Source of the DNA: Acidobacteriales bacterium 59-55 | Lineage (GTDB): Bacteria; Acidobacteriota; Terriglobia; Terriglobales; Acidobacteriaceae | DNA length: 64,000 nucleotides | Assembly: GCA_001897435.1 (NCBI GenBank) | Contig: MKSV01000002.1 | Span: 1 to 64,000, forward strand | Direction of reading: 5' to 3' | Part shown: positions 1 through 64,000 of the stretch, one piece after another | Layout: every line of letters starts with the position of its first letter | Numbering within the stretch: position 1 is the stretch's first letter | Position numbers and translations under genes: made by a program | Notes under the pieces: generated by a model | Told to the model about the DNA's origin: nothing | Database searches by the model: none | The model's input: only the letters and a program-made list of their open reading frames with translations

Positions 1-179
1 CCACTATCAACAGACAAAGAATCAGCTCATCAGCTACAGCCCCAATGCCATGGGCTTCTTCTAAACCTGACACAATCGCAAAGAAAATTGCGCCCTCTCC
101 ACTGAAAATTGGCTCCGAACGTGAGTGTTTGAACACGGTTATGCTCGGTGCATCGAGAGTCTTCGTGAGAGGTTGTGAT

Positions 180-470
180 CTAAGCCGCTCGTCGAGTTAA
201 CATGACTCGACGGGCGAATTGGTCCCTGCAAGACAGAAATTTTACAGCAGCCCGTACCGCTCGATGGTAGGTATGCCTGAAGGTATGCCAGCCCACCCGC
301 TTTGTAAGCCTCGCATTCCTCGACGCAGGTTGCAGAACCTTCGTTCGCAGACTGTCCAGCCAGACCGGAAGCTTGCCAAAGGCCCGCTCCCTGGCGAAGA
401 CACAGTCCTCATCTGAGCTGAACGCGCAGATTTTCCGCCACGCGAGTAACTCAACGCTGCTCAAAACCAA
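180..470 (-). pseudogene. Tyrosine recombinase (phage integrase) remnant, minus strand
   Basis: An open frame on the minus strand contains a stretch resembling the C-terminal catalytic part of tyrosine recombinases: an S-L-R-T-K-V-L-Q-P segment followed by G-W-H-T-F-R-H-T-Y, the usual R-H-T box. After this box the similarity stops abruptly and the rest (ending in R-R-A-A) does not resemble an integrase. A full integrase needs about 300 or more residues and a downstream tyrosine nucleophile, both missing. I read it as a decayed fragment of an integrated element, not a working gene. The box is recognised by eye only. Confidence 0.55.
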
Positions 471-480
471 CGGAGAAGAT
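420..480 (+). pseudogene. Second tyrosine recombinase scrap, plus strand
   Basis: Read on the plus strand this short stretch encodes I-F-R-H-A-S-N-S-T-L-L-K-T-N-G-E-D-V-E-V, then V-Q and a stop. That is the R-H box and following helix of an integrase, and it would normally follow the segment found on the opposite strand at 180-470. Two adjacent pieces of the same domain on opposite strands indicate an inversion or two separate insertions followed by decay. No function is expected. Confidence 0.5.
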
Positions 481-540
481 GTCGAGGTGGTGCAGTGAGG
501 CAGGAAGTGTTCCCATTACTGTTCCCATCCGGTAAAACAG

Positions 541-758
541 CCAATTCGATCTTGAAATGCCCTAAGGTCGTCCACAGGTGGAGATAATTATCAGAGCCAG
601 TATTTGTAATAATGCGTACCTTCAACCCGGTCCAGTCTCCCGTTTCAACCAAGCCGAGGATCGGCACGACAAGCGCTCCTGCCCATATGAGAAAGAACTG
701 AAGCACCTCGTTCATCATTGCGGAACGAAGTCCGCCGAAACTCATCCATGCCTCATGG
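541..758 (-). pseudogene. Fragment of a sodium:solute symporter (SSS) family gene
   Basis: The minus-strand frame reads M-S-F-G-G-L-R-S-A-M-M-N-E-V-L-Q-F-F, then a hydrophobic helix and L-V-E-T-G-D-W-T-G-L. This resembles one internal transmembrane segment and loop of SSS-family sugar/sodium symporters, which are normally about 500-600 residues with more than ten helices. The 5' part is cut at about 759, exactly where the stop of the neighbouring TPR gene lies, and the 3' part runs into non-homologous sequence near 541. It appears to be a truncated relic beside integrase debris. Family recognition is by eye and moderately secure. Confidence 0.45.
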
Positions 759-1910
759 TCACCGTTCCTTCACAATGCCTGCGTCCTTCAAAGCGCGCTT
801 TTCCGCATCGAGTGCCGCAATATGTAGATCGCTAACGCGATGCATCGTCGCTTCAGCACGTGCTGTCTGGCCTTCCGATCGGTACGCCTTCGCGAGTAAG
901 TAAAGCGCCCCCGAGTCACCGGGATTCAAGTCCGTGGCCTTTACCAGGAAAGGAATCGCTGCGGCAGAATTGTTCATTCCGATCTCCGCTTTTCCCATGT
1001 AGAAGTAAGTCGACCACGAATCGGGCTCGATCACTTGCCCCTTCTTTAGATAGGAGAGCCCCTCCGCGAAGTGGTGGGTCTGAACCAACAAGGCGCCGAG
1101 GAAATAATAAGCACTCCCATCCTGCGGATCTTCTTGAATTGCATGCTTCAGCTCTTCTTCCGCAGCCATATTCTGATGGAGACCGATATATGCTTTACCC
1201 AATTCGCGGTAGGCGCCGGGGAAATGAGGGTCTTCCTGTACGGCGGACTTGAAAGATTGCGCAGATTCCTGGAAGTTAGTGGCGTCGTAGTATGCCTTAC
1301 CCATTAGAAAATTGGTCTGCGCGGGAGTGGCGTCGCTGGAGAAAAGACTGGTGAAGGTCTCCTGGGCCTGCTTTGCCAGCCCCGCTCGCGAATAGGCAAT
1401 GCCCAGAAGATAGACCGCCGCAGGGTCTGAGTTGCGCGCTTCGGTTAGTGGCTTCAACAACCTGATGCCAGCCTCGGGATCATCGTTTGACATGAGACAT
1501 GTTGCCAGCAGCATAGCTACCCGACGATTCGAAGGATCTCGATCATGTAGCTGTCGAAAATAGGGCAGCGCCTGTGCGTAGTCCTCTTGTTTTAAGTACG
1601 CCAAACCGATATCGAGCTGAATCTCGCGCAGATCAGGATCAATTTTTAGAGCCTTTCGATAGGTCTCGATCGACAGCGAGTAGCGATGTGTCTTTGCATA
1701 CAACACGCCAAGATTCGCAAGCGCGCTGATGTTGTGCGGGTCGGCTGTTAGAACCCTGCGAAAACCCGCCTCCGCTTCGGGATATCTTCCTGTATTCAAC
1801 GCCTGGACCGCTGAATCGAAGGTCCGTCGCGTCGCATTCAGGGGAGCCCCAACTCCAGAACTGGATGCGAAGAGAAGGATAGCCGTAACGATAAATGCGA
1901 GAGGTTTCAT
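759..1910 (-). CDS. Secreted TPR-repeat protein
   Basis: The 383-residue product starts with a clear Sec signal peptide (M-K-P-L-A-F-I-V followed by a hydrophobic core and G-V-G-A). Nearly the whole mature part consists of about nine tetratricopeptide repeats, seen as recurrent A-L-x-x-N/D-P spacing such as A-L-K-I-D-P-D-L and A-V-Q-E-D-P-H-F. TPR proteins are binding scaffolds in the periplasm or outer envelope; no catalytic motif is visible. An in-frame ATG at 1952 would add 14 residues before the signal peptide, and neither start has a good ribosome site. It lies just downstream of the large TonB-dependent receptor on the same strand, separated by a hairpin, and probably belongs to that uptake locus by position. 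Confidence 0.8.
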   Translation of the reverse strand: MKPLAFIVTAILLFASSSGVGAPLNATRRTFDSAVQALNTGRYPEAEAGFRRVLTADPHNISALANLGVLYAKTHRYSLSIETYRKALKIDPDLREIQLDIGLAYLKQEDYAQALPYFRQLHDRDPSNRRVAMLLATCLMSNDDPEAGIRLLKPLTEARNSDPAAVYLLGIAYSRAGLAKQAQETFTSLFSSDATPAQTNFLMGKAYYDATNFQESAQSFKSAVQEDPHFPGAYRELGKAYIGLHQNMAAEEELKHAIQEDPQDGSAYYFLGALLVQTHHFAEGLSYLKKGQVIEPDSWSTYFYMGKAEIGMNNSAAAIPFLVKATDLNPGDSGALYLLAKAYRSEGQTARAEATMHRVSDLHIAALDAEKRALKDAGIVKER

Positions 1911-1990
1911 GACAAATCTGCGGTTCTTCACACTGCATTGGAACACTTTCATGCGCCCGTTGTTATTTTGCTTCTTTCAGACATTAAAGA

Positions 1991-2026
1991 ATAGGCCGGG
2001 TTCATTGTCACATGAACCCGGCCTAT
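1991..2026 (-). terminator. Rho-independent-type hairpin after the TonB receptor gene
   Basis: A perfect 14-bp inverted repeat (ATAGGCCGGGTTCA with its complement) encloses an 8-nt loop and is followed on the minus strand by the T-rich tract TCTTTAATGT. It sits between the stop of the receptor at 2043 and the start of the TPR gene, so it should terminate or attenuate transcription from the receptor into the TPR gene. Confidence 0.75.
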
Positions 2027-2042
2027 CAGGATTTCGGCAGTC

Positions 2043-5000
2043 TTAGAAATAGAACTTACCGCCAAGCTGCATTTGACGAGGATCGCGCGTACTGTTGATT
2101 TGGCCCGCGCTACCCGCGTTGGTTCCCGAGAAGGGCGTGCCTGGCGCCGGTGCTGAGAGAGAGGTGTTAACAGTACCCCATTGCGTGTGATTGAAGATGT
2201 TGTAGAACTCAAACCGCAATTGGAAGCGTACGCTCTCTGTAATGTTCACGTTCTTGTACAGGGACATGTTGTAGTTGTTCACCCCTGGCCCATAGATGGT
2301 ATTGCGATGAAAGTTTCCAAAACTACCGTTAGCCGGCTGCGCGAAGACGCCCGGATTGAACCACATTGGATTTTTTCCAGCCGGCACGTCATGGGTATGG
2401 TTGGCCATAATCTGACCACCGAGGTAGTCCGGGCGAATATGGCCAAAGCCACCATTGCCGAGGTTTCCACTGGACGATAGATCGCAGGAATCGCCGGCGC
2501 CGCCTGCTCCGCTGTTCAAGCAGGGGCTGCCGCTCCAGAACTGGGAGACACCAGATAATTCCCAACCGCCAGCGGTAAGTTGGACCAGTTTATTGGATCC
2601 CCGGAAATCGGGAAAATTATAGACATATTGAATGTTGACGACGTTGCGACGATCAAAGCCCGCAGGCGCGTAGAACTTGTGCAGTTGAGTGTAGTCCGGA
2701 AACGCATTCTGGTTGCTGTCAACGTCGTCCAGATCGACGGCCTTGGAGAACGTGTAGTCCGCATTCAGTGTGAACTTATTGCTGAACCTGCGTTCGAGGT
2801 GGACCTGAAGGCCGTTGTAACTGCTGTTGGCACCAAACACGTTGTACTGAATTGTGTTATAGCCCTTATACGGGAGAATGGCAGCCTGGACATTGTTAAC
2901 CGTAGCCAGGATCGGTGTGCTGGTTGTGTAACCCAGAGGGAGTTGCTCCAACTGCTGGTTATACATCTGGTGCCTGCTGACGTTCCCAATGTATGTGATA
3001 TTCAAACCTAATTTATAGGGTAGTTGCTGCTGGATTCCAATGTTGTAACCATAGGTCGTAGGAATTTGACCCGCACGATCGGACCCCAGGACTCCGCTTG
3101 CAGGAGTCAACGGCGCACCATCGACGAGAGATGGGCTAAGATCTCCAACTTTGCCCCCATAGATTGTGGGCGTATACACCTGAGGAGGATTGCTGATTCC
3201 TCCGAAGTTGAAGACGTTTTGCTGATAGCGTTCGTAGAAGATGCCAAAGCCGCCGCGAAACGCGGTCTTGCCGTCTCCAAAGACATCATAGGCAAAACCA
3301 ACGCGCGGACCGAAGTTATTGTAGCGAGGATTCAGACCACCTTTTGGAAATCCCTTCGTGCCTTCCTGAACCATGCCGTTGTAGGGATTTCCTGAGCCAG
3401 TGATGATGGAACCTTTGGTGGGTGCCTGTCCGGGGATATTGTCAGCGGTGTTAATTTGGACCGCATTCGCGGGGTTGTATGAAGACGGTTCAAAATAATA
3501 CTGATAGAAGGGAGAGGTCGTATAGGTGGGTCCGATGAACTCATAGCGCATGCCGTAATCAAGCGTGAGTCTCGGGGAGATCTTCCAGGTGTCCTGGGCA
3601 TAACCTTCGTACTGGACGAAGTGAAAGTGACCAAAGGCATACTTGTTTGATTGGCTGACTGTGGTGTAATCCCCCAGAATCATGTTCGCGATGCCTGAGT
3701 TGCTGTTATTTGCATTCTGATTGCTGGCGCCGAAGTTAAAGCTAGGGTTCTCCTGCCAACTCCCTTCCTGCCCGTTTTCATTCAAGTCGCCAAAAACTCC
3801 AAACTTAATCACGTGATTTCCAAGGACTTTGGTCACATTGTCCGTGACAACCACCGTGTTCCCCGTGGAGGTCCAACCGGGAGGAAAGGTGCCCGTGTTG
3901 ACATAACCGTCTCCGCTGTTGAGGGCTGGAGCGAGGTTATGAGTATTCGTAGAGGGATAGAGATCGTTGAAGGTATAGCCGATCGTTTGCTTGTCAAATT
4001 TTTCCTTAGGTGTGCCCGGGAGAATGTCGACGACCTGATCCAGGTGCATCCAGCCGACGGTGACTTCATTCGTAAGCGTGGGTGAGATCACGTTCACGAG
4101 GCTCCATGCATAGCTCTTCCCGGGCTTCTTGCGGAATTGTGGATAGACGGGGAAGCTGGGGCCGGAGAAGATGCCGAAGCCCTGGCTCTCCTGCTGCCGG
4201 TCATCCACGTAGCGGAAGAAAGCATTGGCCCTGGGGCCAAAGTTGAAGTCGACACGGGCTACGTACTGATTCTTGCGGAAGGTGTAAGTGTCCTGGAAGG
4301 CAATCTGCTGCATATCGCTGAAGCCATTGTTATAGACCGGGTTATTGAAGCTACCGCGGTATCCCGGCGTAATGTTTTTGATCATGGCCTGATACTGCGT
4401 GCCGAAGTCGCTTTTAGGAATGATGTTGCCTTGATAAACCGTCCCGGTCTGCACCTCCCCGAATTTGTTGTATTGGATCGTTCCGGGAATAAAGACCGAT
4501 CCGTTGCGGACCGGATTCCCGCTAGTGTCGGTGATCGGCGTGCAGGTTGAGGTTCCATTGTTTGCGCACTCGTTCCCTGCACGGTAGAGGGTGGACATGT
4601 CGGCATCGCCAGTCGGAGTACCAATGCCAAGGAGTGCCGGATTCGGCATCGTGTAGAAAGTGCTGCCCGTCGGCTTGCTGGATCGAGTTCCCTCGTAGTT
4701 GAAGAAGAAAAACGCTCTTTTATTGCTTCTCGGTGAGATCTTCGGAATCGGAATGTAACCGCCGATGTTGCCGCCGAACTGATTGAAGTGCAGAATCGAG
4801 CGCGGTTTTCCCTGATGATTGCTGAACCAGTCGTTTGCGTCAAAGGCGGTATTTCGAACGAACTCATAAGCCGTGCCATGGAAGTGGTCGCCGCCCGCCT
4901 TGGTGTTGACCAGAATCATCACGCCGGGGCTACGGCCGTACTCCGCGTTGAAGTTGCCGGTCAGTGTTTTAAATTCGCCTACGGCGTCGATGCTGAGATC

Positions 5001-5825
5001 GGTGTACTGGCCGTCGTTTGCTCCAACGTCAGTATTGATAACACCATCGAGGAAGAAGTTGTTTGCCGTACCGCGCATTCCGTTCACGAAGAAGTCGTTG
5101 GTTTGGTTGAAGACCAGCCGGAATTGAGAGGTATTGTTTGTCACCACCCCGGGCAATGTCGTCATCAGAGATTCAAAGTCGCGTCCGTTCAAAGGCTGTT
5201 CAAGCACTTGCCGGGACGAGATGACAGCCGAGTGGTTCGACGTCTCTGTTTCAATGAGCGGCTCCTCCGAGTTGACGGTAACCGTCTCTGACCGTTCTCC
5301 AATTGACATCTGTAACTGGCCAAGACCAAGATCCTGCTCCTGATCGAGCACGATGCCGCTCCGCTGCAAATTCTTCATACCGGTGGCAGAGATTTTGACA
5401 TCATAGGTGGCAGGCGGCAGGTTCAGCGCCCTGAATGTACCGGTATTTCCAGTCGTTGCTTCTCGGGTGGTATTTCCAGTCGCATGATTGACAACCTGGA
5501 CCGTGGCTCCTGCTATGGACGCGCCACCCGGGTCGACGACGGTCCCTGAGATGGAGCCTGTCTGGGCCTGAAGCTTCGAGCCGGAGAAGAGAATCATAAG
5601 CAGCGCGAGTAAGGACAATCCGATAAGTGAGGACGAATGTCGCCGCTGGCATTCGTCGGTTAAATCGCTCTCCATTTCACTCTTCACGAAACGGTAGCTG
5701 CCTGCATTCTCCTGATCGCAGGCTCCCCCAGTTATTCTGGCGTTTGATCCCGCGGTCTGCGGGTCATTAAAAATGGCGTGGCCGATTCCGCTGATTAGGC
5801 CATAAGTCTTTATGCGTTTTTCCAT
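2043..5825 (-). CDS. Oar-like TonB-dependent receptor with carboxypeptidase-regulatory N-terminal domain
   Basis: The 1260-residue outer-membrane protein has a signal-peptide-like hydrophobic stretch at about residues 67-85, ending L-Q-A-Q. A carboxypeptidase-regulatory-like beta-sandwich follows (G-S-I-S-G-T-V-V-D-P-G-G-A-S-I-A-G-A), then a plug with the P-L-N-G-R-D-F motif and a long beta-barrel ending R-Q-M-Q-L-G-G-K-F-Y-F. This is the Oar-like receptor type expanded in Acidobacteria, thought to import oligosaccharides or other large ligands using TonB energy. The ATG at 5825 has an AGGAAGG site about 10 nt upstream; an ATG at 5675 would place the signal peptide nearer the N-terminus and is an alternative start. 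It is divergent from the exported sugar-acid enzymes and is the likely uptake component of that locus. Confidence 0.9.
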   Translation of the reverse strand: MEKRIKTYGLISGIGHAIFNDPQTAGSNARITGGACDQENAGSYRFVKSEMESDLTDECQRRHSSSLIGLSLLALLMILFSGSKLQAQTGSISGTVVDPGGASIAGATVQVVNHATGNTTREATTGNTGTFRALNLPPATYDVKISATGMKNLQRSGIVLDQEQDLGLGQLQMSIGERSETVTVNSEEPLIETETSNHSAVISSRQVLEQPLNGRDFESLMTTLPGVVTNNTSQFRLVFNQTNDFFVNGMRGTANNFFLDGVINTDVGANDGQYTDLSIDAVGEFKTLTGNFNAEYGRSPGVMILVNTKAGGDHFHGTAYEFVRNTAFDANDWFSNHQGKPRSILHFNQFGGNIGGYIPIPKISPRSNKRAFFFFNYEGTRSSKPTGSTFYTMPNPALLGIGTPTGDADMSTLYRAGNECANNGTSTCTPITDTSGNPVRNGSVFIPGTIQYNKFGEVQTGTVYQGNIIPKSDFGTQYQAMIKNITPGYRGSFNNPVYNNGFSDMQQIAFQDTYTFRKNQYVARVDFNFGPRANAFFRYVDDRQQESQGFGIFSGPSFPVYPQFRKKPGKSYAWSLVNVISPTLTNEVTVGWMHLDQVVDILPGTPKEKFDKQTIGYTFNDLYPSTNTHNLAPALNSGDGYVNTGTFPPGWTSTGNTVVVTDNVTKVLGNHVIKFGVFGDLNENGQEGSWQENPSFNFGASNQNANNSNSGIANMILGDYTTVSQSNKYAFGHFHFVQYEGYAQDTWKISPRLTLDYGMRYEFIGPTYTTSPFYQYYFEPSSYNPANAVQINTADNIPGQAPTKGSIITGSGNPYNGMVQEGTKGFPKGGLNPRYNNFGPRVGFAYDVFGDGKTAFRGGFGIFYERYQQNVFNFGGISNPPQVYTPTIYGGKVGDLSPSLVDGAPLTPASGVLGSDRAGQIPTTYGYNIGIQQQLPYKLGLNITYIGNVSRHQMYNQQLEQLPLGYTTSTPILATVNNVQAAILPYKGYNTIQYNVFGANSSYNGLQVHLERRFSNKFTLNADYTFSKAVDLDDVDSNQNAFPDYTQLHKFYAPAGFDRRNVVNIQYVYNFPDFRGSNKLVQLTAGGWELSGVSQFWSGSPCLNSGAGGAGDSCDLSSSGNLGNGGFGHIRPDYLGGQIMANHTHDVPAGKNPMWFNPGVFAQPANGSFGNFHRNTIYGPGVNNYNMSLYKNVNITESVRFQLRFEFYNIFNHTQWGTVNTSLSAPAPGTPFSGTNAGSAGQINSTRDPRQMQLGGKFYF

Positions 5826-6289
5826 AAAGCGCCTGCCTTCCTGTGGTGAAAAGTGGAGGAACGAGCCCGCCTATTTATACGCTTTAGAAACAGACTTACA
5901 CGTTAAAGCTGATAGTAATATCTGGGGCAATATATATATAGCTTGGACCGGGTGTCAACGACTTAATAGCGCAGTCATGCACTTTTTCGAAGCGATGACA
6001 TTGCAGCGCCCGAAACGGCGATCGCGAGGTCGGATGTGCCGACGCAGGCAGCGGAGGTAACCCACCGGTCGGCGGCCTCGCTTGTCACGATGAGGACATC
6101 ATGGTTACTACGCCTACTCCAATGAGCTAAAGAAAAGATCCTTCATCACTGGCGGGTCAAGAATATTTCCTCAATACTCGCCCGCGTCGTAGTATTGTCG
6201 CGGTTGAGCTTTCACGGCAACCAAGTAGGGATCATCAAGAGAGACCAGCAGCTTCCATCAAGAAGATTTTAGAAAGGGAAAGTCTAACT
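5826..6289. promoter_or_regulatory. Divergent intergenic region between receptor and dehydratase genes
   Basis: This 464-bp gap separates divergently transcribed genes and must carry promoters for both. It is more AT-rich than its neighbours, with an alternating AATATATATATA run near 5928-5939 and an inexact inverted pair around 6160-6180. No regulator gene is adjacent and no operator was recognised with confidence. A weak AAAGGGAA ribosome site precedes the ATG at 6290. Confidence 0.45.
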
Positions 6290-7420
6290 ATGAGTTCTAG
6301 CTTGTCGAGACGAGATCTGGTGACCGGTATGTGTTCGGCGGCGCTTCTGTCTGCTGCTTCACCTGTGCGAGCTAAAGCGTCGACGAAGAGGACGGCCGGA
6401 AGTCTTCCTATAGGGATGCCTCAGGAAGGTCCTGGGACACCTAAGCTCGCTGCTCCTTTGAACGGCAGAAATATTACCGACAAGTCGATGCGGGAGGTAA
6501 AGCAGCTCGGTGTGAACCATGTCCTGATGGGCGGGCCTCCGATGCCATGGACCGAGCCACAGTTGCGCAGCATGGTCGACAAGTGCAAGACCGGCGGATT
6601 GACGATCAGCAACATGATGATTGGCGGATTTCCCAATACGGTTTATGGCCGCCCCGGGCGGGACCACGAGATCGAACTCTTCAAAGACTCTATTCGCGCG
6701 GCAGGCAAAGTCGGAATGCCGACGATTGAGTACAACTTCTATGCCCATCGCGCTATCGAGGGCTACTACGAAGTCGATGGCCGGGGCGGAGCAGGGCTAA
6801 CCGGGTTTGATGTAGATCGAGTGAAGAATCTTCCTCCGCTTCCAGAGGAAGGCGTGCATAGTCTTGAACAGATGTGGAAGAACATCACCTATTTTCTAAA
6901 AGCGGTGATTCCAGTGGCCGATAAGGCAGGCGTTCGCCTTGCGTTGCATCCCAACGATCCACCGATCGCACTTAGCCGCGGATCGGGTCAGATCATGGCG
7001 ACGGTAGACGGATGGAAACATCTGATCAGCATCGTGGACAGTCCCGCCAATGGCATCACCTTCGACTGCGGCGTAACGCGGGAGACGGGGCACGATCCGG
7101 TCGAGGTTTGCCGTTACTTCGGGACGCGGGACCGAATCAACCATGTTCACTATCGCAACCCTACGATTACAGTTCCTAATGACAAATACGTAGAAGGGTT
7201 TATCGACACGGGCGATAACAACATGCTGGCAGTGATGAGGGAGTTAGTTCGAGTCAAGTACAAGCGCCTGATATACCCGGAGCATGAACGGGCACTGGAC
7301 TATGATCGCGCGGTCGGTATCCACAATCAATATCCTGGAGGCGGCGGATACGCCGGGATGGTATTCGACATCGGCTACACGCGAGCTATGCTTCAGGCAT
7401 CCCTTATCCTGGCAAGCTAA
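6290..7420 (+). CDS. Mannonate dehydratase (UxuA family) with a Tat-type leader
   Basis: The 376-residue protein resembles UxuA-type mannonate dehydratase, a TIM-barrel metalloenzyme that converts D-mannonate to 2-keto-3-deoxygluconate. Family features include R-L-A-L-H-P-N-D-P-P, the G-I-T-F-D-C-G-V-T-R-E segment and H-V-H-Y-R-N, which supply metal and substrate ligands. Unlike cytoplasmic UxuA (about 390 residues, no leader) it begins M-S-S-S-L-S-R-R-D-L-V with a hydrophobic stretch ending P-V-R-A, a twin-arginine export leader. Its stop overlaps the next start by one base (TAATG), so it is translationally coupled to the PQQ dehydrogenase. The substrate is inferred from the family; other xylose-isomerase-like TIM barrels are possible but less likely. 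Confidence 0.82.
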   Translation: MSSSLSRRDLVTGMCSAALLSAASPVRAKASTKRTAGSLPIGMPQEGPGTPKLAAPLNGRNITDKSMREVKQLGVNHVLMGGPPMPWTEPQLRSMVDKCKTGGLTISNMMIGGFPNTVYGRPGRDHEIELFKDSIRAAGKVGMPTIEYNFYAHRAIEGYYEVDGRGGAGLTGFDVDRVKNLPPLPEEGVHSLEQMWKNITYFLKAVIPVADKAGVRLALHPNDPPIALSRGSGQIMATVDGWKHLISIVDSPANGITFDCGVTRETGHDPVEVCRYFGTRDRINHVHYRNPTITVPNDKYVEGFIDTGDNNMLAVMRELVRVKYKRLIYPEHERALDYDRAVGIHNQYPGGGGYAGMVFDIGYTRAMLQASLILAS

Positions 7421-9603
7421 TGACAATCGATATGAAGAAGCTACCCGCAATTACCACGTTAATGTTGGGATTGGGAATCTGCATTTCTAATCCGTGGATG
7501 GCCTATGGCGCGAACCCGAAAGCGGCGCGAGGTGAATCCGCCGCGACGGGGTGGCAGGTCTACGGCGGACAGGCAACAGGTGATCACTACTCCTCCCTGA
7601 CGCAGATCAACCGCAAGAATGTAAAGAACCTTGTGGTGGCGTGGAAGTTTGATACCGGAGAGCGGGGTGGCCTCGAAACGAACCCTATTGTCATTGGAGA
7701 TGTTCTGTATACTTGCACGCCCCAGCACAGCGTAATCGCGCTCAATGCTGCAACGGGCAAGCAGCTCTGGATCTTCGATTCCGGACTCGAGGGGATGGCG
7801 CGATCGCGCGGGGTATCCTACTGGACCGATGGTCATGAGAGCCGCATCTTCGCCGGGTTTCAAAATTATCTCTATGCGGTGGATGCAAAGACAGGAAAGG
7901 CAATTTCAAGCTTTGGCGAAGACGGCAGAGTCGATTTACGCAAAGGGCTGCGAGGCGACTATCTCAAGCAGTCGGTAGGAATGACATCGCCCGGGGCAAT
8001 TTACAAAGACCTTATCATCGTCGGCGGCCAAAACCCTGAGACACATCCTTCGCCGCCTGGCGATATACGGGCATACGATGTGCATACCGGCGCGATTCGA
8101 TGGACCTTCCATACGATTCCGCATCCCGGCGAGTTTGGCTACGATACCTGGCCCAAGGACGCCTGGAAGAATGGGGGGGCTGCCAATAACTGGGCCGGCA
8201 TGACGATCGACATGAAACGTGGGATCGTCTATGTGCCAACAGGATCGGCCGTCTTCGACTTCTACGGAGCCGATCGAATCGGCAATGATCTTTTTGCGGA
8301 TACCCTACTGGCTTTGGACGCCGAGACGGGAAAGCGAATATGGCACTTTCAAGGCGTCCATCATGATCTGTGGGATCGCGACTTTCCTACAGCTCCCGCG
8401 CTGGTGACGCTCACTCGTAACGGCAAGCGGATTGACGCTGTGGCGCAGCCTTCAAAATCGGGATACCTTTTCATCCTCGACCGCGTCACCGGCAAATCAC
8501 TCTTCCCCATTGTAGAAACACCCTTTCCGGCGAGCACCGTACCGGACGAGGTAGCCTCTCCAACGCAACCAATTCCAACGCTGCCATTGCCGTTCACGCG
8601 GCAAAACGTCACTGAAGATATGCTGACGACCCGAACGCCGGAGGTACATGCCTGGGCGGTGAAGGAGTTCAAAGCAATGGCCGGCGGTGGTCAGTTCACC
8701 CCTCCCAGCGTAGACAAGCTGACGGTTGATCTGCCGGGCTTCGCGGGAGGAGCCGAGTGGGGCGGCCCTGCTGTCGATCCGACAACAGGAGTGATCTACA
8801 TCAATGAAAATGACACTGCGTGGCTCGTAGGCCTTACCGTGCCGCCACCGCCAGGAAGTCTGGGTGAGAAGATCTACCAGAGCCAATGCAGCGTTTGCCA
8901 CGGCAGCAATCGCGCGGGCTCGCCACCCTCCGTCCCTTCACTGATTGGGATTGAAGGGCTTCTGAGCGACAAGGAGATCGCAGAGACAATCCAGCATGGA
9001 AAAGGCCGTATGCCTGCCTTCAATAACCTGAGCAGTGAAGAGGCTGAGGCTTTAGTGCGCTATATATCGAAGACTCCGCAGCAGCAGAATAAAGCGCGAG
9101 GCAAGGCCGCGACAGCTTCTGCAACGTCCTCCGCCATCGACCAGAAGGCTGTGAGTGCTTCGACGAACGACATGCCATATAACACCATAGGATTTCGCAG
9201 ATTCCTCGACCCGGAAGGTTATCCGGCGATTGTGCCGCCGTGGGGAACCTTGAATGCGATTGACATGAATACAGGTAAATACCTGTGGAGAATTCCGTTC
9301 GGAGAATACCCGGAACTGGCTGCGAAAGGAATGCGCGACACCGGGTCCGATAACTACGGTGGCCCGATTGTCACTGCGGGCGGTTTGCTTTTTATAGGCG
9401 CTACCGTTTTTGACCGGAAGTTTCACGCCTATGACAGCCGTACCGGAAAGCTGCTTTGGGAGACTGAGCTTCCGTTCTCCGGCCTCGCCACACCATCCAC
9501 CTATATGGTGAATGGCAAGCAGTATGTTGTCATCGCCAGTGGCGGAGGCCAAAGCAGCGGCAAGCCGAGTGGGGGAGTGTATGTCGCCTTTGCATTGCCC
9601 TAG
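7420..9603 (+). CDS. PQQ-dependent dehydrogenase with an inserted cytochrome c domain
   Basis: The 727-residue quinoprotein oxidises alcohols or aldoses in the periplasm and passes electrons to the respiratory chain. An N-terminal signal peptide (an in-frame ATG at 7432 gives M-K-K-L-P-A-I) precedes propeller repeats with A-x-D-x-x-T-G-K-x-x-W signatures, for example A-L-N-A-A-T-G-K-Q-L-W. A heme-c motif C-S-V-C-H at residues 490-494 sits in an inserted cytochrome domain of about 80 residues with its M-P-A-F axial segment, after which the propeller resumes (D-M-N-T-G-K-Y-L-W). It resembles the membrane-bound glucose/glycerol dehydrogenase group. Starting on the last base of the dehydratase stop, it probably supplies sugar acid to the neighbouring exported dehydratases. 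Confidence 0.88.
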   Translation: MTIDMKKLPAITTLMLGLGICISNPWMAYGANPKAARGESAATGWQVYGGQATGDHYSSLTQINRKNVKNLVVAWKFDTGERGGLETNPIVIGDVLYTCTPQHSVIALNAATGKQLWIFDSGLEGMARSRGVSYWTDGHESRIFAGFQNYLYAVDAKTGKAISSFGEDGRVDLRKGLRGDYLKQSVGMTSPGAIYKDLIIVGGQNPETHPSPPGDIRAYDVHTGAIRWTFHTIPHPGEFGYDTWPKDAWKNGGAANNWAGMTIDMKRGIVYVPTGSAVFDFYGADRIGNDLFADTLLALDAETGKRIWHFQGVHHDLWDRDFPTAPALVTLTRNGKRIDAVAQPSKSGYLFILDRVTGKSLFPIVETPFPASTVPDEVASPTQPIPTLPLPFTRQNVTEDMLTTRTPEVHAWAVKEFKAMAGGGQFTPPSVDKLTVDLPGFAGGAEWGGPAVDPTTGVIYINENDTAWLVGLTVPPPPGSLGEKIYQSQCSVCHGSNRAGSPPSVPSLIGIEGLLSDKEIAETIQHGKGRMPAFNNLSSEEAEALVRYISKTPQQQNKARGKAATASATSSAIDQKAVSASTNDMPYNTIGFRRFLDPEGYPAIVPPWGTLNAIDMNTGKYLWRIPFGEYPELAAKGMRDTGSDNYGGPIVTAGGLLFIGATVFDRKFHAYDSRTGKLLWETELPFSGLATPSTYMVNGKQYVVIASGGGQSSGKPSGGVYVAFALP

Positions 9604-9727
9604 GAATACATCCGTTCAACTCGGGGAGTCGATCCATCCGTCCCAAAAGTGATCGCGGCAGAAATCGTTTGCGTGCCGGACCATCTATAAATCGAGGGGA
9701 GTTCATCTGTAATGCGAGGAGGCGAGC

Positions 9728-10804
9728 ATGAATCAATCTCGTAGAAGCCGGGTGCAGCCCCTGATCTTGGCTTCTCTCACTTTGGCTATTCTTGTTCAGC
9801 CGGTTCGGGCAGCATGGGCACGCGCGCAGAGTGGTACGGACGGGAAGGGCTGCACTTCGCTCCTGCAGTCCAGCTATCCAAAGACTTCTATCTCAAACGG
9901 GCTCGTAAACGCAGTGGTTTACCTGCCCGATGCGAAGAATGGCTACTATCGTGGCTTGCGCTTTGACTGGTCTGGCGTGGTTGGCTGTTTGGCCTACAAG
10001 GGGCATACCTACTTTGGAGTCTGGTTTCCTCGTTATGACCCCTTGTTGAATGATTCAATTACCGGTCCCGTAGAAGAGTTCCGGTCGAGCGATGGTCTCA
10101 GTTCAGTGAATTATCGCGAAGCAAAGCCCGGAGAGCCATTCTTGAAACCGGGAGTCGGAGTCCTGCGCAAGGTCGATAATTCGCCATACGCTTTCACCGC
10201 AACCTATCCGCTCATTGATGGAGGACGATGGACGGTGCACAGCAGGCGGGACGGCGTCTCCTTCAGACAGGACCTTCGTTCAAAATCGGGCTTCGCGTAT
10301 GTATATAAAAAAACCTTGAGCCTCGCAAAAGACGAGCCTGCTCTCATCCTGGAGCACGAGTTAAAGAATAATGGCACAAAGACGATTGATACACAGGTCT
10401 ATGACCACGACTTCTTTATGCTCGATGGGACCCCTACGGGGCCCGACATGGTCATTAGCTTTCCTTTTGAGCCTAAAGCTGAACAGGCTTTACGGCATGG
10501 TGGAGCAATCGATGGCAGAGATATTGTCTACCGGCAAGAACTCCAGGCTGGACAAAGCGTCACCAGCTATTTGACCGGTTTCTCAAATAGCACCTCCGAC
10601 TATGATCTTAGAGTCGAGAATCGACGTACTCATGTAGGTGTCGAACAGACTGCCGATGTTCCCATGTCGCAGCTGAACTTCTGGTCGATTCGTTCCACCA
10701 TCTGCCCTGAGGCATATATCCACCTAAATATCCCTCCGGGGAAAACTGCGCGCTGGACGATACGCTATCGCTTCTATGTGAAGCAGGATTCAGAAGCACA
10801 TTAG
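9728..10804 (+). CDS. Secreted protein of unknown function (mutarotase-like beta-sandwich suspected)
   Basis: The 358-residue product has a strong ribosome site (GAGGAGGCGAGC before ATG) and a signal peptide ending about P-V-R-A-A-W-A. The mature part is rich in beta-strand-like alternation and aromatic residues (G-Y-Y-R-G-L-R-F-D-W-S-G, H-T-Y-F-G-V-W-F-P-R-Y-D-P), with Y-D-H-D-F-F near residue 230 and a late G-K-T-A-R-W-T-I-R-Y-R-F. This layout recalls the galactose-mutarotase/aldose-1-epimerase superfold, which fits a sugar-oxidation locus, but I do not recognise the family and no catalytic His pair can be assigned. It lies between the PQQ dehydrogenase and the RraA-like gene. Confidence 0.8.
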   Translation: MNQSRRSRVQPLILASLTLAILVQPVRAAWARAQSGTDGKGCTSLLQSSYPKTSISNGLVNAVVYLPDAKNGYYRGLRFDWSGVVGCLAYKGHTYFGVWFPRYDPLLNDSITGPVEEFRSSDGLSSVNYREAKPGEPFLKPGVGVLRKVDNSPYAFTATYPLIDGGRWTVHSRRDGVSFRQDLRSKSGFAYVYKKTLSLAKDEPALILEHELKNNGTKTIDTQVYDHDFFMLDGTPTGPDMVISFPFEPKAEQALRHGGAIDGRDIVYRQELQAGQSVTSYLTGFSNSTSDYDLRVENRRTHVGVEQTADVPMSQLNFWSIRSTICPEAYIHLNIPPGKTARWTIRYRFYVKQDSEAH

Positions 10805-10867
10805 CTTACTCATGACTCAAGGGTCGGCAACAAGTCGGTTCGCAGATAAATAAAGAAGGAGAGTTTC

Positions 10868-11812
10868 ATGAAGAAGATGATCTTGAAAGCGTTGATCGCC
10901 TGCGTTGCGCTGGGAACAATATCAGCCTTTGCGCAAGTGAAAATGACGAAAGAGCAGATGATGTTTTACACGTCTGACTGGAAAGGCGCCCGCTTTCCAG
11001 ATGGGCGTCCGAAGCTGCCAGACGAGCTGATCAAGCGTGCATTGGATGTGTCGATTGAGGATGTATGGGGCTATCTGCGCAGCAAGGGATACAGATGCCA
11101 GTTCGAGGGAGGCTGGCAGGCGCTTCATATCGACAAGCCCTTTGCCGGCCGCGCACTAACGGCACAATATATGCCTTTGCGACCAGACATGGAAAAGGCT
11201 ATTTCCGCTGAGGGAAAAGCAGAAGGTCGAGTAAGCGGAAGTAACAGCTGGCCGATTAATGAGTTACAGATTGGAGATGTTTATGTTGCCGACGGCTATG
11301 GAAAGATTGTCGAAGGTACCCTGATCGGATCGAACCTCGGAAATGGAATCGCTGCGCACACTCACACGGGCTTTATCTTCGATGCTGGGATCAGAGATCA
11401 GGAGGAAAACCGGGAGATACCCAACTTCAACGGGTTTTACAAAGGGTATGATCCTTCTTACTGGGTCGACATGCAGCTCACGGCAATTAATTCTCCAGTG
11501 CGCATAGGGCGAGCGGTAGTACTGCCTGGAGACCTCGTATTGGCTAAGAAAGATGGGGTCATCTTTATTCCTGCAATTCTGGCCGAAGCGGCCATTAGTT
11601 CAGCGGAGTTTACTTCTCTTGAAGATTCCTACAATTTTGAGCTGAATCAAGAGGGAAAGAATGGCGCGGAATTCGAAGGTGGCTGGACTCCACAGAAGTA
11701 CGCTGCTTTCGCAAAGTGGGTTGAAGCCCACCCGGATAAACTGAAGATGCCGCGATCTGAATTCGATGCAATTCTGGCTCAACGGAGCAAGCCCCACCAT
11801 GAAGCGCCCTAG
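10868..11812 (+). CDS. RraA/HMG-aldolase family protein with a signal peptide
   Basis: The 314-residue protein follows an AAGGAGAG ribosome site and starts with a Sec signal peptide (M-K-K-M-I-L-K-A-L-I-A-C to A-F-A). The core matches the RraA-like family: G-D-V-Y-V-A-D-G-Y-G, G-T-L-I-G-S-N-L-G-N-G-I, D-A-G-I-R-D (equivalent to the D-G-x-x-R-D metal/substrate motif of 4-hydroxy-4-methyl-2-oxoglutarate aldolases) and G-D-L-V-L-A-K-K-D-G-V-I-F-I-P. Members cleave 2-keto acids by retro-aldol reaction or bind RNase E; a secreted protein cannot do the latter. It is longer than typical members (160-230 residues) with an extra C-terminal tail. A role cleaving a keto-deoxy sugar acid is inferred from context. 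Confidence 0.8.
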   Translation: MKKMILKALIACVALGTISAFAQVKMTKEQMMFYTSDWKGARFPDGRPKLPDELIKRALDVSIEDVWGYLRSKGYRCQFEGGWQALHIDKPFAGRALTAQYMPLRPDMEKAISAEGKAEGRVSGSNSWPINELQIGDVYVADGYGKIVEGTLIGSNLGNGIAAHTHTGFIFDAGIRDQEENREIPNFNGFYKGYDPSYWVDMQLTAINSPVRIGRAVVLPGDLVLAKKDGVIFIPAILAEAAISSAEFTSLEDSYNFELNQEGKNGAEFEGGWTPQKYAAFAKWVEAHPDKLKMPRSEFDAILAQRSKPHHEAP

Positions 11813-11878
11813 GTGCGTGATTCCTTTTGCTTCTTCCGCATCGGATTGCTTCCATAAGTTAAAAGAGCAACTGTTCAC

Positions 11879-11909
11879 CGGGGATCAGGGCTACGTACTC
11901 TGATCCCCG
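11879..11909. terminator. Hairpin between convergent genes
   Basis: A 10-bp perfect inverted repeat (CGGGGATCAG with its complement) with an 11-nt loop lies between the convergent RraA-like and ManD-like genes. Neither side has a long T-run, so it may be a weak bidirectional terminator or a 3'-end stabilising hairpin. Confidence 0.45.
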
Positions 11910-11917
11910 TCGAGCTT

Positions 11918-13261
11918 CTATTGCTTGATCACGGTTCCGTCCAGCTTGCGAATCACTCCCCATCCCCCATTTAGATTGTTCCGTCCCGGGGTAAATGGAG
12001 ACTTAGCCGCAGCCTTCTCATCGACCTCGATTCCCCAGCCTGGCTTTTCATTGATCCAGACATATCCATCTTTCAACTCCGGGCAGCCGTGAAAGATCTC
12101 GCGCGATCGATCATTGAATGGGGAGTACTCCTGAATCCCGAAGTTTGTGCTAACGATGTCAAGTGTGATCTGTGCCATATGACCGACCGGAGAAACATCG
12201 CCCGGCCCGTGCCATGCTGTCTTGACTCCGAACTGCTCAGCCATAATTGCTATCTTGCGTGCCGGGGTAAAACCGCCAACCTGTGAGAGGTGGCAGCGAA
12301 TATAGTCGATCAGTCGTCCTGCAATCAACGGCTGCCACTCATGTGGGCTGTTGAATAGCTCGCCCATCGCGATAGGAGTCGCGCAATTCTGCCGAATCTG
12401 CTGGAAGTAACCCAGATCTTCAGGAGACAGCGGATCTTCGATAAAGAACATATGAAATTTCTCCGCCTCCTTGCAGAACTGTACCGCTTCATTCGGTGTA
12501 AGCCGTTCATGCACGTCATGCAATAATCCGACTTCTTCACCCAACTCCTGGCGGCATATCTCCAAAAGCTTGAGCTCTCGGCGCATACTGTAGGCCGGCT
12601 CGAAAAAAGGTCCGTCGTGGAGCGGCTTGAACTTGGAGGAAGCAGAATGTGCTGATCCGTAGCCGTCCATTCCAGGAATTCCAATCTGGACGCGCACATT
12701 ATGGAATCCCCGAGCCATATATTGTTTTGCGGATGCGACGACATCGGCGAATTCGGGGCCGCCCGCATGACCATAGACATCGACCGCTTCCCGGCATTTT
12801 CCGCCTGCAAGTTGATATACGGGCATCCCGGCCTGTCGTCCTTTGATATCCCAGAGCGCCTGATCGATTCCACTAATAGCATTGTTCAATACCGGACCGT
12901 TCTTCCAGTAAGAGCTGTCGTAGCAGGATTGCCAGATATCCTCAATTCGGTCGGTTGTTCTATTGAGCAGCAATGGCTTTAAATATCTCTCTACTGCAGG
13001 CTTAACCAAATCGGCTCGTTGTGTAAATGTGGCGCAGCCGTAGCCATAAAGTCCGTCCTGATCGGTCGTGATTTTAACGACGGTGAGGCGCACTCCCGCC
13101 GGTTCGCACTCAATGACACTGATATCCCTGATTCTCGGAGTAGGCATTCCACGTGTTGCGCGGGCAACCTGCTCTTCCGCTCTGACAACAACCGGTGTTA
13201 CCAGGCTGAGGACTCCAGCCCCCGCAATAGACTTCAACATTTGTCGACGGCCGATAGACAT
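11918..13261 (-). CDS. ManD/RspA-type enolase-superfamily dehydratase with a Tat leader
   Basis: The 447-residue protein begins M-S-I-G-R-R-Q-M-L-K-S-I-A-G-A-G, a twin-arginine leader ending V-V-V-R-A. The rest matches the mannonate dehydratase/starvation-sensing RspA branch: an N-terminal capping domain with Y-G-Y-G-C-A-T-F, an A-L-W-D-I-K-G segment, metal-site motifs D-V-H-E-R-L, F-I-E-D-P-L and M-G-E-L-F, and the T-A-W-H-G-P-G-D-V-S-P-V-G-H loop typical of this branch. Such enzymes dehydrate D-mannonate or D-gluconate to 2-keto-3-deoxygluconate, though many members are slow or of unknown substrate. It faces the RraA-like gene and is the second, non-homologous mannonate-dehydratase-type enzyme in 7 kb. 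Confidence 0.85.
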   Translation of the reverse strand: MSIGRRQMLKSIAGAGVLSLVTPVVVRAEEQVARATRGMPTPRIRDISVIECEPAGVRLTVVKITTDQDGLYGYGCATFTQRADLVKPAVERYLKPLLLNRTTDRIEDIWQSCYDSSYWKNGPVLNNAISGIDQALWDIKGRQAGMPVYQLAGGKCREAVDVYGHAGGPEFADVVASAKQYMARGFHNVRVQIGIPGMDGYGSAHSASSKFKPLHDGPFFEPAYSMRRELKLLEICRQELGEEVGLLHDVHERLTPNEAVQFCKEAEKFHMFFIEDPLSPEDLGYFQQIRQNCATPIAMGELFNSPHEWQPLIAGRLIDYIRCHLSQVGGFTPARKIAIMAEQFGVKTAWHGPGDVSPVGHMAQITLDIVSTNFGIQEYSPFNDRSREIFHGCPELKDGYVWINEKPGWGIEVDEKAAAKSPFTPGRNNLNGGWGVIRKLDGTVIKQ

Positions 13262-14020
13262 CTCGTCTCCTTTTCATTTCCCGTACCACTCTAACTGATC
13301 AATAGACCTGCATATACCCAGTTACATTTGGATAACTCGCGCTTTACGGCCTGTTATTAATCGACTCTACGAATAGAGTTCGCTCAAGCCTCATGCATGT
13401 AGCGAGACGCTGCGCAGAAGCATAGACATAAGAGATCGCCAGAGGGGCTATCACTCCTGCATCGGCAGCCTACACGCTGAAACTCGTGCGCAATGCTCCT
13501 GTCAGGTCGATTGCGATCCAGCGAGATGGCACTCGTTGACAAAAGTGCGCCAAGGCGTCTATAAGGTGTGCGTAAATCGTTTCAGTAGAATCGTTCGTCC
13601 AACTAAGTTGTCATCGTAGAGCAGCTTTGTGGCACGTACAGAGAGACCAGTCCTATCTTTTGAGAGGTAAGCAATCCAGTGCGGGAATGCGCAAGCAGCA
13701 ACTCTTTTATCTGTACTCGTGTCGCATTTCGTCATCTGTGTTGCAGCCATCGCATAAGTAAATGTCTGTGGGTACCATCTGCAGCAGGATGGACACAGGA
13801 TTTGCCGGCGCAAAAGTGCTATGAGTGATAGCGCCTGCGGGGGTGGCGTCGGCAAAGCTACGGATTGAATGATCGCTATACGATCCAAGGCAAGCCCGGC
13901 CTGCAGATTGATTAACTTTGATGTGGCGAAAGACGTGCGGTTCCAGAAGTTGAATTGGTATATGAAGATGCATCAAGCAAGACGAAACAACTGATGGCCA
14001 ATTCTCATGGGAGAGCAACA
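13262..14020. other. Intergenic region without a recognised gene
   Basis: This 759-bp gap lies between divergent enolase-superfamily genes. Open frames at 13559-13888 and 13707-14021 on the minus strand have no family resemblance, no ribosome site and atypical composition, so I do not call them. The stretch must contain promoters for both flanking genes and may hold decayed coding DNA. A GGGAGAG ribosome site just before 14021 fixes the start of the following gene. Confidence 0.5.
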
Positions 14021-15388
14021 ATGTCCGATTACAACAGTTTAAGGTTCAATCGCCGCGGTATCCTGAAGTCCTTCGGGGCCGTGCTCGCTGGCAGCCTTCT
14101 CGATCGTACTGCGCCTGCAGAGCCTGCGGTCAAGAATGTCAATCTCCATTCCAGCCCGTCAACCCTGAAGATCACCGATTTGCGCTATGCCGTGATTGTC
14201 AAGCCTGGTCCGAGCCCGTGCGTCCTGATTCGCATTGATACCAATCAGGGTGTCTATGGTCTGGGGGAAGTACGCGATATTGCAGGTCCGAACTATGCCA
14301 TGGTGCTGAAAAACCGCATCCTCGGTGAGAACCCGCTCAATATCGACTTTCTCTTTGAGAAAATTGCACAGTTTGGAGGTGGCGCCCGCCAGGCGGGCGG
14401 TGTCTGCGCTATCGAGATGGCGCTTTGGGATATTGCAGGCAAGGTTTACAACTGCCCGGTATACCAGATGCTTGGCGGAAAATGGCGCGATACGATCCGC
14501 ATCTACGCAGACACGACCGAGTCCATGGACCCGAAAGAATACGGACAGCGGGCCAAAGAGCGGAAGGAGATGGGCCTTACCTGGATCAAGATGGATCTCG
14601 GGATCGACACACTCAAGAATATTCCGAACACGGTGATGCAACCCGCAGGCCTGAGCAATTGGGAGCTGCGCAATCAGCCTCATCCTTTTATCGCTACCGA
14701 GGTTACCGACAAAGGAATCGACCGTCTTTGCGAATATGTCGCCGCGGTTCGCGATGCAATTGGCTATGACATGCCCCTGTCGATGGATCACCTTGGACAT
14801 ATCGGCGTGAACTCTGCCATTCGCCTCGGCAAAGCCTACGAGAAATTCAACCTGGAGTGGATGGAAGACGTGATCCCCTGGTATTACACCGACCTCTGGA
14901 AGCAGATCACGGATGCCAGCCCAACGCCCACGATCACCGGCGAGGACATCTACCAATTCACTGATTTCGAGACGCTATGCAAGAACCATGCCGTGGACAA
15001 GATCCATCCCGATCTTGCCACCTCGGGCGGTATTCTGCAGACGCACAAGATCGGCAACATGGCATTCCGCTATGGTGTTCCCATGGCGATGCACTTTGCG
15101 GGTACCCCGGTCTGTTGCATGGCGAACGTTCATTGCGCGGCAGCGACGCGTAACTTCCTCGCGCTCGAGAATCACTCGCTCGACGTGCCTTTCTGGCAGG
15201 ATCTGGTCACTGGAATTGAAAAGCCCATCATCAACCGCGGCTTCATCAAGGTTCCCGATACTCCGGGGCTGGGCATTACGCTGAACGACGATGAGTTGAA
15301 GCGACACCTGAAGCCCGGCACAGGGTACTTTGAACCGACTCCCATGTGGAATGAGAAACAATCCTGGGATGACGCTCTCTTCAGCTAA
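14021..15388 (+). CDS. Enolase-superfamily (mandelate racemase/muconate lactonizing type) enzyme with a Tat leader
   Basis: The 455-residue product starts at an ATG preceded by GGGAGAG; the earlier in-frame ATG at 13955 lacks a site and would bury the leader. The leader carries N-R-R-G-I-L-K-S-F-G, a twin-arginine signal. Family features are G-L-G-E-V-R-D, I-E-M-A-L-W-D-I-A-G-K, a W-I-K-M-D-L-G lysine strand, and likely metal ligands in S-M-D-H-L-G-H, W-M-E-D-V-I and I-T-G-E-D-I. The superfamily abstracts a proton alpha to a carboxylate; in sugar-acid members this gives dehydration to a 2-keto-3-deoxy acid. The substrate cannot be read from the sequence. It differs clearly from the ManD-like gene at 11918, so the locus has two distinct enolase-superfamily members. 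Confidence 0.85.
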   Translation: MSDYNSLRFNRRGILKSFGAVLAGSLLDRTAPAEPAVKNVNLHSSPSTLKITDLRYAVIVKPGPSPCVLIRIDTNQGVYGLGEVRDIAGPNYAMVLKNRILGENPLNIDFLFEKIAQFGGGARQAGGVCAIEMALWDIAGKVYNCPVYQMLGGKWRDTIRIYADTTESMDPKEYGQRAKERKEMGLTWIKMDLGIDTLKNIPNTVMQPAGLSNWELRNQPHPFIATEVTDKGIDRLCEYVAAVRDAIGYDMPLSMDHLGHIGVNSAIRLGKAYEKFNLEWMEDVIPWYYTDLWKQITDASPTPTITGEDIYQFTDFETLCKNHAVDKIHPDLATSGGILQTHKIGNMAFRYGVPMAMHFAGTPVCCMANVHCAAATRNFLALENHSLDVPFWQDLVTGIEKPIINRGFIKVPDTPGLGITLNDDELKRHLKPGTGYFEPTPMWNEKQSWDDALFS

Positions 15389-15752
15389 ACGCTAAAGGAT
15401 ACGACTTGGCATAAGCTTAGTTCACGCTACCGACTGGGAGTAAGATCACCTTCAATCACCATGTTAATGGCTTATAAATAGGGCATCGGATTGGACGGCT
15501 AACCGCTTTAGCCATTCCGACGACAAGCAAATCCGGGGCCGGGGTCTGTACGATTCCGATCACAAGCGTTGCAGCTCAACATTGTTGTTTCCATCTCCGT
15601 TGAAATCGCGGCTTCGCGGATCGAGCCAAACAATGCAATCGGCACACGATTGAGCATGGTGGATCACCACAGACGGTAAGCAGACTTGTGGAGCACTACA
15701 AACTGAAGGAACCTGAAACGCTACATCATTGCTCCGGGAAGCCGGAAGGAAA
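15389..15752. other. Intergenic region, nothing recognised
   Basis: There are 364 bp between the enolase-superfamily gene and the tRNA gene. No frame with coding character, ribosome site or family resemblance is visible, and no strong hairpin with a T-run was found. It marks the boundary between the accessory metabolic island and the housekeeping region. Confidence 0.5.
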
Positions 15753-15829
15753 TGGTAGGCACGAGGAGACTCGAACTCCTGACCTCTACCGTGTCAAGGT
15801 AGCGCTCTAACCAACTGAGCTACGCGCCT
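15753..15829 (-). tRNA. tRNA-Val (anticodon GAC), CCA encoded
   Basis: The minus strand folds into a full cloverleaf of 77 nt: acceptor stem AGGCGCG with CGTGCCT (one G-T wobble), D-arm GCTC/GAGC, anticodon stem CTACC/GGTAG with loop TTGACAC giving anticodon GAC, and T-arm AGGAG/CTCCT with the T-T-C-G loop. The discriminator A and CCA end are encoded. It reads valine codon GUC. The tRNA lies right at the edge of the metabolic island, a common integration site position, but no attachment-site repeat was identified. Confidence 0.95.
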
Positions 15830-15895
15830 GAATGCGTTTCCTCAGTCTAAATGGAGTGCGACCTTAGAGCAACAGAGCGCGTCAGATAGGCTAAG

Positions 15896-16483
15896 ATGAG
15901 CAGACGTAACGTGCCTCTCCTGAACCAATTCCGCGCCGCTCCCAACCTGCTTACGCTGATGCGTCTGTTCATCATCCCCTTTCTCATCATCGAGATTCTG
16001 GATGCGAACTATACGGCGGCGTTTGCCTTGTTCATCCTGGCAGGGGTCAGCGATGCGCTCGACGGTCTGCTGGCGCGCTGGCTCAGCCAGAAAACAACGC
16101 TCGGCCTATATATGGACCCGATCGCCGACAAGCTTCTGCTGAGCACACTGTTTGTCGTATTTACGCACGTGGGACTGATGCCGCGCTATGTGACGGTGCT
16201 GGTCTTCAGCCGCGACCTGGGAATTCTGCTGATCGCCACGCTGCTGTTCGCCACCGGAACGCTGCGGGACTTCCGCCCCAGCCTGTTCGGGAAGTTGAAC
16301 ACGTTCATGCAGATCATCGCTCTATTGTCGGTGCTTTGCCAGAAGGTCTTCGCATGGCATCACCTGGCGACGATGCGCGACGGTCTGCTCCAGATCATCG
16401 CCGTGATGGCTCCGCTTTCAGCGGCCCAGTATGCCTGGATTGTGATCCGGCGGATGAACTCCCAGCAGCCGACGGTCGTTTAG
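15896..16483 (+). CDS. pgsA: CDP-alcohol phosphatidyltransferase, PgsA-like
   Basis: The 195-residue integral membrane enzyme carries the complete CDP-alcohol phosphotransferase signature: D-A-L-D-G-L-L-A-R followed by G-L-Y-M-D-P-I-A-D, the D-G-x2-A-R-x8-G-x3-D-x3-D motif with its metal-binding aspartates. Several hydrophobic helices surround it. Length and motif spacing fit CDP-diacylglycerol-glycerol-3-phosphate 3-phosphatidyltransferase, the first committed step to phosphatidylglycerol and cardiolipin at the inner membrane. Other CDP-alcohol transferases (such as cardiolipin synthase of the same fold) remain possible. It appears to be transcribed alone. Confidence 0.85.
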   Translation: MSRRNVPLLNQFRAAPNLLTLMRLFIIPFLIIEILDANYTAAFALFILAGVSDALDGLLARWLSQKTTLGLYMDPIADKLLLSTLFVVFTHVGLMPRYVTVLVFSRDLGILLIATLLFATGTLRDFRPSLFGKLNTFMQIIALLSVLCQKVFAWHHLATMRDGLLQIIAVMAPLSAAQYAWIVIRRMNSQQPTVV

Positions 16484-16607
16484 TCATTTAATGAGGCTCT
16501 CCCGGAGCGGTTTTCCTCACCATATGTTGAATTAACTCCCGGGGTGTCGCTTTCACGGGAGACGTTTTGTACGCGTCGTCCCTCACTGCACCTACGGAAG
16601 AATGGGC

Positions 16608-16772
16608 CTACTCGTCGGGCCCGGTTTCGGAGCCGGGATCGGCCTCTTCGTTGGCGATGTCGACAAGCTCTGCCGAATCAAATACTTCGCGGCAGGACTG
16701 GCATTCGACGAACTCTACATCGTCCTCGCGGGCGACGATCTTTACGATGGGATGTTTGCAGGGTGGGGTCAT
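16608..16772 (-). CDS. Small acidic hypothetical protein with possible zinc-binding cysteines
   Basis: A 54-residue frame beginning M-T-P-P-C-K-H-P-I-V contains C-K-H near the start and C-Q-S-C in the middle, a spacing that could bind zinc, followed by a very acidic tail. A longer form starting at 16826 is possible. No good ribosome site is visible before either start, and I do not recognise a family. I list it because it shows coding-like composition in a gap of over 500 bp, but it may be spurious. Confidence 0.4.
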   Translation of the reverse strand: MTPPCKHPIVKIVAREDDVEFVECQSCREVFDSAELVDIANEEADPGSETGPDE

Positions 16773-17036
16773 GAGCACGAAAGGCGAATGGTAAGGATTT
16801 TGCCCGTCTTGCCGCTGCCTTGTCAAGGCCGGTTTGCTGTGGTTTTCTCAGAAAACGGGCCGATTTCCCCGAGACAATCCGCGTACAGAGCCGGTTGCGT
16901 AGCGGTCTGCAGGGTCGTACACTATCTAGGACTGGAACCGTCTTGATTCCAGCGCCGAGTTGTGGCTCGAACGATGAATTTGGGCTCTCAGCTTCCGAAC
17001 CGGCGGGTATCGAGCAGAGGGTTCTAGAGGGTTGCT
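16773..17036. other. Region upstream of the Rrf2 regulator gene
   Basis: This stretch of 264 bp lies before the IscR-like regulator and contains no convincing gene. Rrf2/IscR regulators commonly repress their own promoter, so an operator is likely here, but no palindrome matching a known IscR box was identified. The ATG at 17037 is preceded by a weak GAGGG site. Confidence 0.35.
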
Positions 17037-17504
17037 ATGCTGCGTCTGACCAAAAAAGCGGATTACGGTCTGATGGCCCTGAAGTATCTGGCCGAGCAGG
17101 CGGACGGCAGCGCGCACAGCGCCAAGGATATCGCGGAGGCTTACCACATTCCTCCGCAACTGCTGGCAAAGATTCTTCAGACGCTGGCCAAGGCCGGCCT
17201 GCTGGTCTCCCATGCGGGGACGTATGGCGGCTACGCGCTTTCGCGGGGAGCGAAGGAGATCTCGGCCTTCGAGGTTATCCGTGCAATCGACGGGCCCTTG
17301 TTCATCACCAGTTGCATTACGATTCACGGTTCCTGCGACCTTGCCGGGCATTGCACCATCAAGGAGCCTTTGCGCAAGGTGAACGACAGCATCAAAGAGT
17401 TGTTGAGCGGAATATCGATCGCCGACCTGGTTGACGCTGCGGGTCCGGAGCGGGACAAAGCCAGCACTCCCCTGGCCGGTGGCCTGGTGACTATCGCGCT
17501 TTAG
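17037..17504 (+). CDS. Rrf2-family transcriptional regulator, IscR-like
   Basis: The 155-residue protein has the N-terminal Rrf2 winged helix ([10 protein letters not shown] and [10 protein letters not shown]) and three cysteines at 93, 100 and 106 in [14 protein letters not shown]. This matches the C92/C98/C104 layout of E. coli IscR that binds a [2Fe-2S] cluster. It is therefore a candidate iron-sulfur sensor controlling cluster biogenesis. The cysteine desulfurase gene begins 80 bp downstream on the same strand, as in isc operons. The cysteine spacing is one residue longer between the first two than in IscR, so direct equivalence is inferred. Confidence 0.88.
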
Positions 17505-17584
17505 GCTGCGAAGCGGGATTTTTCAAAAAAGCTGAGTATAAAGAGATCGACGAATCCAGGAATGGAAGAGATCGAGGGAGAGGT

Positions 17585-18826
17585 ATGGGCAACGAGATGA
17601 GCAACAACGGAATGGTGATTTCAGAGTCCTCGACTCCGCTGCCGGCGGGCGTGCATCTGCCGATCTACATGGACAATCATGCAACGACGCCGCTCGATCC
17701 GCGGGTGCTGGAGGCGATGCTGCCTTACTTTGGCGCGAAGTTCGGCAACGCGGCGAGCCGCAACCACTCCTTCGGATGGGAGGCCGAGCAGGCCGTTGAC
17801 AAGGCGCGCGAGCAGATCGCGAAGCTGATCGGCGCAACCGCGAAGGAGATCATCTTCACCAGCGGCGCGACCGAGTCGGACAATCTCGCGCTGAAGGGCA
17901 TCGCGGAGATGTACCGCGAGCGCGGCAACCACATCATCACCCAGGTAACCGAGCACAAGGCGATTCTCGACACCTGCAAGCGGCTGGCGAAGCAGGGCTT
18001 CCGCGTGACTTATCTCCCCGTCAAGGCTGATGGCCTGATCGACATCGAAGACCTGAAGCAGGCGATGGACGACAAAACAATTCTGGTCTCGATCATGTTC
18101 GCGAATAACGAGATTGGCGTCGTTCAGCCCATCGCCGAGATCGGCAGGCTGTGCCACGAGAAGGGCGTTATCTTCCACACGGACGCGGTGCAGGCCGTGG
18201 GCAAGGTTCCCGTTGACGTGGAGGCGATGAACATTGATGTGCTGTCGCTTTCCGGCCACAAGATCTACGGACCGAAGGGCGTGGGCGCGCTGTATGTGCG
18301 GAGACGCAATCCTCGCGTCCAGATTTCGGCACAGATCGACGGCGGCGGGCACGAGCGCGGGATGCGGTCGGGCACGCTGAACGTTCCCGGCATCGTCGGC
18401 CTGGGCAAGGCCTGCAAACTCTGCGGCGAAGAGATGGAGGCCGAGGGCAAGCGCGAGGCCGAGCTTCGCGATTATCTGAAGGCGAAGTTTGAGGGCGCGC
18501 TCGACTACATTCACGTTAACGGAAGCATGGAGCACCATCTGCCCGGCAATCTCAACATGAGCTTTGTGCACGTCGAGGGCGAGAGCCTGCTGATGGGCAT
18601 CAACGATATTGCCGTCTCCTCCGGTTCGGCCTGCACCTCGGCGACACTGGAGCCGAGCTATGTGCTCAAGGCGCTGGGACTAGGCGACGACGTGGCGCAC
18701 AGCTCGATCCGCTTCGGGCTGGGCCGCTTCAATACCAAGGCCGAGGTAGATTACGTTTCGGATAAGGTGATCGACGTGGTTTCGAAGCTGCGCGAACTGT
18801 CTCCGCTGTACGAGATGGCCAAGTAA
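17585..18826 (+). CDS. iscS: Cysteine desulfurase, IscS type
   Basis: The 413-residue PLP enzyme removes sulfur from cysteine for Fe-S cluster and thio-cofactor synthesis. It shows [11 protein letters not shown] at the N-terminus, the PLP lysine K226 in [10 protein letters not shown], and the catalytic cysteine C350 in [10 protein letters not shown] on a long loop, as in group I (IscS/NifS) desulfurases. A GGGAGAGG site precedes the ATG. It has an N-terminal extension of about 25 residues relative to E. coli IscS. It follows the IscR-like regulator; no iscU scaffold gene follows it, which is unusual. Confidence 0.95.
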
Positions 18827-19017
18827 AGTAGCGATCTGACCAGTATTGAGTGAGCGGCGACGAAAGCCTGGAATCAGGAACAGAGGAAAAGCGCGGTGTG
18901 TGTACTTGTTCGGGGCTAAAGCAAAGTAGCAGTTGGTATAGAGTCTGCCGAGCCCTTGTTTGTCATTCCCGAAGGGAATCTGCGTTTGCCTTCCTCCACA
19001 CCAACAGCAAAAATGCT

Positions 19018-19764
19018 CTAATTTTGCGGCTGCGGGGTCGCGCTGACTATAGCCTTGCTCGCGGGCAGATGGTAGATCTGCGAGAGTTGCTCTTTGTAAA
19101 CATCGATGGGCGGCAGCAGGGCGCGGGCTCGTTTGCGGTCAAGGCCACCGGGATCTTCGACGCCGTACATGGCCATGGCTCCATTGATGTACTTGAACTG
19201 CGAGCCGTAGCGTTGCAGCTTCCCTGCCGATACCAGCGACTTGTCGACGACCAGCGCCAGGCTGGAGGGGTCGATCTTGTCGGCGTCGGCAAGCTGGGTC
19301 AGTTGAGGCAGCATCTGTTGTTGCCAGGCGTGGTCCGGCGTATGAGTCAGGATCAGCATGGCCGCGTTCGAGGCATCGATGCCGACCATGGCGATGGTGG
19401 GCCAGCCCTTTTCGCTTACGATCTGCTTCAGTTCGGCGGTAAGTTGCGCGTCGGTGACGGGCAGATTCTGCACCATCTCCTTTTTTGAGGCCGACGCTGC
19501 GGCGAAGCCGCGGGCGGCCTGATCAGTCGCGCGCATCTTCATAAGCTGGTCGCGAAGCGGCGAGTCGGTTCCATAGCCGTTGCTGCTGATGAGTTGCTTG
19601 CGGCGAGCTTCAATGGCAGCCTTCCAGGCAGGCTGTGCTGCCGGCTCGGAGTTTGAAGCGTTCGTGGCGGCAGACAGTGCGTGTGCGCCGCTTTGCGCAA
19701 AGGAGGAAGGAGCGAACGAGGCGGAGGCAGCGAGTAGAAGCAGGGCAGTCAGGCGCATGGGCAT
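19018..19764 (-). CDS. Secreted DUF6624-like protein
   Basis: The 248-residue product starts M-P-M-R-L-T-A-L-L-L-L with a signal peptide ending S-S-F-A-Q. The central part has features recalling DUF6624 proteins: D-A-Q-L-T-A-E-L-K-Q-I-V, then G-W-P-T-I-A-M-V-G, A-A-M-L-I-L-T-H-T-P-D-H and Q-Q-Q-M-L-P-Q-L. Biochemical function is unknown. A longer frame from 19833 would precede the signal peptide with arginine-rich sequence and is unlikely. It is convergent with iscS and divergent from hscB, so it interrupts the iron-sulfur gene set on the opposite strand. Confidence 0.7.
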   Translation of the reverse strand: MPMRLTALLLLAASASFAPSSFAQSGAHALSAATNASNSEPAAQPAWKAAIEARRKQLISSNGYGTDSPLRDQLMKMRATDQAARGFAAASASKKEMVQNLPVTDAQLTAELKQIVSEKGWPTIAMVGIDASNAAMLILTHTPDHAWQQQMLPQLTQLADADKIDPSSLALVVDKSLVSAGKLQRYGSQFKYINGAMAMYGVEDPGGLDRKRARALLPPIDVYKEQLSQIYHLPASKAIVSATPQPQN

Positions 19765-19869
19765 TATGCCGTATTCTAACGGTGCCGGCCGCTGCGCACG
19801 CGGCGCTCCCCTGCGGAGGTGCCGAATATCCAACTAGCCGGATGCCTAACGACCTGCTGAGAGGTTCTT

Positions 19870-20472
19870 TTGCCTGATCAGAATTACTTTGCTTTCTTCG
19901 ATCTTCCGTTGAAGCTCGATGTCGATGTGGCGTCGCTGGAGAAGCAGTTCTACATACTCTCGCGCAGGCTGCATCCCGACCGGTTTGCCTCCAGGCCGGT
20001 GGCGGAGCAGGAGGCAGCGCTGGCGCAGTCGTCTCTGCTGAACGACGCCTATCGGACGCTGAAAGATCCGATCCTGCGGACGCAGTACCTGCTGAAGCTG
20101 GAGGAGCAGTCGAAGGCGGCGACCGATGCGGCGCGGGCGACCGGGGAGCAGAAGAGGCAGACCGTTCCGGCGGAGCTGCTGGAAGAGGTCTTCGAGCTGA
20201 ACATGCAGCTCGCCGAGATGCGCGCCGCCCGGAAGATGGGTGAGGACGAGCCGGAGCTGCGGCGCGATCTGATGACGGCCAAGGATTCCTTCGACGGAAA
20301 GATGGTGGAGACGCAGGCAGAGCTGGAAAGACTTTGGTCGCGGTGGGACAACGCGGCGGATTCAGGAGATACGGCAGAAAAGGCCGTCGCAAAAGGTGGG
20401 ATGGTGGCGCTCTTGAACAAGAGGAGTTATCTGCGGAATCTTGTTCGGGATGTGAACGAGGCTCTGGAGTAG
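19870..20472 (+). CDS. hscB: Fe-S cluster co-chaperone HscB (J-domain protein)
   Basis: The 200-residue protein has an N-terminal J-domain with the invariant H35-P36-D37 triad (R-R-L-H-P-D-R-F), N-Y-F-A-F-F-D-L-P at the start and a C-terminal helical HscB domain that binds the IscU scaffold (N-M-Q-L-A-E-M-R). It stimulates the HscA ATPase during cluster transfer. The start is TTG, supported by a GAGAGG site 8 nt upstream and by alignment of the family N-terminus. The hscA partner gene in this window is broken, so its chaperone may be elsewhere. Confidence 0.9.
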   Translation: MPDQNYFAFFDLPLKLDVDVASLEKQFYILSRRLHPDRFASRPVAEQEAALAQSSLLNDAYRTLKDPILRTQYLLKLEEQSKAATDAARATGEQKRQTVPAELLEEVFELNMQLAEMRAARKMGEDEPELRRDLMTAKDSFDGKMVETQAELERLWSRWDNAADSGDTAEKAVAKGGMVALLNKRSYLRNLVRDVNEALE

Positions 20473-20477
20473 CCGCG

Positions 20478-20960
20478 CTAGAACTGCGCGATGCGACGTT
20501 CGATCTGCTGCAAACGGAAGAGGTCGTGACCGGCCATAATCTCGATCAGGGTCCAGAAGATGACTGTGCCGCGTTCGGGGTCGGTGGTGGGACGGTGGCG
20601 GTCTTCTTCGGAGATGGTGGTAAGCAGCCTTGTATTCCAGTTGCGGACGGCTTTGAAACAACTGAGCGCGGAGTCGAGGTCGTAGGCAGCGTAGCGTTCG
20701 GCCCAGGCCTGCTGGTCGAAGGGCTGAATCAAGGCGTGGCCGGAGCTGAGGGTCTGACGGAGGCGGAAGCTGAAGACGATCTCGGCGTCGGCGAGGTGGG
20801 CGGCAATCTCGCGGACGCTCCATTTGCCCGGAGCGGGGATGCGGTCGATCTGCGCGCCTGAGAGCGTTGCCGTAAGCGTGTAGAGCCGGTCGGCGGTGGT
20901 GGTAAGGACGGGAATAGGTTCCTGACCGGCCAGGAATTTCTCGTAGGGGTTGAGTTCCAT
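20478..20960 (-). CDS. DinB-family (DinB_2) protein
   Basis: The 160-residue helical protein starts M-E-L-N-P-Y-E-K-F and contains P-A-P-G-K-W-S-V-R-E-I-A-A-H-L-A-D-A-E, the DinB-superfamily motif with a metal-binding histidine, and a second histidine in I-M-A-G-H-D-L-F-R. The superfamily includes thiol-dependent transferases and many uncharacterised metal-binding four-helix bundles. The longer frame from 20999 adds residues outside the family. It converges with hscB with only 5 bp between stops. Confidence 0.8.
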   Translation of the reverse strand: MELNPYEKFLAGQEPIPVLTTTADRLYTLTATLSGAQIDRIPAPGKWSVREIAAHLADAEIVFSFRLRQTLSSGHALIQPFDQQAWAERYAAYDLDSALSCFKAVRNWNTRLLTTISEEDRHRPTTDPERGTVIFWTLIEIMAGHDLFRLQQIERRIAQF

Positions 20961-21038
20961 GAAAAGAACGGTATCACGGCACGAAGACGGATTGAACAAA
21001 GTTTTAAGCGCGGATTTTGGGACCGATGCAACAACGTT

Positions 21039-21473
21039 TTAGTTCTGCAATTCCGGCTTCCAGGGGTCGTAGGTGCCGATGTTCCAGAGGTGGCCTTCGA
21101 GGTCACGGCAGGCGAACGCACGGCCGCCATAGTCCATGTCCGCGATGTCGGTGACGATGGTCGCGCCCGAAGCCCTGGCCGTGGCATAGATGGCATCCGC
21201 ATCAGCCACAACAAGATATGGGCTCTGGGTCTCGCGGAGGTCAATCTCATCGGGTTGGACAATCTTCCGTCCATATTCGCTTCCATTGTCGACGGAGCCG
21301 AGCATAATCATGCCACCGCCGAGAGTGAGCTGAGCGTGCGCAACCGTGTCTCCGGGTCCCATATAGACGGCATTCTTCTCGAAGCCGAAGGCGCGGCCAA
21401 GCCAGTCGATGGCGGCGAGGGCGTCGCGGTAGCGGAGGCAGGGGATGAGGGTAGATCTGGTCTGATGGGCCAT
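21039..21473 (-). CDS. VOC-superfamily (glyoxalase/bleomycin-resistance-like) protein
   Basis: The 144-residue product shows the paired beta-alpha-beta-beta-beta layout of VOC proteins: C-L-R-Y-R-D-A-L-A-A-I-D-W-L-G-R-A-F-G-F at the N-terminus, A-H-A-Q-L-T-L-G-G-G-M-I-M-L-G in the first module, and a second module ending A-C-R-D-L-E-G-H-L-W-N-I-G-T-Y-D-P-W. It resembles the PhnB-like subgroup. Metal and substrate are unknown. It is 79 bp upstream of the DinB-like gene on the same strand, and the two may be co-transcribed. Confidence 0.85.
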   Translation of the reverse strand: MAHQTRSTLIPCLRYRDALAAIDWLGRAFGFEKNAVYMGPGDTVAHAQLTLGGGMIMLGSVDNGSEYGRKIVQPDEIDLRETQSPYLVVADADAIYATARASGATIVTDIADMDYGGRAFACRDLEGHLWNIGTYDPWKPELQN

Positions 21474-21628
21474 GCTGAAAAGATGCCGCCGTGTGTAGCG
21501 GGGTTGTTATACGAAGTACCGAAATATCCCGTGAAATCGGGCCGCATCTCATCCTGCGGAGATTTAGAGAGCGGCCGTTTATAGGACAATAAAGATAAGA
21601 GATTGCAACGGCAGAGGGTTGGGTGGTT

Positions 21629-21820
21629 ATGGCGGATGAGCGCGTTGCGGGAATCGGGCGGGTCGTAGGAATCGACCTGGGGACGACGAACTCGCTGGTG
21701 GCCTTCATGGATGGCGAGACTCCGGTCGTGATTCCGGGCGAAGACGGCGAGCGGCTGGTGCCGTCCGTGGTGGCCTGGACCGACGATGGCATCGTCGTAG
21801 GGAATGCGGCGAGGGGATGA
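21629..21820 (+). pseudogene. hscA: N-terminal remnant of Hsp70-type chaperone HscA
   Basis: The 63-residue frame holds the start of an Hsp70 nucleotide-binding domain: [12 protein letters not shown] (phosphate-1 loop) and V-P-S-V-V-A-W. It stops after G-N-A-A-R-G. A complete HscA has about 610 residues. The gene is placed between hscB and ferredoxin, where hscA belongs in isc clusters, so this is very probably the true locus reduced by an internal deletion of roughly 500 codons. The ATG at 21629 follows a GAGGGTTGGGTGG stretch; a GTG at 21623 is in frame. The matching C-terminal tail follows at once in another frame. Confidence 0.75.
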
Positions 21821-21981
21821 AGGGCAGGACCATGGACGCTGCCGGAGACAGCATAGGCAAAGGGCCTACGGCACCGCATCCGTTTGCCCGGGCCGAGGTG
21901 CTGGACGCAGCAGTCGAGACAGAAAAGATTAAAAACTCTATCAACGATGAGGCCACGGCCGGAGAGTCGACGGAAGATTGA
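21817..21981 (+). pseudogene. Probable C-terminal tail of the deleted hscA
   Basis: A 54-residue frame overlaps the stop of the N-terminal remnant (ATGA) and reads [18 protein letters not shown]. HscA of E. coli ends A-L-K-G-H-S-V-D-E-V, and K-G-R-T-M-D here fits that position with an extra tail. It ends in the overlap with the ferredoxin start. Together with the upstream remnant this defines a deletion junction near 21815. Alternatively it could be a small unrelated gene; the K-G-x-x-x-D match is short. Confidence 0.45.
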
Positions 21982-22415
21982 TGATGTCTGAGAGCAGTAG
22001 TGAAGTTGTGGATCTGTCGAAGCCGACGGCCGAGGGAATGGTTCGCGTAACGTTTCAGCCCGAGGGACGGACGGTCGAGTTCCCGTTCGACTCACTGCCC
22101 TATGAGGGGCATGGAATGCCGATGTCGTTTCTCGACGTCGCGGAGAACTACGACATCTTTCTGGACCACGCCTGCGGCGGTGTCTGCGCCTGCACCACCT
22201 GTCACATCTGGGTGAAGGAGGGCGCGCAGGGAGTGAGCGAGCCCGAGGATCTGGAACTGGACAGGATGGAGACGGCGGCGGATATCCAACTGAACTCGCG
22301 GCTGGGGTGCCAGGCGGTGATTGAAAAGCCGGGGACTTACGTGGTCGAGATTCCGGCATGGAACCGGAATTACGTGCAGGAAGGCAAGCCCCGGCATGGA
22401 CCGAGCAGCGAGTAA
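21981..22415 (+). CDS. fdx: [2Fe-2S] ferredoxin, Isc (adrenodoxin) type
   Basis: The 144-residue electron carrier has the Isc-ferredoxin cluster motif with C65, C71 and C74 (H-A-C-G-G-V-C-A-C-T-T-C-H) and the fourth ligand in L-N-S-R-L-G-C-Q-A-V. An extra cysteine, C69, lies inside the loop. Adrenodoxin-type ferredoxins in isc operons supply electrons for cluster assembly on IscU. It is longer than E. coli Fdx (111 residues), with an N-terminal extension of about 20 residues and a C-terminal tail. ATG codons at 21981 and 21984 follow a GGAAG site, and the gene overlaps the hscA tail. Confidence 0.9.
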   Translation: MMSESSSEVVDLSKPTAEGMVRVTFQPEGRTVEFPFDSLPYEGHGMPMSFLDVAENYDIFLDHACGGVCACTTCHIWVKEGAQGVSEPEDLELDRMETAADIQLNSRLGCQAVIEKPGTYVVEIPAWNRNYVQEGKPRHGPSSE

Positions 22416-22457
22416 GGCAGTGTTTCTCCGACAACAGCTCCCCTGACAACAAAGAGT

Positions 22458-22504
22458 AGTCATCTCGACCAAAGCGAAGCGCAGTGGAGAGATCCCTGTA
22501 TTTC
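22458..22504. repeat. Repeat family A, copy 1
   Basis: A 47-bp copy of a dispersed unit built around TCATCTCGACC, AGCGAAGCGCAGTGGAGAGA and CCCTGTATTT, lying in the short gap downstream of ferredoxin. Five further copies occur at 28894, 61194, 61318, 63466 and 63580. This copy diverges by three bases from the others. Confidence 0.75.
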
Positions 22505-22544
22505 GCCCTGCGTTGGACCCGGCAAAGATCTATCTGAAACGGCT

Positions 22545-23945
22545 CTAATAGCTGCGCTGATACATGCGGGAGATGCGATCGTGCCAGCCGAGGTGGTCGT
22601 CGTCGAGCCATGCCCAGAGGAAGCCGATGCCGAGAGGGCAGGCCGAGAGGACAGCAGCCACGATGCGCAGGCGCATGGCCCGCCGGGTGGGATTTTCGTC
22701 GTTGAAGGTGCAGAGGCCGATGCGGGCGTAGCGCATTCCGGGCGTGGCTTCGGAGAAGGTAAAGAAGAGCGCCTGGTAGCAGAGGCCGAGGATGACGAGG
22801 ACTCCGCCCGCAGCGATAGCGGCGGTCTGGAGGGTGAATGTGCCGACGGCGGATGCGCCTGGAAGATTGTTCACGGTGACGGCGAAGACAGCGGTAAAAA
22901 CCAGCGCAGCGGCGAGCACGATGCAGCCGTCGACCATGCCGGCCATCAGGCGACGGCCCAGATCGGCGGTCTGAAGCGGCAGGACCGGATTGAAAGGAAG
23001 GGTGGAGGCCACGCCGGAGGCGGCTTCAACCGCAGGCTCGGCATAGGCAGGCGTCGCGCCCAGCAGGATGGAGGACCATTCGGGCGCAACAGACTCGGCG
23101 ACCGGCTCGGCAGAGATCTGGGCAGTCTCGACCTCGAAGATGCGGAGTTGCGTGGGATCGTGGGCAAGCTCGGCCTCCTCGCGGAGAGGCCCTTCGGCGA
23201 TGCGCGGACGGGCGCGTCGGGAAGCGACAAGCTGGCGGGGGAACTCGATGAGATTGGCCGGAATCTCTACGGTCGGCTCAGTGGATGCGACGTCGAAGAT
23301 GGGCGACTGGCGGAAGGCAATCTCATCTTCGAGGGCCAGGCGTTCCTCCTCGTCGAGAAGATTCTGGTCGAACACCCCCTGCCGCGGCTGCGAATAGCTG
23401 GGATGAAAGGGCCCGTGAAAGGGCTGAGGAATGGTGTGGGCCGGGTCTTCGTAGAGGCGGACGGTGAGGCCTGCGCTGGAGACCTGGGTAGCGGAAGAAT
23501 CGACAGGAGCCTCGGCTTCAGGCAAAACAGCAGGCTCGGGAGGCGTAAGCGACCACTGGTCGAGCTCGGCCAGCAGCTCGTGCTGAGCATCAGCGATGGC
23601 CTGGGCGCTGCGGGCGGCGACCTCGGCGGCGGCCTCGGCCTGCTGGGCCTCTCGGATAGCGCGTTCGGCCTCGGCGGCCAGGAAGGCGCGGTAGCTCTGG
23701 GAGTGGGCGTAGCGCTCGGCAACGGCGGCGGCGATGCGGGCCGCGCGGGGCTTGGCGGCAGTGGCGCGGGCCACAGGAGTGGACGGCGCCGCGGGCTGGG
23801 GCTGGTTGTGGCGGGAGCGGTGGGCGGCGAGCCGCTCAGCCACCTGCTGCTTCAGAGCAAAGGCAGAGAGCGGCGCTTCCGGTTGAGCGGCGGATTCAGC
23901 AGCAGCTTCGTCGAATGGCTGTATCTCAAGTTGTGCAGAGCTCAT
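22545..23945 (-). CDS. RDD-family membrane protein with a long disordered N-terminal region
   Basis: The 466-residue product starts M-S-S-A-Q-L-E-I-Q-P-F at 23945; the open frame continues upstream to 24230 but that part overlaps the divergent lptD region and is unlike protein. The first 330 residues are Ala/Glu/Pro-rich with a coiled-coil-like E-A-E-R-A-I-R-E-A-Q-Q-A-E-A-A segment. The C-terminal 140 residues are an RDD domain: D-L-G-R-R-L-M-A-G-M-V-D-G-C-I-V, three hydrophobic helices and T-P-G-M-R-Y-A-R-I-G-L. RDD proteins are small inner-membrane proteins, some implicated in Na+/H+ exchange or transport, but their general function is unclear. Confidence 0.82.
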   Translation of the reverse strand: MSSAQLEIQPFDEAAAESAAQPEAPLSAFALKQQVAERLAAHRSRHNQPQPAAPSTPVARATAAKPRAARIAAAVAERYAHSQSYRAFLAAEAERAIREAQQAEAAAEVAARSAQAIADAQHELLAELDQWSLTPPEPAVLPEAEAPVDSSATQVSSAGLTVRLYEDPAHTIPQPFHGPFHPSYSQPRQGVFDQNLLDEEERLALEDEIAFRQSPIFDVASTEPTVEIPANLIEFPRQLVASRRARPRIAEGPLREEAELAHDPTQLRIFEVETAQISAEPVAESVAPEWSSILLGATPAYAEPAVEAASGVASTLPFNPVLPLQTADLGRRLMAGMVDGCIVLAAALVFTAVFAVTVNNLPGASAVGTFTLQTAAIAAGGVLVILGLCYQALFFTFSEATPGMRYARIGLCTFNDENPTRRAMRLRIVAAVLSACPLGIGFLWAWLDDDHLGWHDRISRMYQRSY

Positions 23946-24134
23946 TGTGCTCAAACCTAAACCCGCTTCCGTGAAATCGTTTAGCCTCAAAGGGTGGTGC
24001 GTGTGACGAGCCTCAAAAGACGCGAACGGGAGATGAGGGCCAATCGGCGAAGCCGGCTGCTCCCGCGTTCTCTGCCGTCCGGCAAAGACGGAACGCTGCA
24101 AACGGCGATTGGGGAGCCGGTGACGGCGACGCGG

Positions 24135-26696
24135 ATGAGGCGGTTGAGCAATCTCCTCGCCGGACGTGCCAGAGGCGCCCTGAGAACCGGTTACCTCTTG
24201 ATAACTATCACGATGATTGCGGCAAGTCATCCACAGCTTGCCGCGCAGGAGGTGACGAGTGAGGCAACCCCCGTTGCCTCAGCGGCAGTTGCAGACGCCG
24301 CAGCGCTTCCCGACAAGCCGTCCCCAGCGAAGTATCCCGAGGCCGTCGTTCTGCCGCCGACGGACAATGCAGAGACCGTCGTCATGGAGTCGGACACGCA
24401 GTCGAAGACGGGCAGCCGCTACGTTCTCGACGGCAACGTCGTCATCACCTACGGCGATCGCAAGCTCGAGGCAGACCACATTGAGTACGACAGCGCGACG
24501 GGCGAACTGGAGGCCACAGGTCATCTGAAAGCGACCGGCGGAGCGAACCACGAGTTCATCTCAGCCAGCCATGGCAAGATCGATCTGAACAAACAGACAG
24601 GACGTTTCTACGACGTGTCCGGCTCCGTGGGATTGAAGACCGCGGGACACCGCGTGGTCTATGCGAACGGGCGGCCCTTCCTGTTCACGGGCCGGGTCGT
24701 AGTGAAGCGCGGACCGGAGCAGTATGACGTCTACGACGGAACCGTGACGTCGTGCCAGTTGGAGCATCCCGACTGGCTGCTGTACGCCGGCCGGTTCACG
24801 GTGGACGGAGACAAGGCCAGCGCCCACAACAGTGTCTTCCGCCTGCTCAACATTCCGCTGCTCTACCTGCCCTATGTAACGCATCCGGTGAATACGGAGA
24901 GGCGGCAGAGCGGCTTCATGATCCCGGTCGTCGGCGCGTCGTCGACCAAGGGATTGATCCTCGGCGAGCAGTATTATTTCGCCATCAATCGCAGCACCGA
25001 CCTGACGGTCGGCGCGGAGTATTTCTCGCTGCGGGGATGGTCGCAGATGGCCACCTTCCACTTTCGCGGACGGGACAACGACTTTATCACCGCGCACTAC
25101 ACCGGCCTGCTCGACCGGGGATACGTCACCGGCGGCCGGTACGTGAACCAGGGCGGTCAGGACGTCGTCTTCTCCGGACGTCACGACTTTTCCCCACAGA
25201 CGCGGATCGTAGGCGATGTCGAATATCTCAGTTCGTACCCCTACCGCGAGGCGTTCACGGAGAACTTCAATCAGGCCGTCTCGACCGATATTCTTTCCAT
25301 TGCCTACGGCGTGCACGAAGCAAACGGATACGCCTGGGACGTTCGCGCGGACCGCTACCAGGGGCTGAAGCGGGTAGCGATCCCCCAGACATCGTTGACA
25401 GCTGCGGTCCCGGCACAGGAGGTTCGCCTGTTTCACGCGCCGACGATCGAGATGAACTCAACCGATCACGCCATCGGCGCAAGCGGCATCTTCTGGAACA
25501 TGGAGGCCTCGGCCGCGGGACTGAAGAGAGTGCAGCCGGACTTTGTGAGCGCCGGAGTCACCGAACGGGTCGACGTGCACCCTTCGATCTCGTATCCGCT
25601 GAAGTTCGGGGCATGGATGGCGTTGCCTTCGCTCGGGATGCGAGAGACGCTCTACAGTCGCAGCCTGGAAAAGCGCGATGATGCCGACGATCCAATGGCG
25701 GAGCGGCGGAAGGCCTTGAGCCGGAGCGACGTAGAGGCGCAGGTGGACCTGCGGTCCCCCGCGATCGAGCGGACGTTCCACTCCGGGTTTGTGGAGAGGG
25801 TCTTCGGCCATGACTTGCGCCATACGATTGAGCCGGAATTTAAGTACCGCTACGTCAAGGGCGTTAACAATTTTCTGAATGTGCTGCGCTTCGACGACAT
25901 CGACATCGCAAGTGATACGAACGAGATTCAGTACGGGGTAACGCAGAGGCTGTTCCTGCGCAAGGCGCAGCCGTGCAAAGCGAACGCTGCCGACGTGGAT
26001 CCGGACACAACCGATGCGGATGCGCCGGATCAGGCTTCGAGCGGATGCGCGGGCAGGGAGTGGATTAGCTGGCGGGTGACGCAGAAGTACTTCTTCGACA
26101 AACAGTTTGGCGGAGCAGTAGTGAAGGGGCGGCGCAACATCTTCGATACGACGCTGGACCTGTCTGGCATCGCCTTCCTGACCGAGCCGCGCGAGATCTC
26201 GCCGCTGGTCTCGCGGCTGCGGGTGCGCACGTCCGAGAAGCTGGACGTGGAGTGGGACTTCGATCTGGACACGGGCGCGAAGAAGTTCACCTCCAACAAT
26301 GTGCTGCTCGACGTCCACGAGGGGAACGTCTTTGGCGGGTTGAGCTATGCGCGGCTGAACGCTCCGGGGCGGTCGTACACGCAGGGAACGGCGTCGGCGG
26401 TCTCGAACTTCAGCCAGTTGCGCATGTTGCTGGGCTACGGCGGAGCATCCAAACCGGGGTTTGGGGTAGCGGCCAACGTTGGCCTGGACCTGCACCAGGG
26501 CACATCGCAGCAGGGTGGCCTGGTGCAGTACGGTGCGCTCCAGACCTCGTATAACTGGGATTGCTGCGGCTTGAGCGTGGAGTATCGCAAGTACGAGCTG
26601 GGCTCGGTGCGAAACGAGAACGTCTACCGGTTCAATTTCACGCTGGCGAACATCGGATCGGCGGGCAATCTGCGGCGTGCTCAGGCGCTATTCTAG
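24135..26696 (+). CDS. lptD: LPS-assembly outer-membrane protein LptD
   Basis: The 853-residue protein inserts lipopolysaccharide into the outer leaflet. It has a leader ending L-A-A-Q, an N-terminal OstA/LptA-like jelly-roll (Y-V-L-D-G-N-V-V-I-T-Y-G-D and A-T-G-E-L-E-A-T-G-H-L), then a large barrel beginning about L-P-Y-V-T-H-P-V-N. Adjacent cysteines W-D-C-C-G-L near the C-terminus match the conserved disulfide pair of LptD, with other cysteines earlier. In-frame starts at 24033 (ATG) and 23994 (GTG) are possible; 24135 best fits the signal peptide. It is followed by a thioredoxin-fold oxidoreductase and a PpiC foldase, all suited to outer-membrane protein maturation. Confidence 0.88.
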   Translation: MRRLSNLLAGRARGALRTGYLLITITMIAASHPQLAAQEVTSEATPVASAAVADAAALPDKPSPAKYPEAVVLPPTDNAETVVMESDTQSKTGSRYVLDGNVVITYGDRKLEADHIEYDSATGELEATGHLKATGGANHEFISASHGKIDLNKQTGRFYDVSGSVGLKTAGHRVVYANGRPFLFTGRVVVKRGPEQYDVYDGTVTSCQLEHPDWLLYAGRFTVDGDKASAHNSVFRLLNIPLLYLPYVTHPVNTERRQSGFMIPVVGASSTKGLILGEQYYFAINRSTDLTVGAEYFSLRGWSQMATFHFRGRDNDFITAHYTGLLDRGYVTGGRYVNQGGQDVVFSGRHDFSPQTRIVGDVEYLSSYPYREAFTENFNQAVSTDILSIAYGVHEANGYAWDVRADRYQGLKRVAIPQTSLTAAVPAQEVRLFHAPTIEMNSTDHAIGASGIFWNMEASAAGLKRVQPDFVSAGVTERVDVHPSISYPLKFGAWMALPSLGMRETLYSRSLEKRDDADDPMAERRKALSRSDVEAQVDLRSPAIERTFHSGFVERVFGHDLRHTIEPEFKYRYVKGVNNFLNVLRFDDIDIASDTNEIQYGVTQRLFLRKAQPCKANAADVDPDTTDADAPDQASSGCAGREWISWRVTQKYFFDKQFGGAVVKGRRNIFDTTLDLSGIAFLTEPREISPLVSRLRVRTSEKLDVEWDFDLDTGAKKFTSNNVLLDVHEGNVFGGLSYARLNAPGRSYTQGTASAVSNFSQLRMLLGYGGASKPGFGVAANVGLDLHQGTSQQGGLVQYGALQTSYNWDCCGLSVEYRKYELGSVRNENVYRFNFTLANIGSAGNLRRAQALF

Positions 26697-26755
26697 GTTG
26701 CGGTTAAAACCCCGCGCGGAGCAGGAAAAATGGCCCTGCGTGAGATAATCGAGGG

Positions 26756-27730
26756 GTGCTGAACGCAGTTAAGTCTTTCCGTATTTTCGTCTTCGCCCTT
26801 ACCCTGGCGGCCCTCGGCTGCCACGCGCAACCGCCGGCGGAGGGCGGGAAGTTGTCTCCCGAGTTGGCGCGGCGAGTCGAGATTCTGATCCGGTCGAAGT
26901 CGAGCGTTCCCCCGGACTACCGCATCGAGGTCGGTCCCAGGACGAAGAGCGATGTTCCGGGATTCGATGCGATCAGCGTTACCTTTGCATCGGACGAGCA
27001 CACCAGCAAACCCATGACCTTTCTGCTCTCGCAGGACGGCAAGACGCTGGCACAGTTCAGCAAATTCGACATCAGCCAAGATCCGAAACAATTAATCAGC
27101 GACGCGGGGCGTCCGGCGCGGGGCGGGCCGTCAAGCGCACCGGTGCTGATCGTGGGATTCGACGATCTGGAGTGCCCGTTCTGCGCAAGGATGCATGCGC
27201 AACTCTTCCCCGCGCTGACCAACCGCTACAAGAACCAGGTCCGCATCGTTTATAAGGATTTTCCTCTGGGCCAGCATCCCTGGGCGATGCGCGCTGCGGT
27301 GGATGTGGAGTGTCTTGCCGCGCAGAGCGGAACGGGCTACTGGAACCTGGTGGACTACATTCACGCCCATGCGGCAGAGATGGGCGGGGCCGACCGCAAC
27401 GTCGCCAAGGCAAGCGAGACGCTCGATGCCCTGACCAAGGCTGAAGGCAAGCGCCAGAAGGTGGATGAAGACGCGCTCAACGCCTGCATCGCCAAGCAGG
27501 ACGAAACGGCGATACGGGCCTCGATGAAGCTGGGCGAGCAGTTGGGAGTCGATTCGACGCCGGCCCTGTTCATCAACGGCGAGAGAGTTGTCGGCGCGAT
27601 CCCGATGAAATATGTTTACGAGGCCATCGATAATGCTCTGATTGCCGCAGGCCAGACTCCGCCGCCACCGCCGCCGGAAGAACCAGCCGCGACAAACCCA
27701 ACCCCGCCGGCGACCAAGCCCGGCAACTAG
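26756..27730 (+). CDS. DsbA-family thiol oxidoreductase, predicted lipoprotein
   Basis: The 324-residue product has a lipoprotein signal (L-A-A-L-G-C22), a middle domain of about 90 residues, and a DsbA-like thioredoxin fold with active site C140-P-F-C143 in D-D-L-E-C-P-F-C-A-R-M, a helical insertion and the cis-proline segment S-T-P-A-L-F. A Pro-rich C-terminal tail follows. It should make or isomerise disulfides at the periplasmic face of a membrane. The start is GTG just after a GAGGG sequence. Downstream of lptD, whose product needs disulfides, and upstream of a foldase, it fits an envelope-assembly operon. Confidence 0.88.
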   Translation: MLNAVKSFRIFVFALTLAALGCHAQPPAEGGKLSPELARRVEILIRSKSSVPPDYRIEVGPRTKSDVPGFDAISVTFASDEHTSKPMTFLLSQDGKTLAQFSKFDISQDPKQLISDAGRPARGGPSSAPVLIVGFDDLECPFCARMHAQLFPALTNRYKNQVRIVYKDFPLGQHPWAMRAAVDVECLAAQSGTGYWNLVDYIHAHAAEMGGADRNVAKASETLDALTKAEGKRQKVDEDALNACIAKQDETAIRASMKLGEQLGVDSTPALFINGERVVGAIPMKYVYEAIDNALIAAGQTPPPPPPEEPAATNPTPPATKPGN

Positions 27731-27753
27731 CTTCCTCGCAGGAGAGTTCATAC

Positions 27754-28848
27754 GTGACGAAATTGCCGACCGATACCAATGTTCCTTTGCCTGGACGTTT
27801 GAGCCGTCAGGTTTCTCTTCCGGTTATTCTGCTGATGACCGCCGCGCTGATCCCAATGGCCGGCTGCAAGCATGAGCACAAGGCCAACGTGCTGGCGACG
27901 GTCAACGGCCACGCCATCATGCAGGCGGACGTCGACAAGGCGTACACCGCGCAGCTCGGCGAGCAGCAGCAGCCGCTCTCGAAGGACCAGACAGACGCGC
28001 TGCGGCTGAACGTGCTGCGCGCCCTGATCGACGAGGAGATCGTGCAGCAGCGGGCAGCCAAGCTGAACCTGACGGCGACCAACGAAGAGGTCGACGCGAA
28101 GCTGGCGGAGATGAAAGCTCCCTACACGGAAGACCAGTTCAACCAGCGGCTCAAGGCCAGCAATCACACGCTGGACGAGCTGAAGCACGACATCCGCCTG
28201 AGCCTGACACAGAACAAGCTGCTGAACAAGGAGATCAACTCGAAGATCACGGTGACGGACGCGGACGTCGCCAGCTACTACAACCAGCACAAGTCCGAGT
28301 ACCACTTCATCCAGACCGCGTACCACCTCGCGCAGATCATGGTGACCGGCATACCCTCGGCGCAGGCGAATAACCTGCAGAACAGCAAGTCGACCACCGA
28401 CATCGAGGCCAAAAAGAAGATTCAGGCGCTCAAGAATCGGCTGGACAGCGGCGAAGACTTCGGCACGCTGGCCATGAACTTCTCCGAACAGCCTGACGCA
28501 GCCACCAGCGGCGGCGACATGGGCTTCGTCACCGCGGAGCAGATGAAGGGCGACCCGATGATTTATGCGGCGATCATGAAACTGAAGCCCGGGCAGACGA
28601 CGGATATTCTTCCCCTGCCGGACGGGCAGACCAAGAAGACCGTAGGCTATGCCATCTACAAGCTGATCTCGATTGAGCCGGCGGGCCAGCGCGAGTTGAA
28701 AGACCCCCGCGTGCAGCAGGCGATTCGGCAACAACTTCACGACGGACGGTCGCAGTTGCTCAAGAGCGCCTACTTCGAGATGCTGCGTGATCAGGCGAAG
28801 GTCGAAAACTACTTCGCGGAACAGATCTTCAAGAACGACGCTCGCTAG
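27754..28848 (+). CDS. PpiC/SurA-like peptidyl-prolyl isomerase, predicted lipoprotein
   Basis: The 364-residue protein carries a lipobox P-M-A-G-C38, an N-terminal SurA-like helical domain (V-N-G-H-A-I-M-Q-A-D-V-D and L-R-A-L-I-D-E-E-I-V-Q) and a central parvulin domain (A-Q-I-M-V, S-G-E-D-F-G-T-L-A, S-G-G-D-M-G-F-V, L-K-P-G-Q-T-T-D). It probably acts as a periplasmic chaperone/foldase for secreted or outer-membrane proteins. The GTG start at 27754 has an AGGAGAG site. It begins 23 bp after the DsbA-like gene and completes an lptD-dsbA-foldase run; E. coli also pairs surA with lptD. Confidence 0.88.
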   Translation: MTKLPTDTNVPLPGRLSRQVSLPVILLMTAALIPMAGCKHEHKANVLATVNGHAIMQADVDKAYTAQLGEQQQPLSKDQTDALRLNVLRALIDEEIVQQRAAKLNLTATNEEVDAKLAEMKAPYTEDQFNQRLKASNHTLDELKHDIRLSLTQNKLLNKEINSKITVTDADVASYYNQHKSEYHFIQTAYHLAQIMVTGIPSAQANNLQNSKSTTDIEAKKKIQALKNRLDSGEDFGTLAMNFSEQPDAATSGGDMGFVTAEQMKGDPMIYAAIMKLKPGQTTDILPLPDGQTKKTVGYAIYKLISIEPAGQRELKDPRVQQAIRQQLHDGRSQLLKSAYFEMLRDQAKVENYFAEQIFKNDAR

Positions 28849-28893
28849 CAAACGCCTCTCATCCGACAACGCCCTCTTCTTCCCGTCGCAGCT

Positions 28894-28940
28894 GCACGTC
28901 ATCTCGACCGGAGCGAAGCGCAGTGGAGAGACCCCTGTAT
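28894..28940. repeat. Repeat family A, copy 2 (short form)
   Basis: A copy of the dispersed unit with GTCATCTCGACCGGAGCGAA followed by GCGCAGTGGAGAGACCCCTG, in the 152-bp gap between the foldase and oxidoreductase genes. It is the cleanest single, unpaired copy in the window. Confidence 0.8.
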
Positions 28941-29000
28941 TCGCTTCCGCTGAAACCGGCAATCCCTCTACCGTCGGCGAAATTGCTCTAAACTTCCAAC

Positions 29001-30002
29001 ATGACCCAGTCTCCAGTTCGGTTTGCCATCCTCGGTTTTGGACTCCACGCGGTGCGGCGTCTGCTGCCCGCCTTTCTGCAATGTGACGATGCGGCGCTGG
29101 TGGGCCTGTGGCGGCGCGATCAGGCCGCTGCTGCGAAGAACTGCGCCGAGCACAACATCGCCCACTGCTTCGCCACCCGGGAGGAGCTGTGCGCTTCGCC
29201 CGAGGTCGACGTGGTCTTCATCACATCGCCGGACGCGATGCACCGGGATGACGTTCTGCTCGCCCTGCGGCATGGCAAGGCGGTGCTGTGCGAGAAACCG
29301 CTCTCGATGAACACCGCCGAAGCCCAAGAGATGTCGGCAGCCGCGAAGGCCGCGGGGCTGCTGTTTGGCGTGGGGCAGAACTTCCGCTTCAATCACAGCC
29401 TGGAGTGGATGCGGGAGCAAGTGGCCGCGGGCCGCATCGGGCGGCCGCAGATCGCCCATGCGCAGTATGCGTATCCAGCCGGAAAGGCCCCGCGCAAGTG
29501 GATCGCCGATCCGACACTGGCCTGCGGCGGACCCATCGCCGATGTCGGCGTCCATTGCATCGACTCCCTGCGCTATGTGCTGGGCGAGGATGTGGTGAGC
29601 ATCAGCACGCTGGCGCGCAAGGATCCCTCATCGGACAAGGTGGAGGCGGTGGCATCGCTGCAACTGGAGATGACGGGCGGCGTCTATGCCAATGTGACGG
29701 CGAGCGCGCGGGCGCCCTATCGCACCCTGGTGGAGATCACTGGAAGCGAGGGCGCGCTGGTCGCCGAGAACGCGCTAACGGTCGACCGTCCGGTGCAGGT
29801 GGAGTTGCGGCAAGCCGGCGAGCTGGTGGATACAGTCACGGTCGAAAACGGCGATGGCTACACGCGGATGCTGAACAGCTTTGCCGGGGCGTTTCGCGGA
29901 GCGGGAACCTTCTCCGCCTCGGGCGAAGACGGCGTGAAGAATATGCGCGCGCTCGACGCGGCATATCGAAGCTGGCAGACCGGCCTGCGCGAGGCGCTTT
30001 AG
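29001..30002 (+). CDS. Gfo/Idh/MocA-family oxidoreductase
   Basis: The 333-residue enzyme has an N-terminal Rossmann domain (F-A-I-L-G-F-G-L-H-A-V-R), the family motif C-E-K-P-L-S-M-N, and a C-terminal substrate domain with G-G-P-I-A-D-V-G-V-H-C-I-D containing the catalytic Asp/His. Family members oxidise or reduce sugars and cyclitols with NAD(P). The substrate is not predictable. The dinucleotide glycine motif is atypical (G-F-G-L-H rather than G-x-G-x-x-G). The gene stands alone between repeat elements. Confidence 0.88.
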   Translation: MTQSPVRFAILGFGLHAVRRLLPAFLQCDDAALVGLWRRDQAAAAKNCAEHNIAHCFATREELCASPEVDVVFITSPDAMHRDDVLLALRHGKAVLCEKPLSMNTAEAQEMSAAAKAAGLLFGVGQNFRFNHSLEWMREQVAAGRIGRPQIAHAQYAYPAGKAPRKWIADPTLACGGPIADVGVHCIDSLRYVLGEDVVSISTLARKDPSSDKVEAVASLQLEMTGGVYANVTASARAPYRTLVEITGSEGALVAENALTVDRPVQVELRQAGELVDTVTVENGDGYTRMLNSFAGAFRGAGTFSASGEDGVKNMRALDAAYRSWQTGLREAL

Positions 30003-30150
30003 GGAACCTCTGATTTAGTCAGGCTTTGTTAAGGGCACGGCTTCAGAGCCTGTCCTGAGCGAAGTCGAAGGTGCCCGTAAGCGACTTGCCAGCAACACGG
30101 CTTCAGCAGCTAAGGGCATATTCGGAGACTTAAATCAGATCTTCCCTAGC
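30003..30150. repeat. Repeat family C, intact copy
   Basis: A roughly 148-bp element with imperfect terminal inverted repeats, GGGAACCTCTGATTTAGTC at the left and GACTTAAATCAGATCTTCCC at the right, and two internal ACGGCTTCAG-type segments. A related element at 40294-40515 is interrupted. It starts at the stop codon of the oxidoreductase gene and reaches the 3' end of the convergent Yip1 gene. Confidence 0.65.
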
Positions 30151-30889
30151 TGAAGACCCCTGCCATGGCGGCGCTGACGACGAGGATGATGACCCACCAG
30201 CCCACCACCACCGCGGCGGCCTTGCCGCGGCTTACCTTGGCGATGATCGCCGTGCCGATAACGAGCAGCACCAGCGACCACAGCCCAATCACGTCGAAGA
30301 AGCTGAGAGCGCTCTTGAGCCATGGCGAGGCGTCGGGAAGGTAGTAGGCAAGGTTGGTCCCCACGGGGTTTTTGAGGTCGAACGCTTCGGCATTGCCGCC
30401 GATGAACAGCGTCAGTATCGTCAGCAGGCCGATGAGCAGCTTCGGCAGCGAACAGTACATCCACAGGCAGAACATCTCGCCGAAGGTCGTCGCGGCTCCC
30501 AGAACGAAGTTGAAGGTAGCCCACAGCCCAAGCGCTGCAATCGCCGAAAACAGAAGAACCAGCAGCGGGAAACAGTAGGACGTATACCGGTACCCGACTG
30601 CCATGCCGTGAACGCGGGCCGCCCGCTGCTCCGGCGTCAGGCTCGCGAGCGAGTCAGTCTGCTTGGGGCTGGCCTGAATCTGGTTCTCCACCACGCGCTC
30701 GAACCCCGTCTGATGGTCGATGGAGAGCGTGACGCAGAGCGAAACGATCACCGTCAATAGAAATGGGAGCCACCAACTCCGGTTGCGCAGGATATCCGTG
30801 AAGGTCTTCGACGGAGCGACAAAGGTATCGACAACGCGCTCCACCTGGCTCAATCCAGCTCCGTTCGCCACAACGGCCTCATCACCCAT
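30146..30889 (-). CDS. Yip1-domain membrane protein
   Basis: The 247-residue inner-membrane protein has a cytoplasmic N-terminus with R-V-V-D-T-F-V-A-P-S-K-T-F-T-D-I, the usual Yip1-domain opening, and about five hydrophobic helices (for example W-L-P-F-L-L-T-V-I-V and L-L-I-G-L-L-T-I-L-T). Function of bacterial Yip1 proteins is unknown. A GAGGAGAGG site precedes the ATG. The repeat element downstream overlaps its last codons. Confidence 0.8.
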   Translation of the reverse strand: MGDEAVVANGAGLSQVERVVDTFVAPSKTFTDILRNRSWWLPFLLTVIVSLCVTLSIDHQTGFERVVENQIQASPKQTDSLASLTPEQRAARVHGMAVGYRYTSYCFPLLVLLFSAIAALGLWATFNFVLGAATTFGEMFCLWMYCSLPKLLIGLLTILTLFIGGNAEAFDLKNPVGTNLAYYLPDASPWLKSALSFFDVIGLWSLVLLVIGTAIIAKVSRGKAAAVVVGWWVIILVVSAAMAGVFS

Positions 30890-31003
30890 GATGCCTCTCC
30901 TCTGGAGAGCCGCCGCAACTCAGCGCGGCCGCGTCCCCGTTTAATGTCGTTGCCGGATTGTAGCCGACCCAGGCGGGGCCTAACAGTAAATTTGAGAAAA
31001 ATC

Positions 31004-31522
31004 CTACTCCACCACCGCCAGCACGTCACCGGATGCGACCGTATCCCCCGCCTTGACGGCCACCCGAACCACCTTGCCTGCCTTGGGAGACCTCAGCTCG
31101 TTCTGCATCTTCATCGCCTCAATGACGACGATCCCCTGCTGCTCGGCCACCTCATCGCCCGCGGCGACCAGCAGCCGCACCACGCGTCCCGGCATGGGCG
31201 CTTTGACCGGGCGCGGTCCGGCAGTACCCGCGCCCGTCCCGCGCCGCCCTTGCAACGACCGCGGGTCGTTCCGCTCGAACGCAAAACGCCGGCCGCCAAT
31301 CAGCACCGCATCGCCGTCGAGAATGCAGCGGTACTGCCTCCCCTCCACGATCAGGGACAGCACTCCCGGCTCGAGCATCCGCGCATCAACGGAGATTGCG
31401 CGGCCATCGACAACGCACTCCATTGGGCCATTCAGCACTCCCGGACTATCCGGACCGTCGGCGAGCGAAGACGGCAGCTCTACGCGCCGCTTGCTGCCGT
31501 CGATATCGAGCCAGACTGTCAC
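31004..31522 (-). CDS. Biotin carboxyl carrier subunit of an acyl-CoA carboxylase
   Basis: The 172-residue product ends in a biotinyl domain with the biotinylated lysine in V-I-E-A-M-K-M-Q-N-E-L, preceded by P-M-P-G-R-V-V-R-L-L-V and followed by G-D-V-L-A-V-V-E. It presents biotin to the carboxylase and transferase subunits. The GTG start overlaps the stop of the upstream biotin carboxylase gene by four bases (GTGA), indicating translational coupling; a longer frame to 31558 lies inside that gene. The N-terminal 90 residues resemble the linker of propionyl/methylcrotonyl-type alpha subunits, as though one alpha polypeptide were split in two. No carboxyltransferase gene is nearby. Confidence 0.85.
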   Translation of the reverse strand: MTVWLDIDGSKRRVELPSSLADGPDSPGVLNGPMECVVDGRAISVDARMLEPGVLSLIVEGRQYRCILDGDAVLIGGRRFAFERNDPRSLQGRRGTGAGTAGPRPVKAPMPGRVVRLLVAAGDEVAEQQGIVVIEAMKMQNELRSPKAGKVVRVAVKAGDTVASGDVLAVVE

Positions 31523-33024
31523 GAGCGCACTCCCTCCTGCCGCCCGGCAGCGCCCCACTTACTTTCGCGCACAGGCTCGACGATCGGCGCTTTCTCCGCG
31601 ACCGAAGCGGCAAACAGTGCCGCAGCCACGGCCGCTGCATCCTCCGGCACCGCGGCCTCTACTGCGGCGGCTTCGCGATCGAGCAACCGCTCCAGGTAGC
31701 CGGTATCGATCCTTGCGGCGCGAAAGTCTTCATCCATCAGAATTCTGTGGAACAGGCCGATGTTCGTCTTGATGCCGCCAATCGCATACTCATCGAGCGC
31801 GCGCAGCATGCGGTCGATGGCCATCTCCCGCGTCGGGGCAAAGGCCACCAGCTTCGAGAGCATGGGGTCGTAATCGAGCGGCACCACCCAGCCCTCGTAC
31901 ACGGCGCAGTCCTCGCGAAGGCCCGGGCCAGCGGGCTGCACCAGCCGCGTGATGAGGCCCGGCGAGGGAAAGAAATTGTTCTCCGGATCCTCCGCATAGA
32001 TTCTGCACTCCAACGCGTGGCCGCGCAGCCGTATCTCCTCCTGCTTCAGGCCCAGCGGCTCGCCCATCGCAATCCGCAGCTGCATGTGGACGAGATCGAG
32101 CCCGGTGACCATCTCGGTCACCGGATGCTCCACCTGTAGGCGTGTATTCATCTCGAGAAAATAAAAGTTCTCCTCGGCGTCGACCAGAAACTCCACCGTG
32201 CCTGCATTGACGTATGCGGCGGAGAGCGCAAGCCGCACCGCCGCCTCTCCCATCCGGCGGCGCAGCGAATCGCTGACGACAGCCGACGGCGCCTCTTCTA
32301 TCACCTTCTGGTGCCGCCGCTGTACCGAGCACTCACGCTCACCCAGGTAGAGACAGCCGCCATACTCATCCGCCATCAACTGTATCTCGATGTGCCGAGG
32401 CCGCTCGATCAGCTTCTCCAGGTACAGCTCCCCTGATCCAAAGCTGCGCAGAGCCTCGCTGCCCGCCGCCGCGTACGCCGACGCCAGCTCCTCCGGCGAC
32501 ACGACCGCCCGCATCCCCTTGCCGCCGCCGCCCGCCGCCGCCTTCAGCATGACGGGATAGCCAATCTCCGACGCTACGCGCAGCGCCTCCTCCACAGAGC
32601 CCAGCCCGGTGACACTGCCCGGCACCCTGGGCATGGCCGCGGCGTCCGCCGCCTGACGCGCCCGCGTCTTCGATCCCAGCATCCGCATGGCGCTCGCGGG
32701 CGGACCGATAAAGATGACGCTGGCAGCTACGCAGGCCTCGGCGAAGTCCGCATTCTCGGATAAGAATCCGTAGCCGGGATGAATCGCGTCGGCCCCGGTA
32801 CGGCGTGCAATTTCGAGGATCAGGTCGCCGCGCAGGTAACTCTCCGTAGCCGGTGCCGGGCCCAGGCGATAGGCCTCGTCAGCATGAAGCACATGCAGCG
32901 CGGCGCGGTCGGAATCGGAGTAGACCGCCACCGTCCGCAAGCCCATCTCATGGCAGGCGCGAATCACCCGCAACGCGATCTCACCGCGATTGGCAATCAG
33001 AACTTTGTGTATGGCTCGTCGCAA
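31519..33024 (-). CDS. accC: Biotin carboxylase subunit of acetyl-/propionyl-CoA carboxylase
   Basis: The 501-residue ATP-grasp enzyme carboxylates biotin on the carrier protein. It begins K-V-L-I-A-N-R-G-E-I-A-L-R-V, carries the glycine-rich loop A-A-A-G-G-G-G-K-G-M-R, E-R-E-C-S-V-Q-R-R-H-Q-K, and the catalytic region F-L-E-M-N-T-R-L-Q-V-E-H-P-V-T-E. A C-terminal extension of about 40 residues beyond the core is Ala-rich. It is coupled to the carrier gene by a four-base overlap. The symbol follows family usage; whether the complex uses acetyl-, propionyl- or methylcrotonyl-CoA depends on a transferase not present here. Confidence 0.9.
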   Translation of the reverse strand: MRRAIHKVLIANRGEIALRVIRACHEMGLRTVAVYSDSDRAALHVLHADEAYRLGPAPATESYLRGDLILEIARRTGADAIHPGYGFLSENADFAEACVAASVIFIGPPASAMRMLGSKTRARQAADAAAMPRVPGSVTGLGSVEEALRVASEIGYPVMLKAAAGGGGKGMRAVVSPEELASAYAAAGSEALRSFGSGELYLEKLIERPRHIEIQLMADEYGGCLYLGERECSVQRRHQKVIEEAPSAVVSDSLRRRMGEAAVRLALSAAYVNAGTVEFLVDAEENFYFLEMNTRLQVEHPVTEMVTGLDLVHMQLRIAMGEPLGLKQEEIRLRGHALECRIYAEDPENNFFPSPGLITRLVQPAGPGLREDCAVYEGWVVPLDYDPMLSKLVAFAPTREMAIDRMLRALDEYAIGGIKTNIGLFHRILMDEDFRAARIDTGYLERLLDREAAAVEAAVPEDAAAVAAALFAASVAEKAPIVEPVRESKWGAAGRQEGVRS

Positions 33025-33081
33025 GCGGCAATTTTATCTCAGCAAGCCCGGTTGCGGCTCGCTCACTGTTTCATCCAGAAG

Positions 33082-33111
33082 AAAAGCCTCTCCGCTTTCG
33101 GAGAGGCTTTT
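33082..33111 (-). terminator. Rho-independent terminator downstream of the TPR lipoprotein
   Basis: A perfect 13-bp stem (AAAAGCCTCTCCG with its complement) and 4-nt loop, with A/T runs at both ends, so it could work in either direction. On the minus strand it ends the lipoprotein gene transcript before the accC promoter region. Confidence 0.85.
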
Positions 33112-33136
33112 CTTTGTCCCAAAGACAGGAGAGCGG

Positions 33137-33958
33137 CTACTTCATGGTTACGCCACCCTGTGTCGCCTTTTCCTTCTTCTTCTCGTTGATCTTGCGCGCG
33201 CCCATTGCCTTGTTGTTCCAGTCGTCGGCTTGAGCCAGATCAGCCTTGCGTGCCGCGTCGTCGCCGCACTCCATGTCGGCCTTGCGACGATAGGTGAGGT
33301 TGAGATACGTCATCGCCTCGTCGTAGGTCGGGTTGAGTTCCACGGCCTTGCTCAAATATTGCAGACCCTCCGCGACAAGGTCCGTATTCTGGTCCACGAG
33401 CTTCTGGCAGGCACCTTTGGTCTTTTTGACGTTGCCGTTGCCATCGTCGGTCAAGCCGTCCGCCGCCAGAATTGCGACCGCATTCTTGTAGGACAGCATC
33501 CAGTCCACCACGCCGACCGTGTAGTATGCCTCGGCGTCGTTTGGAGCGAGCGCGATGACTTTCTTCTCGTACTCCTTGGCTATATCGAAGTGCTTGATGT
33601 TACGGCTGATCGATGCAACCTGCTTCAGCGCTGTCAGGTCGTTAGGATCCTTCGCGAGAACCGCGTTGAAGCCATCGAGGGCCTTCTGCGCGATGGCGAG
33701 GTTCTCCGGCGTATCGAGGTTCGGCACAACCTGGTAGGAGTAGGCCGTCGCGAGATACAGCTTGGCATCTTCATAGTTCGGGTCGAGCGCGATCGAATTC
33801 TGGAAGTGGTTAACTGCTTCCTCGTACTGCGCGTTCTTAAAGGCCTGTACACCCTTGGTGAGCTGGTCGCGTGCCTTCAGGCGGTTGCATCCAGTTACAG
33901 AACCAAGCAGCAGCGCCAGCACAGCTGCAGTAACCGGAATCCGTGCGGTTAATTTCAT
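33137..33958 (-). CDS. TPR-repeat lipoprotein
   Basis: The 273-residue product starts M-K-L-T-A-R-I-P with AAGGAGA upstream and has a lipobox G-S-V-T-G-C. Tetratricopeptide repeats follow (A-R-D-Q-L-T-K-G-V-Q-A-F-K-N-A-Q-Y-E-E-A and F-Q-N-S-I-A-L-D-P-N-Y-E-D-A), with a Lys-rich C-terminus. The architecture resembles outer-membrane TPR lipoproteins such as the BamD type, but a specific assignment is not justified. It is the last gene of a run containing TonB, ExbB and two ExbD proteins on the same strand. Confidence 0.85.
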   Translation of the reverse strand: MKLTARIPVTAAVLALLLGSVTGCNRLKARDQLTKGVQAFKNAQYEEAVNHFQNSIALDPNYEDAKLYLATAYSYQVVPNLDTPENLAIAQKALDGFNAVLAKDPNDLTALKQVASISRNIKHFDIAKEYEKKVIALAPNDAEAYYTVGVVDWMLSYKNAVAILAADGLTDDGNGNVKKTKGACQKLVDQNTDLVAEGLQYLSKAVELNPTYDEAMTYLNLTYRRKADMECGDDAARKADLAQADDWNNKAMGARKINEKKKEKATQGGVTMK

Positions 33959-34174
33959 GGGGTGTATCGTCTCCTTACAGAATAGGCGCGTTGATCTCTG
34001 GGACAAAAAATTGGTGAATCGAGTCTTTCAGCTTGCCCGCTTGATTGTAATGGTATACGCCCCAGCGTGACTAGAGGACGCATCCTTATGCTTACTAAAT
34101 AGATTTTTGTAGTACAAGCAATGGGCGGTAGCCGGATAGCCACCGCCCCTGCCTCAGATTTCTCAGCATTGCAC

Positions 34175-34612
34175 TCACTGGCCCGCTTCAATCCTGGGTG
34201 TAATCAGGCCGATATTGTCAACGCCTGCCTGATGGCCAAAGTCGATGACCTCGGCGACTTTGGAGTAGTCAAGGTCTTTGTCGCCCTTGACGAACATGAC
34301 CTTCTCCGACCGCGTCGCAAAGATCTCGGCCAGCTTCGGCTCGATCTCCGTCTTGTTGAAGGCGGTTTCGTTGATTTTGTACGACGGCGCGCCTGCACCG
34401 TTCGACAGGACCTGAACGACGATGGTGCGATCATTCGGCTGGTCCTGCGTCTTGGTCTTGGGCGGCTGCGGAACCAGTGTCTCCAGGCCCTTGGGCACAA
34501 CCGGAACAATAACCATGAAGATGATCAGAAGTACCAGAAGAACGTCAATCAACGGCGTGACGTTCATCTCGGACATCGATCCGCCTGCATTCCCGCCGCC
34601 ACTCATTCCCAT
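34175..34612 (-). CDS. ExbD/TolR-family biopolymer transport protein (distal copy)
   Basis: The 145-residue protein has a short Gly-rich cytoplasmic start, one transmembrane helix containing the proton-carrying aspartate in N-V-T-P-L-I-D-V-L-L-V-L, and a periplasmic C-terminal domain. With ExbB it converts proton motive force to TonB energisation. An AAAAAGGAGA site precedes the ATG. It is the second of two unequal exbD genes in tandem and is less than 45% identical to the first by eye; doubled ExbD subunits are known from several phyla. Confidence 0.9.
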   Translation of the reverse strand: MGMSGGGNAGGSMSEMNVTPLIDVLLVLLIIFMVIVPVVPKGLETLVPQPPKTKTQDQPNDRTIVVQVLSNGAGAPSYKINETAFNKTEIEPKLAEIFATRSEKVMFVKGDKDLDYSKVAEVIDFGHQAGVDNIGLITPRIEAGQ

Positions 34613-34692
34613 AACAAATCTCCTTTTTCCACTGCGGCTGCACTTGTGCTCTCGTGTGCGCCATCCTGCATAAATCTGATCTCAGCCAGGCC

Positions 34693-35139
<447 letters not shown>

Positions 35140-35289
35140 AAAGTCGGCTCCGTCCGGTTTGTCCGGTTTTACTGCTCCTGCGGTCGCTCTTGCCCCCTGA
35201 ATGCCGTTCGCTGGCGGCATTCAGGGGACCTTGGCTGATGCGTGATTCTCGCAGGGTCCTGCTTTTTGCGTCTTGTCTTGCGGTTGCGG

Positions 35290-36030
35290 CTACCGGTGGC
35301 TCTGCTTGATGAAGTAGTCGACCAGCTCGCTGGAGCTGTTGTCCATCTCGACGTCGAACGACTCAACCTTGCCGGTGAAGTAGTTGAACGTCATGACGGC
35401 GGGGATAGCGACGAGCAGACCCATGGCGGTGGTGACCAGGGCTTCCGAGATACCGCCGGCGACTGCGCCGATGCCGGAGGTCTTCTGGGTAGCAATCTGC
35501 TGGAAGGCGTTAAGGATACCGACAACGGTTCCGAACAGTCCGATAAAGGGGGCCGTCGATCCGATGGTGGCCAGACCTCCCAGGCCACGCTTCAGCTTGG
35601 CATGAACGATTGCCTCGGCGCGCTCGAGGGCGCGCTTGGAACTCTCGACCTGCTGCTCGGTGATGCTGCCGCCGGAACCGAAGCTGCGGAACTCCTGCAG
35701 ACCGGCGGTGACGACCTCTGCCAAGTGCGACTTCTTGGAGCGATCTGCAACCTTGATCGCCTCATCGAGACGGCCATCCTTCAACGCGCCGGCAACCTTG
35801 GGTGCGAACTCACGCGACTGCTTGCGGGCGGCGGAGAAGTAAAGAGCACGGTCGATGATGACGGCCAGCGACCAGATCGACATGATGAAAAGGACGATAA
35901 CCACGCAGCGAGCCAGCCAGCCCATATTGTGCCAGAGACCCAGTACGCTGAAGCTGACTTGGGCTTCCTGGAAAAACAGGCCGAGCGAGGTCGGGACGTG
36001 AGCGAAATTTGCGAGATGAGCGAGAATCAC
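35290..36030 (-). CDS. exbB: MotA/TolQ/ExbB proton-channel family protein
   Basis: The 246-residue inner-membrane protein has three hydrophobic segments and the conserved G-L-G-G-L-A-T-I-G-S-T-A-P-F-I-G-L-F-G-T region of ExbB/TolQ, with the threonines lining the proton channel, followed by G-I-S-E-A-L-V-T-T-A-M-G-L. The start is GTG with an AGGAGG site 10 nt upstream. Located between tonB and two exbD genes, it is the ExbB of this energy-transducing system; a TolQ role cannot be excluded because no tolA/tolB lies nearby. Confidence 0.9.
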   Translation of the reverse strand: MILAHLANFAHVPTSLGLFFQEAQVSFSVLGLWHNMGWLARCVVIVLFIMSIWSLAVIIDRALYFSAARKQSREFAPKVAGALKDGRLDEAIKVADRSKKSHLAEVVTAGLQEFRSFGSGGSITEQQVESSKRALERAEAIVHAKLKRGLGGLATIGSTAPFIGLFGTVVGILNAFQQIATQKTSGIGAVAGGISEALVTTAMGLLVAIPAVMTFNYFTGKVESFDVEMDNSSSELVDYFIKQSHR

Positions 36031-36149
36031 TTGGATATTTCCTCCTGGTAGAAATCTATTCTTTTGAAGCTTGACCCGTGAATCCCCCGAACGTGCGATA
36101 CATCTTCAGGCGACCACGGATAGACGTTTCCGATTCCGTAAAGTCCTTG

Positions 36150-36881
36150 CTAGCCGCCCATATTGAAGTTGACGGATACGGTCGTATCAACCTCGGTAGG
36201 CTCGCCATTCAAAATGTAAGGCTTGTAGCGCCAAGTGCGGACGGCATCGACCGCGCTTGCGCGCAACATCTCCGGACCGCTGACCACCTGCAGGTTTGTG
36301 ATCGTTCCTGTCTTGGAGATGATCGCGTGCAGGACGACCGTGCCGGAGACATGGGCTGCCCGGGCAATGGGAGGATAGGTGGGGTTGACCCCGCCAATCT
36401 TCGAACCGGCGACAACGCCGCTCGATACCCGAACCGGACCCTTGGGCTTTTCGACGCGGACAACCGGAGCAGGAGCGGTTCCAATGCCGCCCATCACGCC
36501 GCCGGGAACGCCGCTGCCGCTACCCATGCCGCTCATGCCGGCAACGCCGGCCATCTGCGGCGCCGGAGCCGAATCCTCCTTGAGCATCTTGATGTCCTTG
36601 GGGATCTTAGTCGGGGCGTGCAGGCCCTGATCGATCTCCGAGACCATCTTGATGGGCTTCACGATCTGCTGGGGCGGAGGCGGAGGCGGAGGCGGAGGCG
36701 GAGGAGGCGGAGCAGATATCATCGCCGTCAGCGCGGTCTTGGGCAGAGCGTCGGGATACAACAGCGGAATCAGGATCATCGTCGCCACGATCACGCCATT
36801 GAAGATGAGCGTCGCGATCATCCAGTACTTGGACTTGGTCTTGATCTTCCCGCTGGATTCGATCATTGAATCTTCAAACAT
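36150..36881 (-). CDS. tonB: Energy transducer TonB
   Basis: The 243-residue protein has one N-terminal transmembrane helix (A-T-L-I-F-N-G-V-I-V-A-T-M-I-L), a run of 13 prolines, a Gly/Met-rich spacer and a C-terminal TonB domain with Y-P-P-I-A-R-A-A-H-V-S-G-T-V-V and V-R-T-W-R-Y-K-P-Y. It links the ExbB/ExbD motor to outer-membrane receptors such as the two Oar-like proteins in this window. The proline run is encoded by repeated GGCGGA triplet pairs on the plus strand near 36673-36712, which could change length by slippage. AGAGG precedes the ATG. Confidence 0.92.
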   Translation of the reverse strand: MFEDSMIESSGKIKTKSKYWMIATLIFNGVIVATMILIPLLYPDALPKTALTAMISAPPPPPPPPPPPPPQQIVKPIKMVSEIDQGLHAPTKIPKDIKMLKEDSAPAPQMAGVAGMSGMGSGSGVPGGVMGGIGTAPAPVVRVEKPKGPVRVSSGVVAGSKIGGVNPTYPPIARAAHVSGTVVLHAIISKTGTITNLQVVSGPEMLRASAVDAVRTWRYKPYILNGEPTEVDTTVSVNFNMGG

Positions 36882-36983
36882 ATGTAGCCTCTTTGCTGTG
36901 AAGAAGAGCTATTTTCCTTAGACACCGGCCCGTACGGATTTGTTCCCTCATGGAACCCCACTCGGTAAACCGAGCCGGGCGAC

Positions 36984-37946
36984 CTACGCTTTGGCTCGCT
37001 TTCCTGTCGGCAGGCTGGTCGATTTGCCCCGCTTTGCCCGCCACTCCTGATACGCCACCAGCATCGGCGACGCGATCACGATCGAAGAGTACGTTCCAAT
37101 CAAAATGCCGATGACGAGCGCAAAGGAGAATCCGTGCAGCACCTCGCCGCCAAAGAGATACAAACAGAGCACAGTCAGAAAGGTCAAGCCCGACGAGATC
37201 ACGGTTCGGCTCAACGTCTGGTTGATGCTGCGATTCACCAGATCGGCCAGCGGCTCTCTCCGCGAGAGCGAGAGATTCTCGCGAATGCGGTCGAAGATGA
37301 CGATGGTGTCGTTCATGGAGTAACCGATCAGGGTGAGAAGCGCAGCAATCACTGTAAGCGTCAGTTCCTTGTTCGTCAAACTGAACGCGCCCAGCGTAAT
37401 CACCGTGTCGTGGAAGACTGCCGCGACCGCGGCCACGCCGTAGATCAGCTCGAAGCGGAACCACAGATAGACCAACATCCCCAACAGGGAATAGAGCGTC
37501 GCGTAGATCGCCTGCCGCTGCAACTGCTTACCGGCGGTGGGGCCAACGATCTGAACCTGTTCGATATTGAACGACGAATCATGGTAGTTCGCCGACAGGG
37601 CATGTTCGACGCTTTCGCGTCCGGCATCGTGCGCCGTATCGGTCGCCGTGGTGATCGGCAGGGCGATGATGACCTTATTGGCCGCATTGCCGCTGGGATC
37701 GCTGACCCGCTGGATGCGGGCATCGTGAATTCCGGCCAGATCCATGGCATGGCGGATGTGATCCTCATTGGGAACCTGGCTGAAGTCCACCCGGATCTGG
37801 GTGCCGCCCTTGAAGTCGACGCCCAGCGGGATGTGATGCCAGAACGCCATGCTGAAAACGCCGGCGATCAAAAGGATCAGGGAAAAGCCAAGGAAATACC
37901 ACTTCTTCCCCAGCCAGTCGATATTCGGATTATGAAACAGTTCCAC
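36984..37946 (-). CDS. secF: Protein translocase subunit SecF
   Basis: The 320-residue RND-type membrane protein has the SecF start W-Y-F-L-G-F-S-L-I-L, G-V-D-F-K-G-G-T-Q-I-R in the first periplasmic domain, and the conserved membrane motifs Y-S-M-N-D-T-I-V-I-F-D-R-I-R-E-N with its proton-path Asp. With SecD it pulls translocating proteins into the periplasm. The start is GTG. It is 55 bp downstream of secD on the same strand. Confidence 0.95.
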   Translation of the reverse strand: MELFHNPNIDWLGKKWYFLGFSLILLIAGVFSMAFWHHIPLGVDFKGGTQIRVDFSQVPNEDHIRHAMDLAGIHDARIQRVSDPSGNAANKVIIALPITTATDTAHDAGRESVEHALSANYHDSSFNIEQVQIVGPTAGKQLQRQAIYATLYSLLGMLVYLWFRFELIYGVAAVAAVFHDTVITLGAFSLTNKELTLTVIAALLTLIGYSMNDTIVIFDRIRENLSLSRREPLADLVNRSINQTLSRTVISSGLTFLTVLCLYLFGGEVLHGFSFALVIGILIGTYSSIVIASPMLVAYQEWRAKRGKSTSLPTGKRAKA

Positions 37947-38001
37947 GCTCTTACGCCCTCAGCGGCAGCCGGTCAGGCACCGCAATTTCTTACAAAAAGA
38001 T

Positions 38002-39609
38002 CTAAATCGACAGCGGTGCGCCGCGGCCTTTTCTGAGCAGCTCGGCCTCGAAGATGACCCGCGACACATAAACCGCGGTAAACAGGTTTGCCAGCAAACC
38101 GAAGACCAGCGTCACGGCAAAGCCCTGCACCGGCCCTGAACCGAAGAGGAACAGGATCGCCGCCGAAACGATCGTGGTGACGTGGGTATCGAAGATGGTC
38201 GTCCAGGCATGGGCAAAGCCCTGCTGCACGGCAACCGCCGTACTCTTGCCGTTGCGCAGTTCTTCTCGAATACGCTCGAAGATCAGCACGTTCGAGTCGA
38301 CGCCCATGCCGATGGTCAGGATGACGCCCGCGATGCCCGGCAGCGTGAGCGTAGCCCCTGCATACCCCATGAAGCCCAGCAGAATCACCAGGTTCAGGAT
38401 CAGCGCGACGTTGGCGTTGATGCCCGCCTCGCGATAGTAGACCAGCATGAAAATCATGACCGCCAGCATGCCGGAGACAGCCGCGATTACGCCCTGACGG
38501 ATCGACGATGCGCCGAGGCTGGGACCGACCGTTCTCGTCTCCAGGTAGGAGACCGAGGCGGGCATCGCGCCCGTGCGCAGCATCAGCGAAAGGTCAGACG
38601 CCTGTTGCTTGGTGAAGCCGCCCGTAATCTCGCCGCTGTCGCGGATCGCGCCGTCGATGGCCGCGACCTCGCGGACCTTGTTGTCCAGCACGATGGCCAT
38701 CGAACCCGGCGTCGCGCTCGTCTTGCTATGGGTCGACGTGTACTTGTAGAAGCGGTCGCCGGCCTCGGTCGTCAGGTTGAAGTGAATGTTCGGGCGGCCG
38801 TTCTGGTCGGTCGACGGCTGCGCATCGCGGAAGTCCGTGCCCTCAACCTCGCTGACGCGCTTGAGCAGCCAGACCTGGTCGGGCATGCCCGCCGAGCCCA
38901 CCCCGTGCAGCAGCATGGAGTCCGGCGGAATGACACCGTTGTTGGCCGTCAGCGCATCGGCGTCAGTGCCGTAGGGTCCGCCCACGACAGCATGAATCGA
39001 CAGCTTGGCCGTCGACTGAATGACGTCCTCAACCTCGGAGACGTTGCTGATGCCCGGCAGTTCGACGAGAATCTCGTTCTCTCCCAGGCCGTACTTCTGA
39101 ATCGTAGGTTCGGTGACGCCCAGCTTGTCGATGCGCTCGCGGATGGTGTCGATCGAGGTATTGAGAGTGCGAGTCCTCAGATCGGCCAGCGCCGACGGCT
39201 TCATGGTGAGCCTCGAATTGCCCGAAGCGCTGGTGTTGACGTCATACGCGCTGTAATCGGTGCCGGTCAGCACTCCGCGAAGGTCGCTCAGCCGGGTCGA
39301 CGGAACTCCGCTGATGACGATGGTCTCGGGATTCGCCGGATCGGTCTTGCCCACCGAGGCGCCGGTGATGCCAGCCTTCTGCAGTTCGGCTTCGAGCCTG
39401 GCCACGTCGTGGTCCGTCGCCGAGGTGATGGCCTCCTCCACATGAACCTGGAGCACCAGGTGGATGCCGCCCTTCAGGTCCAGCCCAAGATGAATGCGCT
39501 TCAGGATCGACTCCTTCAGGCTACCGTGCGGTATGCCGACGAAGCCGAAGACGAAGACCAACAGTACCCCAACGATGAATAGCGACTTACCGGTCAGATT
39601 CTTGCCCAT
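38002..39609 (-). CDS. secD: Protein translocase subunit SecD
   Basis: The 535-residue partner of SecF has an N-terminal helix, the D-L-K-G-G-I-H-L-V-L-Q-V motif, a P1 head domain, and membrane motifs L-P-G-I-A-G-V-I-L-T-I-G-M-G-V-D-S-N-V-L-I-F-split across the fourth helix with its essential Asp, then E-R-I-R-E-E-L. Length is intermediate between short Gram-positive and E. coli SecD (615). It follows yajC in the usual yajC-secD-secF order. Confidence 0.95.
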   Translation of the reverse strand: MGKNLTGKSLFIVGVLLVFVFGFVGIPHGSLKESILKRIHLGLDLKGGIHLVLQVHVEEAITSATDHDVARLEAELQKAGITGASVGKTDPANPETIVISGVPSTRLSDLRGVLTGTDYSAYDVNTSASGNSRLTMKPSALADLRTRTLNTSIDTIRERIDKLGVTEPTIQKYGLGENEILVELPGISNVSEVEDVIQSTAKLSIHAVVGGPYGTDADALTANNGVIPPDSMLLHGVGSAGMPDQVWLLKRVSEVEGTDFRDAQPSTDQNGRPNIHFNLTTEAGDRFYKYTSTHSKTSATPGSMAIVLDNKVREVAAIDGAIRDSGEITGGFTKQQASDLSLMLRTGAMPASVSYLETRTVGPSLGASSIRQGVIAAVSGMLAVMIFMLVYYREAGINANVALILNLVILLGFMGYAGATLTLPGIAGVILTIGMGVDSNVLIFERIREELRNGKSTAVAVQQGFAHAWTTIFDTHVTTIVSAAILFLFGSGPVQGFAVTLVFGLLANLFTAVYVSRVIFEAELLRKGRGAPLSI

Positions 39610-39759
39610 GATCTCTTATTGAAGGTGCGACCGGCAGCGCCGTATGTGCCGGCCCCGCCATCCCATCCTTACTTCTTCCTCGCCCGTATTGAACGGCTGA
39701 ATCGAATAACTGTCTGAACGTCATGCAACTGCCCGCGGGGAGCAGCTCCCTGCTGAATT

Positions 39760-40089
39760 CTATGCCTCTGTCTCTGTCGTCACCGCGGCGATGGCCTGCT
39801 TGGCGAACTCCAGCTTGATGCCGTCCGGCTGCACGCGCAGGATCACGCCGTCGTCCTTGACGGTGATAATTGTCCCCTTGATGCCGCCGTTGGTGGTGAC
39901 GCGATCACCGGCCTTCAACGCGGCCAGCATCTGCTGCCACTTTTTCTGCTTCCTCTGGTTGGGCACGATCATCAAAAAATAAAGCGCGACGAAAAACAGG
40001 ATCGGCAGCGCCAATCCGCCCAGATTGCCCAATCCGAATCCGCCTGCCGCGCCCTGCAACCACATTGCCAGCATCAATCGAAACTCCAT
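39760..40089 (-). CDS. yajC: Preprotein translocase accessory subunit YajC
   Basis: The 109-residue membrane protein starts M-E-F-R-L-M-L-A-M, has one helix (L-P-I-L-F-F-V-A-L-Y-F-L-M-I-V-P), then N-Q-R-K-Q-K-K-W-Q-Q-M and the G-D-R-V-T-T-N-G-G-I-K-G-T-I signature. It associates with SecDF. A longer frame to 40137 is open but the extension is not family-like. The tgt gene, which usually precedes yajC, is displaced by 3.6 kb here. Confidence 0.92.
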   Translation of the reverse strand: MEFRLMLAMWLQGAAGGFGLGNLGGLALPILFFVALYFLMIVPNQRKQKKWQQMLAALKAGDRVTTNGGIKGTIITVKDDGVILRVQPDGIKLEFAKQAIAAVTTETEA

Positions 40090-40293
40090 TCCACCGCTTG
40101 TCTTCTTGTTTTTCCATGCCCACGCAGTCCGAAACACACGCGCGGTCGAAGCGCTCCAACCGACGCGGCTTCGCTCTCAGGCCATAAAAGGGTGCCTAGC
40201 CCCTAAGCATCGCGTAACCGTCCCCCTCTGTCAAGGCGGCGGCAATGGAAAGACGGCCGATCCAAGCTCAATAGCGGCCCTGATCCAACCTGG

Positions 40294-40515
40294 GTACCCT
40301 CTGAATTTAAGTCCGGCTTTGTTCAGGGCACGGCTTTCCAGGGGGTGCAGAAAAACTCTGGTTTTCGTTAAGGACACGGCTTCAGCCGTGTCGAGAGTGC
40401 TTTGTTTACCGTGGGGCTTTAGCCCCTGGGTACGCCTTTCGTTCGATCCGAACTTTTTTCGCAGCCTGCTTCAGCCGCTGAGGGAATGTTTGAAGCCTTA
40501 ATCAGACCGTCCCTA
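40294..40515. repeat. Nested repeats: family C element interrupted by a family B element
   Basis: Outer ends (CTCTGAATTTAAGTCCGGCT on the left; GCCTTAATCAG and GTCCCT on the right) match the ends of the intact family C copy at 30003-30150. The middle, about 40339-40468, is instead a copy of family B, with ACACGGCTTCAGCCGTGT and GGGGCTTTAGCCCC palindromes and imperfect ends GCAGAAAAACTCTGG and CCGAACTTTTTTCGC. Its right edge reaches the end of the DUF3037 gene. The gap 40090-40293 holds no recognised gene. Confidence 0.65.
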
Positions 40516-40899
40516 CGTGGCCAGCAACCGTTGCGAAAGCTGCTCCATCGCCTGTCCGGGAACATCGCACAATCCGCTATGCACCGGCGAAACCTGGATG
40601 ATGGTGCTGCGCGGCGAAACCAGCCAATGGAACCGCTCGCGCTGGCTCAATCGCGCAATCGGCCCGGCGGAAACATCCCCTGCAGCGATCCGTGGAATCG
40701 CCTCCAGGTGCTTTCGCACCAGCTCGATATCGATCTCCGGCCACAGCGCCCGGAGCCGTGCCTCGTCGACCTCGACCCGCGCCTCCAGAAACCGGCGCTC
40801 CAGGCAAAAGACGATGACACCGGCGTTGATGAACTCTCCCCGCTCGACGCGCGGAACCACGCGCACCACGGCGTAATCAAACGAGCTCGGCACGGGCAC
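40513..40899 (-). CDS. DUF3037 protein
   Basis: The 128-residue product begins at a GTG inside the last codons of the HipA-like gene and reads S-S-F-D-Y-A-V-V-R-V-V-P-R-V-E-R-G-E-F, then I-N-A-G-V-I-V-F-C, the DUF3037 opening. GTG codons at 40899 and 40893 are both possible. DUF3037 genes are typically paired with HipA-like kinase genes, as here, with a 23-bp overlap. Function is unknown; a toxin-antitoxin or regulatory partnership has been suggested by analogy only. Confidence 0.82.
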   Translation of the reverse strand: MPVPSSFDYAVVRVVPRVERGEFINAGVIVFCLERRFLEARVEVDEARLRALWPEIDIELVRKHLEAIPRIAAGDVSAGPIARLSQRERFHWLVSPRSTIIQVSPVHSGLCDVPGQAMEQLSQRLLAT

Positions 40900-41659
40900 G
40901 GATCGCCTCCTCGACAAACTTCGATGAACTCTCCAGCCGCCGGGCGAAGAATTCCAGATAGACGGCCCGCTTCTCTGCCGCGCCCAGATCCTTCGCCTCG
41001 GGCAGCAGCCAGGCCGCCGGCACCTCTTCAAGAATCCGCGCAAACACATCCGGATTCAACCGCTTACGAGCGATAACATCAGCCTCTTCAAGCGCACTCG
41101 CCCAGGGCAGAAGAATATGCTGCTTCACCTCGCGAAAGACGGTCTCTGCCTTACCCGCCATGCTCTTCCAATCGTGGTGGAAGTAGAGCGCGGCCCCATG
41201 GTCGATGAAGTAAAGCTCCCGATGCCAGCAGAGCAGGTTGGCGTTGCGCGGCGTGCGATCCACGTTGGCCACAAACGCATCGAACCACACCGCCAGCGAA
41301 GCCGTCCGCGCATCCGCCGTGTCTCCCGCCGCCGGGTCGAACATCGACGAGCCGGGCAGGTAGTCGAGCGCCAGATTCAGCCCCACGCTCGCCCGCAGCA
41401 GGTCGCGAATCTCCTCGTCCGGCTCGTTGCGCCCCAGCGCGGCGTCTACCTCGACCAGTACCAGTTCAGGAACCTTCAGCCCCAGCGCCCGGCCAATCTC
41501 TCCTGCCACCAGCTCCGCCGCCAGCGCCAGCGGCCCCTGTCCCGCGCCGCGAAACTTCAGCACGTACAAGCCCAGGTCGTCGGCCTCGACGATCGCGGGC
41601 AGCGAGCCGCCCTCGCGCAGAGGAGTAACGTACTGTGTCGCCCGAACCGTCCGTATCAT
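40877..41659 (-). CDS. HipA-like kinase-fold protein
   Basis: The 260-residue protein resembles the HipA kinase core without the usual N-terminal subdomain: V-E-A-D-D-L-G-L-Y-V-L-K-F-R-G with a likely ATP-lysine, E-L-V-A-G-E-I-G-R-A-L-G-L, a catalytic loop F-V-A-N-V-D-R-T-P-R-N-A-N-L, and the metal-binding F-I-D-H-G. HipA phosphorylates glutamyl-tRNA synthetase, but that should not be assumed for this shorter group. It overlaps the DUF3037 gene by 23 bp, so the two are co-translated. Confidence 0.82.
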   Translation of the reverse strand: MIRTVRATQYVTPLREGGSLPAIVEADDLGLYVLKFRGAGQGPLALAAELVAGEIGRALGLKVPELVLVEVDAALGRNEPDEEIRDLLRASVGLNLALDYLPGSSMFDPAAGDTADARTASLAVWFDAFVANVDRTPRNANLLCWHRELYFIDHGAALYFHHDWKSMAGKAETVFREVKQHILLPWASALEEADVIARKRLNPDVFARILEEVPAAWLLPEAKDLGAAEKRAVYLEFFARRLESSSKFVEEAIRARAELV

Positions 41660-41735
41660 CCATCACAGTGTAGCGACTGCGCCGCTCCCGCCGCTGCGCT
41701 TTCTGATCCGCCCGCTTCTGCACTATGCTTCCTCT

Positions 41736-42242
41736 ATGCCCATCACCGACGACCTCGCCGCCATCGCCCGCCAGGAAGCAGAACTGATCTTTCCCTCCTT
41801 CGATGCCGAATCCGCCTGGCGCCTCGGCCTTTCGCTCCGCGAGCTTGCCGTCGCCCGCAACTACTCCATCGTCATCGACATCCGCCGCTTCGGCCAGCCC
41901 CACCAGCCGCTCTTCTACACCGCCATGTCCGGCACCACGCCCGACAACCCCCGCTGGGTGCAGCGCAAGAATAACGTCGTCGCCCGCTTTCATCGCAGCT
42001 CCTACGCCGTCGGCCTCGCCCTGCAGCAGACGGGCCTGACCTTCAACGCCCGGTACTCGCTACCCGACGCCGACTACGCCGCCCACGGCGGCTGCTTCCC
42101 GATCAAGGTCGCCGGAACCGGCATCGTCGGCTCTGTCACCGTCTCCGGACTGACTCAGCGCGAGGACCACAACCTCGTCGTCGAAGCCATCTGCGGCCAA
42201 CTCGGCCGCGACTACAACACCCTGCGCCTGGTCGCCGAGTAA
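41736..42242 (+). CDS. UPF0303/heme-degrading-domain (HbpS/GlcG-like fold) protein
   Basis: The 168-residue protein matches the UPF0303 group: A-I-A-R-Q-E-A-E-L-I-F-P-S-F, L-A-V-A-R-N-Y-S-I-V-I-D-I-R-R-F, R-W-V-Q-R-K-N-N-V-V-A-R-F-H-R-S-S, and A-H-G-G-C-F-P-I-K-V. Members have the GlcG/HbpS alpha-beta fold, and some bind small ligands or heme; the physiological role is open. It is divergent from the HipA-like gene and converges with the FAD oxidoreductase, with two bases between stops. Confidence 0.85.
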   Translation: MPITDDLAAIARQEAELIFPSFDAESAWRLGLSLRELAVARNYSIVIDIRRFGQPHQPLFYTAMSGTTPDNPRWVQRKNNVVARFHRSSYAVGLALQQTGLTFNARYSLPDADYAAHGGCFPIKVAGTGIVGSVTVSGLTQREDHNLVVEAICGQLGRDYNTLRLVAE

Positions 42243-42244
42243 CG

Positions 42245-43666
42245 TCAGCCAAAATCTTTCAGCGCCCGCAGCGCCGCCAGATGCCCGCACATGCCATGCA
42301 CTCCTCCTCCCGGAGGAGTCGATGCCGAGCACAGGTACAGCCCCTTTGCCCCCGCCCGGTAGAGCGACAGGGTGGGCCGCGCCACCATCTGCCCCAGCGT
42401 CATTGCGCCCCCCGAAATATCCCCGCCAACGAGATTGGCGTTCGCCTCCTCAAGCGCCTTTGTTCCCATCACATGCCGCGCCAGAACGCACTCCCGAAAC
42501 CCCGGAGCGAACCGCGCCACCTGCGCCTCGATCGCCTCCAGCGCCGATCCCTGCCAGCCATTCGGCACATGGCAATAGGCCCACGCCGTATGCCTGCCCG
42601 CAGGTCCGCCTGCAGGAGTGCGCGTCGCATCGAACAGACTCGGCTGCGTCACCAGAACGAAAGGCCGCGCCGCCGCCTCTCCCCGCCACGGCGCACTCTC
42701 CGCGGCGGCAATCTCGCCCAGCGTTCCGCCCACATGCACCGTCGCCGCCCGCAGGCACTCCGGCGCCCGCCACGGAATCGGCTCGCTCAGCGCCCAATCC
42801 ACCTTGAAGACTCCCGGCCCGTAGGCAAAACGCCCCAGCTTCTTCGCATAGCTGTGCGATAACCGCTCCCCTGCCAGCAACCGCAACTGGCGCGGCGTCA
42901 CGTCGCACAGAATTGCGTCCGCCTCTCCGACCTCACGCAGATCGCGTATCCGCACGCCGGTCAGAATCGCTCCCCCAAGGCTCACAAGATAGGCTGCCAG
43001 CGCATCGGACAGCGCCTGCGCTCCACCCTCGACAATCGGCCAGCTGCTTGCCTGCCCTGCCACCGCCAGCACCAATCCCACCGCCGAACTCGCGATGCTT
43101 CCGAGCGGCCTCGCCGAATGCGCCGCGCACCCCGCAAACAAAGCTCGCGCCCGCTCGCCTCGAAACCGCATCTTCGCCAGCGCCGTGGCAGGCAACATAG
43201 CGGATGCTCCAAACCGCGCCAGCAGTAAAGGATGCCGAGGCAGATGCACTACCGGCCCCAACACTTCGCCGCACAACTCCGACCAGCCAGCAGCCAGCGG
43301 CTGCATCAGCCGCCGCCACGCCGCCCGATCCACACCAAGTCCCGCCGCCGTCGCCTCGACGCTATGCTCCAGCATCACCGCCGAGCCGTCGTCGAGCGGA
43401 TGCGCCATTACCGCCTCAGGCTCAATCCAGCGCAGCCCGAACCGCGCCAGCGGCAACTCGCGAAAGAACGGCGAAGCTACGCCCAACGGATAGACCGAAG
43501 ACCCCACATCATGCCGAAACCCCGGCAAGGTCAGCTCCGCCGTCCGCACCGCGCCGCCAACCGTGGCCTCAGCTTCAAAGACCGTCACCGCGACCCCGGC
43601 CCGCGCCAGCGTAATCGCCGCGCTCAACCCATTCGGTCCCGCCCCGACAATCGCCGCCCGCTTCAT
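42245..43666 (-). CDS. FAD-dependent oxidoreductase of the phytoene-desaturase-like family
   Basis: The 473-residue flavoprotein opens with M-K-R-A-A-I-V-G-A-G-P-N-G-L-S-A-A, a Rossmann dinucleotide-binding motif, then V-F-E-A-E-A-T-V-G-G-A-V-R-T, and ends with G-L-Y-L-C-S-A-S-T-P-P-G-G-G-V-H-G-M, the FAD-contacting C-terminal motif of the phytoene-desaturase/retinol-saturase branch. No carotenoid genes are nearby, so the substrate is unknown. It starts 26 bp after the end of tgt. Confidence 0.88.
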   Translation of the reverse strand: MKRAAIVGAGPNGLSAAITLARAGVAVTVFEAEATVGGAVRTAELTLPGFRHDVGSSVYPLGVASPFFRELPLARFGLRWIEPEAVMAHPLDDGSAVMLEHSVEATAAGLGVDRAAWRRLMQPLAAGWSELCGEVLGPVVHLPRHPLLLARFGASAMLPATALAKMRFRGERARALFAGCAAHSARPLGSIASSAVGLVLAVAGQASSWPIVEGGAQALSDALAAYLVSLGGAILTGVRIRDLREVGEADAILCDVTPRQLRLLAGERLSHSYAKKLGRFAYGPGVFKVDWALSEPIPWRAPECLRAATVHVGGTLGEIAAAESAPWRGEAAARPFVLVTQPSLFDATRTPAGGPAGRHTAWAYCHVPNGWQGSALEAIEAQVARFAPGFRECVLARHVMGTKALEEANANLVGGDISGGAMTLGQMVARPTLSLYRAGAKGLYLCSASTPPGGGVHGMCGHLAALRALKDFG

Positions 43667-43692
43667 CAGGCGAGCATAGCGCACCCGCCGCC

Positions 43693-44823
43693 CTATCCGG
43701 CCAGATCCCGCCGCACCCTCTGCATGGTGTCAAGATAAAACGCCAGATTGTGCACCGAGTTCAACGTAAGCCCCAGCGCCTCGCCCGACACAAACAGGTG
43801 CCGCAGGTATGCCCGCGAATATCTCCGGCAGACCATGCAGCCGCATGACTCGTCGATAGGCCGCGCATCCTCCGCATACTCCTTGCGCTTGATGTTCATC
43901 CGCACCACCGGCCCACCAACTTCTTCGCGCATGAACAGCAGCCCATGCCGGCCGGCGCGCGTGGGCAACACGCAGTCCATCATGTCGACGCCCATCCGCG
44001 CGTACTCTTCAATCTCATCGGGATACCCCACGCCCATCACATAGCGCGGCTTATCCTTCGGCAGCCACTCCAGCGTGAGTGCAATCATCTCCCGCGTCAC
44101 CTCGCGCGGCTCCCCGACGGCAAGGCCGCCGATCGCATACCCCGGCAAGTCCATCTCCACCAGCCGCTCGGCGCTCTCCCGCCTCAGGTCTGCGTACATC
44201 CCGCCCTGCACAATCCCGAACAGGCTCTGCGTCGCGCCGTCTCTCTGCTGAAACCACGGCACCCGTTCTTTATGTAACTCAAAATGATCTTTTGACCGCT
44301 GCGCCCAGGCATGGGTCAGCGCCATCGAATCCCGTGTCCGCTCATAGGTCGCCGGATGCTCCACGCACTCGTCGAAGACCATCATCACATCCGCGCCCAG
44401 CGCAATCTGTACGTCCATCGAGTGCTCGGGCGAGAAGAAGTGCTTGCTCCCATCGAGGTGCGACCGGAACTCCGCGCCGTCGGGCGTCACCTTGCGCAGG
44501 CTGCTCAGGCTGAAGACCTGGAAGCCGCCCGAGTCGGTCAGCATGGGCCGCTCCCAGCTCATGAAACGATGCACGCCGCCCGTCCGCGCAATCAACTCGT
44601 GCCCCGGCCGGAGGTACAGGTGATAGGTGTTCGCCAGGATGATCTCCGCGCCCCTGCCGTCCGAGCCCATCGCTTCAAGCACGCCCTGCTCGACGGCCTT
44701 CACGCTGGCCGCCGTTCCCACCGGCATAAAGACCGGGGTCTCGACGACGCCATGCGGCAGCATCAGCCGTCCCCGGCGCCCGCCACCCGCATCCGTCCTG
44801 TCCACCTGAAACGTGAGGCCCAT
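43693..44823 (-). CDS. tgt: tRNA-guanine(34) transglycosylase
   Basis: The 376-residue enzyme exchanges guanine-34 for preQ1 in tRNAs with GUN anticodons. Motifs are P-V-F-M-P-V-G-T, L-A-N-T-Y-H-L, T-D-S-G-G-F-Q-V-F-S with the general acid/base Asp, the nucleophile Asp in M-M-D-C-V-L-P-T-R, and the zinc site C-G-C-M-V-C-R-R-Y-S-R-A-Y-L-R-H. The frame is open to 44943, but the family N-terminus begins at M-G-L-T-F-Q-V-D. Confidence 0.95.
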   Translation of the reverse strand: MGLTFQVDRTDAGGGRRGRLMLPHGVVETPVFMPVGTAASVKAVEQGVLEAMGSDGRGAEIILANTYHLYLRPGHELIARTGGVHRFMSWERPMLTDSGGFQVFSLSSLRKVTPDGAEFRSHLDGSKHFFSPEHSMDVQIALGADVMMVFDECVEHPATYERTRDSMALTHAWAQRSKDHFELHKERVPWFQQRDGATQSLFGIVQGGMYADLRRESAERLVEMDLPGYAIGGLAVGEPREVTREMIALTLEWLPKDKPRYVMGVGYPDEIEEYARMGVDMMDCVLPTRAGRHGLLFMREEVGGPVVRMNIKRKEYAEDARPIDESCGCMVCRRYSRAYLRHLFVSGEALGLTLNSVHNLAFYLDTMQRVRRDLAG

Positions 44824-45040
44824 CTGTAAATTGTAGAGGCACAATCTCCGCCTGCTTGGAATTGGCGTGCATGGCAGCGCAATCGTCGAGCACAAGCCGC
44901 CATCATCAAATCCAGATTGAACCGTCCCCGGCAATCCCGGCATCCAAGGTAAGAAAGCGACGAGCAGAAGGCTCCCTGAAGTTCTTTCAAGGCACCGACA
45001 CCAGATCGCAGTACCATGCCCATCAAGAGGAGAATCACCT

Positions 45041-45571
45041 ATGGCACAAGTAACGTATGCAATTGACCCTGCCCACTCCGCCGTTCATTTCAGCGTCCGG
45101 CACATGATGCTCTCGAACGTGCGCGGCGAGTTCACCAAGCTCTCCGGCACCGTAAGGTACGACCCGGAAAATCCCGCGAGTTCCTATATCGACGCCACCA
45201 TCGATGCCGCCTCCATCAATACCCGCAATGACGACCGCGACACCCACCTCAAAAGCGCCGACTTCCTCGAAGTCGAGAAGTTCCCGACACTGACGTTCCA
45301 CAGCAAGCAGATTCAGCCGCACGCCGGTGGAGCGAAGGCAATCGGCGAACTCACCATTCACGGCGTTACCCGCGAGATCACACTCGATATAGAAGGCCCC
45401 ACTCAGGAGATCAAGGACCCCTGGGGCAAGCAGCGTGTCGGAGCCTCCGCCACCGCCAAACTCAGCCGCAAGGACTTCGGCCTCGTCTGGAACGCCGCTC
45501 TCGAGACCGGCGGCGTCATGGTCGGCGACGAGGTCAAGATCACCATCGACATCGAAGCCGTCCGCGACTAA
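45041..45571 (+). CDS. YceI-family lipid-binding protein
   Basis: The 176-residue beta-barrel (lipocalin-like) protein reads Y-A-I-D-P-A-H-S-A-V-H-F-S-V-R-H-M-M, with R-G-E-F-T-K-L-S-G-T and H-G-V-T-R-E-I-T-L-D, and ends in V-K-I-T-I-D-I-E-A. YceI proteins bind isoprenoid-type lipids. Most are periplasmic, but no signal peptide is present, so this one is cytoplasmic or uses another route. An AGGAGA site precedes the ATG. The gene is divergent from tgt. Confidence 0.9.
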   Translation: MAQVTYAIDPAHSAVHFSVRHMMLSNVRGEFTKLSGTVRYDPENPASSYIDATIDAASINTRNDDRDTHLKSADFLEVEKFPTLTFHSKQIQPHAGGAKAIGELTIHGVTREITLDIEGPTQEIKDPWGKQRVGASATAKLSRKDFGLVWNAALETGGVMVGDEVKITIDIEAVRD

Positions 45572-45578
45572 ACAGGCT

Positions 45579-45695
45579 GCGGAAAAACTCCGGTTTTGTT
45601 AAGGACACGGCTTCAGCCGTGTCGAAAGTGATTTGTTTGCCATGGGGCCTTAGCCCCGGAAGTACCGCTCTTCATTGCATCCGGAGTTTTTCCGC
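45579..45695. repeat. Repeat family B, intact palindromic element
   Basis: A 117-bp element with perfect 15-bp terminal inverted repeats (GCGGAAAAACTCCGG and its complement at 45681-45695) and internal palindromes ACACGGCTTCAGCCGTGT and a GGGGCCTTAGCCCC-like stem. The related copy is inside the nested element at 40294-40515. It begins 8 bp after the yceI-family stop. Confidence 0.75.
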
Positions 45696-45704
45696 AACTG
45701 TAAG

Positions 45705-45799
45705 CCATTCTCCTGTCGGTGTAGAGGGAAGCTTTGACGTTTTCTCTCAAGGAAAACGGCACTTCTCAAAATTTTCCACTTCACAGTAACAGGAGAATG
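45705..45799. repeat. 95-bp element with 12-bp terminal inverted repeats
   Basis: Perfect ends CCATTCTCCTGT (45705-45716) and ACAGGAGAATGG (45788-45799) bracket an inner 7-bp stem CGTTTTC/GAAAACG. It begins 9 bp after the family B element. No target duplication was seen. It may be a small non-autonomous element or a structured RNA. Confidence 0.5.
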
Positions 45800-45842
45800 G
45801 TTCTAACTTCGCAACCAATCTATAACCCAGGCGCAGGGAATT

Positions 45843-45887
45843 GAAACGGCGGGCTGCCACTCTTTCGGCATGATAGCCCGCCGTTTC
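45843..45887. other. Long hairpin upstream of the LssY_C protein
   Basis: A perfect 13-bp inverted repeat (GAAACGGCGGGCT and its complement) with a 19-nt loop. It has no T-run, so terminator function is uncertain. The remaining stretch to 46110 shows no gene; promoter elements for the downstream gene are expected there. Confidence 0.5.
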
Positions 45888-46110
45888 CATGAGCAATGGC
45901 AGCTTCTCCCATCGATCTGAACTTCTTTTGACTTTCCGTGCAAGACCCCGGTGATATGCTCAATCCGAGAGAAACCCTTGTTTATGCTGGACGTTAACTG
46001 ACCCGGATACAATGGGTTGCAATCGACCGCCACGGGGGAAGATGTCCCTGGTCTCCGGCTCTGTTTGCAGAGAAATGGGAAAGTATCTCCCATAAAGAGA
46101 AGTCCACTTG

Positions 46111-49100
46111 ATGAAGCGAGATCCAGCGCGAACCCGACGAAACTCTCTCCCCAAAGGAACGCTCTTCCCTGCGATTTTGCTGAGCCTTTTCGTTATCGCG
46201 CCCCCGGCCAGGGCTGCGGACTCTGCTCCTCCCATCCCCATCACAATCGTCCGCAAGCCCGGCCACGCAGACGGCGTCGCGCAGATGACGGTCAAAGACA
46301 AGAAAGGCAAAGAAAAGACCAGCAAGATCACCAGGCACGCCATGCAGGCGTGGCCTGTCCGCGATGGCGAGGGCGCTCTTATCCTTGTCCGACGCAACCA
46401 GCAGTACATTCTGCGCTACTACGACCTCGACTCCAGCCGCCGCCGCAATCTCGGCACCGTGCCCTTCGGCCATGGCTCGCTGGTCGAGACGAAAGCTGAC
46501 GGCGAGAGCTGGGCCTTTGCCCTGACCGGCAAGGACCCCGCCACCGGACAGCCGCTTACGCTGGTCGGCAATACCGATGCCATCCCCGGCCTGATCCCCG
46601 GAGCGTCCTCCCCCGTCTTTACCTCCGATGCGTCGATCGCCTGGACAACGCCGGGCGGCAGGCAGACGGCAAAGCTCTCCGCGCTGCTCGGCACCGGCCT
46701 CGAAGATATCTATGTGCCGCCGCAGATCTCTGCCGCCTCGCCCCGGTATCTGCAGGTCTTCGGAAATGGCACCGCCATGACGCTCGCGCACGACGGCACT
46801 GTCCACAAAGGCATCTGGCATACCGACGGCACGACGCTGCACGTCACCGTCGGTACGACAAAGCTGTCGATTCCTCAATCTTCTCTGGAAAAGGTCTCCG
46901 GCATTCCCGCCGGGACCAGGTTCTCCGTCCGCATGCTCCAGCCGCTCTCCTCGCGAACAACGAAGGAGGGCATGACCGTCAAGGCAGTCTCTATCGAGCC
47001 CGTCATCGTCAACGGCAATATCTATATCCCCGAGGGCTCCAGCATTGAAGGCACCGTCACCGACGCGCACGGCGTCGGCTGGGGATTCAAGCACGAGACC
47101 GCCGCCCTCACCATCCTGTGGAACCACGCCACCACGCCCGACGGCCACGAACTGGCCATGGACGCGCGCATCTTCGATGTGGAGAACTCGCAGGAGAAGG
47201 TGGATAACGCTGGAGAGATCAAGGGCATCCGCTCGACCGGCACTCCCGGGCACTCGCTGGAGAACGGCGTCCTCTCCTTCGCGGGCATCGACCCCATCGC
47301 CTATATCTTCGCCTCCGCCGGCGGGACTGCGGTGATGGGCTTCGCCGAGCCCGAGATTCTTTACAACGCGGGAACCGAGCTGATCCTCGAATACGTCAAG
47401 CCTCTGATCACCTCGCAGACCTACGCCTTCTCCGTCCGGCCTTCCGCCGCCACGGAGGCGGACCGCGAGCACCTTCAGGCGCTGGTCAAGACCATCCCCT
47501 TCCGTACTCGCACCAAGACCGGCAACAAGGTCTCCGACCTCACCAACCTAATCTTTATCGGCTCTCCCGATGCCCTGCGCCGCGCCTTCACCGCCGCCAA
47601 CTGGCACTCGTCCGACAGTCTTACCGCCGGTTCGACCTTCCGCACCCTCAAGACCATCAGCGGCAACCAGACCTACACCCAGGCGCCCATGTCGATCCTT
47701 CTGCTCGACGAGCGCGATCCGCTGTTCACCCTCAGCAAGACCACCAACACCTTCGCCTCGCGTCACCATCTCCGCGTCTTTCCCACCACGGCGCAGTGGG
47801 ACGGCCAGCCTGTGCTCACCGCCTCCTCCACCCAGGACATCGGCATCGCCTTCTCGCGCAGGCAGAGGACCTTCATCCACGTCATCGATCAGCACATCGA
47901 CAACGAGCGCTCCAAGATCGTCAACGACCTCAAGTTCACCGGCTGCGTCACCAGCCTGGACATGGTCCCCCGTCCGTGGGTGCCGACCGACGCTTACAAC
48001 TCTACCGGCGACCGCCTGCTGACCGACGGCCAGGTCGCCGTGCTCCACATCAACTCCTGCGACAACCCGAAGACCACTCCCGACACCGTTCCGCCGCCGC
48101 CCAACCGCTTCCAGCGCAGCACCCGCGATACCGCGCTCATCATCCGCAACGGCCTCTGGCGCGGCAACCTGATCTACCAGGGCATCTCCGGCACCTTCAA
48201 GGTGCGCAATTACATGCGCAGCAGCAGCGAACTGCCCGAAGACTACGGGGACTGGCGCAAGACCGATGCCTCCGGAACCGAGTACAGGGAGGCCGGCGCC
48301 GGGCCGCGCCTGCTGCATCGCAGCTTTACGCCGCACGACACCGAAGCCGAGACACCCATCCCTTACCATCCTCCCGTCGATCACAAATGGGACCCGCCGC
48401 GCTACGAGTTCGCCATCGAAGGCGGCTATCTGCACATGCGCGAGACCTATCTCAGCACCATCGGCATCGTTCTCGTCTCAAGCCAGCCCGAAGATCCTCT
48501 CTTTGAGCTCGATCTCTACGACACGGTCGGCGACGGCTGGACCGTGGGCGGCACCGTCACCGTCAATAGCTGGCGTCATTTCTCCAACGAGTTCTCCTAC
48601 TTCCGCCAGCAGGGTAAATACTCCCTCCTACCTGAGCTGTATATCGACGGCTCCGACCTGCCGACAGTGGACGAAAATGTGAACTTCGTTTCGGAGCGCG
48701 TTGGATTCGTCACCAGGCAGTTCGAGTACAACCTGCTGGCCCATCTTCGACCTCCAACCTCGCGCTGGAGACCCTACCTCGCCGTTGGGCCAACCTTCCA
48801 ATTGATCGCCCTGTCGGACTCGCCGCTCAAAAAGCCCGCCGGCCCCTTCAAGCTGGGCATGGGGAACATTGGCCTGTTCAAAGCCGCCTTCGACTTCGGC
48901 AGAACACCGCCGCTCGAAGGCGGAGGCACCTTCCAGTTCGGCTTTCAATACGGCGCGGGCATCAAGTACCGCATCACGCCGCGCATGATGCTGCGCGCCG
49001 ACTATCGCGAGACCTGGAGCAGGAACCCGGACATGATCCGCAACAGCTACGAGGATTTCGATATCAACCTGGACGACACCGATTACACCTCGGACATCTA

Positions 49101-49167
49101 CGTCCTCAAGCCGGCGCAACGGTTCTTCCAGGACCGCTTCACCCTCGGCGTCGCCTTCACCTTTTAG
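46111..49167 (+). CDS. Large secreted protein with LssY_C-like domain and putative outer-membrane barrel
   Basis: The 1018-residue product has a signal peptide (F-P-A-I-L-L-S-L-F-V-I to A-R-A-A-D). Residues to about 440 form a beta-rich region of unknown family. Residues about 450-670 look like an LssY_C domain: N-L-I-F-I-G-S-P-D-A-L-R-R-A-F, A-P-M-S-I-L, R-H-H-L-R-V-F, Q-D-I-G-I-A-F and H-V-I-D-Q-H-I-D-N-E-R. The last 250 residues resemble an outer-membrane beta-barrel (Y-E-F-A-I-E-G-G-Y-L, alternating aromatic strands and a final L-G-V-A-F-T-F). LssY_C domains are usually attached to inner-membrane DedA/PAP2 proteins, so this fusion is unusual. AGAGAAG precedes the ATG; a TTG at 46108 is in frame. 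Confidence 0.8.
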   Translation: MKRDPARTRRNSLPKGTLFPAILLSLFVIAPPARAADSAPPIPITIVRKPGHADGVAQMTVKDKKGKEKTSKITRHAMQAWPVRDGEGALILVRRNQQYILRYYDLDSSRRRNLGTVPFGHGSLVETKADGESWAFALTGKDPATGQPLTLVGNTDAIPGLIPGASSPVFTSDASIAWTTPGGRQTAKLSALLGTGLEDIYVPPQISAASPRYLQVFGNGTAMTLAHDGTVHKGIWHTDGTTLHVTVGTTKLSIPQSSLEKVSGIPAGTRFSVRMLQPLSSRTTKEGMTVKAVSIEPVIVNGNIYIPEGSSIEGTVTDAHGVGWGFKHETAALTILWNHATTPDGHELAMDARIFDVENSQEKVDNAGEIKGIRSTGTPGHSLENGVLSFAGIDPIAYIFASAGGTAVMGFAEPEILYNAGTELILEYVKPLITSQTYAFSVRPSAATEADREHLQALVKTIPFRTRTKTGNKVSDLTNLIFIGSPDALRRAFTAANWHSSDSLTAGSTFRTLKTISGNQTYTQAPMSILLLDERDPLFTLSKTTNTFASRHHLRVFPTTAQWDGQPVLTASSTQDIGIAFSRRQRTFIHVIDQHIDNERSKIVNDLKFTGCVTSLDMVPRPWVPTDAYNSTGDRLLTDGQVAVLHINSCDNPKTTPDTVPPPPNRFQRSTRDTALIIRNGLWRGNLIYQGISGTFKVRNYMRSSSELPEDYGDWRKTDASGTEYREAGAGPRLLHRSFTPHDTEAETPIPYHPPVDHKWDPPRYEFAIEGGYLHMRETYLSTIGIVLVSSQPEDPLFELDLYDTVGDGWTVGGTVTVNSWRHFSNEFSYFRQQGKYSLLPELYIDGSDLPTVDENVNFVSERVGFVTRQFEYNLLAHLRPPTSRWRPYLAVGPTFQLIALSDSPLKKPAGPFKLGMGNIGLFKAAFDFGRTPPLEGGGTFQFGFQYGAGIKYRITPRMMLRADYRETWSRNPDMIRNSYEDFDINLDDTDYTSDIYVLKPAQRFFQDRFTLGVAFTF

Positions 49168-49184
49168 CAAGAGCGCAAAAAAAG

Positions 49185-49208
49185 AGAGGTGCCAATGGCA
49201 CCTCTTTT
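49185..49208 (+). terminator. Rho-independent terminator
   Basis: A 9-bp stem (AGAGGTGCC with its complement) and tight AAT loop, preceded by an A-run and followed by TTTT, 17 bp after the stop of the LssY_C protein gene. Its position and structure fit an intrinsic terminator on the plus strand; the A-run lets it also serve the convergent regulator gene. Confidence 0.8.
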
Positions 49209-49312
49209 GGAGAGCGTTACTGATCTTGAGAAGAGAATAGCGATCGCGAGATCGGTTGTCATGGCCAATAGGATCGGTTCTTCTCTCCATCTTTCGGTTG
49301 AGATGCAAGGAG

Positions 49313-50107
49313 TTAGCTGCTCCGCGCTTCACGCCGCGGAACCATCACCGGCGCAACGCCGCGGGTCCGCCCGGTCGCGACAGCCGCAGGTTTCAGACCG
49401 TTGCTCTGGTGAGCGGCCGTGGCGTGTTGCAGAGTCACGATGACAGCCTTGGCGGGAACATCCCCGCTGCATATATAGCTGTGGGTCGTCTCCGCGTCGA
49501 AATAGATGGCGTCGCCAGCCTCGATCCGGTACGTCGAATCGCCATGCCGCACCTCCAGGGCCCCTGACAGCAGATAGAGGAATTCACACCCTGTATGTTG
49601 ATGGGGTCGAGGCGTCCTGCCCGTCTTAATCGGCAGAAACTCCGCGAAGTACGGGTCAAGCTGCCGGTCCGGAACCAGGTATCCGAGACTCTCGAAGAAG
49701 TAGGTCGGATCGTCGGTGCCGGTCTGCGGCATCCGCACTCGCTCCTTCAGCCGATGCACCCGGAAGAGCGTCTGCGGCTGAGTCTCGAAGAAATAGCTCA
49801 GATCCTTCGAGAACACCATGGCAATCCGCGCCAGGTTCCGCAGCGTCGGCACCACGCGGCCCGTCTCCAGTTGCGACAGGAAGCTGGCCGAGAGCCCGGT
49901 ATGCCGCCCCATCTCCACCAGTCCCATCGACTTCTTCAGCCGCAGATGCTTGATCCGCTCGCCGATCCGCTTCTCCGCAATGAAGGCCTCCGCCACGCCG
50001 CCGTCGACCTGAAGCTGGCGCATCTGTGAAGTTTCACCCGCATCACCCGCATCGGGCGTGGTTACAGGCAGCACCCCTGGGTTCACTGTCATCGCTGAAG
50101 CAGCCAT
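49313..50107 (-). CDS. XRE-family regulator with C-terminal cupin domain
   Basis: The 264-residue protein has a 50-residue tail of low complexity, then a helix-turn-helix (I-G-E-R-I-K-H-L-R-L-K-K-S-M-G-L, L-S-A-S-F-L-S-Q-L-E-T-G) and a cupin (H-Q-H-T-G-C-E-F-L-Y-L-L-S-G, I-E-A-G-D-A-I-Y-F). This is the PuuR/HTH-cupin type, in which the cupin senses a small metabolite. Its target is unknown; it is divergent from the FN3 lipoprotein gene and convergent with the LssY_C gene. An ATG at 50131 is an alternative start. Confidence 0.88.
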   Translation of the reverse strand: MAASAMTVNPGVLPVTTPDAGDAGETSQMRQLQVDGGVAEAFIAEKRIGERIKHLRLKKSMGLVEMGRHTGLSASFLSQLETGRVVPTLRNLARIAMVFSKDLSYFFETQPQTLFRVHRLKERVRMPQTGTDDPTYFFESLGYLVPDRQLDPYFAEFLPIKTGRTPRPHQHTGCEFLYLLSGALEVRHGDSTYRIEAGDAIYFDAETTHSYICSGDVPAKAVIVTLQHATAAHQSNGLKPAAVATGRTRGVAPVMVPRREARSS

Positions 50108-50277
50108 ACTTTCCACCCCTGATGAAATCAATCCCTGAGAGAGATAAATCGTTCGTCACGTAACCAGATGTTGAAATCTCATCAAAAGATGTCTTGCAGC
50201 CGAGGGACTCTTCGTCCGAGGCCACCGAACCCCGTCAAGCCCGGGCAGACGCTTTTAAAAATGCTAGCCTGTGACCA

Positions 50278-51429
50278 ATGGAGTTTCCCGGCAAACCATC
50301 TCAAGCTGGCGTCCCGTCTCGCACTGGCGTTGCCCGTTCGTTGGCCACCCTGCCCGCTGTATCTCTGGTCGCCGCATTTCTGGTAACGGGCGTCTCCGGC
50401 TGCGCCAGCCCCGGCCCTGCCCGCCCGCCATCGCTCCACCTGCCCCGGCCCGCAACCGGCCTCACCGCCACGCGCACCGGCGACGATGTAGTCCTCCATT
50501 GGACGACGCCGGACAAGACTACCGACAACCTCAACGTTCAACCCGCGCTGACGGCTGAAGTCTGCCGCGAGCTTCCCCCGGCGACCGTCTGCACTCCCGT
50601 CAAGCGTCTCGCCGTTCACCCCGGTCCAACCGAAGCATCCGAGTCCCTGCCCTCTCAACTGACCGCCGATCCAGCAATCCTGCTCGCCTACCGCGTTCAA
50701 CTCTTCAATGCCAAGGGCCGTTCGGCGGGACTTTCCTCTCCGGCCTTCGCCGCCGCCGGTGCGGCTCCGCCGCCGGTCGCGGGGCTCAAGGCGACCCCCG
50801 TCCGCGAAGGCGCGATGCTCGAATGGCAGCCCCAGCCCGCCGCGGCAGCCGTCGAACTCGACCGCATCCTCGTCCAGACTAAAGCTCCGCAAAAGCCTTC
50901 AGCCAAACAGCCGCTCCAACTCACCCCATCGACCCCCACGGAGGTCCATCTGCGAGCGGGCGGGCAATCCGCCGATCCCGGCGGCACCATCGACCCCACC
51001 GCCGAGCGCGGCGAAACCTATCGCTACACCGCGCAGCGGGTGCGCTCCACGACCCTCGACGGCCACGCTCTGGAGATTCGCAGCACGCCTTCTGCGGCCA
51101 TTACCACCGTCATGCGCGACGTTTTTCCGCCCCGGACTCCTACCGGCCTGGCCGCTGTCCCGTCTGCCGACGGGATCGACCTCTCTTGGGAGCCCAATAC
51201 CGAGCCCGACCTCGCCGGCTACATCGTCTATCGTCGCCAGGTCTCCGCCACCGGAGAAGCGATCGGAACCCCAACCCGCCTGACATCTACTCCCACACCG
51301 GCGCCTGCCTTCAGCGATCGCACGGCCCAGCCCGGCCAGACCTACTCCTACCGCGTCGCGGCTATCGACACAGCCGGAAACGAGAGTCCCGCCGGAAACG
51401 AAGTTCAGGAATCCCGCAGGAATCAATAA
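50278..51429 (+). CDS. Lipoprotein with fibronectin type III domains
   Basis: The 383-residue product has a long leader and lipobox V-T-G-V-S-G-C, then three FN3-like modules: [28 protein letters not shown], and the clearest, [20 protein letters not shown] with A-G-Y-I-V-Y-R-R and Y-S-Y-R-V-A-A-I-D. Such proteins are anchored at the outer envelope and mediate binding. No ribosome site is obvious. It is followed 32 bp later by the hydrolase gene. Confidence 0.82.
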
Positions 51430-51461
51430 AGAAGATTTCAAGAGAAAAGGAGTCAAGAGAC

Positions 51462-52277
51462 ATGCGCTACTGTAAATTTCTCGCCCCCGGCGACATCCCC
51501 ATCTATGCCTTCGTCGAGCAGCGCGGTGACACGCTCTGGGCTGTCCGCCCCATGCAGGCTCCGGAAGAAGACCGCGCCGCCCAGCCTATGTCATCAGTAT
51601 TCGAGCCCGCGCCGCTCAGAGATCTTCAACTCCTGGCCCCGGTTGCGCCGTCGAAGATCGTTTGTATCGGCCGCAACTACCGCGACCACGCCACCGAGAT
51701 GGGCAACGAAGTCCCCAAAGAGCCGCTGCTCTTCCTCAAGCCGCCATCGGCGCTGCTCGGCCCCGGAGGCGTCATCCGAATGCCCAGCCTCTCCAAACGC
51801 ATTGATTATGAAGGGGAACTCGGCGTCGTTATCGCCCGCCGCTGCCGCAACCTCGGCCCCGAGGACGACGTTCGCCCCTATATTCGCGGCTACACCATCG
51901 TTAATGACGTCACCGCCCGCGACCTCCAGAAGAGCGACGGCCAGTGGACGCGCGGCAAGGGCTTCGACACCTTCTGCCCGGTTGGCCCCATCGTTTCGGA
52001 CGAGATCGACCCCTGCGGATTCGGGGAAACGGCGGCTACCCCGGTTACCCTGACCACCCGGCTCAACGGAGCGGTGAAACAGCAGGGCTCGACCGGCGAC
52101 CTCATCTTCCCCATCGCGCATCTGCTGCGCTACATCACCGCGGTCATGACGCTCGAGCCCGGCGACCTCATCCCCACGGGAACGCCCGCCGGGGTGGGCC
52201 CCGTCAACCCTGGAGATCGCATCCAAGTAGAGGTAGACAGTCTCGGGGTCCTCGAAAACACCTTCCAGCGCGAATAG
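51462..52277 (+). CDS. Fumarylacetoacetate hydrolase-family protein
   Basis: The 271-residue product belongs to the FAH superfamily: [22 protein letters not shown] with the metal-binding glutamates, [13 protein letters not shown] with the metal Asp, [12 protein letters not shown], and [13 protein letters not shown]. Members hydrolyse or decarboxylate acylpyruvates and related keto acids. An AAAAGGAG site precedes the ATG. It is upstream of the transaldolase gene. Confidence 0.92.
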
Positions 52278-52356
52278 CCGCATGGCCGCCCAAATAACCC
52301 GTGTAACCCTTTCAACCTTGATAAAATCTAAAGAGACAGCGAAGGAGCAAAGAAAA

Positions 52357-53349
52357 ATGGCATCGTTACTAGAACAGCTACGTGGCATGACCACAGTCGT
52401 CTCGGACACCGGCGACATCAACTCGATCCAACAGTTCAAGCCGCAGGATTCCACCACGAATCCCTCTCTGATCGCAGCCGCGGCGGAGAAGCCCGAGTAC
52501 CAGCCCATCGTGGACGCCGTCCTTCAGCAGGCAAAGAAGGACGCTGGCGAGAAGGCCAGCGACAAGGAAGTCGCCGCGCTCGCCTTCAAGAATCTGGCCG
52601 TGGCCTTCGGCCTCAAGATCCTCGAGATCATCCCCGGCCGCGTCTCGACCGAGGTGGACGCGCGCCTCTCCTACGACACCGAAAAGTCGGTGGCAACAGC
52701 CCGCGACATCATCGCACAGTACGAGAAGGCCGGCGTCTCGCGAGAGCGCATCCTCATCAAGCTCGCCTCGACGTGGGAGGGAATCCGCGCCGCCGAGATT
52801 CTCGAAAAAGAGGGCATCCACTGCAACATGACCCTGCTCTTCGGCCTGCACCAGGCAGTCGCCAGCGCCGAAGCCAAGGTCACCCTCATCTCGCCCTTCG
52901 TCGGCCGCATCCTCGACTGGTACAAGAAGGACACGGGCAAGGACTATACCGGCGCGGATGACCCCGGCGTTCAATCGGTCACGACTATCTATAACTATTA
53001 CAAGCACTTCGACTACAAGACCGTGGTCATGGGAGCCAGCTTCCGCAACATCGGCGAGATCACCGAACTGGCCGGCTGCGACCTGCTGACCATCGCACCC
53101 AAGCTGCTTGCCGAGCTTGAGAGCACCCAGGGCGATCTGCCCCGTAAGCTCGATCCGGCCAAGGCCAAGAGCCTCAAGATCGAGAAGCTCTCGATCGACA
53201 AGGCCACCTTCGACAAGATGCACGCGGCGGACCGCATGGCCACCGACAAGCTGAAGGAAGGCATCGACGGCTTCTCGAAGTCGCTCGAAGGCCTCGAAGA
53301 GTTGCTCGCCAAGCGGGTCAGCGAGATGAAACAGACCGTCAACGCGTAA
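52357..53349 (+). CDS. tal: Transaldolase (class 1)
   Basis: The 330-residue pentose-phosphate enzyme transfers a dihydroxyacetone unit between sedoheptulose-7-phosphate and glyceraldehyde-3-phosphate. Motifs are [10 protein letters not shown] with the catalytic Asp region, [13 protein letters not shown] with the Schiff-base Lys, and G-A-S-F-R-N. A GAAGGAG site and spacing fix the ATG at 52357; the open frame to 52282 is an upstream extension. It overlaps no neighbour but follows the FAH gene by 79 bp. Confidence 0.93.
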
Positions 53350-53672
53350 GGACCCTTCCCGCAAGGATTGGCCGGGCAGCTATCCCCTCAAGGAGCCGCT
53401 CGGCCTTCTCCCTCCCCTCTCCCAAATACCGCCGAAGCTACCGCGGAGCAGCGTGCGGTTGCTTCGTCCATTTCCTTGCCTCATCTCGGCGGCCTGTTCC
53501 GCCGTTCTCGGATTGTTTCCAAAGATGGTGACAAGCGGTCATATTTCAATTGACAGAGATAACCGCATAACTCTATCGTCCCCAGAGCATCATTAATTCG
53601 CGGTTCATACGATTTCTTAGAAAAAAAAGTCGCCGCACCGTCATTCTCAGATTTGAACCTTCAGGAGAAGCC
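53350..53672. promoter_or_regulatory. Upstream region of the second TonB-dependent receptor
   Basis: A 323-bp gap with no gene. The half nearest the receptor (53510-53672) is AT-rich relative to the coding DNA and probably contains the receptor promoter. An AGGAG site lies 6-10 nt before the ATG. Confidence 0.45.
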
Positions 53673-56600
53673 ATGTTTCGCAGATTATTTAAAACAGCAG
53701 CGTTAGGCCTTGCCTTCCTGCTTTCGCTCAGTCTTGCCGGATCCCTGCACGCGCAGACTCTGGTTGGCCAGATCGCCGGCAACGTCGTCGATTCGACCGG
53801 CGGCGCTCTTCCTCAGGCCGCCATTAAGATCACCAACGTCGGCACCCAGTTGGTCCGCTCCGTCAACACCGACAACAGCGGCTTCTTCACCGTCACCAAC
53901 CTCCCGATCGGCAACTACTCCATCACCGTATCGAAGGAGGGCTTCCGCGGCGAGACCCGCACCGGCATCTCCGTCAACGCCGACTCCCACCTGACCGCCA
54001 ACTTCGAGTTGCAGGTCGGCGCCACCACCGAGGCCGTTACCGTAACCGCGGTCGCCGGTGAGACGCTCAACACCACCAGCGGCGAAGTCGCCCACGTCAT
54101 CGACTCCAAGCAGGTCGAGAATCTTCCGCTCAACGGCCGCAACTATACCCAGCTTATGACACTGATTCCGGGCGTGGTCGTCACCAATCCGGACATCTTC
54201 TCCGAGACCACCAGCCTCTCGGCCGGCAACCAGAACATCAACGGCAACAAGTCCGACTCCAACAACCTGACCGTCGACGGCGCGTTCAACATGGTCTCGG
54301 GCAGCAACAACAGCCTGGTCAACAACGTCGGCCCCGACTTCATTCAGGAAGTCAAGATCGCCACGTCGAACTTCTCCGCCGAGTACGGCCGCAACTCCGG
54401 TCCCGCCTTCAACATCGTCACCAAGAGCGGCACCAACCAGTTCCACGGCACCGTCTTCGAGTTCGTCCGCAACAATATCTTCGACGCTCGTCCGTTCTTC
54501 TCCTCTTCGAAGACTCACCTCGTCTTCAACGACTTCGGTTACGGCGTCGGCGGTCCAATCATCAAGGATCGCCTCTTCTTCTTCGGCGGCCAGGAGTGGA
54601 GACGGCTTCGCCAGCAGGCCAACCCCACGCAGCGGACTACGCCAAGCTCGGCGCAGCTCGCCGGAAACTTCGCCGGACTTATGTCAGGCGGTAACCCGGT
54701 GATCCTGCACTATCCCGGAACCACAACACCGATTCCCAACAACGATATTTCGTCGTTGATGACACCCGATGGCAAGGCCATCGCGAACGTCTACACGGCC
54801 ATGAACAAACTGGGTCAGTACACCGACGCCACCAATGCGTCGAACAACCTCACCCTTACCCCGGTCAACCCGCTCGACTTCCGCGAGGACATCGTCCGGC
54901 TCGACTTCCGCATTAATCAGAAGCACAGCGTCTATGGCCGCTGGATCAGCGACCACAACAGCCTGATCGACCCCTTCGGCACCTTCTCGGCTGGCGGCAA
55001 CCTGCCTACTACTCCCACCCAGCGCAACCGTCCCGGCCAGAGCTACCTCTTCTCCGAGACCTGGGCGGTGAAACCCAGCGTCATCAATCAGGCGACCGTG
55101 ACCTTCTCGTGGGTCTCGCAGCACATCCCGCCGGTCGGGGTGAACTGGAAACGCGAGACCTTCGGCTTCCAGTACGCCAAGCTCTTCCCGGATGCGGGCT
55201 TCTATCCCAACGGCATCCCCCAGGTTGGAATCACCTCCTACGCCGGCTTCCAGGGTCCGAACTTCGCCCTCAACTCGCCGACAACGGACATCCAGTTCGG
55301 CGATACGGTCTCCATTGTTAAGGGCAACCATCTCATCAAGTTCGGCGCAGTTTATATCCGCAATCGCGTCGACCAGAACGGCCGCCCCAGCTACACCGGC
55401 AACATCTCCTTCAACGCAAGCAACAACCCCATCAGCACCGGGAACGCCATGGCCGATGCCCTGATCGGCAACTTCAGCAGCTATAACGAGGCCAGCGCCG
55501 ACCCCACCGGATTCTTCCGCTTCAACCAGCCGGAGGCCTTCGCGCAGGACACGTGGAAGGCGGCCCGGCGTCTCAGCATCGAGTACGGCGTGCGCTGGCA
55601 GCTTGTCCCGGCCATGTATACGCAGGGCAACAACATGTCCAACTTCGACCCCTCCGTCTACGACCCCGCCAAGGCCATCACTGTCACAACGGCGGGCAAG
55701 GTTATTCCCGACTCGGGTAATCCTTACAACGGCCTGGTTCGCGCCGGCGACGGCGTTCCCTCCGATCAGCAGAAGCGCGTTCCCAATGTGAACACCGCGG
55801 CCTTTCCGCTCATTCCCGCAGGCGCTCCTCGCGGCTTCTACAAGATGAAAGGCGCATTCGGCCCGCGTGTCGGCTTCGCCTTCGCGCCCAACGACAAGAC
55901 CTCCATCCGCGGCGGCTACGGTATCTTCTATTACCGCGCCGAGGGCAACGTCACCTTCAGCCAGGTCAACATCCAGCCCTTCCTCCAGAACGTCGAGTTC
56001 GACTTCGCCAACCTCGGCAACATCAGCGCGGGGACGCCGAACAATACCGGCCTTCAGGGAAGTATCAGCGCCATCGATCCCCAACTGAAGAACCCCTACG
56101 TCGAGCAGTACAGCCTTGGCGTCCAGCGCGAACTGCCAAAGGGCATGCTGCTCGAAACCACCTACGTCGGCAACGTGGGCCATCACCTGCTGCGCAACCC
56201 GAACATTAACTTCCCCGACCTGCCATCGGTCGCGGCCAATCCGAAGAACAGCACCAACTACTACAACCCGTACAAGGGCTTCACCAGCATCGCTCAGTAC
56301 CGCAGCGACTCCAACAGCAACTACAACTCGCTGCAGGTCTATCTCTCCAAACGGACGGGGATGGTCACCTTCACCGCCGGCTACACCTGGGCCAAGGGAC
56401 TGGGCGATTCGCAGAGCAATGGCAACAGCAACGAGAACTGGCGCTCGCTCGACTACACCTACGGCGAGTTGAGCATCGACCGCAAACACGCCTTCGTCGG
56501 TACCGTCGTCTGGCAGCTTCCCACCTTCCGCAACAGGAACATGCTGATGCGCCAGGCGCTTGGCGGCATCCAAGTTACCGGTGTTGTGCGCCTGCAGAGC

Positions 56601-57002
56601 GGTCCTTTCTGGACCATCCAGGGCAACACCTCCACCGGCAACCGCCGCGCGGATTATATCGGCGGCAACAAGTACGCCAAGGACAACCGCTTCACCCTCG
56701 CCAACCATCAGGCGCAGTGGATCAACCCGGCAGCCTTCAAGGCAACCGGCAACGGGACCCTTGGCAACTCCGGCGTCGGCACCATCGTGATGCCGGGCCT
56801 CGAACAGAGCGACGTTACGCTCTCGAAGCTGTTCGACTTCCACGAGCGCGTGCAGCTCAAACTTCAGGCCGATGCCTTCAACGTCCTGAACCACACCAAC
56901 TACAGCTCGATGGGCACGAACGTCACCAGCAGCGGCTTCGGCGCGCTCAACGGAGCCTACCCGAATCGCCAGATGCAGTTCGGCGGCAAGATCATCTTCT
57001 AA
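53673..57002 (+). CDS. Oar-like TonB-dependent receptor
   Basis: The 1109-residue outer-membrane receptor has a signal peptide ending S-L-H-A-Q, a carboxypeptidase-regulatory domain (Q-I-A-G-N-V-V-D-S-T-G-G-A-L-P), a plug with N-L-P-L-N-G-R-N-Y-T-Q-L-M and D-G-A-F-N, and a barrel ending N-R-Q-M-Q-F-G-G-K-I-I-F. It shares the architecture of the 2043-5825 receptor but is only distantly similar and has different neighbours, so it probably takes a different ligand. A strong terminator follows. Substrate unknown. Confidence 0.93.
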   Translation: MFRRLFKTAALGLAFLLSLSLAGSLHAQTLVGQIAGNVVDSTGGALPQAAIKITNVGTQLVRSVNTDNSGFFTVTNLPIGNYSITVSKEGFRGETRTGISVNADSHLTANFELQVGATTEAVTVTAVAGETLNTTSGEVAHVIDSKQVENLPLNGRNYTQLMTLIPGVVVTNPDIFSETTSLSAGNQNINGNKSDSNNLTVDGAFNMVSGSNNSLVNNVGPDFIQEVKIATSNFSAEYGRNSGPAFNIVTKSGTNQFHGTVFEFVRNNIFDARPFFSSSKTHLVFNDFGYGVGGPIIKDRLFFFGGQEWRRLRQQANPTQRTTPSSAQLAGNFAGLMSGGNPVILHYPGTTTPIPNNDISSLMTPDGKAIANVYTAMNKLGQYTDATNASNNLTLTPVNPLDFREDIVRLDFRINQKHSVYGRWISDHNSLIDPFGTFSAGGNLPTTPTQRNRPGQSYLFSETWAVKPSVINQATVTFSWVSQHIPPVGVNWKRETFGFQYAKLFPDAGFYPNGIPQVGITSYAGFQGPNFALNSPTTDIQFGDTVSIVKGNHLIKFGAVYIRNRVDQNGRPSYTGNISFNASNNPISTGNAMADALIGNFSSYNEASADPTGFFRFNQPEAFAQDTWKAARRLSIEYGVRWQLVPAMYTQGNNMSNFDPSVYDPAKAITVTTAGKVIPDSGNPYNGLVRAGDGVPSDQQKRVPNVNTAAFPLIPAGAPRGFYKMKGAFGPRVGFAFAPNDKTSIRGGYGIFYYRAEGNVTFSQVNIQPFLQNVEFDFANLGNISAGTPNNTGLQGSISAIDPQLKNPYVEQYSLGVQRELPKGMLLETTYVGNVGHHLLRNPNINFPDLPSVAANPKNSTNYYNPYKGFTSIAQYRSDSNSNYNSLQVYLSKRTGMVTFTAGYTWAKGLGDSQSNGNSNENWRSLDYTYGELSIDRKHAFVGTVVWQLPTFRNRNMLMRQALGGIQVTGVVRLQSGPFWTIQGNTSTGNRRADYIGGNKYAKDNRFTLANHQAQWINPAAFKATGNGTLGNSGVGTIVMPGLEQSDVTLSKLFDFHERVQLKLQADAFNVLNHTNYSSMGTNVTSSGFGALNGAYPNRQMQFGGKIIF

Positions 57003-57022
57003 CCCAAACCGCAGCACGCACC

Positions 57023-57056
57023 AAAAGGCCGCGCCGGGAATCCGGCGCGGCCTTTT
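57023..57056 (+). terminator. Rho-independent terminator of the TonB-dependent receptor
   Basis: A perfect 15-bp stem (AAAAGGCCGCGCCGG with its complement), GAAT loop and flanking A- and T-runs, located 20 bp after the stop. It can act on both strands, serving the convergent hslU gene too. Confidence 0.9.
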
Positions 57057-57103
57057 ATTGTCGTCATTCCGCAGCGAAGCGGAGTAATCCGTATAGAAGA
57101 ATG

Positions 57104-58690
57104 CTACAGAATGTAGCGCGACAGATCCTGATCCTTCACAATAGACGCGACCTGCTGCCTTACATACTCGGGATCGACCACGATCACCTTTTCCACCCCC
57201 GTAGCCGTCTGCCGCTCGATCACCGGCAGCGGCAGCGCCGCTTTCTGCTCGCCGTTGGGCGCGGCCGACGAGGTGACCTCCGCAACGACGCCCTCCTCCG
57301 TCGCCTCGGCGCGAGGGCTCTTGAACAGGTCCGGCGCCTGAAAGCTGATCTCGTCGAGCACCCGTTCGAGAATTGTGTGCAGGCGGCGGGCTCCGATATT
57401 TTCTGTCGTCTCGTTCACCTTGAAGGAGAACTGCGCCATCTCGGCAATCGCCTCTTTCGTGAACTCCAGCTTCAGCCCTTCGGTCTCGAGCAGCGCCGTC
57501 GCCTGTTTGACCAGCGACGACTTCGGCTCCGTCAGAATGCGCACGAAGTCTTCCACAGTCAGCGACTGCAACTCCACGCGGATCGGGAACCGGCCCTGCA
57601 ACTCGGGAATCAGGTCGCTCGGCTTCGAGACATGGAACGCGCCCGCAGCGATGAACAGGATGTGATCGGTCGAGACCATCCCATACTTCGTGTTGACGGT
57701 CGTTCCTTCGACAATCGGCAGAATATCCCTCTGCACGCCCTCCCGCGAGACGTCCGGGCCGTGGCCGCCCTCGCGTCCGGCGATCTTGTCGATCTCGTCG
57801 AGAAAGACCATCCCCGAATCCTCAACCCGCTCCACGGCGAGCCGCGTTACCTGGTCCATGTCGACGAGGCGGTTCTCTTCCTCCTGCACCAGGTATTCGA
57901 AGGCCTCGGAGACCTTCATCTTGCGCTTCTTCGTGCGGTTGCCAAACAACCCCGGAAGCATGTCCTTGAGGTTGATGTCCATCTCCTCGGCGCCCTGGTT
58001 GGAGAAGATCTCGAAGCTGGGCTGATTGCGGTCGCGCACGTCCAGCTCCACGATGCGGTCGTCGAGCTTGCCCTCGCGAAACTGCTGGCGCAGCTTCTCC
58101 CGCGTTCGCTGCTCGCGCTCGCCGGGCTTCTCGTCCTCGTTGCTCGCCGGTGTAGCCGCAGGCAACTGAATCACGTTGCTCCCGGCCTCATGCGTGGTGA
58201 CTGCGGCCGGCGGAGCCGGAGCGACCGGCGTCGGCGGCAGCAGCAGATCGAGCAGCCGGTCTTCAGCCGCAAGCTCCGCCTTGTCCTCCACCTCGTCCAT
58301 CTTCTCTTCGCGCACCATGTCGATGGCGATCTCTACCAGGTCGCGCACAATCGACTCCACATCGCGCCCGACGTAGCCGACCTCGGTAAATTTGCTGGCC
58401 TCCACCTTTAGAAACGGCGAGTTGGTTAGCTTCGCCAGCCGCCGCGCAATCTCGGTTTTGCCCACGCCGGTCGGCCCGATCATGATGATGTTCTTGGGCA
58501 TGATCTCGTCGGCCAGCTCGGGCGAGAGTTTCTGCCGCCGCATCCGGTTTCTCAGCGCGATGGCGACGGCCCTCTTGGCCGCGTGCTGCCCCACGACGTA
58601 CTTGTCCAGCTCCGCGACGATCTCGCGCGGCGTCATCTCATCGAGCGCAAGCGCCTGATCGTCCGCGGTTCCCGGTAAAAAAATTGCCAT
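57104..58690 (-). CDS. hslU: ATP-dependent protease ATPase subunit HslU
   Basis: The 528-residue AAA+ unfoldase has the HslU start [13 protein letters not shown], Walker A G-P-T-G-V-G-K-T (residues 72-79), the pore motif G-Y-V-G-R-D-V-E, Walker [10 protein letters not shown] and a C-terminus L-S-R-Y-I-L that docks into HslV. It is about 85 residues longer than E. coli HslU; the extra sequence is a Pro/Ala/Glu-rich insertion in the I-domain at about residues 160-200 and a tail segment rich in Glu/Ala. It lies 9 bp downstream of hslV. Confidence 0.95.
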
Positions 58691-58699
58691 AAACTTCCC

Positions 58700-59335
58700 T
58701 TACTCCGCCTTCAACTCTTCAACCGTCATCTGGTCGTTGGTATAGATACAAATCTGCCCGGCAATCGTTAGACTCTTCACCGCGATCTCTCGCGCCGACA
58801 GGTCTGTATTCTCCATCAGCGCCCGCGCACTCGCCAGCGCGAAGCTGCCGCCGCTGCCGATGGTGGCAATGCCCTCATCAGGGTCGATCACGTCGCCGGT
58901 GCCGCTCAACAGAAACGTATGCTTGGGGTCGGCAACAATCAGCAGGGCTTCGAGCTGACGCAGCATCTTGTCCGTGCGCCAATCCTTGGCCAGTTCCACG
59001 GCAGCGCGGCCAAGATTTCCGGCATACTGTTCCAGCTTGGTCTCGAAGCGCGCAAACAGGGAGAAGGCGTCGGCCGTCGATCCGGCAAAGCCCGCCAGCA
59101 CCTTGTCCTGATAGAGCCGGCGAATCTTCTTCGCCGAGCCCTTCATCACGGTCGCGCCCAGCGTTACCTGTCCATCGGCGGCCATCACCACCGAGTCGCC
59201 GCGCCGAACGCAGATGACGGTAGTCGAGCGAATGCGCCGCCCCTCGCCCAGGTCCAGCGGATGGGCAAGGCCAGGCAGCGCGGCAGTGGAGGCTTTCAAA
59301 CGAGGAGAGGGCGAAAAATACGGCTTCATGGGCAC
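58700..59335 (-). CDS. hslV: ATP-dependent protease subunit HslV with N-terminal extension
   Basis: The 211-residue proteasome-like peptidase shows [13 protein letters not shown], with the catalytic threonine at residue 38, [20 protein letters not shown] and [10 protein letters not shown]. In E. coli HslV the Thr follows the initiator Met directly. Here the only ATG starts (59335, 59329) give a 35-37-residue extension that must be cleaved before Ser37/Thr38 for activity, unless translation starts at a non-canonical codon close to the Thr (an ATT codes Ile35). Partner of HslU directly downstream. Confidence 0.92.
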
Positions 59336-59415
59336 TTCTCAGTATATCGTCACCCGGGCGCGAGCATTCGCGAGCCTGAACACATCCTGCAGTTACGCAT
59401 ATCCGGCGATCGCCG

Positions 59416-60618
59416 TTACCGGGCGATTGCGGGCAGCACGGCAAGGCAGGCCAGCGCCTGCGTCACCAGCACCATCCCCGCCATACCGAGAAACAGCTTG
59501 CGATGGCGCGACTCAAAGACGTCGGAGAAGACTCCGCCGAGGAAGGTGAACAGAAATGGCAGTGCCCACAGCCACGGCGTGGTCACCACCTGCGTCGTCA
59601 CCAGAGGAAACAGCAGAACCGCCATCACCAGCGGCACCGTATTGCCAAAGTAGCGACAGCGCCGGACAGCAAGATAGAGAACGGCCGCCACCGCCGTCGC
59701 CACCACGATGGGAGCGTTCGCTGTACTCAGGAAGAACTGCCGCACACCCTCAAACGAAAACCAGAACCGCGCCGCGCCGCCGGTAAATACATAGCTGAAC
59801 GGAGCCGGGCGGAAGCTGTAAAACCCGAACAGGATCACCATGGCGGCCACGGTCGCAAACACCAGGATCTGCATGACGTAGCTGCGCCGCCGTTCGGCCA
59901 GGTAGATCATCAACACCAGCGCCGCCGCCAACCCGAACAGTGCCGCAATCAGATGCGCTGCTGCCGTCAACCCCAGCGCCACCGTCAGCAGCACGATCCG
60001 CGGCTTCCACTTGCGCAGCGGTCCCTGCATCGCGTGGGCCACCCCCATCGCCGTGTAGACCAGGCCATACAGGCCCCACATCGCCAGCACATCGTTGTTC
60101 GGAGTGACAGAAAATCGCACCACCTCCGGACAACAGCAGTAGAGCCCCAGCGCAAAAAATGCGCCCTCATTGCCGAACAATCTGCGTGTCACCCACCACA
60201 GGCCGCCGCCCAGCCATATCGCGAACAGGATAAACGGCAGATGCAGCAGATACTTGACGCTGCCGATCTCGTGCCGCGCCTCCCACGTCGATCCGTTCAG
60301 CGATCCGTTCGCGTAGAGCCGGTTCTCCGGGCTGCGCAGCTTGTCGACGCCCAGCAGTACCAGCCGCTGCGCGGTCAGCGGAAAACCGGCAACGCGATAG
60401 GCGAAAGTGCCGTCGCCGCCCAGATTGCCGCAGGTGGTGAAGTATCCGGCCAGGGGCGATGGCTGTTCCCACATCTCGCGGCCGCACCGGGCGAAGCGGT
60501 AGTCCTGCTCGGTGAGCTGCTGCCGGTTTACCACCCAAAGGCACTCCGCCAGAAAAAACAGCAGCAGCAACGCGGCAAACCGCTGCGGCTTGCCTATCTG
60601 AATCCGCAAAAGCCTCAT
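59416..60618 (-). CDS. Polytopic membrane protein of unknown function
   Basis: The 400-residue product starts M-R-L-L-R-I-Q-I-G and has about nine to ten hydrophobic helices with a periplasmic-type loop after the first (L-T-E-Q-D-Y-R-F-A-R-C-G-R-E-M-W). The general plan (helix, large loop with Asp/Glu, then many helices) recalls the glycosyltransferase family 39/83 membrane transferases, but no D-E motif in the first loop is convincing. It is 80 bp downstream in orientation from the divergent small gene and precedes hslV on the same strand. Confidence 0.72.
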   Translation of the reverse strand: MRLLRIQIGKPQRFAALLLLFFLAECLWVVNRQQLTEQDYRFARCGREMWEQPSPLAGYFTTCGNLGGDGTFAYRVAGFPLTAQRLVLLGVDKLRSPENRLYANGSLNGSTWEARHEIGSVKYLLHLPFILFAIWLGGGLWWVTRRLFGNEGAFFALGLYCCCPEVVRFSVTPNNDVLAMWGLYGLVYTAMGVAHAMQGPLRKWKPRIVLLTVALGLTAAAHLIAALFGLAAALVLMIYLAERRRSYVMQILVFATVAAMVILFGFYSFRPAPFSYVFTGGAARFWFSFEGVRQFFLSTANAPIVVATAVAAVLYLAVRRCRYFGNTVPLVMAVLLFPLVTTQVVTTPWLWALPFLFTFLGGVFSDVFESRHRKLFLGMAGMVLVTQALACLAVLPAIAR

Positions 60619-60746
60619 CTGCTCCGCACCAGCCAATCCCTCCGAACGCCGTTCTGCGGCTCTGAACCCTATCTCCCAGACCTATGTCCAGGCCCTATGT
60701 CCTAAGTCCTAGCCCGTGGTCCCTGCTTTATCGTATCGTGAGAGAT

Positions 60747-61184
60747 ATGCAGTCGCTCTCCTTTACGCCCGGCAATGCCTTCCTTTCCTGTGATTCTCCC
60801 GCCGTTCCATGGACCGTCGTCTTCGAAGACGAGGGCGTAGCCGGCTACTTCTACGCCTGCGACCGCTCGCAGGAGAAGCACGAGCACAGCATCCTCGACG
60901 CGATGCTCATCTACAACGTCGCCGCGCTGGCGAAAAGCGATGCCGAGCTTGAGCGACCCACGCCCGAGCGCATCGCCGCCGTCGAATGGTCACGCGACGG
61001 CATGCAGGCCGTGCTCTATCTCGACGGTGCAGCCCAGGCGCTGTTCGACTTCGCTCGGCACTGCGGCTACTGCCGCATGGACTTCCCCAACTTCATGGCG
61101 GAGCGGAGCGACACCTGGCGCAAATCCACGCACGCGTGGTCCGACGACGTGCTTCAGCGCTTCGAATCCGCGCTTTATGTCTGA
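60747..61184 (+). CDS. DUF2251-like protein
   Basis: The 145-residue protein starts M-Q-S-L-S-F-T-P-G-N-A-F after a GAGAGA site; the ATG at 60684 gives 21 extra residues unlike the family. Its V-V-F-E-D-E-G-V-A-G-Y-F-Y-A, I-L-D-A-M-L-I-Y-N-V, V-E-W-S-R-D-G-M-Q-A and F-D-F-A-R-H-C-G-Y-C segments resemble DUF2251 proteins, of unknown function. It is a cytoplasmic protein with no membrane segment. A pair of family A repeats follows it. Confidence 0.75.
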   Translation: MQSLSFTPGNAFLSCDSPAVPWTVVFEDEGVAGYFYACDRSQEKHEHSILDAMLIYNVAALAKSDAELERPTPERIAAVEWSRDGMQAVLYLDGAAQALFDFARHCGYCRMDFPNFMAERSDTWRKSTHAWSDDVLQRFESALYV

Positions 61185-61193
61185 CCACTCATG

Positions 61194-61386
61194 CACGTCA
61201 TCTCGACCGGAGCGAAGCGGAGTGGAGAGACCCCTGTATTTCATCTTTCACCCGTCCCTTTCTCCCCGATCCCAACTTTTGCACGCTGCTTACAACCGGC
61301 ATAAAAACAAGCGACAGAGAATACAGGGGTCTCTCCGCTGCGCCGCGCGATAAAGGCGCGCGGCTTCGGTCGAGATGACGTGCATT
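61194..61386. repeat. Inverted pair of family A repeats
   Basis: Copy 3 (61194-61242, short form, GTCATCTCGACCGGAGCGAA onward) and copy 4 (61318-61386, inverted, long form with a GCGCGC-rich internal hairpin) face each other across about 75 bp of unrelated DNA. The unit could fold into a long stem. It lies between convergent genes. Confidence 0.8.
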
Positions 61387-61419
61387 TGGAATTCAGTCGA
61401 GATTACGCTTTCGTGGTTT

Positions 61420-61926
61420 TTATGACGCCTGCGATGCCCGGAGATCCCCCGGTTTCCGCGTCAGCGGAAGCTCCATGAAGACATTTGCCCGCGCAAAGGG
61501 CGAAGGCTCAGGCGGCAGATGCCGGAAGCCCAGCGACTCGTACAGATGGATCGCATTGGCGAGGCTGTCGTTGGTGGCAAGCGTCAGCAGGGTCGCTCCC
61601 GAAGCCCGGGCCTGCTCGATCACATAAGCAAGCAGCCTGCGGCCGATGCCGCGCCCGCGATACTGCTCGGCGACCGCCATCTTGGCCACCTCGTAGACCC
61701 CGCGCTTAACGAAGACGAGTGCGCAGCAGCCGATGATCTCCCCATCCGCGCTGGCCATAAAGACCGAACCGCCCGGCGCGATGATATGGCCGACCGGATC
61801 GCCCAGGATGGCATAATCGGCCTGCTCCAGGCTGAAGTATCGCTTAATCCAGGCTTCATTCAACTCGCGAAAGGCCGTGGCATCTCCGGACTCAAAAAGT
61901 CGAAGCTGGATCGTCGGATCGGACAT
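61420..61926 (-). CDS. GNAT-family N-acetyltransferase
   Basis: The 168-residue enzyme has the GNAT acetyl-CoA motif A-V-A-E-Q-Y-R-G-R-G-I-G-R-R-L-L and N-A-I-H-L-Y-E-S-L-G-F-R-H-L in motif B. It belongs to the small-molecule acetyltransferases of the ArsN/YhbS-like type; the substrate cannot be predicted. It is separated by 38 bp from the nucleotidase gene upstream on the same strand. Confidence 0.9.
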   Translation of the reverse strand: MSDPTIQLRLFESGDATAFRELNEAWIKRYFSLEQADYAILGDPVGHIIAPGGSVFMASADGEIIGCCALVFVKRGVYEVAKMAVAEQYRGRGIGRRLLAYVIEQARASGATLLTLATNDSLANAIHLYESLGFRHLPPEPSPFARANVFMELPLTRKPGDLRASQAS

Positions 61927-61964
61927 AAAGATATTCTCTCAAGGAATTTCTGACCTCTTCGGTG

Positions 61965-62492
61965 CTACCCCAGAAACAGCTTTTCCACCTCAAGCCAGTC
62001 GTTCACCCGCTTGAAGCCCTTGACCCTGGCGTTGTGCGGCGAGCTGTACAGGATTCCTGTCCCCTGAAATCGCTGCAACTGCCGGGGGTTGTCGTCGATC
62101 AGGTAATCGGCCCGCAGGATTCCCTTGTCGCCGCAGTAGACGATGTGCGAGGGCGGAATGAAGGGAAAGTGCGTCTCCAGCCAGCGGTACTTCTGATGGA
62201 ACGAGGTCGGAACCTCCATCGCGGCGGTGGCGATGAACACCTCGTAGCTGTGCTGGAGCCGCTGCATCACCCGCTGCGACTCCGGCATCACGGCCAGATG
62301 CTCGAAGAAGTCCTCCGACCGCAGATAGCCTTCGAGAGCGTCGTGCCGGTCGCTGGGGACGACCTCCCACAGCCACTTGCCTTCCAGATCGGCGACCGTA
62401 ATCTGCTCGTGATAGTCGCGGTTGTAGCGCAGCAGGTGCTCGGCGATCGCATCCGCCATCACCTCATCCATGTCTACGCAAATCCTCTTCAA
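61965..62492 (-). CDS. 5'-nucleotidase, deoxy (NT5C/YorS-like) HAD protein
   Basis: The 175-residue HAD-fold phosphatase opens K-R-I-C-V-D-M-D-E-V-M-A-D, the D-x-D catalytic motif, and has L-A-V-M-P-E-S-Q-R-V-M, F-I-A-T-A-A-M, and the late V-Y-C-G-D-K and L-I-D-D-N-P motifs for phosphate and metal binding. This is the 5'(3')-deoxyribonucleotidase-like family. The start is uncertain: TTG at 62492 with GGGTGAG upstream fits the fold, while ATG at 62546 would overlap the next gene upstream. It lies just after the zinc-ribbon gene. Confidence 0.85.
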   Translation of the reverse strand: MKRICVDMDEVMADAIAEHLLRYNRDYHEQITVADLEGKWLWEVVPSDRHDALEGYLRSEDFFEHLAVMPESQRVMQRLQHSYEVFIATAAMEVPTSFHQKYRWLETHFPFIPPSHIVYCGDKGILRADYLIDDNPRQLQRFQGTGILYSSPHNARVKGFKRVNDWLEVEKLFLG

Positions 62493-62529
62493 AGCGAACT
62501 CACCCCTTGGCCCCGGCCTCTCATCTCCA

Positions 62530-63315
62530 TTAAAGCGACCGCACAATCGAGGCGGCGATGCTCTCCACCGGAACCGTCTTGCGCTGCGGAGCGTCTCTCG
62601 CCGGATCGTAATAGAGCAGCCGCCCGCAGCTCTCGCAGGTCATCATGTCCTCTTCGTTGCCGCGGTCGCGCAGGTCGTTCCACCGCTGCGGGCGCAGCAT
62701 CATCTGGCAGGCCATGCACTTCTGGTTCAGAGCCTCGGCCAGCCCCGTGCCCTTGCCCCGGGCGATGCGGTCGTAGTTCGAGAGCGCCGACTCGCCAATC
62801 TCCGGCCGCAGCGCCTCACGCTTCTCATCGACCGCCGCCAGCAGCTCCTTATCGTTTGCAATCGTCTCCGTCGCCCGCTGCCGCTCGCGCTCCAGAGTCT
62901 TCGTCGCGTCCTCGACCGCATCATCGGCAAGCGCCTTCTGCGCCTCCAGCGCCTCGCTGCGCTCCATGCTCTCCAGTTCGGCGTCTTCCAGACGGCTGAC
63001 CTCGGCCTGCGCAAAGCCTATCTCGTGCTCGAACGCCGTCACCTGTACGGTCGTCGTCGCCTGGTCCAGTTGCTTGCGGACGCGGCCGATCTTTGCCTGA
63101 TGGTCCTTCACCTCGGACTCCTGCCGTCGCCGCAACGCCTCTTCCTTCACGATCAGGTCCAGCACTACCGCCCGCTGCCCCTCGACCGCCTTCGCCTTGG
63201 TCTGGAGCCCGGCGACGTGCTTCGGCAGCGCTGCCATCTCATCGCGCAGACGCTTCGCCTCGACGTCAAGCCCCTGCAATGCAATCAATTTTTCAAGATC
63301 CGGATGCATTCGCAC
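62530..63315 (-). CDS. Coiled-coil protein with C-terminal C4-type zinc ribbon
   Basis: The 261-residue cytoplasmic protein is mostly a long coiled coil (D-V-E-A-K-R-L-R-D-E-M, heptads to about residue 180) ending in a zinc ribbon C-M-A-C-Q with C-E-S-C-G-R-L-L-Y-Y. This is the CdsZ/YbgF-unlike zinc-ribbon family (PF02591 type), widespread in bacteria next to Nif3-like or nucleotidase genes; function unresolved. The neighbouring nucleotidase is downstream by 37 bp. Confidence 0.88.
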   Translation of the reverse strand: MRMHPDLEKLIALQGLDVEAKRLRDEMAALPKHVAGLQTKAKAVEGQRAVVLDLIVKEEALRRRQESEVKDHQAKIGRVRKQLDQATTTVQVTAFEHEIGFAQAEVSRLEDAELESMERSEALEAQKALADDAVEDATKTLERERQRATETIANDKELLAAVDEKREALRPEIGESALSNYDRIARGKGTGLAEALNQKCMACQMMLRPQRWNDLRDRGNEEDMMTCESCGRLLYYDPARDAPQRKTVPVESIAASIVRSL

Positions 63316-63465
63316 GCCCTTTCACTCATTAGACTCCGTCGGACAGGGTCAGACAGGGGAAACTCGAAGTCTAGCATCCCGGCACCGGACGCACATCGTC
63401 CGGGGCTGGACTGGAATCCACGTTGTCTTGGCCAAGCACAGATATCAGCTTGACCAAATCAAAAC

Positions 63466-63631
63466 GCACGTCATCTCGACCGAAGGCGGCGCTTTTTGCC
63501 GCCGCAGCGGAGAGACCCCTGTATTTTCTCTGCTGAGCTCACGGCCCAAGACCGGAGCCGTTGAACCGGGAGAAAGACAAAATACAGGGGTCTCTCCGCT
63601 GCGCTTCGCTCCGGTCGAGATGACGTGCAGT
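63466..63631. repeat. Inverted pair of family A repeats (second composite)
   Basis: Copy 5 (63466-63525, long form with a GGCGGC/GCCGCC internal hairpin) and copy 6 (63580-63631, inverted, short form) face each other across about 55 bp. Order of long and short forms is reversed relative to the pair at 61194. The flanks 63316-63465 and 63632-63822 hold no recognised gene. Confidence 0.8.
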
Positions 63632-63822
63632 TGTGGTGGGTCAAGACAACGTGCTTTTGAGCCGGGTGGCCTTCGCACCATCTCCGTCAATGGGACGACA
63701 CAACTCCGATGGGGGATAATAAGTCCTATTGAGAAGGCGCAGCCCTGCTTCTCTGCCCGCGAAGCGCCTCTTGCAATATCTCTCTGCCGCAAACCTTTAA
63801 AATTCCCAGGACTGGAAACGAG

Positions 63823-64000
63823 ATGCAACTTTGGAACGAGTATGAAGGACGAACCATCGACGGCCAATTCCCGCTAAAGAAGCTGCTTGAACCCGAAGGC
63901 AGAAGCGCTTTCTTTTCAACGACAACCAGCTCTGGAGCCCCAGCCGTCCTCCGCCTCATCGAGGCCCACTTCGACGAACCCGAGATTCTCGCCCGCTGGA
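63823..64000 (+). CDS. Partial gene running off the window (possible protein-kinase-like protein)
   Basis: The first 59 codons of a gene are visible: M-Q-L-W-N-E-Y-E-G-R-T-I-D-G, then P-L-K-K-L-L-E-P-E-G-R-S-A-F-F, S-G-A-P-A-V-L-R-L-I-E-A-H-F and D-E-P-E-I-L-A-R-W. The L-x-x-L-L-x-x-E-G-R-S-A-F-F then A-V-L-R-L-I pattern recalls the N-lobe of serine/threonine protein kinases (Gly-rich loop then V-A-x-K strand) although the Lys is replaced by Arg. Only the start is available, so the call is tentative. Confidence 0.6.
   Translation, partial: MQLWNEYEGRTIDGQFPLKKLLEPEGRSAFFSTTTSSGAPAVLRLIEAHFDEPEILARW

Follow-up and report, generated by a model that had tools for sequence, protein, structure and literature searches.

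A candidate extracytoplasmic module for sugar-acid breakdown with an export-tagged EnoB-RraA pair in Acidobacteriales bacterium 59-55

Related systems and layout of the locus

Central-type cleavage of sugar acids is located in the cytoplasm according to textbooks. In non-phosphorylative sugar-acid pathways, such as the one proposed for SAR202 in the passages searched (PMC10444878), an enolase-superfamily dehydratase is followed by a pyruvate-type aldolase. The same combination is found in the window analyzed here, a stretch of 64,000 nucleotides from contig MKSV01000002.1, but export leaders are present on both enzymes, and the aldolase, being RraA-like, falls outside the families named for SAR202; the periplasm is not mentioned in those passages (PMC10444878). 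The periplasmic 3-keto-glycoside route of Caulobacter and Bacteroidota (LacABC and DUF1080), as outlined in the parts of the source consulted (PMC9007349), likewise joins an oxidation to extracytoplasmic cleavage. However, it comprises 3-oxidation and hydrolysis of glycosides by unrelated enzymes, whereas the window points to acid dehydration and aldol cleavage. Polysaccharide-utilization-type loci of Bacteroidota have SusC/SusD in common with RraA-EnoB loci, which harbor dehydratase-like and aldolase-like proteins instead of glycoside hydrolases. Among the matches listed in a search of the open-access PMC literature, none described EnoB and RraA as exported partners. New here is the adjacency of this export-tagged pair in several phyla, EnoB being our label for the second MR/MLE protein of the window. 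It suggests that dehydration of sugar acids, and their cleavage to small keto acids, may precede uptake. The locus comprises the following features:

2043..5825, minus strand: TonB-dependent Oar-like outer-membrane receptor with carboxypeptidase-regulatory domain (PF25183, 566 bits; PF13620; PF07715)
6290..7420, plus strand: UxuA-related TIM-barrel enzyme with Tat-type leader (SRRDL; PF03786, 134.6 bits)
7420..9603, plus strand: secreted PQQ-type dehydrogenase propeller with cytochrome c domain (PF01011, 636 bits; PF13442)
9728..10804, plus strand: secreted protein with predicted galactose-mutarotase (aldose 1-epimerase)-like fold (predicted model, Foldseek)
10868..11812, plus strand: RraA-like protein with Sec leader, predicted class II pyruvate aldolase (PF03737, 55 bits, above cut-off)
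11918..13261, minus strand: ManD-like enolase-superfamily enzyme (mannonate/gluconate dehydratase subgroup) with Tat-type leader (GRRQMLK; Pfam, NCBIfam)
14021..15388, plus strand: EnoB, MR/MLE enolase-superfamily, acid-sugar-dehydratase-like, with Tat-type leader (NRRGILK; Pfam, residues)
15753..15829, minus strand: tRNA-Val (gac), at the GC step; context, outside the pathway

All open reading frames listed for 2043-15388 in a preliminary description were found and their Pfam families agree. Genes and leaders lie as placed there, except that the start of the last gene was moved from TTG 13955 to ATG 14021, because its twin-arginine leader starts at 14021. The receptor frame was read from its first ATG and its real start is probably internal; the PQQ gene begins at 7420, overlapping the UxuA-like gene at its 3' end. 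At the tRNA-Val the GC content steps between 0.531 and 0.614. The low GC and the adjoining tRNA suggest that the gene cluster was acquired, and the tRNA-Val is probably the edge of an acquired island, whose opposite boundary would fall before the first base of the contig. No stretch of 12 or more bases of the tRNA-Val is repeated exactly elsewhere in the 64-kb window, and a promoter and terminator scan gave no more sites than shuffled sequence.

Enzyme assignments

EnoB and the ManD-like protein have acid-sugar dehydratases as their nearest relatives. Residues D256, H257, E282, E308, D331, H358 and E383 of EnoB are invariant in 99 of 99 sequences. They include the three acidic metal ligands and the His-Asp dyad of MR/MLE acid-sugar dehydratases (D256, E282, E308, D331, H358), roles that we assume for positions aligned to 2qq6 and 2ox4. 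EnoB reads D-H-x-G where 2qq6 has D-x-H-G, and scores 188.5 bits against galactonate dehydratase DgoD (NCBIfam NF010624), below the cut-off of 311. Most window enzymes likewise fall below NCBIfam equivalog cut-offs. The ManD-like protein aligns with the ManD subgroup (3t6c, 3tw9, 4ihc) over 401 residues (E 4e-130), but differs by its Tat leader and its equivalog score of 389.4 bits, under the cut-off of 550. A leaderless ManD paralogue of the same genome, adjoining a KduD-like SDR gene, reaches 698.5 bits and thereby exceeds the NCBIfam cut-off.

The UxuA-like protein shares the fold of mannonate dehydratase UxuA, as the top Foldseek matches of its predicted model are 3ban, 1tz9 and 4eac (E 2.6e-24, TM 0.75-0.80). 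It differs by a Tat leader and by its predicted metal site H220/D259/H287/E331, which is the same in 21 of 21 clade members. The Asp and Glu of this site align with Cys and Asp of UxuA, whose site we take to be His/Cys/His/Asp. Based on the altered metal site and on scores under both NCBIfam mannonate-dehydratase cut-offs, an identity as UxuA was rejected, and the UxuA-type chemistry of the preliminary description is not supported.

The PQQ protein harbors its cytochrome c domain (PF13442) at residues 482-549, with CSVCH at residue 490. The best NCBIfam model for its propeller belongs to the glucose/quinate/shikimate family; against TIGR03074, the membrane-bound PQQ glucose dehydrogenase family, it scores 480.8 bits, short of the cut-off of 832.65, and the match begins at model position 146, leaving the model's N-terminal portion unmatched. 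PqqC had no match in this genome, while its cut-off was exceeded in 16 of 60 family genomes, and no PqqE above cut-off was found in this genome (best 98.8 bits vs 381, in a search without positive control). Given these results, PQQ made by the host has no support.

The protein at 9728..10804 matched no Pfam or NCBIfam family. Described initially as a secreted unknown, it retains its secretion leader, and its model (pLDDT 85.5) now predicts a fold like that of galactose mutarotase (aldose 1-epimerase). Its top Foldseek matches are 3nre, 3k25 and 4bze (E 6.3e-11), with a probability of 1.00 but a TMq of ~0.54 and an rmsd of 6.5. H93 and H210 are invariant and E117, E297 and E328 nearly so; these positions might include counterparts of the catalytic His and Glu of mutarotases.

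In the RraA-like protein, R176 and D177 are invariant in 96 of 96 sequences. Positions 155/180 are D/G in 71 of these, D/R in one and S, A or G with E in 24, among them S155/E180 of the window. This swap fits two alternative metal-binding motifs, which we take to be D-X20-R-D and G-X20-R-D-X2-E/D. Either D-x20-RD or [GSA]-x20-RD-x2-[ED] occurs with exact spacing in 92 of 96 sequences, with a strict G in three; the window protein, with Ser in place of the presumed Gly, was counted as having the second motif. It shares the domain, the invariant Arg-Asp pair and the two-motif metal site with HMG/CHA aldolase (3noj), but differs by a Sec leader and weak similarity (E 1.5e-7). The partners of HMG/CHA aldolase are aromatic ring-cleavage genes, whereas RraA here has a sugar-acid-dehydratase-like partner. 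Most homologues bear one of two metal-binding motifs and are likely class II pyruvate aldolases, enzymes that also decarboxylate oxaloacetate, according to the part of the source consulted (PMC5065237). The window protein is predicted to be a class II pyruvate aldolase.

The aromatic-pathway aldolase among the kin of RraA, a faint ligK_PcmE match (50 bits, far under cut-off) and the weak TIGR03074 match of the PQQ protein would also be consistent with a substrate other than a sugar acid. The module would then act on plant- or aromatic-derived hydroxy acids, as a periplasmic analogue of quinate oxidation and dehydration in acetic acid bacteria. In Gluconobacter this quinate conversion is located in the periplasm. 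It yields 3-dehydroshikimate with the aid of 3-dehydroquinate dehydratase, as stated in the part of the source consulted (PMC8102297). We regard a non-sugar substrate as improbable, since EnoB and the ManD-like protein are closest to acid-sugar dehydratases and the protein at 9728..10804 resembles a sugar mutarotase.

Export leaders and conservation of the EnoB-RraA pair

Leaders were called by a simple home-made rule that allows any start (RR-type, Sec-type or none). Among orthologues whose loci the searches returned, with the window protein left out, RR-type leaders were found in 20 of 23 UxuA-like, 18 of 19 ManD-like and 19 of 19 EnoB proteins; the remaining ManD-like orthologue scored as Sec, apparently from a short start. 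Sec- or RR-type leaders are present in RraA (29/29), the PQQ protein (19/19) and the mutarotase-like protein (27/29). These rule-based counts bear out the expectation that the leaders are conserved. The rule is liberal, as 12 of 28 control ORFs (at least 250 aa, 15.8-64 kb) also score (RR 5, Sec 7, none 16). The features of Tat substrates are found in sequence: a twin-arginine motif is followed by a hydrophobic stretch, and the genome encodes Tat components, including TatC.

In the best 80 named loci, 70 EnoB proteins carry a twin-arginine leader. For 51 EnoB-RraA pairs, both proteins have a leader in 43, neither in four, and four are discordant by the rule. The leaderless pairs belong to Poribacteria and Armatimonadota, where RraA lacks a leader in 4 of 4 cases with a readable neighboring RraA. 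The N-termini of all four discordant pairs show leader-like stretches, in L206 in another frame; L193, L203 and L217 look like misses of the rule and L206 like a frameshift. Among the 43, the RraA leader of L241 is doubtful, as it changes between none and Sec with the reading and the protein runs on in frame from an upstream repeat-like stretch. On the EnoB tree the leader state needs three changes, L206 among them. Leaderless homologues, named beforehand as evidence against the pathway, thus exist, but within the 80 loci only in Poribacteria, Armatimonadota and the apparently frameshifted L206.

RraA is the commonest partner of EnoB. It lies within 3 kb in 53 of the best 80 named loci (47 of the 63 that have 1.5 kb or more of sequence on each side) and, read from coordinates, in 18 of the 31 EnoB-bearing genomes among 151 genomes of the class. 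By phylum, the pair occurs in 15 of 31 loci of Acidobacteriota, 31 of 37 of Bacteroidota and 3 of 7 of Poribacteria, with single loci elsewhere. EnoB has no nearby RraA in 27 of the 80 named loci or in 13 of the 31 class genomes; some of the contigs concerned are short. Of the 80 loci, only 6 have a UxuA-like gene within 10 kb of EnoB, only 9 a ManD-like gene and only 2 a PQQ gene. Most UxuA-clade neighborhoods contain no other window gene nearby. In L199, UxuA, EnoB and RraA are collinear on the same strand. The window genes do not generally form a single conserved operon. Of the expected local co-occurrence, the EnoB-RraA pair is retained across phyla while the full set recurs in near relatives only. 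PQQ oxidation, part of the pathway as initially proposed, is not supported as a fixed step, given the two loci near EnoB and RraA-PQQ neighbors in two congeners. In one class genome (L285), the neighbors of EnoB include a UxuA-like gene and, both with RR leaders, a PLP enzyme resembling DgaE and a DHDPS-family lyase, the latter being a non-homologous export-tagged lyase.

The scarcity of these three genes near EnoB, the RR-type leaders of 5 of 28 control ORFs, other RR-leader TIM-barrel genes nearby in relatives (AP_endonuc_2 at 12641-13642 of L188; L285), and the low GC with tRNA-Val at the edge might indicate a habit of the lineage. Acidobacteriota and Bacteroidota would then equip many TIM-barrel and Gfo/Idh-type proteins with Tat leaders, and the cluster would be a loose assortment of acquired genes. 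This is distinctly improbable, as EnoB and RraA stay paired in different phyla and, in the leaderless cases, the leader is missing from both genes, for which lineage style alone is insufficient.

Proposed route, transport and implications

On balance we consider it somewhat probable that the cluster is an extracytoplasmic, non-phosphorylative sugar-acid breakdown module with EnoB and RraA at its core. From gene content, conserved and concordant leaders, the EnoB-RraA neighborhood, invariant residues and the Bacteroidota arrays, we infer actual export, reactions, substrate, step order and transported products as follows. Substrates would cross the outer membrane via the TonB receptor here and via SusC/SusD in Bacteroidota, and the PQQ/cytochrome c dehydrogenase could turn aldoses into aldonates. 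Tat-exported EnoB would dehydrate the sugar acid to a 2-keto-3-deoxy acid, which the secreted RraA-like aldolase would split into an aldehyde and pyruvate (or a similar keto acid). The ManD-like and UxuA-like enzymes may serve other epimers or branches, and the mutarotase-like protein may be a further exported enzyme attached in this genome. The small products would then cross the inner membrane, in many Bacteroidota through a BASS/PanS-like symporter. Of the extracytoplasmic pathway first described, the exported dehydratase-like and RraA-like pair is supported, while a fixed PQQ step and UxuA-type chemistry are not or are less so.

In Bacteroidota, 9 of 37 loci show the array SusC-SusD-RraA-EnoB-BASS. 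Among the 80 loci, SusC/SusD genes adjoin RraA-EnoB in 14, and in 15 EnoB is followed by a BASS gene at a distance of under 700 bp; two BASS proteins checked scored 135 and 141 bits for PF01758, with PanS as best NCBIfam match. BASS members transport pyruvate and 2-keto acids, and substrates vary, ASBT-NM having bound pantoate but not ketopantoate, as reported in the part of the source consulted (PMC10645422). The arrays with SusC/SusD and BASS fit dehydration and cleavage ahead of uptake. No PanS-like importer was found in the genome studied here, where the three SBF-family genes were excluded as ACR3 arsenite carriers.

Several findings would also fit a division between compartments, in which exported enzymes make 2-keto-3-deoxy acids or epimers from sugar acids or oligosaccharide ends, the 6-carbon product is imported, and a cytoplasmic kinase and KDPG aldolase finish the breakdown, with RraA acting on another substrate or as a decarboxylase. 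In the near relative L188 a DgoT-like (galactonate-transporter-like) MFS gene lies ~1.3 kb from ManD (TIGR00893, 227 bits, cut-off 395), so that sugar acids could be taken up intact. Elsewhere the genome of strain 59-55 holds three PF01081 aldolase-family genes above cut-off and the KduD-like SDR beside the leaderless ManD, and oxaloacetate decarboxylation is known for class II pyruvate aldolases. We nevertheless judge this division unlikely, as the commonest partner of EnoB is RraA, with a leader state in common, and the common inner-membrane neighbor in Bacteroidota is a BASS symporter, from a family that includes carriers of pyruvate and keto acids, rather than a sugar-acid MFS. In line with the preliminary description, no kinase, KDG dehydrogenase or inner-membrane transporter was seen among the genes at 1-15.4 kb, but cytoplasmic capacity exists elsewhere in the genome, and the initial proposal that only small products are imported is unsupported for this organism.

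More tentatively, the extracytoplasmic module might form part of a complete route in Bacteroidota, Acidobacteriota and some other phyla, comprising TonB/SusCD uptake, a Tat dehydratase, a Sec RraA aldolase and sodium-coupled BASS uptake of keto acids. Carbon-carbon cleavage would then be periplasmic and neither a kinase nor a sugar transporter would be needed. If the exported pair acts as predicted, many soil and aquatic bacteria would split aldonates to pyruvate beyond the inner membrane, and the modelling of oxidized-sugar uptake, cross-feeding and carbon flux would change. RraA-like proteins, which are widely annotated and mostly without assignment, would obtain a role at the substrate level, and the Tat system would gain a role in exporting enzymes of primary metabolism.

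Gene layout and genomic setting

The window forms the opening 64 kb of contig C2 (MKSV01000002.1) of a 4.9-Mb genome (G000). The open reading frames predicted at 2043-15388 in the preliminary description were borne out, but the start of EnoB was moved to the better ATG at 14021.

2043-5825, minus strand: TonB receptor
6290-7420, plus strand: UxuA-like gene
7420-9603, plus strand: PQQ/cytochrome c gene
9728-10804, plus strand: mutarotase-like gene
10868-11812, plus strand: RraA, predicted secreted class II pyruvate aldolase
11918-13261, minus strand: ManD-like gene
14021-15388, plus strand: EnoB, enolase-superfamily protein resembling acid-sugar dehydratases
15753-15829: tRNA-Val, at the GC step

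The UxuA-like, PQQ, mutarotase-like and RraA-like genes share one strand. Due to this arrangement, the overlap of the first two at base 7420 and the gaps of 124 and 63 bases (from coordinates) that separate the last three, a single operon is plausible. The ManD-like gene lies on the opposite strand, and EnoB diverges from it about 760 bases further on. A scan for promoters and terminators returned sites not above the number in shuffled sequences. The GC content is 0.531 in the first 15.5 kb, whereas it reaches 0.614 past there, and third-position GC amounts to 0.55-0.68 compared to 0.75-0.83 in the next three genes. Together with the tRNA-Val at the step, this indicates that the low-GC stretch (1-15500) is probably an acquired genomic island. 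No repeat flanking the putative island was found in the 64-kb window. The left end of the low-GC stretch lies beyond the contig start.

Occurrence and export leaders of the EnoB-RraA pair

EnoB (E up to 1e-80) was detected in 31 of the 151 genomes of the class sample, and in 18 of these 31, the window's genome counted, match coordinates place RraA (E up to 1e-20) within 3 kb. In a single scan of named genomes the best 80 of at least 553 confirmed EnoB relatives were analyzed. These 80 loci belong to Bacteroidota (37), Acidobacteriota (31), Poribacteria (7), Armatimonadota (2), Verrucomicrobiota, Planctomycetota and another bacterium (one each); the closest named relatives among the matches listed are Acidobacteriota, the top matches sharing 84-85% identity in the best segment. 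Of the best 80 loci, 53 have RraA no more than 3 kb away from EnoB; among the 63 with 1.5 kb or more of flanking sequence on each side, 47 do. In Adhaeribacter aquaticus (L248, 8362-21391) six tandem EnoB-like genes are followed by three RraA-like genes.

Leaders were called by a home-made rule, applied to the orthologue loci that the searches returned, best first. Twin-arginine (RR) leaders were found on 20/23 UxuA-clade, 18/19 ManD-like and 19/19 EnoB orthologues, and Sec- or RR-type leaders on RraA (29/29), PQQ (19/19) and mutarotase-like (27/29) orthologues. The rule is liberal, as 28 control ORFs from the rest of the window scored 5 RR and 7 Sec leaders, and it is thus conservation that bears the weight. 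TatC is present in the genome. The genome also encodes a ManD without leader, which scores 698.5 bits against an NCBIfam cut-off of 550, whereas the exported ManD-like protein reaches only 389; by sequence, the former is the ordinary cytoplasmic counterpart. The neighbors of this leaderless gene (G000:C7:1470248-1471462; L286 8240-9445) are a KduD-like SDR and a gene of 852 aa that matched no NCBIfam model. A second UxuA-like gene of the genome (G000:C7, L038 8711-9811) starts with MNRREFISSSGVAAVALG, an RR-type leader.

Among the best 80 loci, 70 carry an RR leader on EnoB; the ten exceptions are all seven Poribacteria, both Armatimonadota and L206. The 51 pairs with a strong RraA comprise 43 with both leaders, four with neither (L212, L240, L242, L254) and four discordant by rule. 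On inspection all four discordant pairs contain leader-like stretches, in frame (L193, L217), at a later start (L203) or in another frame (L206). The RraA of L241, which is counted among the 43, lacks a clear leader of its own, so that this pair is doubtful. In this verrucomicrobial locus (3578-4435) an upstream repeat-like stretch (VGDVDKDGLPDLVVG) runs in frame into RraA, which may reflect fusion with a repeat protein that is secreted. On a quick EnoB tree (one row omitted) the leader state requires three changes, of which L206 is one.

Conserved residues and metal sites

EnoB residues D256, H257, E282, E308, D331, H358 and E383 are invariant in 99/99 sequences. EnoB reads D-H-x-G where 2qq6 reads D-x-H-G, so its acid catalyst may differ. 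In RraA, R176 and D177 are invariant (96/96), and positions 155/180 read D/G in 71 sequences and D/R in one; the other 24 combine E at 180 with S, A or G at 155. The acid swaps position, as expected from two alternative metal motifs. Most homologues are described as having one of two such metal-binding motifs and as likely class II pyruvate aldolases (PMC5065237).

The UxuA-like clade harbors H220, D259, H287 and E331 in 21/21 sequences; the corresponding residues in UxuA structures are His, Cys, His and Asp, which serve as metal ligands there. Adjacent to D259 is an invariant Cys260. In the predicted model, UxuA is still the nearest structure. The clade (>50% identity) occurs in 24/151 class genomes; in this sample the window's genome is the sole member of its family to carry it, though the named family relatives L187, L188 and L190 possess it.

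Gene neighborhoods and a proposed periplasmic route

At the Bacteroidota loci of the best 80, SusC homologues (15/37), SusD (16/37) or both (14/37) lie within 7 kb of EnoB, one of each being checked by Pfam, as does a BASS-family gene (20/37). BASS follows EnoB within 700 bp on the same strand at 15 of the best 80 loci, and nine hold a complete SusC-SusD-RraA-EnoB-BASS array. Two BASS proteins checked score 135 and 141 bits for PF01758, and their best NCBIfam match, PanS (244 and 246), lies below the cut-off of 400. Plant BASS members are described as transporting pyruvate, glycolate and 2-keto acids, but a bacterial member is reported to have bound pantoate, not ketopantoate (PMC10645422). 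Six Poribacteria loci (L240, L242, L244, L254, L255, L262) harbor an AstE/M14-like gene (one member checked) next to leaderless EnoB instead of SusCD and BASS.

L188 combines UxuA-like, ManD-like, EnoB and RraA genes, with a galactonate-transporter-like MFS gene beside ManD; L187 has three of these four, and L199 has UxuA, EnoB and RraA in line. L190 (Acidobacteriaceae KBS 89) contains UxuA, PQQ gene pieces, a ManD piece, EnoB and RraA; its fragmented PQQ gene (1710-3201), by the UxuA-like gene, continues into the ManD remnant. At L285 (14457-16777) a DHDPS-family lyase and a DgaE-like PLP enzyme, both with RR leaders, adjoin EnoB and a UxuA-like gene; exported PLP enzymes, as these leaders imply, would be unusual.

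RraA adjoins a PQQ gene in two congeners (G026, G111), and the genome encodes six PQQ-dehydrogenase-like genes (E up to 1e-100). PqqC had no match in this genome (16/60 family genomes were above cut-off) and PqqE none above cut-off. PQQ would therefore need an outside source, and dependence of the genome on external PQQ is possible. The three SBF-family genes of this genome, considered as keto-acid importers, are all ACR3 arsenite carriers. These PQQ and importer results, like the MFS gene of L188 and the distribution of the UxuA clade, are weak points of the proposed route.

No paper on an exported EnoB-RraA pair was found among the matches listed from the open-access PMC literature. Related precedents are periplasmic cleavage of 3-keto-lactose (PMC9007349), the enolase-superfamily paralogues with which SAR202 uses sugar acids (PMC10444878) and the conversion of quinate by Gluconobacter (PMC8102297).

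The sequences establish a conserved, export-tagged EnoB-RraA pair, from which we infer the reactions, the substrate and the flow. The preliminary description had placed oxidation, dehydration and aldol cleavage all outside the cytoplasm, with only small products imported. TonB/SusCD outer-membrane import would supply the substrate and, in this genome, mutarotation and PQQ-dependent aldose oxidation perhaps feed the route. EnoB would dehydrate the substrate in the periplasm, the ManD-like and UxuA-like proteins would do so for other epimers, and RraA would perform the aldol cleavage there, after which the keto acids would be taken up. A fuller route that includes uptake by BASS is a tentative extension, whereas TonB/SusCD-fed periplasmic dehydration by EnoB and cleavage by RraA, with import of the keto acids, is the somewhat favored reading.
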